From Nitrospira sp. SB0662_bin_26 (GTDB taxonomy: Bacteria > Nitrospirota > Nitrospiria > Nitrospirales > UBA8639): a DNA stretch of 38,326 bases. The stretch spans positions 1-38,326 of the forward strand of contig VXOF01000014.1 in NCBI GenBank assembly GCA_009840285.1, in the 5' to 3' direction. Shown here one piece after another: positions 1 through 38,326 of the stretch. The translations under genes and the position numbers were made by a program. The notes beneath the pieces were generated by a model, which saw nothing but the letters and a program-made list of their open reading frames with translations, was not told the origin of the DNA and did not search any database. The stretch's first letter is position 1. Each line of letters begins with the position of its first letter.

Positions 1-203
1 CGGTGATTGATAATACGCTCAAAGGCGTGGTGTTCCTCGTCAAAAGGAACGAGGAGAACGGCGTCCAGGTCCCGCAGGCCAAGTTTTACTTGCCGGGCGG
101 GACGGTGTCCGAGGTCACGGCCGAACATTGGCACGTCGGAAACAAGATGGAATTGAAAGACGCGGACATCGACCTGCAGGGAGGTGCGATCGAGATTCAA
201 TAA
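1..203 (+). CDS. 3' end of an unrecognised protein (5' truncated by window edge)
   Basis: An open frame runs from the window edge to a TAA at 201-203 and encodes about 66 residues of a protein C-terminus. It reads as beta-rich, with alternating hydrophobic residues and the segment FYLPGGTVSEV. I recognise no family or catalytic motif and see no membrane segment in this part. The start lies outside the window; the GTG at position 3 has no visible ribosome binding site, so a longer gene is more likely than a 66-residue one. The stop codon lies inside the 4-bp target duplication (TAAT) of a MITE inserted directly after it, so the element left the coding sequence unchanged. Confidence 0.5.
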   Translation, partial: VIDNTLKGVVFLVKRNEENGVQVPQAKFYLPGGTVSEVTAEHWHVGNKMELKDADIDLQGGAIEIQ

Positions 204-204
204 T

Positions 205-285
205 GGAACCTCTGATTTAATGCACCATCGGGCGTATGGCTGCGTTGTGTCCTGCATCTCGCTATCACAATAAATCAGAAGTTCC
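205..285 (-). mobile_element. MITE copy 1 (81 bp, internally deleted, inverted relative to copy 2)
   Basis: The ends are GGAACCTCTGATTTA and TAAATCAGAAGTTCC, which form a terminal inverted repeat of about 15 bp. Both sides are flanked by TAAT (201-204 and 286-289), a 4-bp target duplication. The reverse complement matches the 142-bp copy at 859-1000 at both ends but lacks about 60 internal bases. There is no coding capacity. The left TAAT supplies the stop codon of the upstream gene. Confidence 0.8.
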
Positions 286-375
286 TAATTTTTTTCGGGC
301 CGGGTCGACGTTGTTGTTTTGAATCGCGAGCCCTTCCCTCTTTCGTTGGCTTTCCACGTTCGTGGGAGAAGGTGA

Positions 376-762
376 GTGTCGACGTCATTCTATCACCTGC
401 TGGCCGACTTCCTTGTTCTTCTCCATTTCACGTTCGTTCTTTTTGTCCTGTTCGGCGGGCTCCTGATTCTGATATGGCGGTGGATGATATGGCTCCACCT
501 TCCCGCGGCGGGTTGGGGAGCCTTGATTGAATTCACCGGCTGGATCTGCCCGCTGACGCCCCTGGAGCACTGGCTCCGGGAAACGGGCGGAGGACCGGGG
601 TATCAATCCGGTTTCATCGAGTACTACATCCTGCCGCTCCTTTACCCCGCAGGGCTGACCGGACAGTTTCAAGTGATCCTCGGTCTTCTCGTGCTTCTCC
701 TGAACTGCGGCGTGTACCTGCTCGTATTTCGCCGACGTCGTCAATCCATGCAACGTGCATAA
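376..762 (+). CDS. DUF2784 family membrane protein
   Basis: This 128-residue integral membrane protein matches the DUF2784 family by its characteristic core, W-G-A-L-I-E-F-T-G-W-I-C-P-L-T-P-L-E (about residues 47-64), followed by a GGGPGYQSGFIEYY segment. I see hydrophobic helices at about 8-35, 40-58, 82-95 and 97-118, and a basic C-terminal tail (RRRRQ) that probably stays in the cytoplasm. The family has no assigned function. Its length is typical. The start is a GTG at 376 preceded by a GGAGAAGG Shine-Dalgarno stretch. The gene stands alone between MITE copies 1 and 2. The family call is strong; the function is unknown. Confidence 0.85.
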   Translation: MSTSFYHLLADFLVLLHFTFVLFVLFGGLLILIWRWMIWLHLPAAGWGALIEFTGWICPLTPLEHWLRETGGGPGYQSGFIEYYILPLLYPAGLTGQFQVILGLLVLLLNCGVYLLVFRRRRQSMQRA

Positions 763-858
763 CGCCCCTTCCTTCATAGCGCCGTTTCCGCATTTCCTGC
801 GAGTCTCTTGACCGCCTCTTTCGGCGACAGTATAGTCGGGAACTTGCTTTTATCTTAG

Positions 859-1000
859 GGAACCTCTGATTTATTGTGATAGCGGGATGCAGGGCAAGGC
901 GTCCCGGAGCGAAACCCGAGGCTTATCAGAGAGATAGGTGAGGGTTGAGCGAGGACACAACGCAGCCATACGCCCGATAGTGCAATAAATCAGAGGTTCC
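859..1000 (+). mobile_element. MITE copy 2 (142 bp, full length)
   Basis: This is the most complete copy. It begins GGAACCTCTGATTTATTG and ends with the exact reverse complement, CAATAAATCAGAGGTTCC, giving an 18-bp perfect terminal inverted repeat. It is flanked by TTAG on both sides (855-858 and 1001-1004). The interior has no convincing gene; apparent open frames through it only translate the repeat. TTAG fits the YTAR target preference known for IS5-group elements, so an IS5-type transposase is the likely mobiliser (inference). The right-hand duplication merges into the AGGA Shine-Dalgarno of the next gene. Confidence 0.85.
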
Positions 1001-1016
1001 TTAGGACATTGTGCCC

Positions 1017-1343
1017 ATGAACGATCTAGCAGGAAAAAAGCTGGGGTTGCTTCTCTCAACCCCCCCTTCTCATCCCAACGCGGACGTGGTCGTCGGCTTG
1101 AGCCGCGAAGCCTTGCGTTCACACGTGAACGTGTACTTGTATCTCATCGATGAGGGCGTGAAGAACCTGGAAAACGCGGCGATCCTCAGCCTGGCTTCGG
1201 CAGGCGTCAAATTGAACGTCTGCGCCTACGGATGCCAGCAGCATAAAGTATCCACGGAAGGCTATGGGCAGGAAGTGACGTTCTGCGGACTGGTGGTGCT
1301 CTCCCAAATCATCACGGGCTGCGATCGATTCATCAGCCTGTAA
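1017..1343 (+). CDS. DsrE-family protein
   Basis: This small cytoplasmic protein of 108 residues has the layout of the DsrE/DsrF-like fold. A first beta strand (KLGLLLSTPP) is followed by a helix with A-D-V-V-V-G-L-S-R-E-A. Then come the VNVYLYLIDEGV strand, a central L-N-V-C-A-Y-G-C segment and a C-terminal F-C-G-L-V-V-L-S-Q-I-I strand-helix. Cysteines in the Y-G-C and F-C-G segments are plausible persulfide or thiol sites, as in sulfur-relay DsrE proteins, but no dsr or tus partners are nearby. The start is uncertain: ATG at 1017 has AGGA 10 nt upstream, while an in-frame GTG at 1011 is closer to it. The MITE ends 16 bp before the ATG, so the native promoter must have been displaced, or transcription starts inside the element. 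Confidence 0.75.
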   Translation: MNDLAGKKLGLLLSTPPSHPNADVVVGLSREALRSHVNVYLYLIDEGVKNLENAAILSLASAGVKLNVCAYGCQQHKVSTEGYGQEVTFCGLVVLSQIITGCDRFISL

Positions 1344-1414
1344 CGAGATGCCTGTTTTCTCCCTTTTCTCATGACTCGTCCCGCGTCTCTGCGGAAAGGC
1401 CGTCCATCACACGT

Positions 1415-3100
1415 TCAACGCCGCCGGCCATACAGGAAGGTGATATTGATGCGCCGGGATTCATATTCGTCCCGAAACACACAGGTGTCCGATTCATGAA
1501 AGAGATCGGAGTTGAAGACCAGGGCCCGGTTTGCCCGATAGGGCACCTTCACGGGTGACGCGCCGCTTTGGTTCAGAAATTCCCGGATTTTCGGCTGAAA
1601 CGCCGTGGAATTGTAGACCTTGAAATCCCAGTCCCGCGGGGCCTCCTTGTCCCACACGATCAAGCCTCCGCTCGCGGGGTCGAGGTTCGCGTCATCGGGG
1701 GTAATCCAGAAATTGACGTTCACCGCCGCCGCATCGGCATGGATTTTCAAGGGACGACGGGCACTGTCCTGCTTGAACGCCCAGGCCTGGAGTAACCGGT
1801 GTTGGTGAAAGATGCCCGGAAAGGCGGTGCGTAATTCTTCGGCCACTTGCAACAACAATGGCGAGGAAAACCCTTCGCCCAGAAACGCCCCGATGTAGCC
1901 GTCTTCATAATCCTTCTTCCAAATGGTCGACTCCCGGCAAAACTGCTGAAGGGCCGCAAGCGCCTCGGGCCGCAACAACGTATCGATATAAATGATTTCA
2001 GGCTGGCTCGCATTATAGCGTCGTTCAATCTCTTCCACGTTCAATTCCGGATTCAACGCTCCCCGGGGTAACGCAGGATTGTCGGCATAATGCAGGATTC
2101 GGTTCAGTGACGGAGCAAGGGCCCGGGCCTCTTCCTGACTGAGGTTGATTCGTTGGTTTGCTTCCCCCGAGGCCCGCTCTCGTAACGCGGTCAGGGTGGT
2201 CTGGTATCCGGTATCGGGCTGCCCCAACAATCCGCGTTCGGCCAAATAGTGGATTTGGTCCGCATCGTGCTTGATCCGGGAGGCATGAAGCGCATCGATC
2301 CGGACGGCCTTTCCATGGTTTTGCAGTAGATGGGCCGACACGCGGAGTTCGTGTAAGGCCCCATCCATATCCTGTTTCCACAATAGAGCCAATCCCAGAT
2401 GATGATGGGCTTTCGCGTATTGAGGCTTGATGGAGATGGCCTGCCGGAACCGGACGATCGCCTCGTCCGGACGATCGTCTTCAAACAGGATCACGCCGAG
2501 ATTGTAATGGGCCTCGGCATTTGCAGGATTGAGCGCAATGGCACGTTGATACGCGTCCCGTGCTTCGTCCTGGCGGCCTTGCTCCTTCAGGACCACGCCC
2601 AGGTTGTTGTACCCTTCAGGATGATCGGGCTTAATCGTCAAGACCTGCTTGTACGTCGCACAGGCTTCGTCGAGTTCGCCTTTTTCCCGCAGGACGTTAC
2701 CCAGGTTCCCCAACGCTTCGATGTAATCGCCCCTGAGCGAGAGGGCTTGCCGGTAGGCGCGTTCGGCCTCGGGCAATTGATTGAGTTTTTGATGGACGAG
2801 TCCCAGGTTGTAAAAATAGAGCGGCTTCGTCGATTCGCGTTGAACGGCTTTCATGATACAGTCGAGCGCCCGGTCATATTGGCCTTGCTGGTACGCCACC
2901 AACCCGAGTAGATGAAGGGCATCGGCATGGGCCGGGTCCTGCGTGAGAATTTGTTGATAACAGGTTTCGGCCTGGGACAATCGACCCGCCCGATGATGGT
3001 TGATCGCCTCCTCCAACACTTGTTTGGCAAAGGCAGTCTTTGCCGGCGCCGGAGACTTGGCCGTCAACTTGGCTTGTCGTCTTCGTTCGGTCCTGTTCAT
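1415..3100 (-). CDS. TPR-repeat protein fused to a C-terminal 2OG-Fe(II) oxygenase-like domain
   Basis: This 561-residue cytoplasmic protein starts with a basic segment (NRTERRRQAKL). About six or seven tetratricopeptide repeats follow (roughly residues 30-265), with the usual W/Y-LG-A-A-P signature, for example YNNLGVVLKEQGRQDEA. The C-terminal part (about 365-561) looks like a prolyl/aspartyl-hydroxylase type double-stranded beta helix. It has H454-A-D456, a distal H535 in L-F-H-E-S, and Arg549/550 in S-R-R-I-N, which match the HxD...H iron triad and the 2-oxoglutarate-binding arginine. Such fusions suggest hydroxylation of a partner protein gripped by the TPRs; the substrate is unknown. 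No signal peptide is visible. The gene stands alone, downstream of the rpoD terminator. Confidence 0.8.
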   Translation of the reverse strand: MNRTERRRQAKLTAKSPAPAKTAFAKQVLEEAINHHRAGRLSQAETCYQQILTQDPAHADALHLLGLVAYQQGQYDRALDCIMKAVQRESTKPLYFYNLGLVHQKLNQLPEAERAYRQALSLRGDYIEALGNLGNVLREKGELDEACATYKQVLTIKPDHPEGYNNLGVVLKEQGRQDEARDAYQRAIALNPANAEAHYNLGVILFEDDRPDEAIVRFRQAISIKPQYAKAHHHLGLALLWKQDMDGALHELRVSAHLLQNHGKAVRIDALHASRIKHDADQIHYLAERGLLGQPDTGYQTTLTALRERASGEANQRINLSQEEARALAPSLNRILHYADNPALPRGALNPELNVEEIERRYNASQPEIIYIDTLLRPEALAALQQFCRESTIWKKDYEDGYIGAFLGEGFSSPLLLQVAEELRTAFPGIFHQHRLLQAWAFKQDSARRPLKIHADAAAVNVNFWITPDDANLDPASGGLIVWDKEAPRDWDFKVYNSTAFQPKIREFLNQSGASPVKVPYRANRALVFNSDLFHESDTCVFRDEYESRRINITFLYGRRR

Positions 3101-3261
3101 CCTGGTACGCCAACCATTTCAGAAATTCCGAGACGTGTGAGCTTCCTGAACTTCGGCAGAGTACCCCTGCCTTTGTCAAAAAGTAAAGCATCCGGGAGCC
3201 ACCTTTTCGACTCCGGCGCACGATCCTGCATGACCTCACAAGCCGGCCAACCTGCTCCTTG

Positions 3262-3299
3262 ATAAAAAAAGGGTCTTGCACGAACGTGCAAGACCCTTT
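3262..3299 (-). terminator. Rho-independent terminator of the sigma factor gene
   Basis: A 15-bp perfect stem (3268-3282 pairing with 3285-3299) reads AAAGGGTCTTGCACG on the minus strand. The minus-strand product ends in a run of U (A-run 3264-3270 on the plus strand). It lies 25 bp after the rpoD stop codon, so it ends that transcript. Confidence 0.9.
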
Positions 3300-3323
3300 G
3301 AACCGTTTCCCGATATGAAACGA

Positions 3324-5126
3324 TCAAAACCCTTCGGCGAAACTGCGCAGTTTCTTGCTCTGACTCGGGTGGCGGAGTTTGCGCAAGGCCTTCGCTTCGA
3401 TCTGCCGGATCCGCTCCCGCGTCACCTCGAAGTCCTGCCCCACTTCCTCCAACGTGTGGTCCGTCGCCTCCCCGATCCCAAACCGTTTCCGCAACACCTT
3501 CTCTTCCCGCGCCGTCAGCGATTCCAGCGATTTCCCGATATGCCGCTGCAAATCGTACCGCACCGCCGCCTCCAACGGCGACACCGCTTTCTTGTCTTCG
3601 ATGAAGTCCCCCAAGTGGCTGTCTTCTTCTTCCCCGATCGGCGTCTCCAACGAGATCGGTTCCTTGGCAATCTTCAAAATCTTCCGCACTTTCTCCAACG
3701 GCATCTCCATCCGCACCCCAATCTCTTCCGGGGTCGGTTCCCGCCCCAATTGTTGCACCAAGTGCCGCGACGTCCGCACCAGTTTGTTGATGGTTTCGAT
3801 CATGTGCACCGGGATCCGGATGGTCCGCGCCTGGTCGGCAATGGCCCGCGTGATGGCTTGCCGGATCCACCACGTCGCATAGGTGCTGAATTTGTACCCC
3901 CGCTGGTATTCGAACTTGTCCACGGCTTTCATCAGCCCGATGTTCCCTTCCTGGATCAGGTCCAGAAACTGGAGCCCCCGGTTGGTGTATTTCTTGGCGA
4001 TACTCACCACCAGCCGCAGGTTGGCTTCGATGAGTTCGGCTTTGCCCCGCTTCATCTTTTCTTCGGCCCATTCCAACCCCACCAGGGCGCTTTTGAATTC
4101 GGCCGTCGGGAGCAAGGTGGCGGTCCGCTCCACCTGCTTGAGCGTGGTCCGGGCTTCCTGGCTCCGGGCGACCACTTGCCGTAAGGCGGCGTCACTGAGC
4201 CCCGCCTGCCGCCGGATGGGGGCGGTCGGGGTCCCGGCCCGGCTCAACCGCCGGAGCAGTTTGAGCCCCTCCGGGCCCGGCTGCCCCAGTCGCTGGCAGC
4301 AGTCCCGGAGGAGCCGTTCGGCTTGCCGCACGGTCCGGCCCGCGTCTTTGATCTGGCTCACTAAGGCCTCCCGCACGGCCGGTTGCAGGTGCAGCCCGTC
4401 CACCCGCGCCCCCAATTGTTCCTGCACGCCCCGCACTTTGGTGCTCCATCGGGCCTGCTGGGCCACCGGCGCGGTCCGCCGCCGGTCATAGAGCCGCAGC
4501 AGGGTCTTCCCCAACCGCCGGACCTGGTCCAATTCCGCCAGGGCCTGGTGCCGCAATTCTTCTTCTTCCTGGGCCTCGGCCACTTCGGGGTCCTCCAGGT
4601 CGTCGTCCCCGGGGTCGTGCACCAGCACGACCTCCCCCACGCTCACGTCCCGTTTCTTCAGCCGGCCCCGCCAGCTCTCCAGGGTTTGCAGGGTCATCGG
4701 CATCCCCGCGATGGCCCGCGTCATCTCTTCTTTGCCCTCTTCGATCTTCTTCGCCAGCTCGATCTCCCCTTCCCTTGAGAGCAGAGACACGCCGGCCATC
4801 TCGTTGAGATATAAACGAACGGGATCATCTATCCTGTTGACCGTACCGGGAGTCAGATCGATTTCTTTCTCGGTTTCCGGCAATGCTTCCCCTTGTTCAT
4901 CGGCCGGGGGCGCGGGCTCCGTCTTCATTTGGGATTCGAGGCTTTCATTTTGAAAGACGGCTGTCTGTTCAACGGCCTCCTCATCCAACGTGGCAAACAA
5001 CGTGGAAAACTCTTGCGAAGAACCTTTCTCCGCGATCAAGGGTTCTCTCATCCCTTCAAAGTTGGCTGGTTCTTTTTTCCTACCCGCAATCGGTTTCATA
5101 TTCCGGAGGCCACTGTTTTTGGGCAT
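3324..5126 (-). CDS. rpoD: RpoD-type RNA polymerase sigma-70 factor
   Basis: A 600-residue group 1-like sigma factor that directs RNA polymerase to -35/-10 promoters. Region 1.2 is at about 100-132 ([13 protein letters not shown]) and region 2 at 367-437, with the canonical -10 helix [10 protein letters not shown]. Region 3 is at about 440-520 and region 4 at 530-595, with the -35 helix [11 protein letters not shown] long non-conserved segment (about 133-358), acidic at first and then rich in Arg, Leu and Gln, separates 1.2 from 2. The first 100 residues are hydrophilic and acidic and show no recognisable region 1.1. The gene is not beside dnaG, a common partner. It could therefore be the main housekeeping sigma or a close paralogue. 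The ATG at 5126 has GAGGA 8-9 nt upstream, and a strong terminator follows the stop. Confidence 0.92.
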
Positions 5127-5214
5127 CTCTTATTCCTCTTTCACGTTTTCGGGAATGAATAATGACATCGTTCTCGTGCAGAATGAGAGAACACACGAAA
5201 AACCATAACTCTTT

Positions 5215-5244
5215 ATCGTATTGAAAAGGAAACGACTATTGCAA
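5215..5244 (-). promoter_or_regulatory. Candidate sigma-70 promoter of rpoD
   Basis: On the minus strand, TTGCAA (5239-5244) and TACGAT (5215-5220) are separated by 18 bp, about 90 bp upstream of the rpoD ATG. The hexamers match the consensus only in part, so this is a tentative call. Confidence 0.35.
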
Positions 5245-5292
5245 GAAACGGGAATAAACCCGCGGCACCGGCCTTGTCTTCAGGAACCTCAT

Positions 5293-5766
5293 TCAGTCAC
5301 TCGGCGGTTCAAAGTGACCGGAGGGTCGATTCTGCCAGGGGACCGTCGTCGTCTTCGCTTGCTTGAGCAGACTTCGAAGATTGACTTCGGCGGCACGGAG
5401 AAGTTTGGGTTCGCCATGGCGCAGCAGGGCCGTGAGGAGCACGTACAAATCCCGTTCGGCTCGACTCCCGCGGAGAATCTGTTCGGTCACGGGATCGGGA
5501 GAATCAAGGTTGGGATAGAGGGAGTCTTCTTCGTCGGGATCCCCCAACAACAAATCGAGAGCTTGGGGGGCACTGTACAGCCAGGAGGGAGGAATTGCGA
5601 GCGCCTTGGCCAATGCCTCCACCGTTGAGACGGAGGGATCGGTCTCGCCGGCTTCGATCGCTTCGATGACGGAACCTTCGACGCCGGAATCGACTGCCAA
5701 CTTGACGACGGAGTATTTTCGAGCCTTTCGCCACTCCTGCAAAGAAAAAGACATGTGGCGGATCAT
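5293..5766 (-). CDS. XRE-family helix-turn-helix regulator
   Basis: A 157-residue protein with an N-terminal Cro/C1-type HTH (about residues 8-62; S-V-V-K-L-A-V-D-S-G-V as the first helices, then the T-V-E-A-L-A-K-A-L motif typical of the last helices). A roughly 90-residue C-terminal part follows, with an acidic linker (DPDEEDS) and an amphipathic helical segment (A-E-R-D-L-Y-V-L-L-T-A-L-L). The C-terminal domain is not recognised. It is probably a cytoplasmic DNA-binding regulator. It lies 85 bp after the FG-GAP gene on the same strand and could be the last gene of that cluster. Two nearby starts are possible (ATG at 5766 or 5754), neither with a good Shine-Dalgarno. Confidence 0.8.
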   Translation of the reverse strand: MIRHMSFSLQEWRKARKYSVVKLAVDSGVEGSVIEAIEAGETDPSVSTVEALAKALAIPPSWLYSAPQALDLLLGDPDEEDSLYPNLDSPDPVTEQILRGSRAERDLYVLLTALLRHGEPKLLRAAEVNLRSLLKQAKTTTVPWQNRPSGHFEPPSD

Positions 5767-5851
5767 AACGAAGAAGCCCGGCCCTGTCTATCGTGGAAAC
5801 GGACGACGGCAGGCACTGAAGCCGGCCCGTGCCTCACCTTCTCGCACGGCA

Positions 5852-7078
5852 TTAACGCTCCTCTTGAGACACGGGTAGCCGAAACTGATGGACCAACCCG
5901 GCGTCGGGCATCGCCTCGAGATCCCCATAAGGCGATCCCACAACGAAATCGCGTCCCGCACCGCTCAAAGAGAGCCCGAAGAGATCGGCCACGCCGGTTG
6001 TTTCCGACGGGTTGGCAATCATGGATTGCAACGTTCCGGTTTTTCGGTCAAAGACGAAAATCGACCCGGCATCAATTCCGGCCGCATCATGTCCCGGCGC
6101 GCCGACAATGATGTAATCGGGGAGTAGAGCCACGGCTTCTCCGAAGCGGTCACCCTTCCCGGGTTTCGGGGATTCCAACATCCGCAGGAATTCGCCGGTA
6201 TTCGTATAGAGATACACGGCGCCCGCATCGGGTTGCGTGGTGTCTCGTCCCAGGGCACCGACCACCAACAACTCCGCATCACTTGCCAACGCCCATCCGA
6301 AATACTCATTCGTCTGCGGATCAGGGGATTCAAGGACACGTGGCAACCGCCCGCTTTCGTGATCAAAAAGAAACACCCGTCCATCATCACCCGCGCCGCC
6401 GTGCGGGGCGCTCACCGCAAGCATAGGGCCCAGAAACGTCACCGCATGTCCGAACCCATCGGCACGGCGACGTTTCGCCCGCGGAGAACCTAGAGTCCGA
6501 CGGATTTTCCCGGTGATCGCGTCAATCAGATAGACTTCTCCCACCTCAAATTCCGTGGCAGTACTCGCCCCGGGATCTCCAACGGCCACCAGCAGACCCT
6601 GCGCGGCCACGGCATGCCCGAACGCCGCCGCCCATTGGTTGGGACTGACGATCACATGCCGTAAGGCTCCCGTGCTTCGGTCGAATACCGAGACCGAGCC
6701 CGCCGGTCGTCGCGACGTCCCTCTCCCCCTTGGGGCGCCGACGATCGCATAGTCCGCCGTGAGGCTCACGGACAGGCCGAATAAATCATTGCCCAGCGGC
6801 GAAGACGGAGTAAATTCCCGGAGACGTTGCCCGGAAGCGCGTTCGAACAAAAACGCTTTTCCCGTTTGGCCGCGGGTTCCTGTCGCATGAGGCGCGCCGG
6901 CGAGGACCTGATCCCCTTCAACGGATACGGAGAAGCCGAAACCATCCAACAACGTCGGCTGGGAAGATTGGAGACTGGGGCCCTGCTCCACAGCCTGCAG
7001 GCCGGAGACGTTTCCGCTCGAAAGCAAGAGGACCAGAACCAGGGAAAAAAGATAGACCACGGCTCGACGAACTTTCAC
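5852..7078 (-). CDS. Exported FG-GAP repeat beta-propeller protein
   Basis: A 408-residue protein with a clear signal peptide (MKVRRAVVYLFSLVLVLLLSSG, cleaved near residue 26). Seven repeats follow, each with an F-G motif and a later G-A-P or G-S-P: DGFGFSVS, DLFGLSVS, AAFGHAVA, DGFGHAVT, EYFGWALA, DRFGEAVA and DLFGLSLS. Seven FG-GAP repeats imply a closed seven-bladed propeller, as in the integrin alpha head, on the periplasmic or cell-surface side. No membrane anchor or sorting domain is visible. A binding role is likely, but the ligand is unknown. Translation starts at a GTG with GGAAC upstream. It lies 20 bp after the 111-residue hypothetical gene and is probably in one operon with it. 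Confidence 0.85.
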   Translation of the reverse strand: MKVRRAVVYLFSLVLVLLLSSGNVSGLQAVEQGPSLQSSQPTLLDGFGFSVSVEGDQVLAGAPHATGTRGQTGKAFLFERASGQRLREFTPSSPLGNDLFGLSVSLTADYAIVGAPRGRGTSRRPAGSVSVFDRSTGALRHVIVSPNQWAAAFGHAVAAQGLLVAVGDPGASTATEFEVGEVYLIDAITGKIRRTLGSPRAKRRRADGFGHAVTFLGPMLAVSAPHGGAGDDGRVFLFDHESGRLPRVLESPDPQTNEYFGWALASDAELLVVGALGRDTTQPDAGAVYLYTNTGEFLRMLESPKPGKGDRFGEAVALLPDYIIVGAPGHDAAGIDAGSIFVFDRKTGTLQSMIANPSETTGVADLFGLSLSGAGRDFVVGSPYGDLEAMPDAGLVHQFRLPVSQEER

Positions 7079-7098
7079 GGGCGTTCCGTTGTCGGCAT

Positions 7099-7434
7099 TC
7101 AGGGATCTTCCTCTTGTTCGGCTGGAGGTGAAGGCAAATCGATGACGTGACGCGTGGGGCCGTCTGCATCCGAATCGCGCCGGTACAGTTCAAACGGGGG
7201 AATATCGACTTGTAACCGCTTGAACAACCGTCGCATGAACTTTTCTCCCGGCGCTTCGCAGATCCACACGTACATGCCCGTTTCCAATTCGTGAAGATGC
7301 CGTTTCAGCCGAAAGGCGGGATCTTCCATAAAATAGGCCGATAAAAACCCCGTAATCGCCGTCATGACCCAATCATGCTCTTGCGCGTAGCGGAAACTCA
7401 CGCCGATTTCGAAGAGCTGTCCGTGCCCGTCCAT
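7099..7434 (-). CDS. Hypothetical 111-residue protein
   Basis: I do not recognise a family. It is a soluble, mixed-charge protein with a hydrophobic middle (D-W-V-M-T-A-I-T-G-F-L-S-A-Y-F) and an F-R-L-K-R-H-L-H-E-L-E helix. The C-terminal tail is acidic and proline-rich (PSPPAEQEEDP). There is no signal peptide, cysteine pair or enzyme motif. It sits 30 bp downstream of the Rieske-flavodoxin fusion and 20 bp upstream of the FG-GAP gene on the same strand, so co-transcription is likely. Coding is supported by its placement and the absence of a better frame. Confidence 0.65.
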   Translation of the reverse strand: MDGHGQLFEIGVSFRYAQEHDWVMTAITGFLSAYFMEDPAFRLKRHLHELETGMYVWICEAPGEKFMRRLFKRLQVDIPPFELYRRDSDADGPTRHVIDLPSPPAEQEEDP

Positions 7435-7464
7435 GGCCTCATCCTACACTGAAGCGTGAGATAT

Positions 7465-8571
7465 TCACGTCTGCGCCTTGACGTCCAACTCATGCGCTTT
7501 CCGGCCCCCACGCGGAAGCCGTCGTTCGGGAACGTGCCCGGCAACCAACAACCCGGCCATATCAACTGCCCGGCCAACCAAGGCCTCGGCACCTTCACGC
7601 AACGCCTTGCTCCGTTGCACGTACCGCACGTTGTTTTCCATATCCTCCGCACTCCACCCGCGAGAGTGGGCAATAAAAGGAAACTGTGGAAATTGACACC
7701 CGACTTCCGCAAAGAACCCCAACAATTGACCGGCCACACCCTGCACGTTGTCTTGTCCACCGGTGATGAGGAAGGCGGCGACTTTATTCTTCAATAAATG
7801 TTTGTTGGCAATGGTCTCCTGGTTCTGGATGCAATTCATCCGTTCGACCATCTTGTAATACAGACTGCTCGCCGCACCCCACCGGATCGGCGTGGCCACG
7901 AGAATGACGTCGGCCCAATGCACAAAGGCCTCATAGACTCGATCGAGTTGATCAGAAGGATCCATTTGCGTGATGGAACACGGCCACGTGCACGCACGAG
8001 CGGACTTCGAATAGAACCCCTCACACGGCCGAAACTGGAGATCTCGTAATGCAATACATTGAGTCTCGGCCTGAAGGGCGTCTTGTGCATGTGCTAACGC
8101 GTGTTTCAATAATGCTTCGGAGGTGCTGTAGCGGGGATGAACCGTGTCCATCACGGTCGTGGAAATGCCCACGACGCGAATCGGTCCTTCCTGTCTTTCA
8201 GGGGGACGGGCCAATGGATGAGGGGCATGAGGCTGTTGCCGTCGCTTGGTTGCCGAGGACATATCAATCCAGACTCGATTATGTTCCACCTTGACTTGAA
8301 AAGAAGGCACTTGGTCTTGCTCATAACCGGGCTCTCCCTTTCCCGTCTTCCGGTGAAATTTCCAGTAGTGCCACGGACACACCACAAATTCGCCGTCCAA
8401 GGTGCCCTCCCCCAACGGTCCACCGACGTGATTGCACGCATTGGCAATGGCACAGAACTCGTCATCCTGATACGAAAGAGCAATTTTGGTTTTTCGCACG
8501 GTGACCTGCTGGAGAGACGACGTGCGCAGATCATCGACGCTCCCCACGTCAACCCAATCCGGTTCAGCCAT
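7465..8571 (-). CDS. Rieske [2Fe-2S] ferredoxin domain fused to an NAD(P)H-dependent FMN-reductase (flavodoxin-fold) domain
   Basis: A 368-residue cytoplasmic fusion. Residues 1-105 form a Rieske ferredoxin with C46-N-H48 and C65-P-W-H68, the two Cys/His pairs that hold a [2Fe-2S] cluster. Residues 130-330 look like an NADPH-dependent FMN reductase or iron-sulfur flavoprotein fold. This part opens with I-R-V-V-G-I-S-T-T (first strand and phosphate loop) and has A-D-V-I-L-V-A-T-P-I-R-W-G, the family's flavin-site loop. Three cysteines (183, 194, 198) lie where iron-sulfur flavoproteins carry cluster ligands, but the spacing is unlike the usual CxxCxxC. The protein probably moves electrons between NAD(P)H or a ferredoxin and flavin; its substrate is unknown. 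The SD AGGGGG precedes the ATG. It heads a minus-strand cluster and is divergent from the gene at 8771. Confidence 0.85.
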   Translation of the reverse strand: MAEPDWVDVGSVDDLRTSSLQQVTVRKTKIALSYQDDEFCAIANACNHVGGPLGEGTLDGEFVVCPWHYWKFHRKTGKGEPGYEQDQVPSFQVKVEHNRVWIDMSSATKRRQQPHAPHPLARPPERQEGPIRVVGISTTVMDTVHPRYSTSEALLKHALAHAQDALQAETQCIALRDLQFRPCEGFYSKSARACTWPCSITQMDPSDQLDRVYEAFVHWADVILVATPIRWGAASSLYYKMVERMNCIQNQETIANKHLLKNKVAAFLITGGQDNVQGVAGQLLGFFAEVGCQFPQFPFIAHSRGWSAEDMENNVRYVQRSKALREGAEALVGRAVDMAGLLVAGHVPERRLPRGGRKAHELDVKAQT

Positions 8572-8770
8572 AAAGCCCCCTGATCTTCACGGTGACAGGA
8601 ACTCGTGGTATGGGACAGACGTGTCCCACGGGTGTCGTCATGAAACTACTCCTTTTTAAAAGATTGGCAGCATGCGTTTCAAACCGACCGGCCAAGCGTG
8701 TTCCCCGCGGCTCGTTGCCGCTGGTGACGAGTTGTGGCAGAATACCCGGCACCATTTTGGGAGACCAGAC

Positions 8771-8989
8771 GTGTCATTCCTGACCCAACCCAATATTGTC
8801 GTTGCACGCGTCATCGGCATAATTGCGATCGCGGCGGGTTTCCTGCTCGGGATCGAGGGCCTGAATCAACCGAATTCAATATGGTTACCCGTCGCGCTGA
8901 CCCTCATCGTGACGGGCTTATGCGCCCAGGTGTATGCGTTCTATCGAACCATCATGTACAAAATGCCTTCACGGCATTCTCAGGAATGA
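8771..8989 (+). CDS. Small two-helix membrane protein
   Basis: A 72-residue protein with two hydrophobic segments (IVVARVIGIIAIAAGFLLGI and WLPVALTLIVTGLCAQVYAF) and a basic C-terminus, probably in the inner membrane. I chose the GTG at 8771 because GGGAGA lies just upstream at good spacing; the frame is open further upstream, but that part reads as non-coding. The stop overlaps the ATG of the next gene (ATGA at 8986-8989), so the two are translationally coupled. The family and function are not recognised. Confidence 0.65.
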   Translation: MSFLTQPNIVVARVIGIIAIAAGFLLGIEGLNQPNSIWLPVALTLIVTGLCAQVYAFYRTIMYKMPSRHSQE

Positions 8990-9441
8990 TGATTGTGACT
9001 TTGCGAAACGTCCGTCTCTTATCGGCACGGGTGCTTTGGCCCATGGTGCTCTTCCTAACCTTGTCCCTGACAGCCTGTAGCTCCGGACGAGAGTCGTATC
9101 TCAACGGGGCTCTCAAGAAAGCGACGTCCCAAGACGTCGTTGAACAGCTCGGAGAACCGTGGAAAAAAAAGACCTCGGTATTAAGGGGTCAATCGACGTG
9201 GATCTATCGCTATGCGCTCACCCAGGATGAACTCGACCCCATGGGCGTCGACAAGCTGGGGCGAAGCGTGTTCAAGGCCACCGAAGGCGTGACCGCCATG
9301 ATGGGACTTGGCGGCGGCTCCGGCAACCCGCTGGATCCGGGCACCAGACCTTACTGTTACCACTACATCCTCACGTTTGATGACACCACCAAGACCCTCC
9401 AACGGTGGATGCGGGAAGCATGCGCCGACACTGATCTCTGA
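8986..9441 (+). CDS. Outer-membrane lipoprotein, BamE/SmpA-like
   Basis: A 151-residue lipoprotein with a basic N-terminus, a hydrophobic stretch and the lipobox L-T-A-C31 followed by S-S-G. The absence of Asp at +2 favours the outer membrane. After the anchor, ATSQDVVEQLGEPW resembles the BamE/SmpA helix-turn that begins the family fold. Strand pairs with aromatic residues follow (STWIYRYAL and YCYHYILTFD). A glycine-rich loop (MMGLGGGSGNP) is unusual. BamE-like proteins help barrel assembly or bind the envelope, but similarity here is only at fold level. The start could be ATG 8986, ATG 8989 or GTG 8995; AGGA at 8982-8985 best fits the latter two. It is coupled to the preceding small membrane protein. 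Confidence 0.7.
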   Translation: MMIVTLRNVRLLSARVLWPMVLFLTLSLTACSSGRESYLNGALKKATSQDVVEQLGEPWKKKTSVLRGQSTWIYRYALTQDELDPMGVDKLGRSVFKATEGVTAMMGLGGGSGNPLDPGTRPYCYHYILTFDDTTKTLQRWMREACADTDL

Positions 9442-9559
9442 CCTCGTCGCGCCGGGAGCGAGTTCGCATCAGAACAACGGGTTCGTTCCTGGCCTGACCC
9501 GATCTCGCTTTCGGCGCCCGGGCCCGGGATACGTGAACGTCAACACCAGGTAAAACCGT

Positions 9560-9907
9560 ATGGGTAACGTTTTTCAATCCGGCGCATTTTTGCAACAGTG
9601 CTTTTCCGTCCACCCCCTTTCGCTGAATTTCAAACTGTTCACCCTGCCCGACACCATCGGCATCTTTTGCTTGAATTGCAAATCCCGGCATCGCCTGACC
9701 GTTGGAACCATTACCCGCATCATCGGGGACGCGGAGTGGAGTGAAGAAGGCGCGGGCACCAAGCTGGGAACCTGTGCCAGCCGCCATCAGGAAGCCCTGC
9801 ACGTCACGGAAGTCAGCGTGGATCGGGACATCGTTCAATTTCGGTGCCGTGAATGCCGCGTCGGCTTTCAGGCCACGGTCTCCCTGTTCGAAACCTACCA
9901 GCCGTAG
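9560..9907 (+). CDS. Hypothetical protein with two CxxC pairs (possible zinc ribbon)
   Basis: A 115-residue soluble protein. It has F-C-L-N-C-K at about 36-41 and F-R-C-R-E-C-R near 94-100, two CxxC knuckles that could together bind one zinc ion. Between them is an acidic, then mixed stretch with A-S-R-H-Q. It might be a PilZ-like or zinc-ribbon adaptor, but I cannot assign a family. The start is the ATG at 9560, 118 bp after the lipoprotein gene, with no strong Shine-Dalgarno (GGTAAAACC nearby). A GC-rich imperfect hairpin follows the stop. Confidence 0.6.
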   Translation: MGNVFQSGAFLQQCFSVHPLSLNFKLFTLPDTIGIFCLNCKSRHRLTVGTITRIIGDAEWSEEGAGTKLGTCASRHQEALHVTEVSVDRDIVQFRCRECRVGFQATVSLFETYQP

Positions 9908-9979
9908 TTTGCTGTCGGCTTACGCCTTCGGCTAACCCGACCTACCATTCGCATTTATAGCCGCGCGACCATTCTCCGT

Positions 9980-10116
9980 CTGTCATTCCCGCAAGCTTGT
10001 CCCCGACGTTCGTAATCGGGGATCCAGTGTACTCTTGAATCCAGTGTCTTTCATCTTCACGAACAAAGGAAAAGCAAAGACACTGGATCCTCGATTAAGA
10101 ATGTCGAGGATGACAG
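9980..10116. repeat. Large imperfect palindromic intergenic repeat (REP/BIME-like)
   Basis: An inner perfect 13-bp arm pair (ATCCAGTGTCTTT and AAAGACACTGGAT) flanks a loop of about 26 bp. Outside it, CTGTCATTCC...GGGATCCAGTG is mirrored by CACTGGATCC...GAGGATGACAG. This GTCATTCC/GGATCCAGTG pattern is a widespread class of bacterial intergenic palindromes. It contains no gene. Confidence 0.6.
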
Positions 10117-10122
10117 GGGGGG

Positions 10123-10165
10123 TTAAAAAGAGAGCCGCCCCCCTTATAAAAGGAGGGACGGCTCT
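10123..10165 (-). terminator. Rho-independent terminator of the peroxiredoxin gene
   Basis: On the minus strand, AGAGCCG pairs with CGGCTCT (10159-10165 with 10131-10137), with an inner GGAGGG/CCCCCC pairing. A short U-run follows (A-run 10125-10129 on plus). It lies about 30 bp after the peroxiredoxin stop. Confidence 0.75.
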
Positions 10166-10195
10166 CCCGGAATGAACGAGGCTTGCGCGAAGGCC

Positions 10196-10831
10196 TTATC
10201 TGTTAGGCTGTGGCGTGTACCGAAGATACGGCTTAACCGCCCGGTGGCCCTTGGGAAACTTGGCGGGAATTTCCTCATCCTTCACCGCAGGGACAATGAT
10301 ACAATCTTCCCCGTCCTTCCAATTGGCGGGGGTAGCCACCTGATGCTTGGCCGTCAGTTGCAACGAGTCCACTACACGAAGAATCTCATCAAAATTTCTT
10401 CCGGTCGATGCCGGATAGGTCAGCGTCAACTTGATTTTCTTATCGGGCCCGATCACAAAAACCGAGCGCACGGTCATATTGTCCAACGCGTTTGGATGAA
10501 TCATATCGTACAAATTCGCAACTTGCCGGTCGGGGTCCGCGATGATCGGATATGAAACCGTACACTGCTGCGTTTCATTGATGTCGTTGATCCAGCCTTT
10601 GTGGGAATCCAAGGGATCCACGCTCACCGCAAGGACTTTGACGTTCCGTTTGGCAAATTCATCGGTGATTTTCGCCACGGTCCCCAGTTCCGTGGTACAG
10701 ACCGGGGTGAAATCCTTGGGATGGGAAAATAAAATGCCCCATCCATCACCCAGCCATTCATGAAAATTTATGGTTCCCGCCGTTGTTTCAGCAGTAAAAT
10801 TTGGGGCTTCATCCCCTAAACGAAGTGCCAT
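10196..10831 (-). CDS. 1-Cys peroxiredoxin (Prx6 subfamily)
   Basis: A 211-residue thiol peroxidase that reduces H2O2 and alkyl hydroperoxides in the cytoplasm. The catalytic motif P-K-D-F-T-P-V-C45 is present (Pro38, Thr42 and the peroxidatic Cys45). Other family signs are L-A-V-S-V-D-P-L-D-S-H, Y-P-I-I-A-D-P-D and R-S-V-F-V-I-G-P-D-K-K. The long C-terminal arm (P-A-N-W-K-D-G-E-D, then a P-Y-L-R-Y-T-P end) is diagnostic of the Prx6 group. The start is the ATG at 10831 with AGGAGG nine bases upstream; an open extension to 10927 contains the promoter and is rejected. The gene has its own promoter and terminator, so it is monocistronic. Confidence 0.95.
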   Translation of the reverse strand: MALRLGDEAPNFTAETTAGTINFHEWLGDGWGILFSHPKDFTPVCTTELGTVAKITDEFAKRNVKVLAVSVDPLDSHKGWINDINETQQCTVSYPIIADPDRQVANLYDMIHPNALDNMTVRSVFVIGPDKKIKLTLTYPASTGRNFDEILRVVDSLQLTAKHQVATPANWKDGEDCIIVPAVKDEEIPAKFPKGHRAVKPYLRYTPQPNR

Positions 10832-10913
10832 GGTGTCTTTCCTCCTCTTAAAACTTACGAATAAGCCTGCCGGCAAAAACGACGCCGCGCTTTTGCCATT
10901 CTTTAAAACTCGA

Positions 10914-10943
10914 ACTATACGCCTCATGGAAAAAGGCCGTCAA
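10914..10943 (-). promoter_or_regulatory. Sigma-70 promoter of the peroxiredoxin gene
   Basis: On the minus strand TTGACG (10938-10943) and TATAGT (10914-10919) are spaced by 18 bp. Each is a five-of-six match to consensus. The predicted start site leaves a leader of about 75 nt. No OxyR-like site was recognised. Confidence 0.65.
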
Positions 10944-10973
10944 CAGCCGAACGATCCCTAGGTAAAATACCGC

Positions 10974-11016
10974 AATAAAAAACCCAAAAGGGCGGGATTG
11001 ACCGCCCTTTTGGGTT
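10974..11016 (-). terminator. Rho-independent terminator of the cold-shock gene
   Basis: A perfect 15-bp stem (10981-10995 with 11002-11016; AACCCAAAAGGGCGG) with a 6-nt loop is followed on the minus strand by a U-rich tract. It lies 40 bp after the csp stop. Confidence 0.92.
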
Positions 11017-11056
11017 CCACTTCGTTTTCTGAAAGTCGATTCTTTAAAAAATGGTA

Positions 11057-11287
11057 TCAGGCCGATTGCTGAGCTGCGGCTGTTTTCACCACGTTGGCCG
11101 CCTGGGGACCCTTGGCTCCCTCCACCAGATCAAATTCAACGGGTTCGCCCTCTTTGAGGGTTTTGAAGCCCTCCCCCTGAAGAGCCGAATAATGCACAAA
11201 GACATCCTGTTCGCCTTCGACTCGAATGAATCCAAAGCCCTTTCGATCGTTAAACCATTTGACCGTTCCCGATTTTCGATCACTCAT
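11057..11287 (-). CDS. Cold-shock protein (CspA family)
   Basis: A 76-residue single cold-shock domain, the usual family length. It binds single-stranded RNA and DNA and acts as an RNA chaperone. RNP1 (K-G-F-G-F-I) and RNP2 (V-F-V-H-Y) are intact, and the protein opens with the typical S-G-T-V-K-W-F-N. The C-terminal tail is Ala/Gln-rich. The start is the ATG at 11287, with GGGGGAGG five bases upstream; an in-frame GTG two codons earlier overlaps the binding site. The leader carries a terminator-like hairpin (11340-11374) between the likely promoter and the gene, which may control it. Confidence 0.95.
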
Positions 11288-11339
11288 GAGCACCTCCCCC
11301 TAATCACGGACCCCCTCCGTGGCTGTAACGAAAGGCCCT

Positions 11340-11374
11340 AAAAAAAACCGCAGTCAGCTTTTTCGCTTCTGCGG
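11340..11374 (-). terminator. Terminator-like hairpin in the csp leader (possible attenuator)
   Basis: On the minus strand CCGCAG (11369-11374) pairs with CTGCGG (11348-11353), with an inner AGC/GCT pairing. A run of eight U follows (11340-11347). It may end the ABC exporter transcript, or, since the csp start is only about 50 bp downstream with no room for a clear promoter, act inside the csp leader. Confidence 0.6.
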
Positions 11375-11433
11375 CGGAGCTAATAATATAAATGCCATGT
11401 ATGAAGCCCTATCTGGAATAAAAATTCTGTTAT

Positions 11434-11463
11434 TCTGTATCACAAGAATACGTAGTCTGTCAA
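11434..11463 (-). promoter_or_regulatory. Candidate csp promoter
   Basis: On the minus strand a perfect -35 TTGACA (11458-11463) is followed after 18 bp by TACAGA (11434-11439), a weak -10. The surrounding region is AT-rich. The leader would be about 140 nt, long as in known cold-shock mRNAs, and would include the hairpin at 11340-11374. Confidence 0.4.
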
Positions 11464-11548
11464 TAACATTATGTACATCGTGGTCAACTATGCCTGGTAT
11501 GCCGACAAAAGAGCGGGAAACACCAGGAGCGTCACCCGGGCAGTCGAA

Positions 11549-13273
11549 TCACATCTGAAACTGCGCTTCGTACAAATTGGCGTAGAGTCCTTTCTCGTCC
11601 AACAATTCGGCGTGGGTTCCCTCTTCGACGAGCCGGCCCCGCTCGAGCACGAGAATCCGGTCAACCTGTTGGAGGGTGGTCAGACGATGCGCGATGAAAA
11701 TGGTGGTACGACCCCGGGTGAGCACGGCCAACGCTTCGCGAATGTTGACCTCCGTCTCCGTATCAATGTTCGACGTGGCTTCGTCGAAGATCACCACGGG
11801 CGGATTTTTCAACAGCACCCGCGCGATCGCCACACGCTGCTTTTGGCCGACGGACAACTTCACGCCCCGTTCCCCAATTCGGGTGTCATAGTGGTCCGGG
11901 AGTTCCATGACGAAATCATGCGCCCGAGCCGCGATGGCGACTTGTTCAATGGCCTCGTCGGTTGCGGAAAGATCGCCGTAGACGATGTTTTCGCGTATGG
12001 TCCCGTTAAAGAGAAACGGTTCCTGTTGCACCAGACCGATTTGTGAGCGCAGAAACGCCAGCGGCATGTTTCGCACGTCGACGCCGTCCAACACCACCAT
12101 GCCGCCCGTCACGTCGTAGAACCGCATCAGGAGTTTAATGATCGTGCTCTTGCCCGCACCGCTCGGGCCCACCAGGGCGATACGCTCCCCGGCCTCGACA
12201 CCGAAGGATACGTCGTGCAACACCTGCACTTCCGGCTTATAGGAAAAGTCCACGCCTTCGAATTGCACGCTCCCGCGAAAACGGGCTGCCGGGGCCACCA
12301 CCCCGGGCCGGTCCTGCACGTCGGGTTCGGCATCCAACACGTCAAAGATGCGTTCGCTGGACGCCAGGGCGTGCTGGAGCATGTGATTGACGGAATGGAT
12401 TTGGTTCACCGGCACGTAGAACAGGGCCAGATACGATACGAACATCACGAGCTCTCCCACTTTCAGGTTCCCCTGTGCGACTTCCACCGACCCCACCCAC
12501 AGGATGAGCACCGTGCCCATGGCCCCGAGAAAAATCATCGCCGGTGAATACACGGACCACAGGAACATGGCCTTGAGATTGCTTTGGCTGACCTCGCGAT
12601 TTCTGACGTCGAATCGTTCCCGTTCGAACGCGTGACGATTGAAGGCCATGGTTTCCCGGATGCCCGACAGGGAATCCTGGAGATAGCCGCTCAATTCGGC
12701 CGTGTTCTGTCGAATTTCGTGGTAATACCCGTGAACGCGACGGGAAAATTTCACGGCGGACACCATCAAGATCGGGATGGGGACCAGCGCCAGGAGCGCC
12801 AATTGCCAATTGACCACGAAAAGGATCACGGTGATCCCGATCAGCGTCAACGACGCGGTCAACATGCCCTCCAACCCATCGATGAAAATACGCTCCACGT
12901 GTTCGGTATCGTTCATGATGCGCGACATGATTTCTCCTGTCGAGCGATCCTCGTAAAACCCGACCGAGAGCCGCTGAAGCGCGTGAAACACCTGTTGCCG
13001 GAGTTGGACCACAACGCGTTGCTCGAGGACGTTGTTGAACCGGATACGCAGGGAGTTCGCGACGTTCTTGAACGCGTAGGCCAGCACCAATCCGCCCAAC
13101 ACCCACGGCAATAAGGAGAATTGGTCCGCCTGAATCACGTCGTCGATGATCACTTTCACCAGCCAGGGCGGCAACAGATCGAACGCCGTGGTCAGGGCGG
13201 CAAAGGACAGGGTCGTCAGGGCCAGGGAACGGTGCGGCCGCAAATACCCGAGAATGCGAAGGAGAACGTTCAC
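11549..13273 (-). CDS. MsbA-like ABC exporter (fused permease and ATPase)
   Basis: A 574-residue half-transporter for lipids, peptides or drugs in the inner membrane; it works as a homodimer or with a partner. Six transmembrane helices lie in residues 1-300, including a helix pair near 135-175. The nucleotide-binding domain has Walker A G-P-S-G-A-G-K-S-T (369-377), a Q-loop (about 416), signature L-S-V-G-Q (473-477), Walker B V-V-I-F-D-E (493-498) and H-loop His529. All catalytic residues are intact. The substrate cannot be read from the sequence. No partner transporter lies next to it. A MITE relic sits upstream, between it and def. Confidence 0.93.
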   Translation of the reverse strand: MNVLLRILGYLRPHRSLALTTLSFAALTTAFDLLPPWLVKVIIDDVIQADQFSLLPWVLGGLVLAYAFKNVANSLRIRFNNVLEQRVVVQLRQQVFHALQRLSVGFYEDRSTGEIMSRIMNDTEHVERIFIDGLEGMLTASLTLIGITVILFVVNWQLALLALVPIPILMVSAVKFSRRVHGYYHEIRQNTAELSGYLQDSLSGIRETMAFNRHAFERERFDVRNREVSQSNLKAMFLWSVYSPAMIFLGAMGTVLILWVGSVEVAQGNLKVGELVMFVSYLALFYVPVNQIHSVNHMLQHALASSERIFDVLDAEPDVQDRPGVVAPAARFRGSVQFEGVDFSYKPEVQVLHDVSFGVEAGERIALVGPSGAGKSTIIKLLMRFYDVTGGMVVLDGVDVRNMPLAFLRSQIGLVQQEPFLFNGTIRENIVYGDLSATDEAIEQVAIAARAHDFVMELPDHYDTRIGERGVKLSVGQKQRVAIARVLLKNPPVVIFDEATSNIDTETEVNIREALAVLTRGRTTIFIAHRLTTLQQVDRILVLERGRLVEEGTHAELLDEKGLYANLYEAQFQM

Positions 13274-13392
13274 TGTGTTTTACACCAAGTGACCAGGTTC
13301 AGAAGCGGCCGCGTGAGAGAATATAAGAGCCAGTGATAGGGGGAACGAACTCCCATGAAAGTCTGAACCCCGGTAAAGGACATCAAAGACAG

Positions 13393-13518
13393 TTTTATTG
13401 TGATAGCGGGATGCAGGGCAAGGCGTCCCGCAACGAGACCCGAAGCTTATCGACATAAGATAGGTGAGGGTTGAGCGAGGATACAACGCCGCCATGCGCC
13501 CGATAGCGCAATACATCA
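13393..13518 (+). mobile_element. MITE copy 3 (about 126 bp, outer ends decayed)
   Basis: The interior matches copy 2 closely, from TTTATTGTGATAGCGGGATG to GCCCGATAGCGCAATA. The outermost 10 or so bases of both inverted repeats are lost or changed, and no target duplication can be read. The right edge abuts the stop codon of def (13519-13521). Confidence 0.75.
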
Positions 13519-14049
13519 TTAAATGACGGTCGCGGGTTCGTGCTTCCAGTACGAATCAAATTCCTTCAACTGCGTCAGCGTGGAGAGGTCCGTCATCCGG
13601 TCCACAAAGAGTTTGCCGAGCAGATGATCCATCTCATGTTGGATGCACACGGCAAACAACCCCGTTGCCTCGAAGTCCATGGAACGGCCCTCCCGGTCCA
13701 ACGCCTGAACCCGAATGGACGACGGCCGCGTCACTTTCCCGCGCAACCCATCCACGCTGAGACAACCTTCCCACATTTCGACTTGAACCGGACCGTAAAA
13801 CACGATCCGGGGATTGATCAGGACCGTCTCGGGAAACGCATCCTGGCCGTCACAGCGCATCACGACGAGTTGTTCGGACCGCGAGACCTGGGGCGCTGCC
13901 AACCCGATACCTTCGTGCGCGTCCATGGTGGCGAACATGTCGTCGATAAATTGCTGATAGGCGCGCGTGGGGATGATCGCCGGATCAACCGGTTCCGCAA
14001 TTTTCCGTAAAACGGGATTCCCTATTTTGGCGATCGGCAACGCAGCCAT
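13519..14049 (-). CDS. def: Peptide deformylase
   Basis: A 176-residue metalloenzyme that removes the N-formyl group from new proteins at the ribosome. The three diagnostic motifs are intact: G-I-G-L-A-A-P-Q (47-54), E-G-C-L-S (94-98, Cys96 as metal ligand) and H-E-M-D-H (138-142, two His ligands and the catalytic Glu). Length and C-terminal helix are typical. The start is the ATG at 14049 with AGGGAG upstream; the frame is open to 14232, but that part overlaps the HEAT-repeat gene on the same strand. The usual partner fmt is not adjacent. The HEAT-repeat gene lies 55 bp upstream in the same direction. Confidence 0.96.
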   Translation of the reverse strand: MAALPIAKIGNPVLRKIAEPVDPAIIPTRAYQQFIDDMFATMDAHEGIGLAAPQVSRSEQLVVMRCDGQDAFPETVLINPRIVFYGPVQVEMWEGCLSVDGLRGKVTRPSSIRVQALDREGRSMDFEATGLFAVCIQHEMDHLLGKLFVDRMTDLSTLTQLKEFDSYWKHEPATVI

Positions 14050-14104
14050 GATGTACTCCCTTGGTAATTCTCCTTCCCCGGGCCGAGTCCCGAACGTCAC
14101 GTCG

Positions 14105-14914
14105 TCAGGACACGGGCTCGGATTGTGGCTTGGCCGGTGCAGCTCCGCGATTCTTGAGGGCTTCCTCCCACCACGCCTTCCATTCCTTAGACCACTCGAT
14201 CCGCTGTTCATGGGTGGAACCCTGCCAATCATGCGGCGGTCCCCCTCGTCGGGTCAACCGCCAAAGCGAATCGCGGGCCGTAATGGAAACGTATTTTTCC
14301 TCATCGGCCAACAAGTCGATCAGGAGCGACACGGCTTCCGGACGTCTCACGTGCTGGGACTCAAACGCCACGGTTCGCCGGATGGTGTCCGCGGGATCCT
14401 TCACCAACGTTTGCAGCATCGGGAGCGCCTCCAGGGGCGCCAACCTGACCGCGACGCGCAAAGCATGAGCCCGCACCCTCGTGATTTCCTCGCCATTCCC
14501 GGCCACGTCGAGCAGATCCGGCACGGCCTGGGGGTCCTTGATAATCGACAGCGTTTCAATCGCGTTATAGCGGAGCCGGGTCCCGGGCATCTTGAGGGCT
14601 TTCACCAGGACCGGCACGACCGGTTTCCCCAAGTGGACGAACTCGGCGATGATGTACAGTTCCTGGCGTCCTTCCAACAAGGGCAGCAAGGCTTCCGCCC
14701 GTTGCAACTCCTTGTCGGACAGGACATCCGGCGCAGGGGTGGCCTGCTCGACTTCCGGAAAGTCCGCCTCGGGCGGGGCGTTATAGGGGATTTGAACCGG
14801 AATGACAGACGCCGGTTGCCCTGCCGGCGGAGCGACCTCCGCCGGGGCCGTCGTCCCACAACACAGAAGACCCCATCCGACCGCAACCCATACGAGATTC
14901 ACTCTCATCCACAT
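14105..14914 (-). CDS. Exported HEAT-repeat protein
   Basis: A protein of about 269 residues with a signal peptide (M-R-V-N-L-V-W-V-A-V-G-W-G-L-L) and a likely cleavage site after A-P-A. A proline-rich linker follows, then alpha-alpha repeats of the PBS-lyase HEAT type. Examples are V-P-V-L-V-K-A-L-K, Y-N-A-I-E-T-L-S-I-I-K-D-P-Q-A-V-P-D-L-L and R-A-H-A-L-R-V-A-V-R-L-A. It probably scaffolds protein-protein contacts in the periplasm. I prefer the ATG at 14914 because GGAG lies seven bases upstream; the first in-frame ATG (14935) has no binding site. A 39-bp MITE relic sits just upstream, in what should be its promoter region. C-terminal residues W-S-K-E-W-K-A-W-W-E are notably tryptophan-rich. 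Confidence 0.78.
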   Translation of the reverse strand: MWMRVNLVWVAVGWGLLCCGTTAPAEVAPPAGQPASVIPVQIPYNAPPEADFPEVEQATPAPDVLSDKELQRAEALLPLLEGRQELYIIAEFVHLGKPVVPVLVKALKMPGTRLRYNAIETLSIIKDPQAVPDLLDVAGNGEEITRVRAHALRVAVRLAPLEALPMLQTLVKDPADTIRRTVAFESQHVRRPEAVSLLIDLLADEEKYVSITARDSLWRLTRRGGPPHDWQGSTHEQRIEWSKEWKAWWEEALKNRGAAPAKPQSEPVS

Positions 14915-14943
14915 TTTTCTGCTCCGGGAAACCATTGTTTTAG

Positions 14944-14982
14944 GGATCGCTGATTCAGATAGTGCGATAAATCAGAGATTCT
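14944..14982 (+). mobile_element. MITE copy 4 (39-bp, ends-only relic)
   Basis: Almost only the two inverted repeats remain (left GGATCGCTGATTCAG, right GATAAATCAGAGATTCT), with a short stretch of the internal right arm (GATAGTGC). TTAG flanks both sides (14940-14943 and 14983-14986), as in copy 2. It lies directly upstream of the HEAT-repeat gene. Confidence 0.6.
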
Positions 14983-15150
14983 TTAGTCTAGTGGGTTTTC
15001 CTCATACTGGTCAAGCGACAGACTCCCGGTGCACGGAGCCGGACCCGGCTTGATGATCTGGACACGTGGTTCTTTCATCTTGATTTCATGAATGGTAAAA
15101 TAAATGTTTAATCCGAACGGAATCATGACGACCGAGAAGGAGGGCTTTCT

Positions 15151-16068
15151 ATGAAACCGGTGCGATTGCTCCTTGGCTTGGGATTGGCGGTTGGACTCAG
15201 CGCCGGCCCGAGTTGGGGCTATGAAGAAGTCCCCGTGTCCGATGGCGGCACCTTGCAGGGGATGGTCAAGTTGATCGGGAAAGTCCCCAAACCCAAGGGA
15301 TATAACCTCGTGACCTTGCCGGACGCCGTGTATTGCGGTCGCATCTCGACCGGAACGGGATGGCGTCTCCTGCAACCCTTCGTCATCGGCCCCGGCGGCG
15401 GATTCAAGAACGTCGTCATCTACATCGAAGAAATCCGCAAGGGAAAATCCTTCGACTACGCCCCTCCTCGGATCAAGGCGGTCGACTGCAAATTCGAACC
15501 GTACATCAGTATCGTCCGCGACAAGCACGACATAGAAGTCGTGAATATGGACCCGGTCTTTCACGACATTCAAGGCTATGAAACGTCGAAGTTCGGCGCC
15601 CGCGTCCTCTTCAACGTGCCCCTGCCGATGAGCAAGAAACTTCGCAAGGCGGAGTTGCTGGCCGGCAAGACGGTCAAGAATCGAGCCGGCAAGGTCCTGA
15701 CCCAACACATCAAGATGGGAAAACAACGCAACCTGTTCGTGATGCAGTGCGGGTTTCACGCGTACATGGAAAGCTGGGGGTTCGCGGTCAAGAACCCCTA
15801 TTACGCGCTCAGCGCGAAAGACGGCTCGTATGCCATTTCCGGCATCCCCCCGGGGACATACAAGGTCCAGATCTGGCATCCCATGATTCAGAAAGAATAC
15901 ACCGTGACGATCGAGCCCAACGGCACCACGGACTTGCAGATCGAGATCGACGCGCCCAAGGGCAGGCTCTACGCCAATGAAGTCAGCGAAGGGACGCGTT
16001 TCGGCATGGAACTGCTCGGGGACGTCGCCGTCAAACCCATCGTGGAACTCCAAACCTACGAGCCGTAA
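15151..16068 (+). CDS. Exported cupredoxin-like protein with carboxypeptidase-regulatory-like domain
   Basis: A 305-residue periplasmic protein with a signal peptide cleaved near residue 23 (S-W-G-Y). The central part (about 75-220) looks like a plastocyanin-type beta barrel. It has H138 in V-F-H-D-I, then C200-G-F-H203-A-Y-M206, the His...Cys-x2-His-x2-Met set that binds a type 1 copper. C62 and C113 could form a disulfide. Residues 225-262 (GSYAISGIPPGTYKV) form a carboxypeptidase-regulatory-like beta sandwich. It could carry electrons or sense a ligand in the periplasm. The SD GGAGGG precedes the ATG. It lies about 120 bp upstream of a periplasmic sulfite-oxidase-family enzyme, for which it is a plausible electron partner (inference). 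Confidence 0.75.
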   Translation: MKPVRLLLGLGLAVGLSAGPSWGYEEVPVSDGGTLQGMVKLIGKVPKPKGYNLVTLPDAVYCGRISTGTGWRLLQPFVIGPGGGFKNVVIYIEEIRKGKSFDYAPPRIKAVDCKFEPYISIVRDKHDIEVVNMDPVFHDIQGYETSKFGARVLFNVPLPMSKKLRKAELLAGKTVKNRAGKVLTQHIKMGKQRNLFVMQCGFHAYMESWGFAVKNPYYALSAKDGSYAISGIPPGTYKVQIWHPMIQKEYTVTIEPNGTTDLQIEIDAPKGRLYANEVSEGTRFGMELLGDVAVKPIVELQTYEP

Positions 16069-16190
16069 ACTCCCATCCCCGGTTTGTGTCTCAAACGGAA
16101 CGGAGGCCGACCACCGTTCCTCACGCCTATCCACAGCGATACATTTCCGCCGGGAAAAGAATTATACTGTAAGCAGAAAGCGGGTTGCGC

Positions 16191-17189
16191 GTGTCTTTTA
16201 TCTCCAGAAGAACGTTCGGGAAAAGTCTGTTGGCCTCGTTGGGGCTCGCAGTCTTGCGTCCCGCTTCGCTCGTTCGTGCCCAGTTGTTCGGCTTGTTTCT
16301 CGGCAAGGGCCACGAAACGCCGGCCATTACCCCTAATGAAGATTTTTACGTGACCTCCTACGACCTGACGCCGGAGATCGACATGGATCAGTGGTCCTTA
16401 CACATCGGCGGCATGGTCGAACGTCCGGCCTCGTGGTCTTTCGCGGACATGTTGAAACGCCCGCAAACGAAGATGATCGCCACACTGGAATGTATCGGCA
16501 ATACGGTGGGCGGCTATTCCATCGGCACCGCGGAATGGGAGGGCGTGAAGCTGAATCACCTGCTCGACGAAGTCGGATTCGATCCCAAAGCGTTTGACTT
16601 GGTGCTGCGTGGAGCGGACGACTATTCCGACAGCTTTCCCCTCTCCCGGGCCCTTGAAGAGGACGTCCTGCTCGCGGTGAAAATGAACGGCGTGCCCTTG
16701 CCGCCCGATCACGGGTATCCCGCCCGGGTGATCGTGCCGGGCATCTACGGTATGAAGAACGTCAAATGGCTGACCGGATTGGAACTGGTGCCTCACGATT
16801 ACAAAGGGTATTGGCAACAACAAAGCTGGTCGGATACGGCGTTGGTGAAACTGTCCTCACGCATCGACGTGCCGGGGGACCGGGAACTCATCACGACGCC
16901 GCGTTACACGATCAAGGGCATCGCCTTTAATGGACGGACCCGCATTCACAACATCGAAGTGAGCACGGACGCGGGGAAAACGTGGCAGCCGGGCACGCTC
17001 CTCCCCAAACTCTCTCCGCATACATGGACTCCATGGAAGTATGAATGGAACATTCCGAAAGCCGGGGAATACACGCTCATGGTTCGGGCCACCAATGCCG
17101 ACAACGCGGTGCAGACGCTCACCACCAAGCCTTCCTCCACCGAGGTGATGGAGATTCACGCCATTACGGTCAAGGTTGAACTGGCGTAA
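16191..17189 (+). CDS. Tat-exported sulfite-oxidase-family molybdoenzyme
   Basis: About 332 residues with a twin-arginine signal (S-R-R-T-F-G-K, then a hydrophobic stretch), so the protein is folded with its cofactor and sent to the periplasm. The molybdopterin domain has the family's Mo-ligand Cys in L-E-C-I-G-N (about residue 101) and later G-Y-P-A-R-V-I-V-P-G and G-M-K-N-V-K-W-L. The C-terminal Ig-like dimerisation domain (about 215-330) has I-K-G-I-A-F-N-G and V-S-T-D-A-G-K-T-W. No heme domain is present, so it needs an external electron acceptor, such as a cytochrome or cupredoxin. Sulfite is the likely but unproven substrate. Start choice: GTG 16191 or TTG 16185, both with weak binding sites; TATACT at 16163-16168 could be its -10. 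Confidence 0.88.
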   Translation: MSFISRRTFGKSLLASLGLAVLRPASLVRAQLFGLFLGKGHETPAITPNEDFYVTSYDLTPEIDMDQWSLHIGGMVERPASWSFADMLKRPQTKMIATLECIGNTVGGYSIGTAEWEGVKLNHLLDEVGFDPKAFDLVLRGADDYSDSFPLSRALEEDVLLAVKMNGVPLPPDHGYPARVIVPGIYGMKNVKWLTGLELVPHDYKGYWQQQSWSDTALVKLSSRIDVPGDRELITTPRYTIKGIAFNGRTRIHNIEVSTDAGKTWQPGTLLPKLSPHTWTPWKYEWNIPKAGEYTLMVRATNADNAVQTLTTKPSSTEVMEIHAITVKVELA

Positions 17190-17264
17190 GGCATAGCGGA
17201 GTTGTCGGATTACGCTCCGCCTGTCCTGAGCGCCCTTCGACTCCAGGCGCGTATCGACGTATCG

Positions 17265-18740
17265 TCAGGGCAGCGCGGCGGTGGCGGTGAGAGAGACGAG
17301 GGGCCAGGGATAGAGGCCGAAGAGGACGACGCCGGCGGCGGCGAGGGCCAGGACGACGGTGGCGGTGGGGGATAGAGCCAAGCGCGTTTCGTCTTCCTGG
17401 TCGGGAGACGGCTCGCGCATGTACATGACCATGACGACGCGGAGGTAGTAGAAGGCGGACACCGCGGCGAATATCAGCCCGACTACGGCCAGCCAGGTCA
17501 GGCCGGCGTTGACCGCAGCCATGAACAGATAGAACTTGCCGATGAACCCGGCGGTCGGCGGGATGCCCGCGAGCGAGACCATAAAGAGCAGCATCAGAAA
17601 CGCCGCGCCTCTGTGGCGTTTGGCCAACCCGGTGAAGTCGTCCAGGTCTTCGCCTTCTTCCCCGCCTCGTCGAAGGATCGCCACAATGGAGAAGGCGCCC
17701 AGGGTCATGAAGGAATAGACGGCCAAATACAGCATCATGCTGGACACGCCTTTGGCCGAGACTCCGGCTTCGGTTCCGACCCATCCCGCCACGACCAGCC
17801 CGATCAAGGCATAGCCGGCGTGCGCGATACTCGAATACGCCAGCATGCGTTTCACGTTGGTTTGCACGATGGCGACGAGGTTCCCCAGGATCAGGGTCAG
17901 GATACACACGCCCAGGATGAGCCCGCTCCAGTTCGGTTTCATGCCTCCGAAGCCTTCCAGCATCACCCGGAGGAACGCCCCGAAGCTCGCGGCTTTCGAC
18001 GCCACGGCCATGAACGCGGTTACCGAGGTCGGCGCACCCTGATACACGTCCGGGGTCCACATGTGGAACGGCACAGCCGCCACCTTGAAGCCGAACCCCA
18101 CGATCACGAGCATCAAAGCGATGAGGATCATCGAATCGTCCAGGCCCCGCGCATCGACCGCCGCGGCAATCTCCATGAGACGCGTGCTGCCCGCGGCGCC
18201 GAAGATGAGCGAAATGCCGTAAAGCAGAAGACCCGAGGAGAACGCGCCCAAAATGAAATACTTCGCCGATGATTCGATGGACCTGGCTTCAAACCGCTTG
18301 AAGCCCGCCATAATATAGAGCGAGATGGACATCAACTCGATGCCCAGGTAAATGACCAGCAGGTCGGCGCCGGACACCATGATCATCATGCCCGTCAGGG
18401 AGAGCAACACAAACCCGTAGAATTCGGCCAGGTCGATCCGTTCTTCCTTGAGGTACCCGATGGAGAGCAGGATCGTCATGCCGCTCACCACGTAGAGCAA
18501 CAGCTTCCAGAACGAGGCATACCCGTCCACGACCACGAGATCGCTGAACGCAAAGACGCGGTCACCCATGCTTCCGGCCGTGACGATGAAACACACCGCG
18601 AGCGTGGCGACGCTCATCCAGGCCAGCAGGTCTTTCTTGTTCGACGGGGTGATCGGGTCCAGGACCAACAGGAGACAGGCCACGCCCACGACGATCAGTT
18701 CCGGGAGGATCGTGACCAGATCTGCGAGAGGAATCGTCAT
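17265..18740 (-). CDS. nuoN: NADH-quinone oxidoreductase subunit N
   Basis: A 491-residue antiporter-like membrane subunit of complex I, closest to the peripheral arm among the three proton-pumping subunits. About 14 helices are seen. Key elements are the TM5 glutamate in L-G-I-E-L-M-S-I-S-L-Y, the TM7 lysine in G-F-G-F-K-V-A-A-V-P-F-H-M-W-T-P-D-V-Y and the broken helix around Q-T-N-V-K-R-M-L-A-Y-S-S-I-A-H-A-G. It is the last gene of the operon and overlaps nuoM by 4 bp. No clear terminator is seen between it and the convergent molybdoenzyme gene, only a weak GCGGAG/CTCCGC dyad near 17197-17222. Confidence 0.96.
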   Translation of the reverse strand: MTIPLADLVTILPELIVVGVACLLLVLDPITPSNKKDLLAWMSVATLAVCFIVTAGSMGDRVFAFSDLVVVDGYASFWKLLLYVVSGMTILLSIGYLKEERIDLAEFYGFVLLSLTGMMIMVSGADLLVIYLGIELMSISLYIMAGFKRFEARSIESSAKYFILGAFSSGLLLYGISLIFGAAGSTRLMEIAAAVDARGLDDSMILIALMLVIVGFGFKVAAVPFHMWTPDVYQGAPTSVTAFMAVASKAASFGAFLRVMLEGFGGMKPNWSGLILGVCILTLILGNLVAIVQTNVKRMLAYSSIAHAGYALIGLVVAGWVGTEAGVSAKGVSSMMLYLAVYSFMTLGAFSIVAILRRGGEEGEDLDDFTGLAKRHRGAAFLMLLFMVSLAGIPPTAGFIGKFYLFMAAVNAGLTWLAVVGLIFAAVSAFYYLRVVMVMYMREPSPDQEDETRLALSPTATVVLALAAAGVVLFGLYPWPLVSLTATAALP

Positions 18741-20311
18741 CGCGTTTCAGCCTCTGTGTCGCCGGTTTCCGGGGAAGACGGGTTGGCGGCAATGACCGGC
18801 GGTGATACAGGAGACCCGGCGTTCACCACCATGACTTTGGCCTGCTTTTGCACGAGGTGATCGACGCTGGCGTGCATCACGTCCAACAGGGGTTTGGGAT
18901 AGAGCCCGATCCAGAACACGAAGAAGGCCAAAGGCGCCAGCGTGCCGATTTCCCGCCAGTTCATATCATGGAGCTTCGAGGTCATGTGTTGCGCCGGGAT
19001 GCCGTAGATCACGCGTTGCAACATCCAGAGAATATAGGCTGCCGCAAGAATGACCCCCAGGGCCGCGGCCGTGGCGACCGCCTTGCTCCACATGAAAGCC
19101 CCGAGTAGCACGAAGAACTCGCCGACGAAACTGTTCATGCCCGGCAATCCCACGGAGGACAACGCGAAGATCACGAGGAACGAAGCGTAGACCGGCATGG
19201 ACGCGGCGAGGCCCGAATTGTCCGCGATCTCCCGGCTGTGCGTTCGTTCGTACACGATGCCCACGCACAGGAAGAGCGCGCCGGTGGTGATGCCGTGGTT
19301 GACCATTTGCAGGATGGCGCCCTCGATCCCCTGGGCGTTCAACACGAAAATCCCCAGCGTGACGAATCCCATGTGGCTCACGCTGGAATAGGCGATGAGT
19401 TTCTTGAGATCGGCCTGGGCAAAGGCCATATAGGCGCCGTAGATGATGGCCACCACCGACAGGAAGAGCACCACCGAGGTGAACTGCTGCGTGGCATCCG
19501 GCAGCATGGGCAACGAGAAGCGCAGGAACCCGTAAGCGCCCAGTTTCAGCAACACGCTTGCCAGCATCACGCTGCCCGCGGTGGGGGCCTCCACGTGCGC
19601 ATCCGGCAACCACGTGTGGAACGGGAACATCGGCACTTTCACGGCAAACGCGGCGAAGAAGGCCCAGAACAACCAAGCTTGCAGCCATGCCGGATACTCG
19701 GCGTCGCTCAACGTGAGGATATCGAACGACTCTTTCCCGGCGTAAAAATAGAGCACGATAATCGCCACGAGCAGCAGGACGCTGCCGGCCAGGGTATACA
19801 GGAAAAACTTGATGGCCGCGTACACGCGATTGGGGCCGCCCCAGATCCCGATCAACAAATACATGGGGATCAGCATGGTTTCCCAGAACACGTAGAACAG
19901 CACGAAGTCCAACGAGACGAACACGCCCAGCGTGGCGGTTTCCATCACGAGCAGGCTGATCATGAATTCCCTGACGCGCGTCTCGATCGCGGTCCAGGAC
20001 ACCAGGACGCAGAGCGGCGTCAGCAGGGTGGTCAGCAGGACCAGGGGCAGGCTGATCCCGTCCACGCCCACCGCGTAGTTGATGGAGGGCGACGCGATCC
20101 ATTGGTGCGTTTCCACGAACTGCATGGCCGGCGTGGATTGATCGAACAGGATCCACGGTCCGAGAGAAACCACGAACCCCAGCGACGAGACTCCCAGGGC
20201 CACCCACTTGGCCAGGGCTTCTTCGACCAGGAGAATCGCGGCCACGCCCAACAAGGGCAGAAAGACGACCAGGGTCAGCCATGGAAATCCGCCGGAAGAC
20301 ATGTCGATCAA
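18737..20311 (-). CDS. nuoM: NADH-quinone oxidoreductase subunit M
   Basis: A 524-residue antiporter-like, proton-pumping subunit in the complex I membrane arm. The TM5 glutamate is in V-F-W-E-T-M-L-I-P-M-Y. The TM7 lysine is in A-V-K-V-P-M-F-P-F-H-T-W-L-P-D-A-H. The broken TM8 segment includes Q-A-D-L-K-K-L-I-A-Y-S-S-V-S-H-M-G. The C-terminal tail beyond residue 490 is hydrophilic and proline-rich (SPPVIAANPSSPETG). The gene lies 10 bp after nuoL and overlaps nuoN by 4 bp. Only one nuoM is present; some Nitrospira-type operons are reported to carry two. Confidence 0.96.
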   Translation of the reverse strand: MIDMSSGGFPWLTLVVFLPLLGVAAILLVEEALAKWVALGVSSLGFVVSLGPWILFDQSTPAMQFVETHQWIASPSINYAVGVDGISLPLVLLTTLLTPLCVLVSWTAIETRVREFMISLLVMETATLGVFVSLDFVLFYVFWETMLIPMYLLIGIWGGPNRVYAAIKFFLYTLAGSVLLLVAIIVLYFYAGKESFDILTLSDAEYPAWLQAWLFWAFFAAFAVKVPMFPFHTWLPDAHVEAPTAGSVMLASVLLKLGAYGFLRFSLPMLPDATQQFTSVVLFLSVVAIIYGAYMAFAQADLKKLIAYSSVSHMGFVTLGIFVLNAQGIEGAILQMVNHGITTGALFLCVGIVYERTHSREIADNSGLAASMPVYASFLVIFALSSVGLPGMNSFVGEFFVLLGAFMWSKAVATAAALGVILAAAYILWMLQRVIYGIPAQHMTSKLHDMNWREIGTLAPLAFFVFWIGLYPKPLLDVMHASVDHLVQKQAKVMVVNAGSPVSPPVIAANPSSPETGDTEAETR

Positions 20312-20321
20312 GAACTCCTCA

Positions 20322-22217
20322 TCAGAACAACAGATACGCGGTCAGGATGATGACCGCGCCCATGGCCATGCTGAGCGCGTAATTCTGCGTTTCGCCGGTT
20401 TGAATCAGGCGGGCCATCCATCCCCACCAGGCAAACCCGCGGGCCACGCCGTTCACCGCGTTATCGATGATGGCCACGTCCACTTTTTTCCACATCCGGT
20501 CCGCCAGCGTGAACGTGGGATTCACGAACGCCTTGTCATAGGCTTCGTCCACGTACCACTTGTTGAACGAGCCGCGATACAAGACGTGCCATTGGTTCAT
20601 CAGGCGTTCGGGCAGATCCGGCGACTTCACGTACAGGACGTAGGCCGCGGCAATGCCGAGCACGCCCGCCAACGTGGCTGCCAGCATGATGCCCGTGGCG
20701 ACCGCGCCATGATGCCCCGCGCCTTCACTGCCGGGGAAGGCCTGTTGCAGGAACTCCGGAATGCCCAAGTACCCCGTCGCGATGCTGAGTACGGCCAGCA
20801 CCAACAGAGGAACGGTCACGACCGATGATTGCTCATGCACATGGTCGGCGTGGTGCGGGTCCACGCGGGACTCTCCCCAAAAGGTCACGAAAACCAACCG
20901 GAAACTGTAGAAGGCCGTTAATCCCGCGGTGAGAATCCCAGCCACGGCCAGGACCTGTCCCAGCATTCCCGCGTTCCACGCGGACAGCAGCAATTCATCC
21001 TTGCTGAAGAATCCCGCGGTCAGCGGAAATCCGGCCAGGGCCAACGACCCGATGATGAACGTCCAATAGGTCACGGGCATTTTGTCCTTCAGCCCGCCCA
21101 TGCGTTGCATGTCCTGCTCGTGATGCACGGCCAGGATCACGGACCCGCATCCCAGGAAGAGCAACGCCTTGAACGCTCCGTGCGTCAGCAAATGATAGAT
21201 CCCGGCCACGTATCCTCCCAACCCGCACGCCATCATCATGTACCCGAGCTGGCTCAAGGTCGAATAGGCCACCACGCGCTTGATGTCATTTTGCGTCAGG
21301 GCGATGGTGGCGCCGACGATCATGGTCAAGCCGCCCACGATTGCCACCACGGTCATGGCCGCGGGAGACAGATTGTACAGGGGGGCCAACCGTGCCACCA
21401 TGAACACGCCCGCTGTCACCATGGTCGCGGCGTGAATCAAAGCGGAAATGGGCGTGGGCCCCTCCATGGCGTCGGGCAGCCACACGTGCAACGGCACCTG
21501 CGCGGACTTGCCCACGGCGCCGACGAACAGCAGCAGGCAGATCAGGGTCATCGCGGAGACTTCCCATCCGCCGCCGAACGCACCCAGCAGGTCGACCACG
21601 GCTCCGGTCTGGTTCGCGGCTTCGGCGAACACGGGCTGGTACTGTAAGGTCCCGAAGACCACGAACACCAACAGGATGCCGAGCAGGAACCCAAAGTCCC
21701 CGACCCGGTTGACGATGAACGCCTTGGTTGCCGCGGCCCTTGCCGTGTGACGGTCATACCAGTGCCCGATCAGCAGATAGGAACACAGGCCCACGGCTTC
21801 CCAGAACACGAACAGTTGGACGAAGTTATCGGACATGATCAGCATCAGCATGGAGAACGTGAACAACGCGATATTCGCGAAAAACCGCGCGTAGCCCGGT
21901 TCGCCGTGCATGTACCCGATGGTGTAGACGTGCACCAACCCGCTGACGATGGTCACCAGCAGCAACATGGCCGCGGTCAACTGATCCACGTAGAGCCCCA
22001 GCCTGATGGTGAGATCGCCGGAAGCCGCCCAGGTGTACAACGGGATTTCCAGCACGCGCCCGCCCGCGACTTCGGAAAAAGCCAGGAGCGACAGCAGGAA
22101 GGACAACCAGACCGCCGGTACGGCGATCAGGTGCGCGCGCTGCTTCAGGACGTGCCCGGCGAAGCTGAGCACGACGAAGGCCAGGAGCGGCAGGAGCGGG
22201 ATCAGGGCATACAGCAT
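20322..22217 (-). CDS. nuoL: NADH-quinone oxidoreductase subunit L
   Basis: The 631-residue distal proton-pumping subunit of complex I. The TM5 glutamate lies in V-F-W-E-A-V-G-L-C-S-Y. The TM7 lysine is in G-A-V-G-K-S-A-Q-V-P-L-H-V-W-L-P-D-A-M-E-G-P-T-P. The next channel residues are in Q-N-D-I-K-R-V-V-A-Y-S-T-L-S-Q-L-G. The C-terminal part contains the long amphipathic lateral helix (N-K-W-Y-V-D-E-A-Y-D-K-A-F-V-N) that clamps the membrane arm. Length is standard. It is 4 bp from nuoK, so translation is coupled. Confidence 0.97.
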   Translation of the reverse strand: MLYALIPLLPLLAFVVLSFAGHVLKQRAHLIAVPAVWLSFLLSLLAFSEVAGGRVLEIPLYTWAASGDLTIRLGLYVDQLTAAMLLLVTIVSGLVHVYTIGYMHGEPGYARFFANIALFTFSMLMLIMSDNFVQLFVFWEAVGLCSYLLIGHWYDRHTARAAATKAFIVNRVGDFGFLLGILLVFVVFGTLQYQPVFAEAANQTGAVVDLLGAFGGGWEVSAMTLICLLLFVGAVGKSAQVPLHVWLPDAMEGPTPISALIHAATMVTAGVFMVARLAPLYNLSPAAMTVVAIVGGLTMIVGATIALTQNDIKRVVAYSTLSQLGYMMMACGLGGYVAGIYHLLTHGAFKALLFLGCGSVILAVHHEQDMQRMGGLKDKMPVTYWTFIIGSLALAGFPLTAGFFSKDELLLSAWNAGMLGQVLAVAGILTAGLTAFYSFRLVFVTFWGESRVDPHHADHVHEQSSVVTVPLLVLAVLSIATGYLGIPEFLQQAFPGSEGAGHHGAVATGIMLAATLAGVLGIAAAYVLYVKSPDLPERLMNQWHVLYRGSFNKWYVDEAYDKAFVNPTFTLADRMWKKVDVAIIDNAVNGVARGFAWWGWMARLIQTGETQNYALSMAMGAVIILTAYLLF

Positions 22218-22221
22218 AGCG

Positions 22222-22527
22222 CTACCACTTCAACAGGCGGAAATCATCCACGTTGATACTGGCGTGATGACGGTAGAGGGCAATAATGATCGCGAGGCCC
22301 ACCGCCACTTCGGCGGCGGCCACGGTCAGGGCGAAGAACACGAAGACCTGCCCGGACAGGTTACCGAAATGGGAGGAAAAGGCCACGAAATTGATGTTCG
22401 TGGCGTTGAGCATCAACTCGATGGAGAGCAGAATGATAATGAGGTTCTTCCGGACCAGGACGCCGACGAGCCCGATGACGAACACCAGCCCGCTCAACAC
22501 CATGTAGAATTCCACGGGCACGCTCAT
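22222..22527 (-). CDS. nuoK: NADH-quinone oxidoreductase subunit K
   Basis: A 101-residue, three-helix membrane subunit, the standard length. The two buried glutamates needed for proton transfer are present: S-I-E-L-M-L-N-A in helix 2 and [10 protein letters not shown] in helix 3. It forms the antiporter-like module with NuoJ next to NuoN. It overlaps nuoJ by 4 bp (22524-22527) and is followed after 4 bp by nuoL. Confidence 0.97.
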
Positions 22528-23030
22528 TTCGATTCCATGATGCCTTTCTTGGATAAAATGACCGCGCCGATCATGGCCACCAGAAGGATGAGCGAGGCGA
22601 TTTCAAACGGGAACAAATAGGTGGAATACAGGATCTCCCCGATGGATTCCGTATTCCCCACGGCCGACCCTTCGCGTCCGGGTTCCGGCGTCCCGACGGT
22701 GAAGCCCCGGCTGACTGCGAGCAACACGGCTTCGGTCAGCAGCACCACCCCCAGGAACAACGCCACGGGCCCCTGCTGGTTGAACTGCTCTTCCCGTTTC
22801 ACGTTCAGGAGCATCACGACGAACAGGTAGAGCACCAGGATCGCCCCGGCGTACACGATAATCTGAATGGCGGCCAGGAACTCGGCGTGCAGGGTGACGT
22901 AAAGACCGGCCACATGAAAGAACATGACCAGCAGGGACAAGGCGCTGTAGATGGGGTTACGGAGCACCACGACGAGCGACGCGGCCATCACGATGACTGC
23001 GGCAAAGTACAGGAAGACGAATGTGGCCAC
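22524..23030 (-). CDS. nuoJ: NADH-quinone oxidoreductase subunit J
   Basis: A 168-residue, five-helix membrane subunit of complex I. Family signs are [10 protein letters not shown] near helix 2 and the helix-3 segment [16 protein letters not shown], whose pi-bulge couples quinone reduction to pumping. The loop after helix 4 is glycine- and glutamate-rich ([12 protein letters not shown]). It overlaps nuoK by 4 bp and lies 83 bp after nuoI, one of the larger gaps in the operon. Confidence 0.96.
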
Positions 23031-23113
23031 CGTTACACGTAACTCCCGTTACTGACGCGTGCGCGTCGCGCGGATAAGGGGATAGGCATCGGGACAGGCG
23101 AGTCGGGCGAAAA

Positions 23114-23653
23114 TCAAAATTCCTTTTCCGGAATGTCCTTGAAGGAGACGTTGAAATAGGCAACGTTGGGGTGCTGGAATTCCAACCGTTTTTCCCGTTC
23201 CGGAAACGCTCGATCTCCGATTGCCAATAGTTGTTCTTTGTTCAACTGCAAATTGCGTTTGTCGTACACGGCCCACTCGAATTCCTGCGACATGCCCAAG
23301 GCATCCACTGGACAGGCCTTGACGCACAACCCGCAGAACAGGCAGCGGGTCATGTCCATGTAATATTCCTTGGCGAACCGCTTGGTGGGTTCACCGGGCA
23401 CTTCGGCGCTCACCACGCGGATCACGCGAGAGGGACAGGCCGCCTCGCACAGGTCGCACCCCACACACTTCTCCGTATCGTCGTCGTATCGCAGCAACCC
23501 CAACATGCCCCGGTAATTCTCGGGCAACGGTTTCTTCACGTGGGGATACTCCAGGGTGATGGGACGATACTTCAGGAAATGCTTGAGAGTCTCCTTCATG
23601 CCCAAGAGGATTTCATAAAAGATCAGCGACTGAATCCACTTTTTGAGTTTCAT
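23114..23653 (-). CDS. nuoI: NADH-quinone oxidoreductase subunit I
   Basis: A 179-residue, TYKY-type ferredoxin subunit at the base of the peripheral arm. It carries two [4Fe-4S] clusters (N6a and N6b) in C-V-G-C-D-L-C-E-A-A-C-P and C-L-F-C-G-L-C-V-K-A-C-P-V. These pass electrons from NuoG towards cluster N2 in NuoB. An amphipathic N-terminal helix attaches it to the membrane. Eighteen bases separate it from nuoH. The length is normal. Confidence 0.97.
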   Translation of the reverse strand: MKLKKWIQSLIFYEILLGMKETLKHFLKYRPITLEYPHVKKPLPENYRGMLGLLRYDDDTEKCVGCDLCEAACPSRVIRVVSAEVPGEPTKRFAKEYYMDMTRCLFCGLCVKACPVDALGMSQEFEWAVYDKRNLQLNKEQLLAIGDRAFPEREKRLEFQHPNVAYFNVSFKDIPEKEF

Positions 23654-23671
23654 CGACCCGGCTCCTCGGCC

Positions 23672-24736
23672 CTACCCATTGGGGAAGATGTAGGCAAGCA
23701 ACGACGTTACCACGATGTTCCCCAGAGCGATGGGCAACAGCACCTTCCACCCGAACCGCATCAACTGGTCGTACCGCAACCGCGGCAGCGTGGCCCGTAT
23801 CCAGAAAAACAGGAACAGGAAAAAGTAGACCTTCGCCGTAAACCAGAAAATCCCCGTCACCCAGGCGAAGACCCCGGGCGCCTGCAAGACCGGCAGGGGC
23901 GCGTGCCAACCGCCGAAGAACAGGACGGTGGACATGCACGACACCAGGATCATGTTCGCATATTCCGCCATGAAGAAAAACGCGAACCGCATGCCGCTGT
24001 ATTCCGTGAAGAACCCCGCGACGAGTTCGCTTTCCGCTTCCGGCAGGTCAAAGGGCAGCCGGTTGGTTTCGGCCACGGAGGCGATCAGAAAGATCACGAA
24101 GGCGATGAACTGCGGAAAGGGCACGGGGTCAAAGGCAAACCAGTTCCAGAACCCGCCGGCCTGGGCTTCGGTGATTTCCACCAGGCTCAAACTCCCCGCC
24201 AGCAACAACACCCCGACGATCGCCAAGCCCACGTTGAGTTCATAGCTGATCAACTGGGCCGCGGACCGGAGGCCACCCAGCAACGAATATTTGCTGTTGG
24301 AGGCCCACCCGCCCAGGATGACCCCATAGGCCCCGATGGACGCGAACGCCAGGATGTACAGCACGCCGATGTTGATGTCGCTGATCACGAAGGGCTTGAA
24401 TTCCACCCCCATGACGTCGATCGTCCAGTTCGGCCCGAACGGGATGACCGCAAACCCGATCAGGGCCGGCACCAGTACGAGAATGGGGGCGAGGCTGAAC
24501 ATGATCTTGTTCGCGCCGGCCGGGATGATGTCTTCCTTGAAAAACAACTTCAGCCCGTCGGCCACCGGCTGCAAGACACCATAGGGGCCGACTTCCATCG
24601 GGCCCATCCGGTCCTGCATCCAACTGAGCACTTTCCGCTCCAACAGGGTGAGTATCGCCACGGTAAGCAGGACCACGCCCATCACGGCCCCGATTTGCGA
24701 TAAGGTCAATGCCAATTTAATGCTGGTATCAAACAC
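23672..24736 (-). CDS. nuoH: NADH-quinone oxidoreductase subunit H
   Basis: A 354-residue membrane subunit with eight or so helices that forms the quinone-entry channel and links the two arms. It has the conserved E-R-K-V-L-S-W-M-Q-D-R-M-G-P loop after helix 1. The acidic loop L-P-E-A-E-S-E-L-V-A-G-F-F-T-E-Y-S-G is the proton-funnel segment. G-G-W-A-S-N-S-K-Y precedes a helix. The length is slightly above the E. coli subunit. It lies 34 bp after nuoG. Confidence 0.97.
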   Translation of the reverse strand: MFDTSIKLALTLSQIGAVMGVVLLTVAILTLLERKVLSWMQDRMGPMEVGPYGVLQPVADGLKLFFKEDIIPAGANKIMFSLAPILVLVPALIGFAVIPFGPNWTIDVMGVEFKPFVISDINIGVLYILAFASIGAYGVILGGWASNSKYSLLGGLRSAAQLISYELNVGLAIVGVLLLAGSLSLVEITEAQAGGFWNWFAFDPVPFPQFIAFVIFLIASVAETNRLPFDLPEAESELVAGFFTEYSGMRFAFFFMAEYANMILVSCMSTVLFFGGWHAPLPVLQAPGVFAWVTGIFWFTAKVYFFLFLFFWIRATLPRLRYDQLMRFGWKVLLPIALGNIVVTSLLAYIFPNG

Positions 24737-24770
24737 GGGAACGCTCCTCGATTGATCGTTTTGTACGTCT

Positions 24771-27434
24771 TCACTTTGTCACAGTGACGTGAGTCGTCTT
24801 CCACACGGGCACGTGGGTCTGCGGATCAACTTTCAACGAGAACAACGCGCGGACGGATTCGTCGAAATGCTCGGGGAACCATGCCACGACATCGGGCACG
24901 CGGTCGTTCAGTTTCACGGACACGGTGGCTTGCCCGCTATCGTTCGAGAGCCGGACGGCCTGGCCTTCCTCGATTCCCAATCGCCGGGCCTCACCGGTAT
25001 TGATGTGAAGCAGTCCATGACCTTCAATTTCCATCAATCCCTTGGCCCGCGTACTGTACTTTCCGGAATGATACAGGGACTGGACCAACCGTAACGTCAT
25101 CGTCCCTTCCGGAGCGGCGGGCGACTCATCCAGCGCGTACCGTTGATCCACGTCCTCCTTGAACCCGCTCGTCACGTATTGCGCGACCGCTTTTTCGTCG
25201 ACTTTCGGCGGTGTGGATGCCGGACCCAGCAGGCCATACCCCGGAATTACACCACGGATTTCCTTGAAGATTTCCCTGACCTCATTGTATTCGATGGGGT
25301 GCTCCATCAACACCGACAGGGCCGAAAACATTTCCCAATCGGGCCGGCTCTCTCCCAGCGGCTCGGTCGCTTGGCGGACGGGCTGGACGTGGCCCTCCGT
25401 ATTGGTAAACGTGCCGTCCTTTTCCATGGCCGAACAGGCGGGAAACACCACGTGGGCCCGCTTCGAGGTTTCCGTCAGAAACAGGTCCTGGCACACCAGA
25501 AATTCCAACGCATCCAGCGCCCCGGTCACATCGGCGTCCCCCGGCAATGATTCGACCGGGTTCTCTCCCACGATGAATAACGATTTGACGGCGCCGGTCC
25601 GGGCCCGGTTCAACAACTCCGGCAAGGTAGCCGACGCGCCGGCCGGTACCGCCTGCCCCCAGGTCCGCGTGAAGGTCTTTTGACTCTCTTCGTCGTGAAG
25701 GTCCGCGGGACCCGGGAAATATTCGGCCACGGCTCCCATTTCCACGGCGCCCTGGTCGTTGTTCCCTTCGGCCAGGCAACCCAAGCCCGAGCCCTGCCTC
25801 CGAAGATGCCCGGTCAGGATCTGAAGATCCATGAGGTTGGTCACCAGCCCTTCGCCGCCGAGCGAACGAAGCACTTCACGGCCGACCAGCACCACGGCGC
25901 GTTCGGCCTGCGTGTACGTCCTGGCCGCCGCTTCGATATTTTCTTGCGGGAGACCGGACTGCTCCCGAATCGCATCCCAGGAAACCCTGGCCACGCGGGT
26001 CAGGATCGTTTGCACGAATTCCGGCGCCTCACGCGCGACGTCCTCATGCACAAGATTCGACTCGACCACGGCCTTCACCAGCCCCAGGATGGCCGCGCCG
26101 AACTGCCCGCTCCGCACCTCCAGGTGTTGCCGGGACAGCGTCGCAATGTTACTCACGGTCGAGCGAGCCGGAAGCAGGGGCTCAAGCGTGATCAGCTGGG
26201 CGTCTGCGCGCTTCACGGCCTGTTTCACGTGCAGAGCCGTCACGGGATTGGACTCATTGACGTTGGTGCCCACCAGCATGATCACGCCGGCTTTGCCCAC
26301 GTCTTCGTAGCGAACCGTCCAGCGATGGGTGCCCTGCACCCGCCGGAGCGCCCGCACGCCGTTGATATGCCCGTACCGCGCGCTGCTGTCGATCTGATTC
26401 GTGCCGATCACCACGCGCATGAATTTCTGGAACAGATACAGGTCTTCGTTGGTGCAGCGCGTTGTGATGAGACCGCCGATCGCATCAGCCCCGTGCGTGG
26501 CTTTGATCGCTGTAAACTGCCGGGCCACGCGGTCCAACGCCTCTTCCCAGGTGACTTCGGCAAAGGAGCCGTCGGCCTGGCGCACGAGTGGATGCTGCAC
26601 GCGGTCTGGATGTTCCGCGGCGTGGTATCCGAAATAGCCGCGGACGCAGAGGTCCCCGTTGTTCCGGCCGGCACCCAGAGCCGAATTCACTTCGATCAAT
26701 TGATCGTCCTTTCGCTGGACCGTGATCTGGCACCCGTCCCCGCAATAGGAACAAATGGTCTCTGCCCGTTTGAGCATCCACGGGCGATAGTCATACATCG
26801 ACAACCGGCTGGTAATGGCCCCGACCGGGCAAATCTGGATGCACCCGCCGCACATGTCACATTCGAGTTCATTGCCGGACCAATGCGTGATCTGCGTGAG
26901 CGTGCCGCGTCCTTCTGCCGCCAACGCCTGCGCGTCCATGACTTCATCGCAATACCGCACGCAGCGCATGCACGACACGCAACGATTCATCTGCGTTTCG
27001 ATGACCGGTCCGAGATATTGTTTGGGGAAGACCCGCTTCAGTTCCGTGAACCGGCTGACCGTGGGTGTGTACTCGTGAGAAAAATCCTGCAAGTCACAAC
27101 GGCCGCCCTGGTCGCATACCGGACAATCCAGCGGGTGGTTGCCCAACAACAACTCCAGCACCGATTTTCGCGCGGACTCGACGTGCGGCACCGACGACCG
27201 CACCACCATGCCCTCGGCCACGCGCGTGCTGCACGAGGTTTGGAGTTTGGGAATCTTTTCGATTTCCACCAAGCACATCCGGCAATTCGCGTCCGGTTCC
27301 AACTTCGGATGGTAACAAAAGTGGGGCACCATGATGCCCACCTGCCGGGCCGCCTCGATCACGAGCGTACCTTCCGGCACCTCCGTGCGGATGCCATCGA
27401 TCGTGACCGTCACCATGGTGGAAGTGTTCGACAT
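24771..27434 (-). CDS. nuoG: NADH-quinone oxidoreductase subunit G
   Basis: The 887-residue, largest peripheral subunit. The N-terminal [2Fe-2S] ferredoxin uses C40, C51, C54 and C68. The N5 cluster has His100 with C104, C107 and C113. The C-V-S-C-M-R-C and C-D-M-C-G-G-C sets provide the other cubane. A molybdopterin-oxidoreductase-like domain follows and carries C228-x2-C231-x3-C235-x27-C263. These are the ligands of the extra cluster N7, which some lineages have lost. The C-terminal part is a formate-dehydrogenase-like domain without an obvious catalytic Cys or Sec. AGGA precedes the ATG. It lies 35 bp after nuoF. Confidence 0.97.
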   Translation of the reverse strand: MSNTSTMVTVTIDGIRTEVPEGTLVIEAARQVGIMVPHFCYHPKLEPDANCRMCLVEIEKIPKLQTSCSTRVAEGMVVRSSVPHVESARKSVLELLLGNHPLDCPVCDQGGRCDLQDFSHEYTPTVSRFTELKRVFPKQYLGPVIETQMNRCVSCMRCVRYCDEVMDAQALAAEGRGTLTQITHWSGNELECDMCGGCIQICPVGAITSRLSMYDYRPWMLKRAETICSYCGDGCQITVQRKDDQLIEVNSALGAGRNNGDLCVRGYFGYHAAEHPDRVQHPLVRQADGSFAEVTWEEALDRVARQFTAIKATHGADAIGGLITTRCTNEDLYLFQKFMRVVIGTNQIDSSARYGHINGVRALRRVQGTHRWTVRYEDVGKAGVIMLVGTNVNESNPVTALHVKQAVKRADAQLITLEPLLPARSTVSNIATLSRQHLEVRSGQFGAAILGLVKAVVESNLVHEDVAREAPEFVQTILTRVARVSWDAIREQSGLPQENIEAAARTYTQAERAVVLVGREVLRSLGGEGLVTNLMDLQILTGHLRRQGSGLGCLAEGNNDQGAVEMGAVAEYFPGPADLHDEESQKTFTRTWGQAVPAGASATLPELLNRARTGAVKSLFIVGENPVESLPGDADVTGALDALEFLVCQDLFLTETSKRAHVVFPACSAMEKDGTFTNTEGHVQPVRQATEPLGESRPDWEMFSALSVLMEHPIEYNEVREIFKEIRGVIPGYGLLGPASTPPKVDEKAVAQYVTSGFKEDVDQRYALDESPAAPEGTMTLRLVQSLYHSGKYSTRAKGLMEIEGHGLLHINTGEARRLGIEEGQAVRLSNDSGQATVSVKLNDRVPDVVAWFPEHFDESVRALFSLKVDPQTHVPVWKTTHVTVTK

Positions 27435-27469
27435 ACCGGTTCCTACGCCAGGCTTCCTTCGCCTGCGCG

Positions 27470-28783
27470 CTACCGCGCTAGGCTCAGGACGGGGATTTCT
27501 TTCCGGCTCCCCTTGAGCGCTTCGGCCTCCTCGATCAGGACCTCGTATTCATTCCGCCAATATTTCAACGTGCTCTGTACGGGAGCGATTTCCGCGTCGC
27601 CGAACGCACAGACCGTGCGGCCGCCGATGTTTTCGCAAATTTCCGTGAGCGTCCGTAAATCCTCCGGGCGTCCCTGCTTGTTCATGATCCGTTGCAGGAT
27701 TTGCACGATCCAGGAACTGCCTTCCCGGCAGGGCGTACACTTCCCGCAGGATTCATGATAGAAAAATTCCATCAACCGGAGGGCCGCCCACACCATGCTC
27801 GTGCCTTCTTCCATCACGGTGATCCCGCCGGAGCCCGACATCGAGCCCGCCATAGCCACCGATTCGAAATCCATTTGCACGTCCACGTGATCCGGGGTCA
27901 AAAACGGCGCCGAGGCCCCGCCCGGAATGAACGCCTTGAGGGGCTTGTCCGACCGCATGCCGCCGCCCAGTTCAAAAATCAGGTCACGGAACGTCGCGTT
28001 TACGGGCAATTCATAATTCCCCGGGCGTTTCACGTGGCCGCTCAAACAAAACACCCTGGTTCCCGTACTCTTGGGCGGGACGCCGATGGAGGCGAACCAG
28101 TCGGCTCCCCGATTCACGATGTGCGGGACGTTCGCCAGCGTCTCCACGTTATTGACCACCGTGGGTTTCTGGTAGAGGCCGTGCGTAGCCGGAAACGGCG
28201 GCTTGGTCCGGGGTTTCCCCCGCTTGCCTTCCAGCGATTCGAGCAGCGCGGTTTCCTCACCACAGATATAGGCCCCGGCTCCCACGTGCACGGAGACGTT
28301 CACGGTGACGCCGCTGCCGTAAATGTCGGAACCCAGGTGCCCGGCCTGATACGCATCGGCAATCGCTCGCTCCAGGATCTTCGCCGCCAGACGGAATTCC
28401 CCTCTTATATAAATGTAGGCGGTTTGCGCGCCGATGGCGTAACAGGAAATAGCAATGCCTTCCAGGACCTGGTGGGGGTCCCGCTCCATCAATTGACGGT
28501 CCTTGAACGTGCCGGGCTCGCTCTCGTCGGCGTTACAACAGAGGTATTTGGGACCCGGATGGTCCTTGGGAATGAACCCCCATTTCACGCCGGTGGGGAA
28601 CCCTGCGCCGCCCCGGCCCCGCAGGCCGGATTTTTTCACCATCTCGATAAGGTCATTGGGCGGCGTCTTACCCAGGACGGCTTTCAATGCCGTGTACCCG
28701 CCGGTCCCTTCATAATCGGCCAGGGACCCGGTGTAGCCGGGTTGTTCCATGTTGGTCAGGAGAATTTTCTCGCAGGTCTTCAT
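27470..28783 (-). CDS. nuoF: NADH-quinone oxidoreductase subunit F
   Basis: About 437 residues; the NADH- and FMN-binding subunit where electrons enter complex I. The FMN/NADH loop G-L-R-G-R-G-G-A-G-F-P-T-G is intact. Cluster N3 ligands are in E-S-C-G-K-C-T-P-C-R-E-G, with the fourth Cys in T-V-C-A-F-G-D-A. The start is the ATG at 28783, overlapping the nuoE stop (ATGA), so translation is coupled. An upstream extension to 28843 only runs through the 3' end of nuoE and is rejected. Confidence 0.97.
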   Translation of the reverse strand: MKTCEKILLTNMEQPGYTGSLADYEGTGGYTALKAVLGKTPPNDLIEMVKKSGLRGRGGAGFPTGVKWGFIPKDHPGPKYLCCNADESEPGTFKDRQLMERDPHQVLEGIAISCYAIGAQTAYIYIRGEFRLAAKILERAIADAYQAGHLGSDIYGSGVTVNVSVHVGAGAYICGEETALLESLEGKRGKPRTKPPFPATHGLYQKPTVVNNVETLANVPHIVNRGADWFASIGVPPKSTGTRVFCLSGHVKRPGNYELPVNATFRDLIFELGGGMRSDKPLKAFIPGGASAPFLTPDHVDVQMDFESVAMAGSMSGSGGITVMEEGTSMVWAALRLMEFFYHESCGKCTPCREGSSWIVQILQRIMNKQGRPEDLRTLTEICENIGGRTVCAFGDAEIAPVQSTLKYWRNEYEVLIEEAEALKGSRKEIPVLSLAR

Positions 28784-29316
28784 TGTGATACGACGCCCTC
28801 GCCCCGTTCGGGCACCAGAAAGGGACCGCTTTTCAGCGAACAATCACCGGTTTCCCGCAAGTCCTGCAGGATCCGCCCGACTTTGTCTTCCGTGAGCCGC
28901 TCGTAATAGTCGTCGTTGATCTGCATCATCGGCCCGGTCCCACATGACCCCAGACATTCCACCGTGCTCAGGGTAAACATCTTGTCCTCGGTGGTCTGGC
29001 CCAGGCCGATACCCAAGTGCTTGCGCAACCATTCGATCAGGGGGTCGGCCCCGACCAACGCGCACATCAACGACCGGCACACCTGGACGTGGAACTTCCC
29101 GATGGGCTTGAGGTTGAGCATGGTATAAAACGTCGCGGTCTCGAACACCTGGGGCGGGGTCAGGTCCAGAATCCCGGCAATCTCCCGGATGGCCGCCTGG
29201 CTCACGTATCCCTCTTCCTTCTGCGCCAGGTTCAACAACGGCAGCATCGCCGAGCGCTTCACCGGATACCGGCTCAGGATTTCGTTCACGGCATCTTGAT
29301 GCTTATGGAAAATCAT
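28780..29316 (-). CDS. nuoE: NADH-quinone oxidoreductase subunit E
   Basis: A 178-residue, thioredoxin-fold ferredoxin with the N1a [2Fe-2S] cluster. The four ligands are in V-C-R-S-L-M-C and C-L-G-S-C-G-T-G. It forms the NADH dehydrogenase module with NuoF and NuoG. The N-terminal helical part (A-M-L-P-L-L-N-L-A-Q-K-E-E-G) is typical. The C-terminus carries a short extra tail (G-P-F-L-V-P-E-R-G-E-G) beyond the cluster domain. It lies 43 bp after nuoCD. Confidence 0.96.
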   Translation of the reverse strand: MIFHKHQDAVNEILSRYPVKRSAMLPLLNLAQKEEGYVSQAAIREIAGILDLTPPQVFETATFYTMLNLKPIGKFHVQVCRSLMCALVGADPLIEWLRKHLGIGLGQTTEDKMFTLSTVECLGSCGTGPMMQINDDYYERLTEDKVGRILQDLRETGDCSLKSGPFLVPERGEGVVSQ

Positions 29317-29359
29317 ACCGCCTTCTCACGCCTCTTTAATCCACAATCAGCAATGCCCC

Positions 29360-31111
29360 TTACCTGTCGCACTCGCCCATGACAATGTCGTAGGTGCCGA
29401 AGATAGTGATAATATCAGAAATCAGATAGCCGCGTGCCATAAAATCAAACGCGCCCATGTGTACAAACGACGGCGAGCGGATTTTCATCCGATACGGCCG
29501 CGGGCTCCCGTCGCTGATCAGGAAGAACCCCAGTTCACCCTTGGGCACCTCGGTCGCGCAATAGGTTTCCCCTTTCGGCGGCTTGAACCCCTGCGTAAAG
29601 ATGATGAAATGATGGATCAGGCTTTCCATGTCCCGCATGACGTTGGGTTTGGCCGGGGGAATGACTTTCGGCATATCCGCCACGATGGGACCCTCCGGCA
29701 ACTGGTCCAGGCATTGCTCAATGATGCGCGCGCTTTGTTTCATTTCCTCGACGCGAATCCAATACCGGTCATAGGTATCCCCGCCCTTGCCGACCGGCAC
29801 GTCCCATTCCACCCGGTCGTACACGCCGTACGGCTCGAGCTTGCGCACGTCATAGGCCACGCCCGACCCGCGCAACGTCGGCCCGGTCAGCCCGAAGTTG
29901 ATCGCGTCTTCCGCGGAAATGACCGCCACGTTTTTGGTCCGGGCCACCCAGATCCGGTTCCGTTGCAGTAACGTGTCATATTCCTGCACGTGTTCGGGAA
30001 AGGTCTTCAAAAATTCGCGCAGGCGGTCGACCAACGCCGGCGTGAGATCACCGTCCACTCCCCCGATCCGAAAATAATTCAGCGTCAGGCGCGCGCCGCA
30101 AAGTTGTTCGAAAAAGTCGAGCAGGACTTCCCGTTCGCGGAACGTCCAGAAGAACACCGTCATGGCCCCGATATCCAGGGCCTGCGTACCCAACCAGAAG
30201 AGGTGGCCGACGATCCGCTGGACCTCGGCCACGATCGTCCGGATGTACTCGGCCCGCTCCGGAATCGTGACGCCCACCAGTTTTTCCACGGCACGCACGT
30301 AGGCGTAATTGTTCGTCATGGCGCACACGTAATCCAGACGATCCGTGTGCGGAACGACCTGCATGTAATGGAGGCCTTCGGCAAGCTTTTCCACGCCGCG
30401 ATGCAAATACCCCATGTCGGGAATGGCTTTGGCGACTCGCTCGCCGTCCAGTTCCAACACCACGCGTAACACGCCGTGCGTGCTGGGATGCTGCGGTCCC
30501 ATGTTCAGCAACAGTTCGGTCGTGCGCTTGGCGGCTTCAGGCTTATCACCGGCCAGAAAGACGTGCCGCTGATCCTGTGGAATCTCGCGTTCGGTCCATT
30601 CGCTTTCCGGCTCATCCAAACGGGGAATAAAATCAAAGGTGCTTCTCCACCCCTTGCCTTCGGTGGGAAAATCCTTCCGGAGCGGATGCCCTTCCTCGTA
30701 GTCCTCGGGCAACAAAATCCTGCGCAGGTCCGGGTGCCCGTCAAACCTGATCCCCATCAGATCGTAGACCTCGCGCTCCAGGAAATTCGCGCCTTTCCAA
30801 ATGGACGTCACGGACCCGATGGTGGGATTGTCTTCCGGCAACCGGGCCTTCAAACGAATCCTGGTGTTATGCGGAAGGGAGAGAAAGTGGTAGATGACCT
30901 CAAAGCGTTCCAGGTCGTCGGGATAGTCGGCCGAGCAGATGTCGGTGATGTGATCGAAGGCCATCCCGGGATCATCGTGGAGGAACCTCGCCACGTCCAC
31001 GAGATCCTGCGCCCGCACCTGGGCTGACAAATCCCCCCGTTGCGGGTCCTCGCGCACGGACAGCACGGCCTCGGGAAAACGCTCGTGTAAGGTTTCAAGA
31101 ACTCGATGCAT
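29360..31111 (-). CDS. nuoCD: NADH-quinone oxidoreductase fused subunits C and D
   Basis: A 583-residue fusion, as in E. coli. The NuoC part (about 1-165) ends with E-R-E-V-Y-D-L-M-G-I-R-F-D-G-H-P-D-L-R-R-I-L-like sequence. The NuoD part starts near residue 190. It has the quinone-site motif G-P-Q-H208-P-S-T-H212-G and the Y-L-H-R238-G-V-E-K-L and D-R-L-D-Y-V segments near cluster N2. Arg238 is the position that corresponds, by my alignment from memory, to the arginine dimethylated in mitochondrial NDUFS2. A methyltransferase gene of that modifying family heads this operon. The gap to nuoB is 68 bp. Confidence 0.97.
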   Translation of the reverse strand: MHRVLETLHERFPEAVLSVREDPQRGDLSAQVRAQDLVDVARFLHDDPGMAFDHITDICSADYPDDLERFEVIYHFLSLPHNTRIRLKARLPEDNPTIGSVTSIWKGANFLEREVYDLMGIRFDGHPDLRRILLPEDYEEGHPLRKDFPTEGKGWRSTFDFIPRLDEPESEWTEREIPQDQRHVFLAGDKPEAAKRTTELLLNMGPQHPSTHGVLRVVLELDGERVAKAIPDMGYLHRGVEKLAEGLHYMQVVPHTDRLDYVCAMTNNYAYVRAVEKLVGVTIPERAEYIRTIVAEVQRIVGHLFWLGTQALDIGAMTVFFWTFREREVLLDFFEQLCGARLTLNYFRIGGVDGDLTPALVDRLREFLKTFPEHVQEYDTLLQRNRIWVARTKNVAVISAEDAINFGLTGPTLRGSGVAYDVRKLEPYGVYDRVEWDVPVGKGGDTYDRYWIRVEEMKQSARIIEQCLDQLPEGPIVADMPKVIPPAKPNVMRDMESLIHHFIIFTQGFKPPKGETYCATEVPKGELGFFLISDGSPRPYRMKIRSPSFVHMGAFDFMARGYLISDIITIFGTYDIVMGECDR

Positions 31112-31179
31112 AGTAAAGGAATTAGGAATTGCTCATACAAGCGCCATGAGATGGCGCAGCTACAAAAAAGCAGGCAACG

Positions 31180-31659
31180 TTATTTCACGAATACCTTTTC
31201 CTTCTGAATCTTTTCCTGCAACTTGATCAGGGCGTCCAAGAGCGCTTCCGGACGCGGGGGGCAGCCCGCTACGTAGACGTCCACAGGCACGATTTGATCC
31301 ACCCCCTGCACTACGCTGTAACTGTTGTAATGGTTGCCTGAGGTCGCGCATGACCCCATGGAGATCACGTATCTCGGTTCGGCCATCTGATCGTAGATCC
31401 GCCGGATCACGGGCGCCATCTTTCGACACACGGTCCCGGCCACGATCATGACGTCGGACTGTCTGGGAGAGGCCCGAAAGACTCCGGCCCCGAACCGGTC
31501 GATGTCGTACCTCGAGGACACCGACGCAATCATCTCGATGGCGCAACAGGCCAGCCCGAACGTCATCGGCCACAAAGCCGACTTCCGGCACCAACTCACC
31601 AGGTAATCGAGATTGGTGGTAATGATGTTGGAGTCAAACTGTCGTTCGAGCATGCTCAT
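31180..31659 (-). CDS. nuoB: NADH-quinone oxidoreductase subunit B
   Basis: About 159 residues; holds the terminal [4Fe-4S] cluster N2 that reduces quinone. The ligands are the tandem cysteines in [10 protein letters not shown], then G-S-C-A-T-S-G and A-G-C-P-P-R-P. All are present. The start is uncertain: ATG at 31659 has GGGGTG upstream, an in-frame GTG lies at 31668 and another ATG at 31653. The 203 bp between it and nuoA hold no gene; a purine/pyrimidine-rich dyad (CCCCTC near 31731 and GGAGGGG near 31746) is the only structure there. Confidence 0.96.
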
Positions 31660-31862
31660 GGTTGTCACCCCGTCGAAATGGCATCTCCTATATGTATGTG
31701 CTCATTCATTGACCATTTCCGCCGTCTCTTCCCCCTCATTTGTAAGGAGGGGTGAAGGGGAGGTATAACCGACGCCCGAACTACCCGCCCCACCACGGCG
31801 AAAACAAACGGTTACACTCGTTCTCGGGGCGGAATTCCACACGCTCCGGAACGCCGTATGAC

Positions 31863-32234
31863 TTAATCCCACTCCAACGCCCCTTTTTTCCAGACGTACC
31901 AGAACCCCACGACCAGGATGGCGATGAAGACCCCCATCTCAATGAGGCCCAACAGTCCCAACTGGTGAAACACCACGGCCCACGGGAACATAAAGACGAT
32001 TTCGATATCGAACACCACGAACAACATCGCGATGATGTAATACCGCATCGGGAATTGAACGCGGGCGTCCATAAAGAGCGGGCTCCCGCTCTCATAGGGA
32101 AGCAGTTTCGCGCGATAGGGCCGGCTGGGCCGCACGATCCATCCCGCCACAAGCGATACCACGCCGAACCCCAGCGCAATCACCGCAAAGATGGCGATGG
32201 GGATATAATTCAAAGGAACCGATTCGCCGCCCAT
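31863..32234 (-). CDS. nuoA: NADH-quinone oxidoreductase subunit A
   Basis: A 123-residue, three-helix membrane subunit at the quinone-channel side. The conserved acidic segment F-V-V-F-D-I-E-I-V-F-M-F-P-W-A is present, and the loop before it has Y-E-S-G-S-P-L-F (the usual form contains Y-E-C-G). The Ser in place of Cys in that loop is worth noting but is not catalytic in bacteria. It is the first nuo gene and lies 36 bp after the MidA-like methyltransferase. Confidence 0.95.
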   Translation of the reverse strand: MGGESVPLNYIPIAIFAVIALGFGVVSLVAGWIVRPSRPYRAKLLPYESGSPLFMDARVQFPMRYYIIAMLFVVFDIEIVFMFPWAVVFHQLGLLGLIEMGVFIAILVVGFWYVWKKGALEWD

Positions 32235-32270
32235 CTCAGATCTTCACTTGCCTTACCACCCCATTGATGT

Positions 32271-33479
32271 TCAAGGGACCATCTCCAACACCGATTCAAA
32301 AAACGCCCGGTGGCGCAAGCCACGAAGCGTCGGGACGACAATCCCCTTGTGTTGCATCAGTACTTTAAACGTCGTGCCGATGCCGTGCGGTCTCAACAAC
32401 TGGGCTGCAGCCTGGACCGCTTCCGATTCCTGATCGCATCCCTCGACCAATTCATCGATCCCGAGGCTCATCAAGAAATGCTGGAGGTTCGTAAACCCCG
32501 TCGTGGTCAACCCAACCTGCTCACCGGTTCGGGCAAGGCTCGAAAAATTTACGTGCGCCGTCAAATCCTGCTCTCCGACCCTGGTGAAAGGATCCGTCGT
32601 CACCGTGTGCCGGTAGTACCCCATCAGGGTCCCGTTCTTTCGTTCGGTAGCGAAATAATCCTGGGCGGTATGGCCGTAATCAATCGTGATCACGACGCCA
32701 CGATCAAGCACCCGCGCAACCTGTTTGATCCAAGACACGGCTTCCAGGTTGATTTCCGTGGTAAAACCGACGGGCAACTCCACGCCTAGGTCGGACAGGA
32801 ACGATGCCAATTCAGGCGTAGACGGCTCGCCCCATCGTTCCTGCAACGCGCGGTCGCGGCTGATCACGTACAATTCCCGGAGACCATCTTCCTCCATGCG
32901 AACCCTGTGGACCGGAAACGCATCCACCAATTCATTCGAGAGCAACGTGCTGGTCAGACTGCCGTCCGGAATCGACTGAAGATCGCCAACCCATCGAATC
33001 CCGACTCCTTGCTCCTGCCAGGCAGCCAGAGTGTCCTGTTGTCGCCGGCGAAAGACCGGACTGCGTTCGACCAGGATGCATGCCAAACGGGGTAGGAGTG
33101 AGGCCTGTTGTTCCCGGCATTCCTGCAACAGATCCCTGAGCAACGTCCCGTCACCCGGCCCCATCTCCACGAGATGAAAAACCGGGGGATGCCCGAGCCG
33201 TTCGTCAATCTCTGCGAATTGACGGACCAGACACTTGGCCAGGATCGGGGAAAGACTCGGAACGGTGAAGAAATCACCCCCCGCCCGACCGATTGGAGAA
33301 GTCGCGAAGGGAGACCGGCCGCCGCCCGTCGTATAGTACCCATGCTCCTCATCATAAAGGGCGAGCTCCATGAAACGCGCAAACGTCAATGGACCCGTCT
33401 CTTGAATGAGCGTGGTCATGTGCTGCATCAAAGGTGAATCCGTCGATTCCATGCCTTGATTGCCGTCCTGACGCATCAT
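32271..33479 (-). CDS. MidA/NDUFAF7-family SAM-dependent methyltransferase (COG1565)
   Basis: A 402-residue cytoplasmic methyltransferase. Family signs are G-P-L-T-F-A-R-F-M-E-L-A-L-Y near the N-terminus, G-Y-Y-T-T-G, then G-G-D-F-F-T-V-P-S-L-S-P. The SAM site V-E-M-G-P-G-D-G-T-L-L-R is at 104-115. T-L-L-S-N-E-L-V-D-A-F-P-V-H and I-D-Y-G-H follow. In mitochondria the homologue NDUFAF7 dimethylates an arginine of NDUFS2, the NuoD counterpart, and is needed for complex I assembly. Here the gene sits 36 bp before nuoA on the same strand, so the genomic context fits that role. AGGA lies upstream of the ATG at 33479. Bacterial members are otherwise little studied. Confidence 0.9.
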   Translation of the reverse strand: MMRQDGNQGMESTDSPLMQHMTTLIQETGPLTFARFMELALYDEEHGYYTTGGGRSPFATSPIGRAGGDFFTVPSLSPILAKCLVRQFAEIDERLGHPPVFHLVEMGPGDGTLLRDLLQECREQQASLLPRLACILVERSPVFRRRQQDTLAAWQEQGVGIRWVGDLQSIPDGSLTSTLLSNELVDAFPVHRVRMEEDGLRELYVISRDRALQERWGEPSTPELASFLSDLGVELPVGFTTEINLEAVSWIKQVARVLDRGVVITIDYGHTAQDYFATERKNGTLMGYYRHTVTTDPFTRVGEQDLTAHVNFSSLARTGEQVGLTTTGFTNLQHFLMSLGIDELVEGCDQESEAVQAAAQLLRPHGIGTTFKVLMQHKGIVVPTLRGLRHRAFFESVLEMVP

Positions 33480-33606
33480 CCTTAGTTTCCTGTCATTCTG
33501 AGCCTAACGCCTGTCCTGGGTCTGTCGAGGAAAGAATTTGCCGGAACGCCGTTTTCCTGACACCAAACCCATAGGACCCATCCCAACCATGGGCCAAAAG
33601 ATCTAT

Positions 33607-33635
33607 AAATTAGCCATCCGTCAACTGTTAGTCAA
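33607..33635 (-). promoter_or_regulatory. Candidate promoter of the midA-nuo operon
   Basis: On the minus strand TTGACT (33630-33635) and TAATTT (33607-33612) are 17 bp apart, about 130 bp before the methyltransferase ATG. The -10 match is weak. The transposon ends 15 bp upstream. Confidence 0.3.
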
Positions 33636-33642
33636 GGGAACT

Positions 33643-33650
33643 TGCTTGTC
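33643..33650 (+). repeat. Left 8-bp target-site duplication of the transposon
   Basis: TGCTTGTC directly abuts the left end of the element and is repeated at 37176-37183. Eight bases fits the IS1 family. Confidence 0.9.
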
Positions 33651-33672
33651 GGTAGTGTCTCAGTTTGAATTT
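33651..33672 (+). repeat. Left terminal inverted repeat (22 bp)
   Basis: It begins GGTAGTGTCTCAGTTT and matches the right end without mismatch. The transposase stop codon (TGA, minus strand, 33660-33662) lies within it. Confidence 0.93.
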
Positions 33673-34550
33673 CTCTTTTTGTACGGTCCCCGCTTTTTCG
33701 GTTCAGGTTTCCGAGCGTCAATCAGATTCAGCACGTCCTCCCATTCCCACACGTGATCCGTCAAACTCGCTTGCATGGCCGGTGTCACCCGCAGGCTTTT
33801 GTGAATCTTCACGAAATTGTAGAAGACGAAGTACAGGGCCAGCGCATGGCAATGGTTGTCGATCTTCTTAGAGAAGGCATTCGTCAAGCGGGTGAACCGT
33901 CGTAGACTCATTCTCATGGTGAGGTTGTGCCGCTCCACATGAGAAGTTGAGACGTGCTTTTTCTCTGGATTGCCTTGAACCCGTTGCTTTCGTGCGCCCT
34001 TACACACGGACGGGCTGTACTTCCGTTCCGGTCCCGGCTCTGGTGATTCCCCGTAGAGTTTCACCAGCTGAGCATAATCAATGTTATTCCCGAAGGCGTC
34101 TTCTACGGCTTCCAAATACACCTTGAGTCCGTCCGTCGTGAGTTGAACGCGGGTTGCCAGACGCGATTCCAAATCCCGCATGAACTCCGTGGCGTACCCC
34201 GCGTCCCGATCCCCCACCATCCACGACAAGATCAGTTTCGATTCACTCTCAAGGGCTGTCCAAGTCCACACATCACCGGCTTGCTCAGGGGCTGCCTGGG
34301 CTGCCCTCACGTTCTTTTGCTTGGCGTAGCAGAAAGACCAGATCTCATCGCATTGCACTTTGGAAGCGTGGACGTTGCGGACATGCTCATCGTGAAAGGC
34401 TTCACAGGCTTGGCCCGCTTCCACCAAGAGTTTCGTCACCGTGTTGATGCTCACGCCCACAATACGCGAAATTGTCCGCATGCTGGAGCCCTCAACCAAC
34501 ATGGAGAGAATCTGAATGCGCTTCGTATTTGGCAATGTGTTCATGTTCAT
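33660..34550 (-). CDS. IS1-family transposase (single ORF)
   Basis: A 296-residue DDE transposase made as one continuous frame, unlike classic IS1, which needs a frameshift between InsA and InsB. The N-terminus has an HTH (about 13-45; I-L-S-M-L-V-E-G...I-S-R-I-V-G-V-S). The catalytic triad is D68 in Q-C-D-E-I-W-S, D140 in T-T-D-G-L and E206 in S-H-V-E-R-H-N-L, followed by the family's F-S-K-K helix and N-F-V-K-I-H-K-S-L. The basic tail ([12 protein letters not shown]) probably binds DNA. The stop lies in the inverted repeat. A consensus promoter sits so close to the start that the mRNA is probably leaderless, beginning at Met1 or Met3 (34544). Confidence 0.93.
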
Positions 34551-34551
34551 T

Positions 34552-34580
34552 ATTATATGAAATTAATGCTTGAGTGTCAA
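34552..34580 (-). promoter_or_regulatory. Consensus sigma-70 promoter of the transposase
   Basis: On the minus strand a perfect TTGACA (34575-34580) and a perfect TATAAT (34552-34557) are 17 bp apart. The first ATG follows the -10 by one base and the second in-frame ATG (34544) is near the expected start site. Confidence 0.85.
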
Positions 34581-34581
34581 G
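34569..34581. promoter_or_regulatory. Candidate operator 1 (dyad over the transposase -35)
   Basis: CTTGA-GTG-TCAAG is a perfect dyad with 5-bp arms and lies over the -35 box of the transposase promoter. A bound repressor would block transposase transcription. Confidence 0.45.
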
Positions 34582-34614
34582 AAATATTTTCAGTTTATAT
34601 GATTATTATAACTT

Positions 34615-34633
34615 TATAATATTCAAACTTGAA
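34615..34633 (+). promoter_or_regulatory. -10 box and candidate operator 2 of the XRE-protease gene
   Basis: TATAAT at 34615-34620 points towards the XRE-protease gene, with no good -35 box. Directly after it, TTCAA-AC-TTGAA (34622-34633) is a perfect dyad that uses the same TTGA/TCAA half-sequence as candidate operator 1 and covers the likely transcription start. Confidence 0.4.
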
Positions 34634-34665
34634 AAGATAGGGGCGACAGGCTATTATGGCTACAA

Positions 34666-35802
34666 ATGAAAAATGACCCCGAACCAGATATTGGAAAGCA
34701 TCCAGGCGCCTATCTCCGTGATCTGCTTAACGCGAGAGGATTAACGCAACGCGACCTTACCTCGATTCTTGGGATAGCGCATACTGGCATAAATATGATC
34801 ATTGCCGGGAAAGTCGGAATTAGTGCAAAGATGTCAAAAGCCTTGGGACTGGCATTGGGGTATCCCCCATTACATTTTGCTGCTCTCCAAACCGCCTATG
34901 ACGTAGCGCGAGCAGCTAATCCAGATGAAATGGTTTCAATTCGCGCCAAGATGCATACGACATATCCGATACGATCCATGATGAATCGTGGCTGGCTTCA
35001 TGATTCAGATGCCGAAGATATCCAGCGACAGCTTGCTCTGTTCTTTGAGGTCAACGATATGGGAGAGATCCCATATCTCGCTCACGCTCCGAAGAAAACG
35101 CGCTATGAAGAAAAAGACATCCCGCCAGCGCAGTTAGCGTGGCTATTCAGAGTCAAACAAATTTCAAGATCAATGGCTGTACCGCGCTACTCCGCAAGGG
35201 CTTTAAAGAAAGCTATTGAGCAGATGAAGCGCATGCGTATTGCTCCTGAAGAAGCACGACATGTACCAAGGCTTCTATCAGAGTGTGGGGTGAGGTACGT
35301 TATCGTTGAACCATTGCCAAAATCGAATATCGATGGTGTATGCCTATGGTTGAACAAAGACACTCCGGTAATCGGGATGTCTGCACGGTACGACCGTATT
35401 GATAACTTTTGGTTTGTTCTCAGGCATGAATGCGAACACGTGCTTCGAGGGCATGGCCTAAATTCTGATCAGTGGATGCTCGACGCCGACATTGAGGGGC
35501 AGCGAGCCGATCCAAATAGCGATCTCCAGGAAGAAGAACAACAAGCGAATGACGCTGCTGCTGATTTCTGTGTTCCGTCAGATGCCTTGAAATCATTCAT
35601 CAGGAGAAAGCATCCCATATATGCCGAACAAGATGTCTTGGGGTTTGCGCAAATCCACGGCATCGCTCCAGGATTGATCGTGGGACAGCTTCAACACTAT
35701 TTGAAGCGATACCAATATTTACGTCACCATCTGGTCAAAATACGACACATAGTGCTTCCGAATTCCATTGTGGATGGATGGGGGTATGTTGCCCCTTCTT
35801 AG
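34666..35802 (+). CDS. Fused XRE-HTH regulator and ImmA/IrrE (M78) metalloprotease
   Basis: A 378-residue cytoplasmic protein. Residues 12-70 form a Cro/C1 HTH (L-T-Q-R-D-L-T-S-I-L-G-I-A-H-T-G-I-N). The C-terminal half carries H254-E-C-E-H258, the HEXXH zinc site of ImmA/IrrE peptidases, and an E-E-E-Q-Q-A-N-D-A-A-A-D-F helix (from 289) that supplies the third ligand in this family. In ICEBs1, separate ImmR repressor and ImmA protease form an induction switch; here both are in one chain. HigA-like antitoxins with M78 domains are an alternative reading. A 6-codon frame (ATG 34656 to TGA 34676) overlaps the start and may couple translation. The downstream 158-residue gene follows after 14 bp. 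Confidence 0.88.
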   Translation: MKNDPEPDIGKHPGAYLRDLLNARGLTQRDLTSILGIAHTGINMIIAGKVGISAKMSKALGLALGYPPLHFAALQTAYDVARAANPDEMVSIRAKMHTTYPIRSMMNRGWLHDSDAEDIQRQLALFFEVNDMGEIPYLAHAPKKTRYEEKDIPPAQLAWLFRVKQISRSMAVPRYSARALKKAIEQMKRMRIAPEEARHVPRLLSECGVRYVIVEPLPKSNIDGVCLWLNKDTPVIGMSARYDRIDNFWFVLRHECEHVLRGHGLNSDQWMLDADIEGQRADPNSDLQEEEQQANDAAADFCVPSDALKSFIRRKHPIYAEQDVLGFAQIHGIAPGLIVGQLQHYLKRYQYLRHHLVKIRHIVLPNSIVDGWGYVAPS

Positions 35803-35816
35803 AGGAGGTAAAAAAG

Positions 35817-36293
35817 ATGAGTACAAAACATGAACGTTATCAGAAAGTGTGGAGGCAGTACCAACTTGAACATGAACACCGCGAAGCAACTGCGAAGGAA
35901 GTCGCCGAGTGGGCCGTTAAGAAAAAATACCTCGTCGCTCAGCGCATTAATCCACTCGACGATCTTGCCTCGCAAATATCACAGGCAATGCGTGCGGAAT
36001 ATAAGACCGATTCACATGGGCGTCGATTTCGCGCCAATCACGCACGTCGTGCGTTGCGAGATGGAGAGCAGATCACCATCTGGGCCACGATGGAACATGC
36101 ATCTCATGAGCATATGGAAGTGGCATTTACGCAACGAAGGCAACAAATCGTCAGTGATTGTCTGCAACTGAAAACTGATGTCGATGTGTACAATGATCAC
36201 ATCTCTGGGAAGGGAAATCCAGAAATCCCGCTAGAGTTGGACTTTACGGAAGACGTAGCAGAACGACAAGCTTTTAGGGAAGATGCTGCGTGA
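35817..36293 (+). CDS. Passenger protein of unknown function (158 residues)
   Basis: A hydrophilic, strongly charged protein with no signal peptide or membrane helix. The first 45 residues (R-E-A-T-A-K-E-V-A-E-W-A-V-K-K-K-Y-L) could be a winged-helix-like fold. R-A-N-H-A-R-R-A-L-R follows, and the C-terminus is acidic (ELDFTEDVAERQAFRED). I do not recognise the family. The start is the ATG at 35817 with a full GAGGAGG nine bases upstream, stronger than the site of the XRE gene, so it is probably made in excess. It is co-transcribed with the XRE-protease gene, which makes a partner, substrate or toxin of that system the natural guess (inference). Confidence 0.8.
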   Translation: MSTKHERYQKVWRQYQLEHEHREATAKEVAEWAVKKKYLVAQRINPLDDLASQISQAMRAEYKTDSHGRRFRANHARRALRDGEQITIWATMEHASHEHMEVAFTQRRQQIVSDCLQLKTDVDVYNDHISGKGNPEIPLELDFTEDVAERQAFREDAA

Positions 36294-36317
36294 CGCAGCA
36301 AAGTATCAGGATTTTTT
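36284..36317 (+). terminator. Possible terminator between the convergent passenger operons
   Basis: TGCTGCG-TGA-CGCAGCA (36284-36300) is a perfect 7-bp stem whose loop is the stop codon of the 158-residue gene. A T-run follows only about 10 bp later, so function as a terminator is uncertain. Confidence 0.4.
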
Positions 36318-36533
36318 CCATCTGGCATGGGCAGCTAGTCTAGCAATATTGCTTCTCTGCTCTGGCGTCAAGGCTTTTGCTCGTGCTTTGCTTCCCTTGA
36401 GGCCGCCCTTTTGGGCGTATTCCTTCCCGGCCATAGTTTCGTCTTCGACTTCGCCAGTGGCAATCTTCGCCACCTTGATCGCGGTCCCGATCACGTCACC
36501 TGGGCGTTTCTGTCCTGTTGGTCCTTTTGGCAT
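36306..36533 (-). CDS. Small basic KGG-motif-like protein (75 residues)
   Basis: A 75-residue basic protein that begins M-P-K-G-P-T-G-Q-K-R-P-G-D-V-I-G, a sequence style I associate with small proteins encoded beside XRE regulators (from memory, not checked). The second half has G-G-L-K-G-S-K-A-R-A-K-A-L-T-P-E-Q-R and I-A-R-L-A-A-H-A-R-W, resembling the repeated motif of bacterial KGG or RNA-binding-like proteins. No enzyme motif is present. The ATG at 36533 has AAGGA five bases upstream and lies inside the 3' end of the membrane protein gene (38-bp overlap), so the two are co-transcribed and probably coupled. Confidence 0.78.
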   Translation of the reverse strand: MPKGPTGQKRPGDVIGTAIKVAKIATGEVEDETMAGKEYAQKGGLKGSKARAKALTPEQRSNIARLAAHARWKKS

Positions 36534-37110
36534 AGAGCTTCCTTAGCCGTAAATTTGTTCGTTTGTTCTCGTCTTTGATTTGGACGAACAGAAGAGCGAT
36601 GAAAATAGTACCGATCGTTAGACCAGCCCCCCATCCAACCAACCCCACAACATCCCAAAAATCGGCGTTGCGGGGTAACAAAAATTCAAGAAGCACCGAT
36701 ACGGTGGCGAGAAAAAACGCGGTTATTTGGGAGTGGAGCTTCCATGAGGGAAAATCACGGGAGAGAGCTTGAAAAATGGAAAAGGGAATTTCCATATACT
36801 CGTCGTCAGAGGGTGGAGGACCCTCATCGCCAGGAACACGCTCAGAAAGTTTTTTAAGCCTGTTCTCTATCCGAGCCAAAACCGTATATTCAACGGTTAA
36901 GCCGAGCCAGGCAGACAAAAGGTAGAGGATCAGGGCGGTCGTCATTAACCACGAAACGCGCCCGGCGCTGGGAGCAAACATCGACCCAACAAAGGCAATG
37001 GCGCCGACAGAGAACCCAATAATCAACCGATTCAATCGCCGATATTCTTCCCCATACTCCTCGTAGGTTTGGTGTGAGCGATCAATAATACGAGCAAACT
37101 GGTCCGTCAT
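36496..37110 (-). CDS. Four-helix membrane protein (transposon passenger)
   Basis: A 204-residue protein with a soluble N-terminal helix (H-Q-T-Y-E-E-Y-G-E-E-Y-R-R-L-N). Four transmembrane segments lie near residues 29-47, 54-75, 125-146 and 153-178, with a charged loop between TM2 and TM3 (E-N-R-L-K-K-L-S-E-R). The tail is basic. The layout recalls small membrane effectors with a cytoplasmic helical lead (for example SLATT-type), but I cannot assign a family. The start is the ATG at 37110; a TTG extension to 37161 would run into the inverted repeat. TACAAT (37117-37122 on the minus strand) ends six bases before the ATG, so a leaderless transcript is likely. Confidence 0.75.
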   Translation of the reverse strand: MTDQFARIIDRSHQTYEEYGEEYRRLNRLIIGFSVGAIAFVGSMFAPSAGRVSWLMTTALILYLLSAWLGLTVEYTVLARIENRLKKLSERVPGDEGPPPSDDEYMEIPFSIFQALSRDFPSWKLHSQITAFFLATVSVLLEFLLPRNADFWDVVGLVGWGAGLTIGTIFIALLFVQIKDENKRTNLRLRKLYAKRTNRTETPR

Positions 37111-37153
37111 ACGCGGATTGTAACACAACGGGGCGGGAAAAGAGAGAACCTGC

Positions 37154-37175
37154 AAATTCAAACTGAGACACTACC
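37154..37175 (-). repeat. Right terminal inverted repeat (22 bp)
   Basis: It is the exact inverse of 33651-33672 and ends ...GAGACACTACC at 37175. Confidence 0.93.
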
Positions 37176-37183
37176 TGCTTGTC
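37176..37183 (+). repeat. Right 8-bp target-site duplication of the transposon
   Basis: TGCTTGTC, identical to 33643-33650, directly follows the right inverted repeat. Confidence 0.9.
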
Positions 37184-37321
37184 CAGCAGATGAGCAGGCC
37201 GGAGGCCAAACTACAGAGGGTAATTCCCGCAAATTTAGCGGAGTATTTGACGTTGAAGATGACTCCTGATGAGGTGGGGTCAGCAAAATCGCAGGCAAGA
37301 TTGGACCCTCAAGCTCAGCGA

Positions 37322-38326
<1,005 letters not shown>

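Follow-up and report, generated by a model that had tools for sequence, protein, structure and literature searches.

A high-copy MITE family in Nitrospira with a likely IS5-group partner in related genomes

The repeat described here is a MITE, a short element of 142 bp that has no transposase gene and is bounded by 18-bp terminal inverted repeats (GGAACCTCTGATTTATTG). It is a non-coding mobile element that duplicates 4 bp of its target, and its mobility follows from the multiple copies, the terminal repeats, the 4-bp duplications, the empty sites and the occurrence of recent and old copies together. The analysis started from a window of 38,326 nucleotides of Nitrospira sp. SB0662_bin_26, which is contig C6 of a 2.2-Mb genome (113 contigs, 98.77% complete). 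The explanation that we favour as a whole, with a probability of about 85%, is that the MITE would be moved in trans by an IS5-group transposase of the genus, that it would insert at AT-rich tetramers and that its copies would later decay; the mechanism in this explanation is read from sequence comparison. The name MITE had already been proposed by a sequence-only reading of the window, and it is supported by the number of copies, by their 4-bp duplications and by the empty sites of relatives.

A search of the window with the end pattern (at most 3 mismatches) gave five matches, and shuffled windows gave none. The copies are listed in Table 1.

Table 1. MITE copies in the window and their target-site duplications
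Feature	Coordinates	Strand	Details and basis
Complete MITE copy, reference orientation	859..1000	+	142 bp, two exact 18-bp ends
Left target-site duplication TTAG of 859-1000	855..858		sequence
Right target-site duplication TTAG of 859-1000	1001..1004		sequence
Inverted, internally deleted MITE copy of 81 bp	205..285	-	1 mismatch per end
Left target-site duplication TAAT of 205-285	201..204		overlaps stop codon TAA of the upstream gene; sequence, orthologous empty sites
Right target-site duplication TAAT of 205-285	286..289		sequence
Old MITE copy, about MITE positions 12-133, outer ends gone, no duplication	13394..13518	+	alignment with L265, L266 and L268
MITE remnant of 39 bp, both ends degenerate, interior lost	14944..14982	+	orthologous remnants L263 and L265

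The sequence-only reading had described four copies sharing their ends. This holds for two of the four, 859-1000 and 205-285, in which both ends have at most one mismatch, but not for the copy that it placed at 13393-13518, where both ends are missing, nor for 14944-14982, where they are degenerate (3 mismatches in one end, more than that threshold in the other). The exact duplications that it gave, TAAT for 205-285 and TTAG for both 859-1000 and 14944-14982, agree with the sequence; those bracketing the remnant lie at 14940-14943 and 14983-14986. It was also right that one copy, the 81-bp copy with TAAT on either side, is inverted. Its proposal of nested internal deletions stands for 205-285, fits 14944-14982 and fails for 13393-13518, in which the ends were lost by decay. 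The truncated copy is the product of old decay and not a movable small version, because it is present at the identical place in three relatives (L265, L266 and L268), and the MITE family therefore predates the split of these species. The copy at 14944-14982 is an old remnant.

Comparison with relatives also gave the empty sites that the sequence-only reading had suggested looking for, and three of the copies in the window have such sites, with a single TTAG or TAAT. For 859-1000, the otherwise aligned locus L248 of genome G012 has a single TTAG, and six more relatives (L249-L254) align across the site with the element absent. For 205-285, G003 (L252) has an empty site with a single TAAT, and G004 (L249) holds the full 142-bp form at that site; therefore 61 bp were lost after insertion by internal deletion. 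The remnant at 14944-14982 is absent from L261, L262, L264 and L267, which keep one TTAG, and is common to L263 and L265. A MITE copy in the opposite orientation, with ATAG, was observed at the target of 859-1000 in another genome (L245, contig C35 of G011), either as an independent insertion at one site or as an inversion via the ends. Copies that differ by a single base (three hot sites excluded) exist within single genomes, and the sample includes 23 pairs of copies from different genomes, in the same orientation, that look orthologous.

In the genome of the window (G000) the end pattern was found 60 times on the forward and 68 times on the reverse strand (at most 3 mismatches), and the reversed-pattern control gave 0. 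If each copy has two ends, these 128 ends correspond to roughly 64 copies. The genome-wide count proposed in the sequence-only reading came out far above chance. The 142-bp query matched 11 of the 14 genomes of the genus and none of 83 genomes outside it. Ends were most numerous in G008 (341) and G011 (181), followed by G000, G004 (100), G013 (95), G012 (31), G001 (27), G005 (14), G003 (13), G010 (6), G006 (4), G007 (1), G009 (1) and G002 (0), with 0-2 matches per genome in the reversed-pattern control. Moreover, the exact 25-base left end occurs in 72 stretches of a collection with named species, all of them from Nitrospira sp. or Nitrospirales bacterium, while the MITE had no match in plasmids, in phages or, as an exact 18-mer, in viral contigs. 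The genus probably corresponds to GTDB bin75 (Candidatus Nitrosymbion), which is described as a nitrite oxidiser associated with sponges (PMC11812461). Many contigs of G000 begin about 35-55 bases ahead of a MITE copy or within one, as expected if the repeat interrupts the assembly, and the MITE accounts for many contig breaks in metagenome assemblies of the genus.

For the study of insertion sites, 159 distinct full-length copies with flanks were collected (43 from G000, 43 from G004, 24 from G011, 22 from G013, 9 from G008 and 18 from others). This sample is not random, as it combines best-scoring and exact-pattern hits with left-end lists that are near-complete for G004 and G013. The copies are uniform in length (126 of exactly 142 bp and 27 of 143 bp), and an exact 4-bp duplication flanks 81 of them, compared with a mean of 6.04 and a maximum of 16 in 200 shuffles of the right flanks. 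Duplications of 3 and 5 bp were found in just 2 and 3 copies respectively, without excess at 3 bp. Among the 81 duplications T is the first base in 63 and A the last in 55, and the commonest is TTTA (14), followed by TAAA and TTGA (7 each). The counts shifted with sampling, the exact duplications from 67/119 to 81/159 and the intergenic copies, considered below, from 52/60 to 61/74.

The YTAR target is a trait of E. coli IS5 and is not known to be demanded of every IS5-family member. It was on the fit of TTAG to the IS5 target that the sequence-only reading had based its choice of an IS5-type mover, and this argument is weak because most of the family's duplications depart from YTAR (it fits 8 of the 67 counted), the motif that IS5 itself duplicates (PMC10359306).

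A candidate partner was found in two relatives. In G008 an intact insertion sequence (IS) of 1165 bp (L160:1014-2178) has perfect inverted ends, GGAACCTCTGATTAAGTC, and TTTA, the commonest duplication of the MITE, on either side; it combines an IS5-type transposase, inverted ends and a short duplication, as is looked for in the IS5 family, the duplication being seen at one insertion. A second intact IS, in G013 (L159), begins one base from the contig end, and its protein is 91% identical to the transposase of G008. Both transposases (313 aa) match the IS5-family model NF033581 with 312 and 318 bits, for a cut-off of 140, and also PF01609 and PF05598; no solved structure was found for the IS transposase at E 0.001. 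The ends of the MITE and of the genus IS (L160) are identical in 15 of 18 bases and differ at positions 14, 16 and 18. Thus the sequence-only reading's suggestion of looking for a full IS5-family element with matching ends led to one in G008 and G013, but its ends match in 15 of 18 bases and not exactly. Movement by an IS5-type transposase, as the same reading proposed, is supported by these end bases and by the end matches in family f3 described below, most of which would belong to the same IS clade.

The likeness between the MITE and the IS is confined to the ends. The outer 13 bp alone align, the other matches being of 8-9 bp with E about 1, and the MITE is therefore not a simple shortened IS; its derivation from the genus IS by internal deletion was rejected, as there is no alignment between the interiors. 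None of the genomes searched yielded an IS with the exact ends of the MITE, GGAACCTCTGATTTATTG, and no near match to the genus IS was found in plasmids. A solo end at position 3356 of L111, considered as a possible IS, proved to be just a short remnant before tgt. As an independent observation, L160:1014-2178 abuts the 3' part of a gene resembling restriction-modification genes (ORF 2164-3348, opposite strand, by eye).

Relatives of the transposase are present in 77 of 395 genomes of the phylum and, within the genus, in G008 and G013 only. Thirty loci of the phylum with such relatives were fetched, and 28 of them have recognisable paired ends, mostly GGAASGTCTGATTWATTC; most carry 4-bp duplications, chiefly CTAG, TTAG or CTAA. 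When 235 genomes of the order were searched with the 18-mer (at most 1 mismatch), the matches outside the genus were in family f3 only, and 11 of the 19 f3 loci fetched with a MITE-like end carry a homologue of the genus IS transposase or a piece of it. Four loci of this family (L380, L381, L382 and L383) have the end GGAACCTCTGATTAATTC with no transposase nearby and are perhaps another MITE or solo ends.

The sequence-only reading had placed the transposase elsewhere in the same genome, and this did not hold up. No IS5-type gene was found in the 98.77%-complete genome, searches with PF01609, the L160 transposase and PF13586 all being without match, and the IS is found in relatives instead. 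The gene may be missing from the draft bin, lie on an unbinned contig or have been lost. Of the 14 genus genomes, 5 match PF01609, but the loci inspected in G005, G006 and G009 (L172, L167 and L178, which cover one of the three hits of G009) are without MITE-like ends and were rejected as partners. An IS5-type gene is also absent from G004 and G011 despite their many similar MITE copies. The only complete genome with MITEs, G010, has neither a PF01609 match nor a relative of the IS, and its MITE copies are diverged (84-93% in most hits; median nearest-neighbour distance of 12 bases among 4 copies), which counts in favour of the IS as the mover. Ends are most numerous in G008, which has the IS, but G011, G000 and G004 have many of them and no IS; copy number does not simply track the presence of the IS. 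The window itself holds an IS1-like transposase gene (33660-34550, minus strand), which was rejected as the mover as it belongs to another family and has no MITE-like ends (at most 3 mismatches) beside it. This gene scores 74 bits with NF033558, below the cut-off of 100, and just above the cut-off with PF03400, and it adjoins a gene resembling those for HigA-type regulators (34666-35802, by eye).

The mechanism that we propose can be outlined as follows. An IS5-group transposase of the NF033581 type, produced by a full IS of the genus, would bind the outer GGAACCTCTGATT of the MITE, cut the element out or copy it and insert it at AT-rich tetramers, most commonly TTTA, with duplication of 4 bp. 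The inserted copies would persist mostly in intergenic DNA, often at a stop codon kept by the duplication or by the first G of the element, and would then decay by internal deletion or by loss of their ends. In genomes without the IS the MITE may be stranded.

Insertions are unevenly distributed with respect to genes. Among the 74 copies with an exact duplication and enough flank, 61 lie outside ORFs of at least 100 aa, whereas these tetramers, taken at random in that DNA, do so in 27.5% of cases. Among the 61 intergenic copies, 17 have a duplication that overlaps a stop codon, about 7-fold more than the 3.9% found for the identical tetramers of that intergenic DNA, and the excess is maintained with ORF thresholds of 150 aa (12/62 against 2.2%) and 200 aa (12/67 against 1.2%). 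Mostly the duplication reaches to the end of the stop codon or one base past it, which preserves the stop; if it falls one base short, the offsets indicate that TAG can be completed by the G with which the element begins. Little-diverged copies are as strongly placed at stop codons (14 of 59 intergenic copies) as more diverged ones (11/34 and 5/15), and slow purging is therefore not seen. The bias could come from target choice or from selection after insertion.

The position at stop codons could also suggest that the repeat is a domesticated 3'-end element, no longer mobile, which acts as a terminator or processing signal in the manner of REP/BIME and is kept for its hairpin. This would suit both the stop-codon overlap and the folding energy of the MITE (-68.1 kcal/mol, against -37.8 for shuffles). 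However, good folding is a property of any MITE with inverted ends of 18 bp, and here both strands show it; the two orientations are equally frequent at stop codons (9 and 9). Double changes at paired positions are few (17 and 23 cells) and of doubtful weight as compensatory changes, and selection based on structure is therefore not claimed; the window gave no match in Rfam. The exact duplications, the empty sites and the mostly unshared positions show mobility, which makes a domesticated element very improbable. That the copies are an artefact of assembly or a contamination is scarcely credible. The frequent starts of G000 contigs inside a copy, and a second version of the junction 1-204/1008-1123 on contig C80, could be cited for it, but copies are present in 11 genomes that were assembled independently, including one in a single contig, with unique flanks and duplications, and the complete genome G010 and G004 refute it.

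The MITE could also be moved by a transposase from a different family, whose gene the draft genomes failed to recover, the likeness to IS5 ends being then a partial coincidence or a sign of distant kinship. The missing autonomous element with exact ends, the absence of an IS5 gene from the copy-rich G000, G004 and G011, and the departure of the MITE duplications from YTAR (8/67), which the f3 ISs mostly fit, are all compatible with such a mover. We nevertheless consider it unlikely, as the MITE shares 15 of 18 end bases and the 4-bp duplication with the genus IS, the matches to its ends across the order lie largely beside the same clade of transposases, and PF13586 is absent from all 14 genomes of the genus. 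The mover is thus most likely an IS5-group transposase, judging from these end sequences, with an intact IS in just two relatives among those searched.

Two positions of the MITE are unusually variable. Three copies of unusual length (131, 146 and 148 bp) were excluded from the alignment, and the remaining 156 have a mean identity of 95.8% to the consensus. Nevertheless, position 127 (base 16 of the right end; window 985) has A in 63 copies, T in 39, G in 30 and C in 23, and position 71 (in the middle of the element; window 929) has G in 70, T in 53, A in 23 and C in 8. On a tree built without these sites they require 53 and 49 parsimony steps respectively, compared with 20 for the next site and a median of 3. 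The variability is seen within G000, G004, G013 and G011 singly, and in G008 (9 copies) for position 127 only. Within the 23 orthologous pairs position 127 differs in 15, position 71 in 13 and the neighbouring position 72 (window 930) in 14. No clear link to the flanking bases was found, with one weak position (-13) for site 71 in 80 tests. Gene conversion between copies could explain part of this variability, mutation linked to the hairpin may contribute, and assembly bias is a possible cause in assemblies of the k-55 type; the pattern is also present in G004 and G013, for which the contig names point to k=141. It seems doubtful that transposition itself steers the element to stop codons, as a safe-harbour MITE, and that in addition its hairpin drives a special high mutation at positions 71 and 127.

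Elements of this kind have been described in other bacteria. As far as the published accounts cited here go, the closest case is MITEPsy1 of Pseudomonas syringae, an element of 100 nt proven to transpose, with 18-nt inverted ends, a 4-nt duplication and, like the MITE described here, ends similar to those of the IS5 family; its proposed parent is ISPsy2 (IS5 family), its targets are CTAG or YTAA and 6 copies are reported in strain 1448A (PMC3189936). By contrast, the present MITE has about 64 copies in its genome, as estimated from the ends, mostly non-YTAR targets and no parent in the same genome. IS5-family-like ends are also described for the ATR element of Neisseria meningitidis, with ISNme1 (IS5 family) as proposed parent, and for BrickBuilt/MITEPgRS of Porphyromonas gingivalis, in which BrickBuilt contains a minisatellite and has irregular duplications (PMC4596501). 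According to that account BrickBuilt is also without an internal transposase remnant, but the ends of ATR and BrickBuilt are of the GAGACCTTTGCA type, unlike those of the MITE. The IS5-group ISs of Nitrospirota (L160, L159 and L189-L216) resemble it in their ends, GGAASSTCTGATTWA, and 4-bp duplication, and differ in their length of 1.15-1.18 kb, in encoding a transposase and, in f3, in duplicating mostly CTAG, TTAG or CTAA. No description of the repeat was found in the literature searched, and among the matches listed for an 11-base piece of the end none concerns Nitrospirales. The MITE forms a new family within a known kind of element, ordinary as such and with a looser target.

The family combines a high copy number in a nitrifying, probably sponge-associated lineage with a likely IS partner left in two relatives, and it offers many datable insertions, in living and decaying states, in sister species. 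It can thus serve as a natural system for studying the survival of a MITE beyond that of its partner IS and the reasons for its settling at stop codons.

A last observation concerns the gene junction of window positions 1-204 and 1008-1123, of which contig C80 of G000 (1-319; L259 and L293) carries a second version without the segment 205-1007. It can be a paralogue, a transfer or the result of a mixed bin, and it is 97% identical to G008 over 663 bases.

Follow-up and report, generated by a model that had tools for sequence, protein, structure and literature searches.

What does a gene for an NDUFAF7/MidA-type methyltransferase do at the head of a complex I operon in a bacterium, and does its product modify a subunit encoded in the same operon? 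The question is raised by a 38,326-nt stretch of DNA (hereafter, the window) from Nitrospira sp. SB0662_bin_26 (contig VXOF01000014.1, assembly GCA_009840285.1). Excerpts of Carroll et al. (2013, PMC3750175) report symmetric dimethylation that is complete at bovine Arg85 and occurs likewise in human, Pichia pastoris and Paracoccus denitrificans, along with an unmodified arginine in E. coli and Thr at this site in Thermus. The human mark has been tied to NDUFAF7 and to complex I assembly (passages in Rhein et al. 2013, PMC3829151, and in a review, PMC9006661), and the arginine, located 3.7 A from the iron-sulphur cluster N2, is suggested to help hold NDUFS2 and NDUFS7 together (excerpt of Hameedi et al. 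2021, PMC8042128). The function of prokaryotic MidA, in the words of the excerpted 2025 Wolbachia paper (PMC12455994), has been inferred only in silico.

The midA gene and the nuo operon of the window

The midA gene (32271-33479, minus strand, ATG start) encodes a 402-aa class I SAM-dependent methyltransferase, a typical representative of an established family. The match to PF02636 (Methyltransf_28; 8.9e-67) covers residues 83-330 and profile positions 1-249 of 249, that is, the full-length domain, and this is the sole Pfam family detected at E<=0.001; NCBIfam yielded no match, and a distant kinship with the canonical PRMT family may nevertheless exist. The closest solved relatives identified with phmmer are 4f3n (8.6e-41), 1zkd (4.9e-35) and 5ztz, the NDUFAF7 homologue of Dictyostelium (1.2e-19). 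An AlphaFold model built from 20 sequences (mean pLDDT 85) matches five MidA/COG1565 entries with Z scores of 37.6-43.6, over stretches of 345-366 residues, the next best score being 15.9; in this predicted model, the MidA-type fold is not confined to the core shared by methyltransferases and takes in the entire chain. The closest solved structures are COG1565/DUF185 proteins, namely 4f3n and 4g67 from Burkholderia thailandensis (Z 42.7-43.6, with 43.6 for 4g67), which are joined by 1zkd from Rhodopseudomonas palustris (Z 37.6); the titles of these entries name no substrate. Together with the PF02636 match, the fold match to Dictyostelium 5zu0 (Z 40.9, rmsd 2.4 over 365 residues, 22% identity) bears out the NDUFAF7/MidA-type identity proposed in an earlier note on this DNA. 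The protein shares with human NDUFAF7 and Dictyostelium MidA the family, the fold and the candidate target motif, LHRG next to N2; unlike these proteins, it is encoded inside a nuo operon and is known here from the sequence and a predicted fold, and the bacterial proteins read NELxDA where the Dictyostelium one reads QEFFDA. Residues E105, G107, G109, N182, E183, D186, D267, Y268 and G269 are invariant in alignments of 15, 9 and 20 sequences, in keeping with conservation of the SAM-binding glycine motif and the acidic motifs of the family. The start could be M1 (33479), M2 or M10 (33452); the gene of a congener, G081, begins at M10. A candidate second MidA in the window's genome (contig C29) was rejected, as the weak PF02636 match there resembles class I methyltransferases in general.

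The gene following midA on the same strand, after a gap of 36 bp (32235-32270), is nuoA (31863-32234; PF00507, 2.2e-37), so that the ORF coordinates agree with the earlier description of midA as the head of the nuo operon. The span originally given for the methyltransferase, 32234-33479, does contain the gene, but its lower bound is the first base of nuoA and thus takes in the gap. The order after nuoA is B-CD-E-F-G-H-I-J-K-L-M-N, all on the minus strand: nuoB (31180-31668; PF01058, 1.7e-28; nuoB_fam, 3.9e-73), nuoCD (29360-31111; 583 aa; PF00346, 3.2e-120; PF00329, 2.3e-46; TIGR01962 NuoD, 2.7e-172), nuoE (28780-29316; PF01257, 2.1e-54), nuoF (27470-28843, with the true start probably further downstream; PF01512, 5e-53), nuoG (24771-27434; PF00384, 1.5e-59; TIGR01973) and nuoH (23672-24736; PF00146, 1.2e-128). 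The family scan covered B to H; nuoI (23114-23653), nuoJ (22524-23030), nuoK (22222-22527), nuoL (20322-22217), nuoM (18737-20311) and nuoN (17265-18740) are named by order and, when used as queries, recovered the same order in relatives. NuoCD, the proposed substrate, reads GYLHRG in translation, as noted before, and its Arg238 (codon at 31398-31400, minus strand, a place computed from the ORF) aligns within the LHRG of mammalian NDUFS2 (6g2j) and corresponds to human NDUFS2 Arg85. Elsewhere in the window, the gene at 7465-8571 (minus strand) encodes a Rieske ferredoxin domain fused to an NADPH-dependent FMN reductase domain.

Upstream of midA, the window shares with two congeners (G081 and G065) a conserved block whose core (33602-33631, minus strand), aligned in both, is a candidate operon promoter. 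The 24-base exact form of the core is found in 5 of 311 loci, in every case ahead of a midA gene that belongs either to the window's genus or to L096 (a contig under the name Nitrospira sp. SB0677_bin_15, with a MidA that matches that of the window at 88%); the number of occurrences expected by chance in the window is 0. The 36-bp gap is too small for a block of such length, and the location of the block fits a putative promoter ahead of midA and hence before the whole operon. The canonical promoter picked up by a scan (34580-34552) was discarded, as it sits at an IS1-like gene and not at midA; no RNA structure was detected in the midA leader (z +1.48). The IS1-like transposase gene itself lies at 33660-34550 (minus strand) upstream of midA. 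Because the similarity between the window and G081 ends just past the conserved block, the IS1-like element was probably inserted beside the operon promoter, leaving the latter intact. The product of the gene at 34666-35802 (plus strand) combines a helix-turn-helix with an IrrE-like Peptidase_M78 domain and weakly matches HigA.

Linkage of midA to complex I genes in Nitrospirota and other phyla

Among the 148 Nitrospirota genomes sampled, 117 encode PF02636 and 139 a member of the NuoA family. In 36 of 37 Nitrospirales genomes, nuoA comes immediately after midA (in 3 of these 36, extra stretches were required to establish the order); in G105, the exception, midA is directly followed by nuoH-nuoI-nuoJ. 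Given this near-universal arrangement, the midA-nuoA order is not due to chance, and the linkage expected from the window alone holds in related genomes. The pair is kept within Nitrospirales even where the MidA identity drops to about 44%. In other genomes of the class, midA is found before nuoA in 2 of 3. Outside the class, where linkage was judged among the matches listed, 3 of 4 genomes of family f6 carry midA ahead of nuoA at a distance of 4.4-4.8 kb, both genes in the same orientation, and in one of its members (G011) the intervening ORFs include flavoprotein, ferredoxin-thioredoxin-reductase-like and ABM-domain genes; in the remaining families, midA and nuoA are apart among those matches.

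The linkage recurs in three other phyla, Pseudomonadota, Cyanobacteriota and Aquificota, in different positions. In Pseudomonadota (180 genomes; MidA in 138, PF00346 in 163), midA is located 11.9-13.1 kb after NuoD in 20 of the 138 MidA-bearing genomes (in 44 of the 138, a single listed contig carries both genes); this spacing corresponds, in the loci inspected, to a position just after nuoN, and all 20 pairs are on the same strand. The count requires a single contig and so leaves out G509, with midA by nuoN and NuoD on another contig. Among 117 Cyanobacteriota, 53 have a strong MidA (4 more have weak matches only), and in 12 of the 53 (31 with both genes on one contig), midA is within 3 kb of NuoD/NdhH, again always on the same strand (12/12); in 10 of these 12, ndhH is upstream of midA, and two genomes (G193 and G213) show the arrangement midA-nuoA-nuoB-nuoC-nuoD, as in the window. 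MidA is present in 82 of 101 Aquificota, and for the 26 strongest of the 82, short forms left out, the order nuoCD-nuoI-midA is seen in 17 (19 have both genes on one contig), all 17 on the same strand. By a rough estimate, chance would place a given gene on the same strand within 3 kb of NuoD in about 1 genome in 1000.

Most MidA genes show no linkage to complex I. A scan of named genomes yielded 80 MidA loci, 24 with some nuo match in the flanks and 56 with no nuo gene seen, some of the latter with short flanks; in Azospirillum, for example, midA lies between lgt and pgeF. For phylogenetic analysis, 7 of 213 MidA loci were dropped owing to internal stops in the aligned stretch and 24 owing to short flanks, and clustering retained 132 of the remaining 182 sequences. 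The resulting tree agrees with phyla for the most part (for 15 groups, 17 changes against a possible minimum of 14), and the linkage label changes 18 times on it. Repeated capture of midA by complex I operons is the simplest reading of this tree; repeated loss of an old midA-nuo linkage is a possible alternative. No published description of midA beside nuo genes was found in the open-licence literature searched, and, as far as that search extends, the recurrence of midA within complex I operons across several phyla is apparently undescribed.

The NuoD arginine and the co-occurrence of MidA with complex I

The NuoD site was read in 134 genomes, with NuoD matches below 190 bits left out; G006, G012, G016, G025 and G171 yielded no NuoD reading, and the NuoD proteins of Thermus, Actinomycetota and Archaea lay outside this survey. 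At least one Arg-type NuoD is present in all 78 MidA-bearing genomes read, a comparison that might have contradicted the substrate model, even if Arg is frequent at this site. Four of these genomes, three Acidobacteriota and one from Thermomicrobiales, encode a Thr-type (LHTG) NuoD in addition to the Arg-type (LHRG) one (locus pairs L341/L361, L347/L363, L349/L364 and L343/L350). Arg is also found in all 56 MidA-lacking genomes read; because it is kept in these genomes, the arginine is no signature of methylation and is needed without it. The conserved arginine, which the earlier note had offered in support of methylation, was accordingly ruled out as evidence and carries no weight, all the more so given that E. 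coli keeps this arginine unmethylated. The further claim of the note, that arginine methylation of complex I is an old bacterial process, retains its support from linkage and loses that from the kept arginine; it is in part already in print (excerpt of PMC3750175). A rule whereby loss of MidA would go with loss of the arginine was likewise ruled out, considering that R is present in all 18 MidA-lacking Bacteroidota in which the site was read. The E. coli-type HHR(G) occurs in 10 of the 56 MidA-lacking genomes versus one of the 78 MidA-bearing ones, and the latter also has an LHR copy; because 9 of the 10 are Pseudomonadota, this association may be a single lineage trait. The Bacteroidota genome G574 (L326) has an E. 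coli-type NuoD reading HHRGAEKM that was perhaps horizontally acquired.

In Cyanobacteriota, MidA is present in 53 of 78 genomes with PF00346 versus 0 of 39 without it, and in Pseudomonadota in 135 of 163 versus 3 of 17, counts that are confounded by ancestry and by the matches of PF00346 to related hydrogenase subunits. The three Pseudomonadota with MidA and no PF00346 match are G488, G529 and G561, and from other draws G114, G106 and G161 also have MidA and no PF00346 match; in MidA-bearing G171, the only PF00346 match is hydrogenase-like and reads Lys at the site. Complex I can do without MidA, because in Bacteroidota PF00346 is present in 106 of 118 genomes and a strong PF02636 match in one, the Chitinophaga genome that served as the centre. 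PF02636 has no match in the E. coli control genome.

The window's genome (G000) additionally encodes, on contig C89 (L032 and L306), another nuo operon, which comprises A, B, C, D, G, I, J, K, L, two copies of M, and N; nuoE, nuoF, nuoH and midA were looked for in the C89 operon and not found there. The complex I encoded by this operon, with its two NuoM, may depend on the operon linked to midA for NuoH. LHRG is likewise the reading in the NuoD of the C89 operon, and an attempted contrast between MidA-linked and unlinked operons showed no difference at the site, both reading LHRG in the Nitrospirales pairs read. In the reduced, 2.0-Mb Nitrospirales genome G105 (L307, L308), midA-nuoH-nuoI-nuoJ are kept and nuoA-G of that operon are absent; the sole NuoA found belongs to the second operon, which also has an Arg-type NuoD. 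The leftover midA-nuoH piece could supply NuoH in this organism, and MidA would then serve the NuoD of the second operon.

Proposed role of MidA and competing explanations

The preferred reading, to which we assign a probability of roughly 0.74, is that bacterial MidA, the product of the first gene of the nuo operon, symmetrically dimethylates Arg238 of NuoCD and thereby helps to assemble complex I. This model builds on the family, the fold, the conserved operon, the linkage recurring in four phyla and the Arg-type NuoD in every MidA-bearing genome read; from there, transcription, substrate, residue, chemistry and the effect on assembly are steps that we infer. Specifically, midA would be transcribed as the first gene of the operon from the candidate promoter upstream of it, and MidA would meet newly made NuoCD and symmetrically dimethylate Arg238, the counterpart of NDUFS2 Arg85, beside cluster N2. 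The methylation would occur before or during docking of NuoCD on NuoB and would thus help complex I assembly; in Nitrospirales, MidA probably acts on NuoD from either complex I operon. In Paracoccus denitrificans, which belongs to a different phylum from Nitrospirota, the equivalent residue of NuoD/Nqo4 carries symmetric dimethylarginine.

An unlikely alternative is that MidA aids assembly through another subunit, or as a docking chaperone, with Arg238 dispensable to the effect. Such a role would be compatible with the differences in the linked subunit genes between phyla (nuoA, nuoN, nuoI, ndhH) and with the persistence of midA beside nuoH in G105 after the loss of nuoA-G from that operon. 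However, G105 retains an Arg-type NuoD in its second operon, depletion of NDUFAF7 in human cells lowers the dimethylation of NDUFS2 Arg85 (as stated in part of PMC9006661), and Paracoccus carries the modification (excerpt of PMC3750175). Still less probable is that MidA is a broader or different methyltransferase, acting on other proteins or on DNA, such that its linkage to nuo genes reflects only co-expression with energy metabolism. Wolbachia MidA expressed in E. coli was associated with 166 high-quality methylated bases, a DNA methylation that its authors call preliminary in the excerpted text (PMC12455994), and both the lgt-midA-pgeF context in Azospirillum and the few genomes with MidA and no NuoD match would agree with such a function; against it, the linkage is specific to complex I genes in four phyla with differing arrangements, and MidA is missing from all 39 Cyanobacteriota without PF00346. 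Finally, it is very improbable that the linkage arose by chance or reflects one inherited gene order devoid of functional significance, since, even if the Nitrospirales order could derive from one inheritance, the linkage spans four phyla in differing arrangements and always on the same strand, its label changes 18 times on a tree largely following phyla, and the Nitrospirales pair outlasts the divergence of MidA.

If MidA does methylate NuoD, the age of this step can be considered. With slightly better than even odds, dimethylation of the NuoD arginine by MidA would be an ancestral or very early step of bacterial complex I assembly, found well outside Proteobacteria (in Nitrospirota, in Cyanobacteriota with their NDH-1, and in Aquificota), with no fewer than 4 captures of the gene by complex I operons. 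Under this scenario, MidA would have been lost, and the bare arginine kept, in most Bacteroidota and in lineages of the E. coli type (HHRG, no MidA), and mitochondria would have inherited one branch.

The recurrent placement of midA among nuo genes makes NuoD methylation the best-supported function of MidA. Human NDUFAF7 is required for complex I assembly, so that removal of the enzyme removes the complex and masks the role of the methyl groups. Bacteria offer natural comparisons, namely Nitrospira with two operons, Acidobacteriota with both Arg and Thr NuoD and the E. coli type without MidA, which make the role and the age of the modification testable, including beyond Proteobacteria. Because relatives of midA adjoin complex I genes in several phyla and in different positions, the linkage suggests that a NuoD-methylating assembly step is widespread in bacteria.

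Follow-up and report, generated by a model that had tools for sequence, protein, structure and literature searches.

A passenger-carrying IS1-related transposon

The window (the whole stretch of DNA analysed, 38,326 nucleotides) contains a 3,525-bp IS1-related transposon at positions 33651–37175, which is bounded by perfect 22-bp terminal inverted repeats (GGTAGTGTCTCAGTTTGAATTT at the transposase end, 33651–33672, plus strand; far end at 37154–37175, minus strand) and flanked by two copies of the 8-bp target duplication TGCTTGTC (33643–33650 and 37176–37183), in line with the terminal repeats and 8–9 bp duplications of the IS1 family. It encodes an IS1-related DDE transposase of 294 aa (33660–34544, minus strand), a fusion of an XRE helix-turn-helix (HTH) domain with an ImmA/IrrE (M78) peptidase (34666–35802, plus strand), a third gene (35817–36293, plus strand), a small GGKARA-type core protein of about 73 aa (36312–36533, minus strand) and a probable membrane protein (36496–37110, minus strand). 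The latter is uncharacterised, with no match in searches of curated families and with homologues in the related element L035 and the remnant L193.

The transposase starts at the Met codon at 34544, not at 34550 (the MN.L start is invariant in relatives), and consists of one uninterrupted ORF, i.e., an InsA/InsB programmed frameshift is not present. It scores above the gathering threshold of the Pfam DDE_Tnp_IS1 model (26.7 vs. 24.1 bits, partial match over 200–240); because its score against the NCBIfam IS1 equivalog model (74.3 bits) is below the cut-off of 100, we file this protein, by its sequence a divergent IS1 relative, only as IS1-related. A structure model includes N-terminal HTH helices, and is poor outside the HTH (mean pLDDT 51).

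The XRE-ImmA fusion, whose HECEH peptidase motif is intact, matches the Xre-peptidase component B of PD-lambda-2 (PD-Lambda-2_B, PADLOC E-value 3.1e-41), and the third gene sits in the place expected of component C, with no match to the PADLOC model or elsewhere in the libraries. No gene for the HigB-like component A was found between the transposase and the XRE gene (34602–34666), and it is likewise missing from 9 other element loci (10 of 16 examined). Judging from these matches, the window cargo is a PD-lambda-2-like antitoxin-peptidase module without the HigB gene, with a putative anti-phage role. In E. coli, the B protein of PD-lambda-2 is toxic by itself, an effect that A neutralises (PMC9519451), so regulation of XRE-ImmA may matter in a special way where A is missing.

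The transposon is a single copy in its own genome, and a same-genus relative has two copies, with transposases 94% and 91% identical to that of the window and with different cargo. A scan yielded 80 further loci, mostly from Alphaproteobacteria, and many more relatives are present (570 or more in total). The 46 elements that could be delineated, most of them flanked by an 8-bp duplication, span about 2.2–4 kb; no bare insertion sequence is among them, and their cargo includes RosmerTA, PD-lambda-2, SocA/Panacea, AAA proteins, ClpP-like proteases and PtuA-like proteins. All 46 encode a GGKARA-type protein, and full-length GGKARA genes in related genomes nearly always adjoin this transposase, with exceptions that include remnants: decayed nested remnants in L193 (1560–6676) have no transposase and retain membrane protein, GGKARA and HigBA-like genes. 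In L194 (3804–4892 and 5207–5467), a GGKARA gene near a contig end lies beside what is, by eye, an apparent retron-type reverse transcriptase, possibly the retron cargo of a remnant element. The C-terminal part of the GGKARA protein matches the start of phage protein family phrog_2384, and GGKARA-like sequence begins longer cargo proteins in L042–L044. A description of this family of passenger-carrying IS1 relatives was not found among the matches from a search of open-access literature.

Promoters, dyads and a cargo junction in the spacer

Upstream of the transposase, the 121-bp spacer carries an exact TTGACA-17-TATAAT promoter that reads from 34580 to 34552 on the minus strand (−35 at 34575–34580, −10 at 34552–34557) and is the single exact match within the whole window. 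Dinucleotide shuffling of the spacer produces a perfect promoter in 0.05% of cases (P = 0.0005), i.e., it is not expected by chance. Because its −10, in a position shared with relatives, is only 7 nt before the start codon, the transposase mRNA is predicted to be leaderless. The XRE gene has a predicted TTGAAA-17-TATTAT promoter (34629–34657, plus strand). Both divergent promoters (−10 elements at 34552–34557 and 34652–34657) thus put the predicted start at or adjoining the ATG, suggesting leaderless mRNAs, and the same holds for the transposases of many relatives.

The original prediction was of a divergent control region in which the passenger XRE protein would repress both its own gene and the transposase through two dyads with a common half-sequence. 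The first dyad, CTTGA-GTG-TCAAG (CTTGAGTGTCAAG, 34569–34581), does lie over the transposase −35; the second, TTCAAACTTGAA (34622–34633), is also present but covers the predicted XRE −35, 32 bp upstream of the ATG (34666), and not the gene start. Shuffling the spacer (a stretch of 75% A+T) gave 1.25 expected dyads with arms of 5 and loops of 3 or less, vs. 3 observed (P = 0.16), and bare dyads are not remarkable against such a composition. Two dyads both with TTGA/TCAA arms are rarer (P = 0.0055), and this shared TTGA comes from the −35 hexamers that lie beneath both of them (TTGACA at 34575–34580, TTGAAA at 34629–34634).

The longest dyad in the spacer, TATTATAACTTTATAATA (8-2-8, 34604–34621, P about 0.013), and an inverted-repeat-like site, TCAGTTTATA (34590–34599), had both been overlooked. 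The 8-2-8 dyad is the better candidate for an XRE autoregulatory operator: TTCAAACTTGAA is not conserved among relatives, including those with PD-lambda-2-type cargo, and three loci without HigB (L123, L131 and L149) contain dyads of 8-2-8 or nearly 8-2-8 form, differing in sequence, at the position that corresponds to 34604–34621, a pattern that would be compatible with an autoregulator of drifting specificity. Support combined over the PD-lambda-2-type cargo promoters is weak (P = 0.08), and we do not claim a palindrome common to all of them. Autoregulation of the XRE gene would be plausible.

Homology to the two closest relatives takes in the transposase with its promoter, ends at 34601 (L034) or about 34630 (L035) and resumes in the right-hand module, with unrelated cargo in between, so that cargo has been exchanged at about 34600 between near-identical transposases. 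The junction (about 34600–34602) falls inside the predicted control region and separates the two dyads, and this region thus combines one half from the core with another from the cargo. In several other elements (L055, L089, L104, L106, L121 and others), cargo that points at the transposase stops 46–50 nt short of its start codon, and this near-constant distance marks a precise cargo border.

A probable operator conserved irrespective of cargo

Broadly, the relatives share one layout upstream of the transposase: TGAAC-TTT-ATGCTTGACGCTAAGCAT-AAAAGTTCA-TATATT, then ATG. The operator consensus ATGCTTGACGCTAAGCAT is fixed in position over the −35 in about 100 relatives, with transposases 52–94% identical to that of the window, and its arms match at 10 or more of 12 positions in 67 of 103 elements vs. 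1.6% of shuffles (the elements are related by descent, so these counts are not independent events). Information content is kept in non-promoter bases (right arm AAGCAT) and falls to background beyond about −55. The window's copy, TTTCTTGACACTCAAGCAT (34566–34584, minus strand), contains the dyad at 34569–34581 and is imperfect (arms 10/12, spacing 7), while the nearest relative has full arms (ATGCTTGACAAGCAAGCAT), and at the transposase promoter of a Nitrospirales group the half-sites are spaced by 8. The CTTGA-GTG-TCAAG dyad is thus most likely the window's version of a transposon-family operator, conserved for a reason unrelated to the XRE gene. Spacing varies among elements (6, 7 or 8), which would be odd for a rigid dimer site and counts against a core operator.

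A near-identical palindrome, ATGCTTAGCGCTAAGCAT, recurs in many relatives at a second promoter, either about 50–70 bp in from the far end or ahead of the GGKARA gene, where it overlaps an inferred −10. Allowing up to 3 mismatches, we found 26 matches in GGKARA-upstream and cargo DNA but a single one across 394 kb of host flanks, and the transposase ORFs (91 kb) had none. Both sites reach at least 10/12 in 19 elements. The window's own clade lacks the far-end operator, which, like the imperfect window copy, speaks against the core-operator reading.

Candidate readers of the operator

Because the operator is conserved irrespective of cargo, recurs at the far end, is rare in host flanks and belongs to elements that all encode a GGKARA protein, we consider it likely that the dyad is a core-encoded operator of the transposon family, not read by the cargo XRE. 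On these comparisons the control site of the original prediction is real and conserved, but its proposed regulator appears to be wrong. The operator occurs at about the same rate in elements that carry XRE-ImmA (18/25) and in those that do not (49/78), and among delineated elements it is not significantly associated with any detected XRE-type HTH cargo (12/18 with vs. 10/23 without, P = 0.21), with 10 elements retaining it where no such HTH was detected. The XRE protein as sole regulator was rejected, as the operator shows no association with XRE cargo.

A switch of the ImmR/ImmA kind, in which the cargo XRE-ImmA would repress both divergent promoters via the two dyads, is the strongest of the alternatives and still improbable. 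The divergent layout (shared by PD-lambda-2-type cargo in all 16 loci where both it and the transposase were located), the intact peptidase motif and the paired TTGA arms are what such a switch would have, and in the three closest copies dyad quality fits the idea (12 and 10 in two with HTH cargo, 8 in L035 without, n = 3). However, the operator also occurs without XRE cargo and at the second promoter, the junction parts the two dyads, the second dyad is not conserved, and the −35 hexamers explain the common TTGA.

We give slightly less credence to a transcription factor of the hosts, present in both Alphaproteobacteria and Nitrospirota: the palindrome is conserved across phyla, yet it is almost absent from the flanking host DNA (394 kb), and the hosts span distant phyla. 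Least probable is a role in RNA, as a hairpin insulating the transposase from cargo or host read-through transcription, since, although outer arms (TGAAC..GTTCA) extend the dyad and the predicted hairpin is stronger where cargo reads toward the transposase (mean −7.6 vs. −5.1 kcal/mol, P = 0.009), inner-dyad conservation is equal for both cargo orientations (P = 0.76), the far-end left arm lies in the inferred −10 and hence would not be transcribed, the window dyad is upstream of the predicted start with divergent cargo, and the outer-arm TGA is often the stop codon of cargo ending 46–50 nt upstream. An RNA family search gave no match.

For the core operator, the reader is most likely the transposase or the GGKARA protein, and the data favour neither decisively. 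The inverted-repeat-like site TCAGTTTATA (34590–34599, plus strand), a candidate transposase-binding site, matches the inner inverted repeat TCAGTTTGAA at 8 of 10 positions. It is fixed at −54/−55 in 18 of 43 elements, the window included, and reaches at least 8/10 in 11 elements, whereas the opposite strand gave one such site and the flanks none; no covariation with each element's own inverted repeat was seen (P = 0.33). By analogy with InsA in IS1, this site would favour the transposase. The case for the GGKARA protein is that it is universal and that the palindrome often lies in the operon encoding it. The model of this small protein has three helices (pLDDT 79) and no recognisable DNA-binding fold (sole PDB match at E = 8.3), and GGKARA subtype against operator quality gave P = 0.09 (n = 7), a comparison that we set aside.

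Taken together, 34552–34600 would serve as the module that carries the transposase promoter in an IS1-related transposon with passenger genes. A protein bound at the operator would lie over the −35 and switch off the promoter, a strong and probably leaderless one that would open perhaps only upon entry of the element into a new cell. This protein would most likely be core-encoded, either the transposase via its N-terminal HTH, aided by the inverted-repeat-like site upstream, or the small GGKARA protein found in every delineated copy. The exchangeable XRE is probably not the operator reader, and the control exerted by XRE-ImmA (an antitoxin-peptidase of the PD-lambda-2B type) is probably confined to its own leaderless promoter, via 34604–34621 and/or 34622–34633. 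What these in silico comparisons show is the operator itself, where it sits, how widely it is kept, that it does not follow the cargo and that the junction is modular; binding, repression, the identity of the regulator and leaderless transcription are inferred.

If so, these elements would be compact self-regulated shuttles for toxin-antitoxin and anti-phage modules, which would be interchangeable and would move between Nitrospirota and Alphaproteobacteria. Cargo would be inserted at a fixed border, next to a conserved operator that is blind to it, such that defence genes could be exchanged with transposition control undisturbed. It is tempting to speculate, as a tentative idea that we hold to be rather less likely than its opposite, that the GGKARA protein (roughly 75 aa) is a new kind of transposition regulator controlling its own and the transposase promoter in a two-operator circuit, with defence modules swapped in between; accessory factors of transposition would then have gained a new class. 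We find this family, with its two-operator layout, of greater interest than the reading first put forward.

Comparison with known systems

ICEBs1 has an ImmR/ImmA switch made of an HTH repressor and an ImmA-type protease (described in PMC10440598). The window likewise pairs an HTH with an ImmA-type protease, but here the two are fused in one protein within exchangeable cargo and the transposase operator is independent of XRE-ImmA; operator conservation argues against binding of a mobility-gene operator by an ImmR/ImmA-type HTH here. Among defence systems, PD-lambda-2 (PMC9519451) has the same order of an Xre-peptidase fusion (PD-Lambda-2_B) and then a third gene, whereas the window lacks the HigB-like A and its third gene has no PADLOC match. 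XRE-ImmA antitoxins of the RosmerTA type (RmrTA; PMC10440598) are cargo of sister elements, although the window cargo matches RmrA weakly (E = 5e-4).

Tn3-family transposons also carry toxin-antitoxin modules, and in Tn3 the core TnpR represses divergent promoters (PMC7157771). In both cases toxin-antitoxin genes adjoin the transposition module, but the transposase family is another, cargo here differs from copy to copy, and no resolvase or res site was seen.

A further comparison is with IS1, in which InsA is autorepressing, InsA/InsB are encoded and the weak promoter overlaps IRL (PMC12428005). The window element resembles IS1 in its IS1-related DDE transposase with an N-terminal HTH, its 8-bp duplication and an apparently core-encoded repressor acting on the transposase promoter. 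It differs in having one uninterrupted ORF instead of InsA/InsB, a promoter that is internal and strong by consensus rather than weak and overlapping IRL, and an operator that is a palindrome of its own; it also carries passenger genes, and its core encodes a small additional protein.
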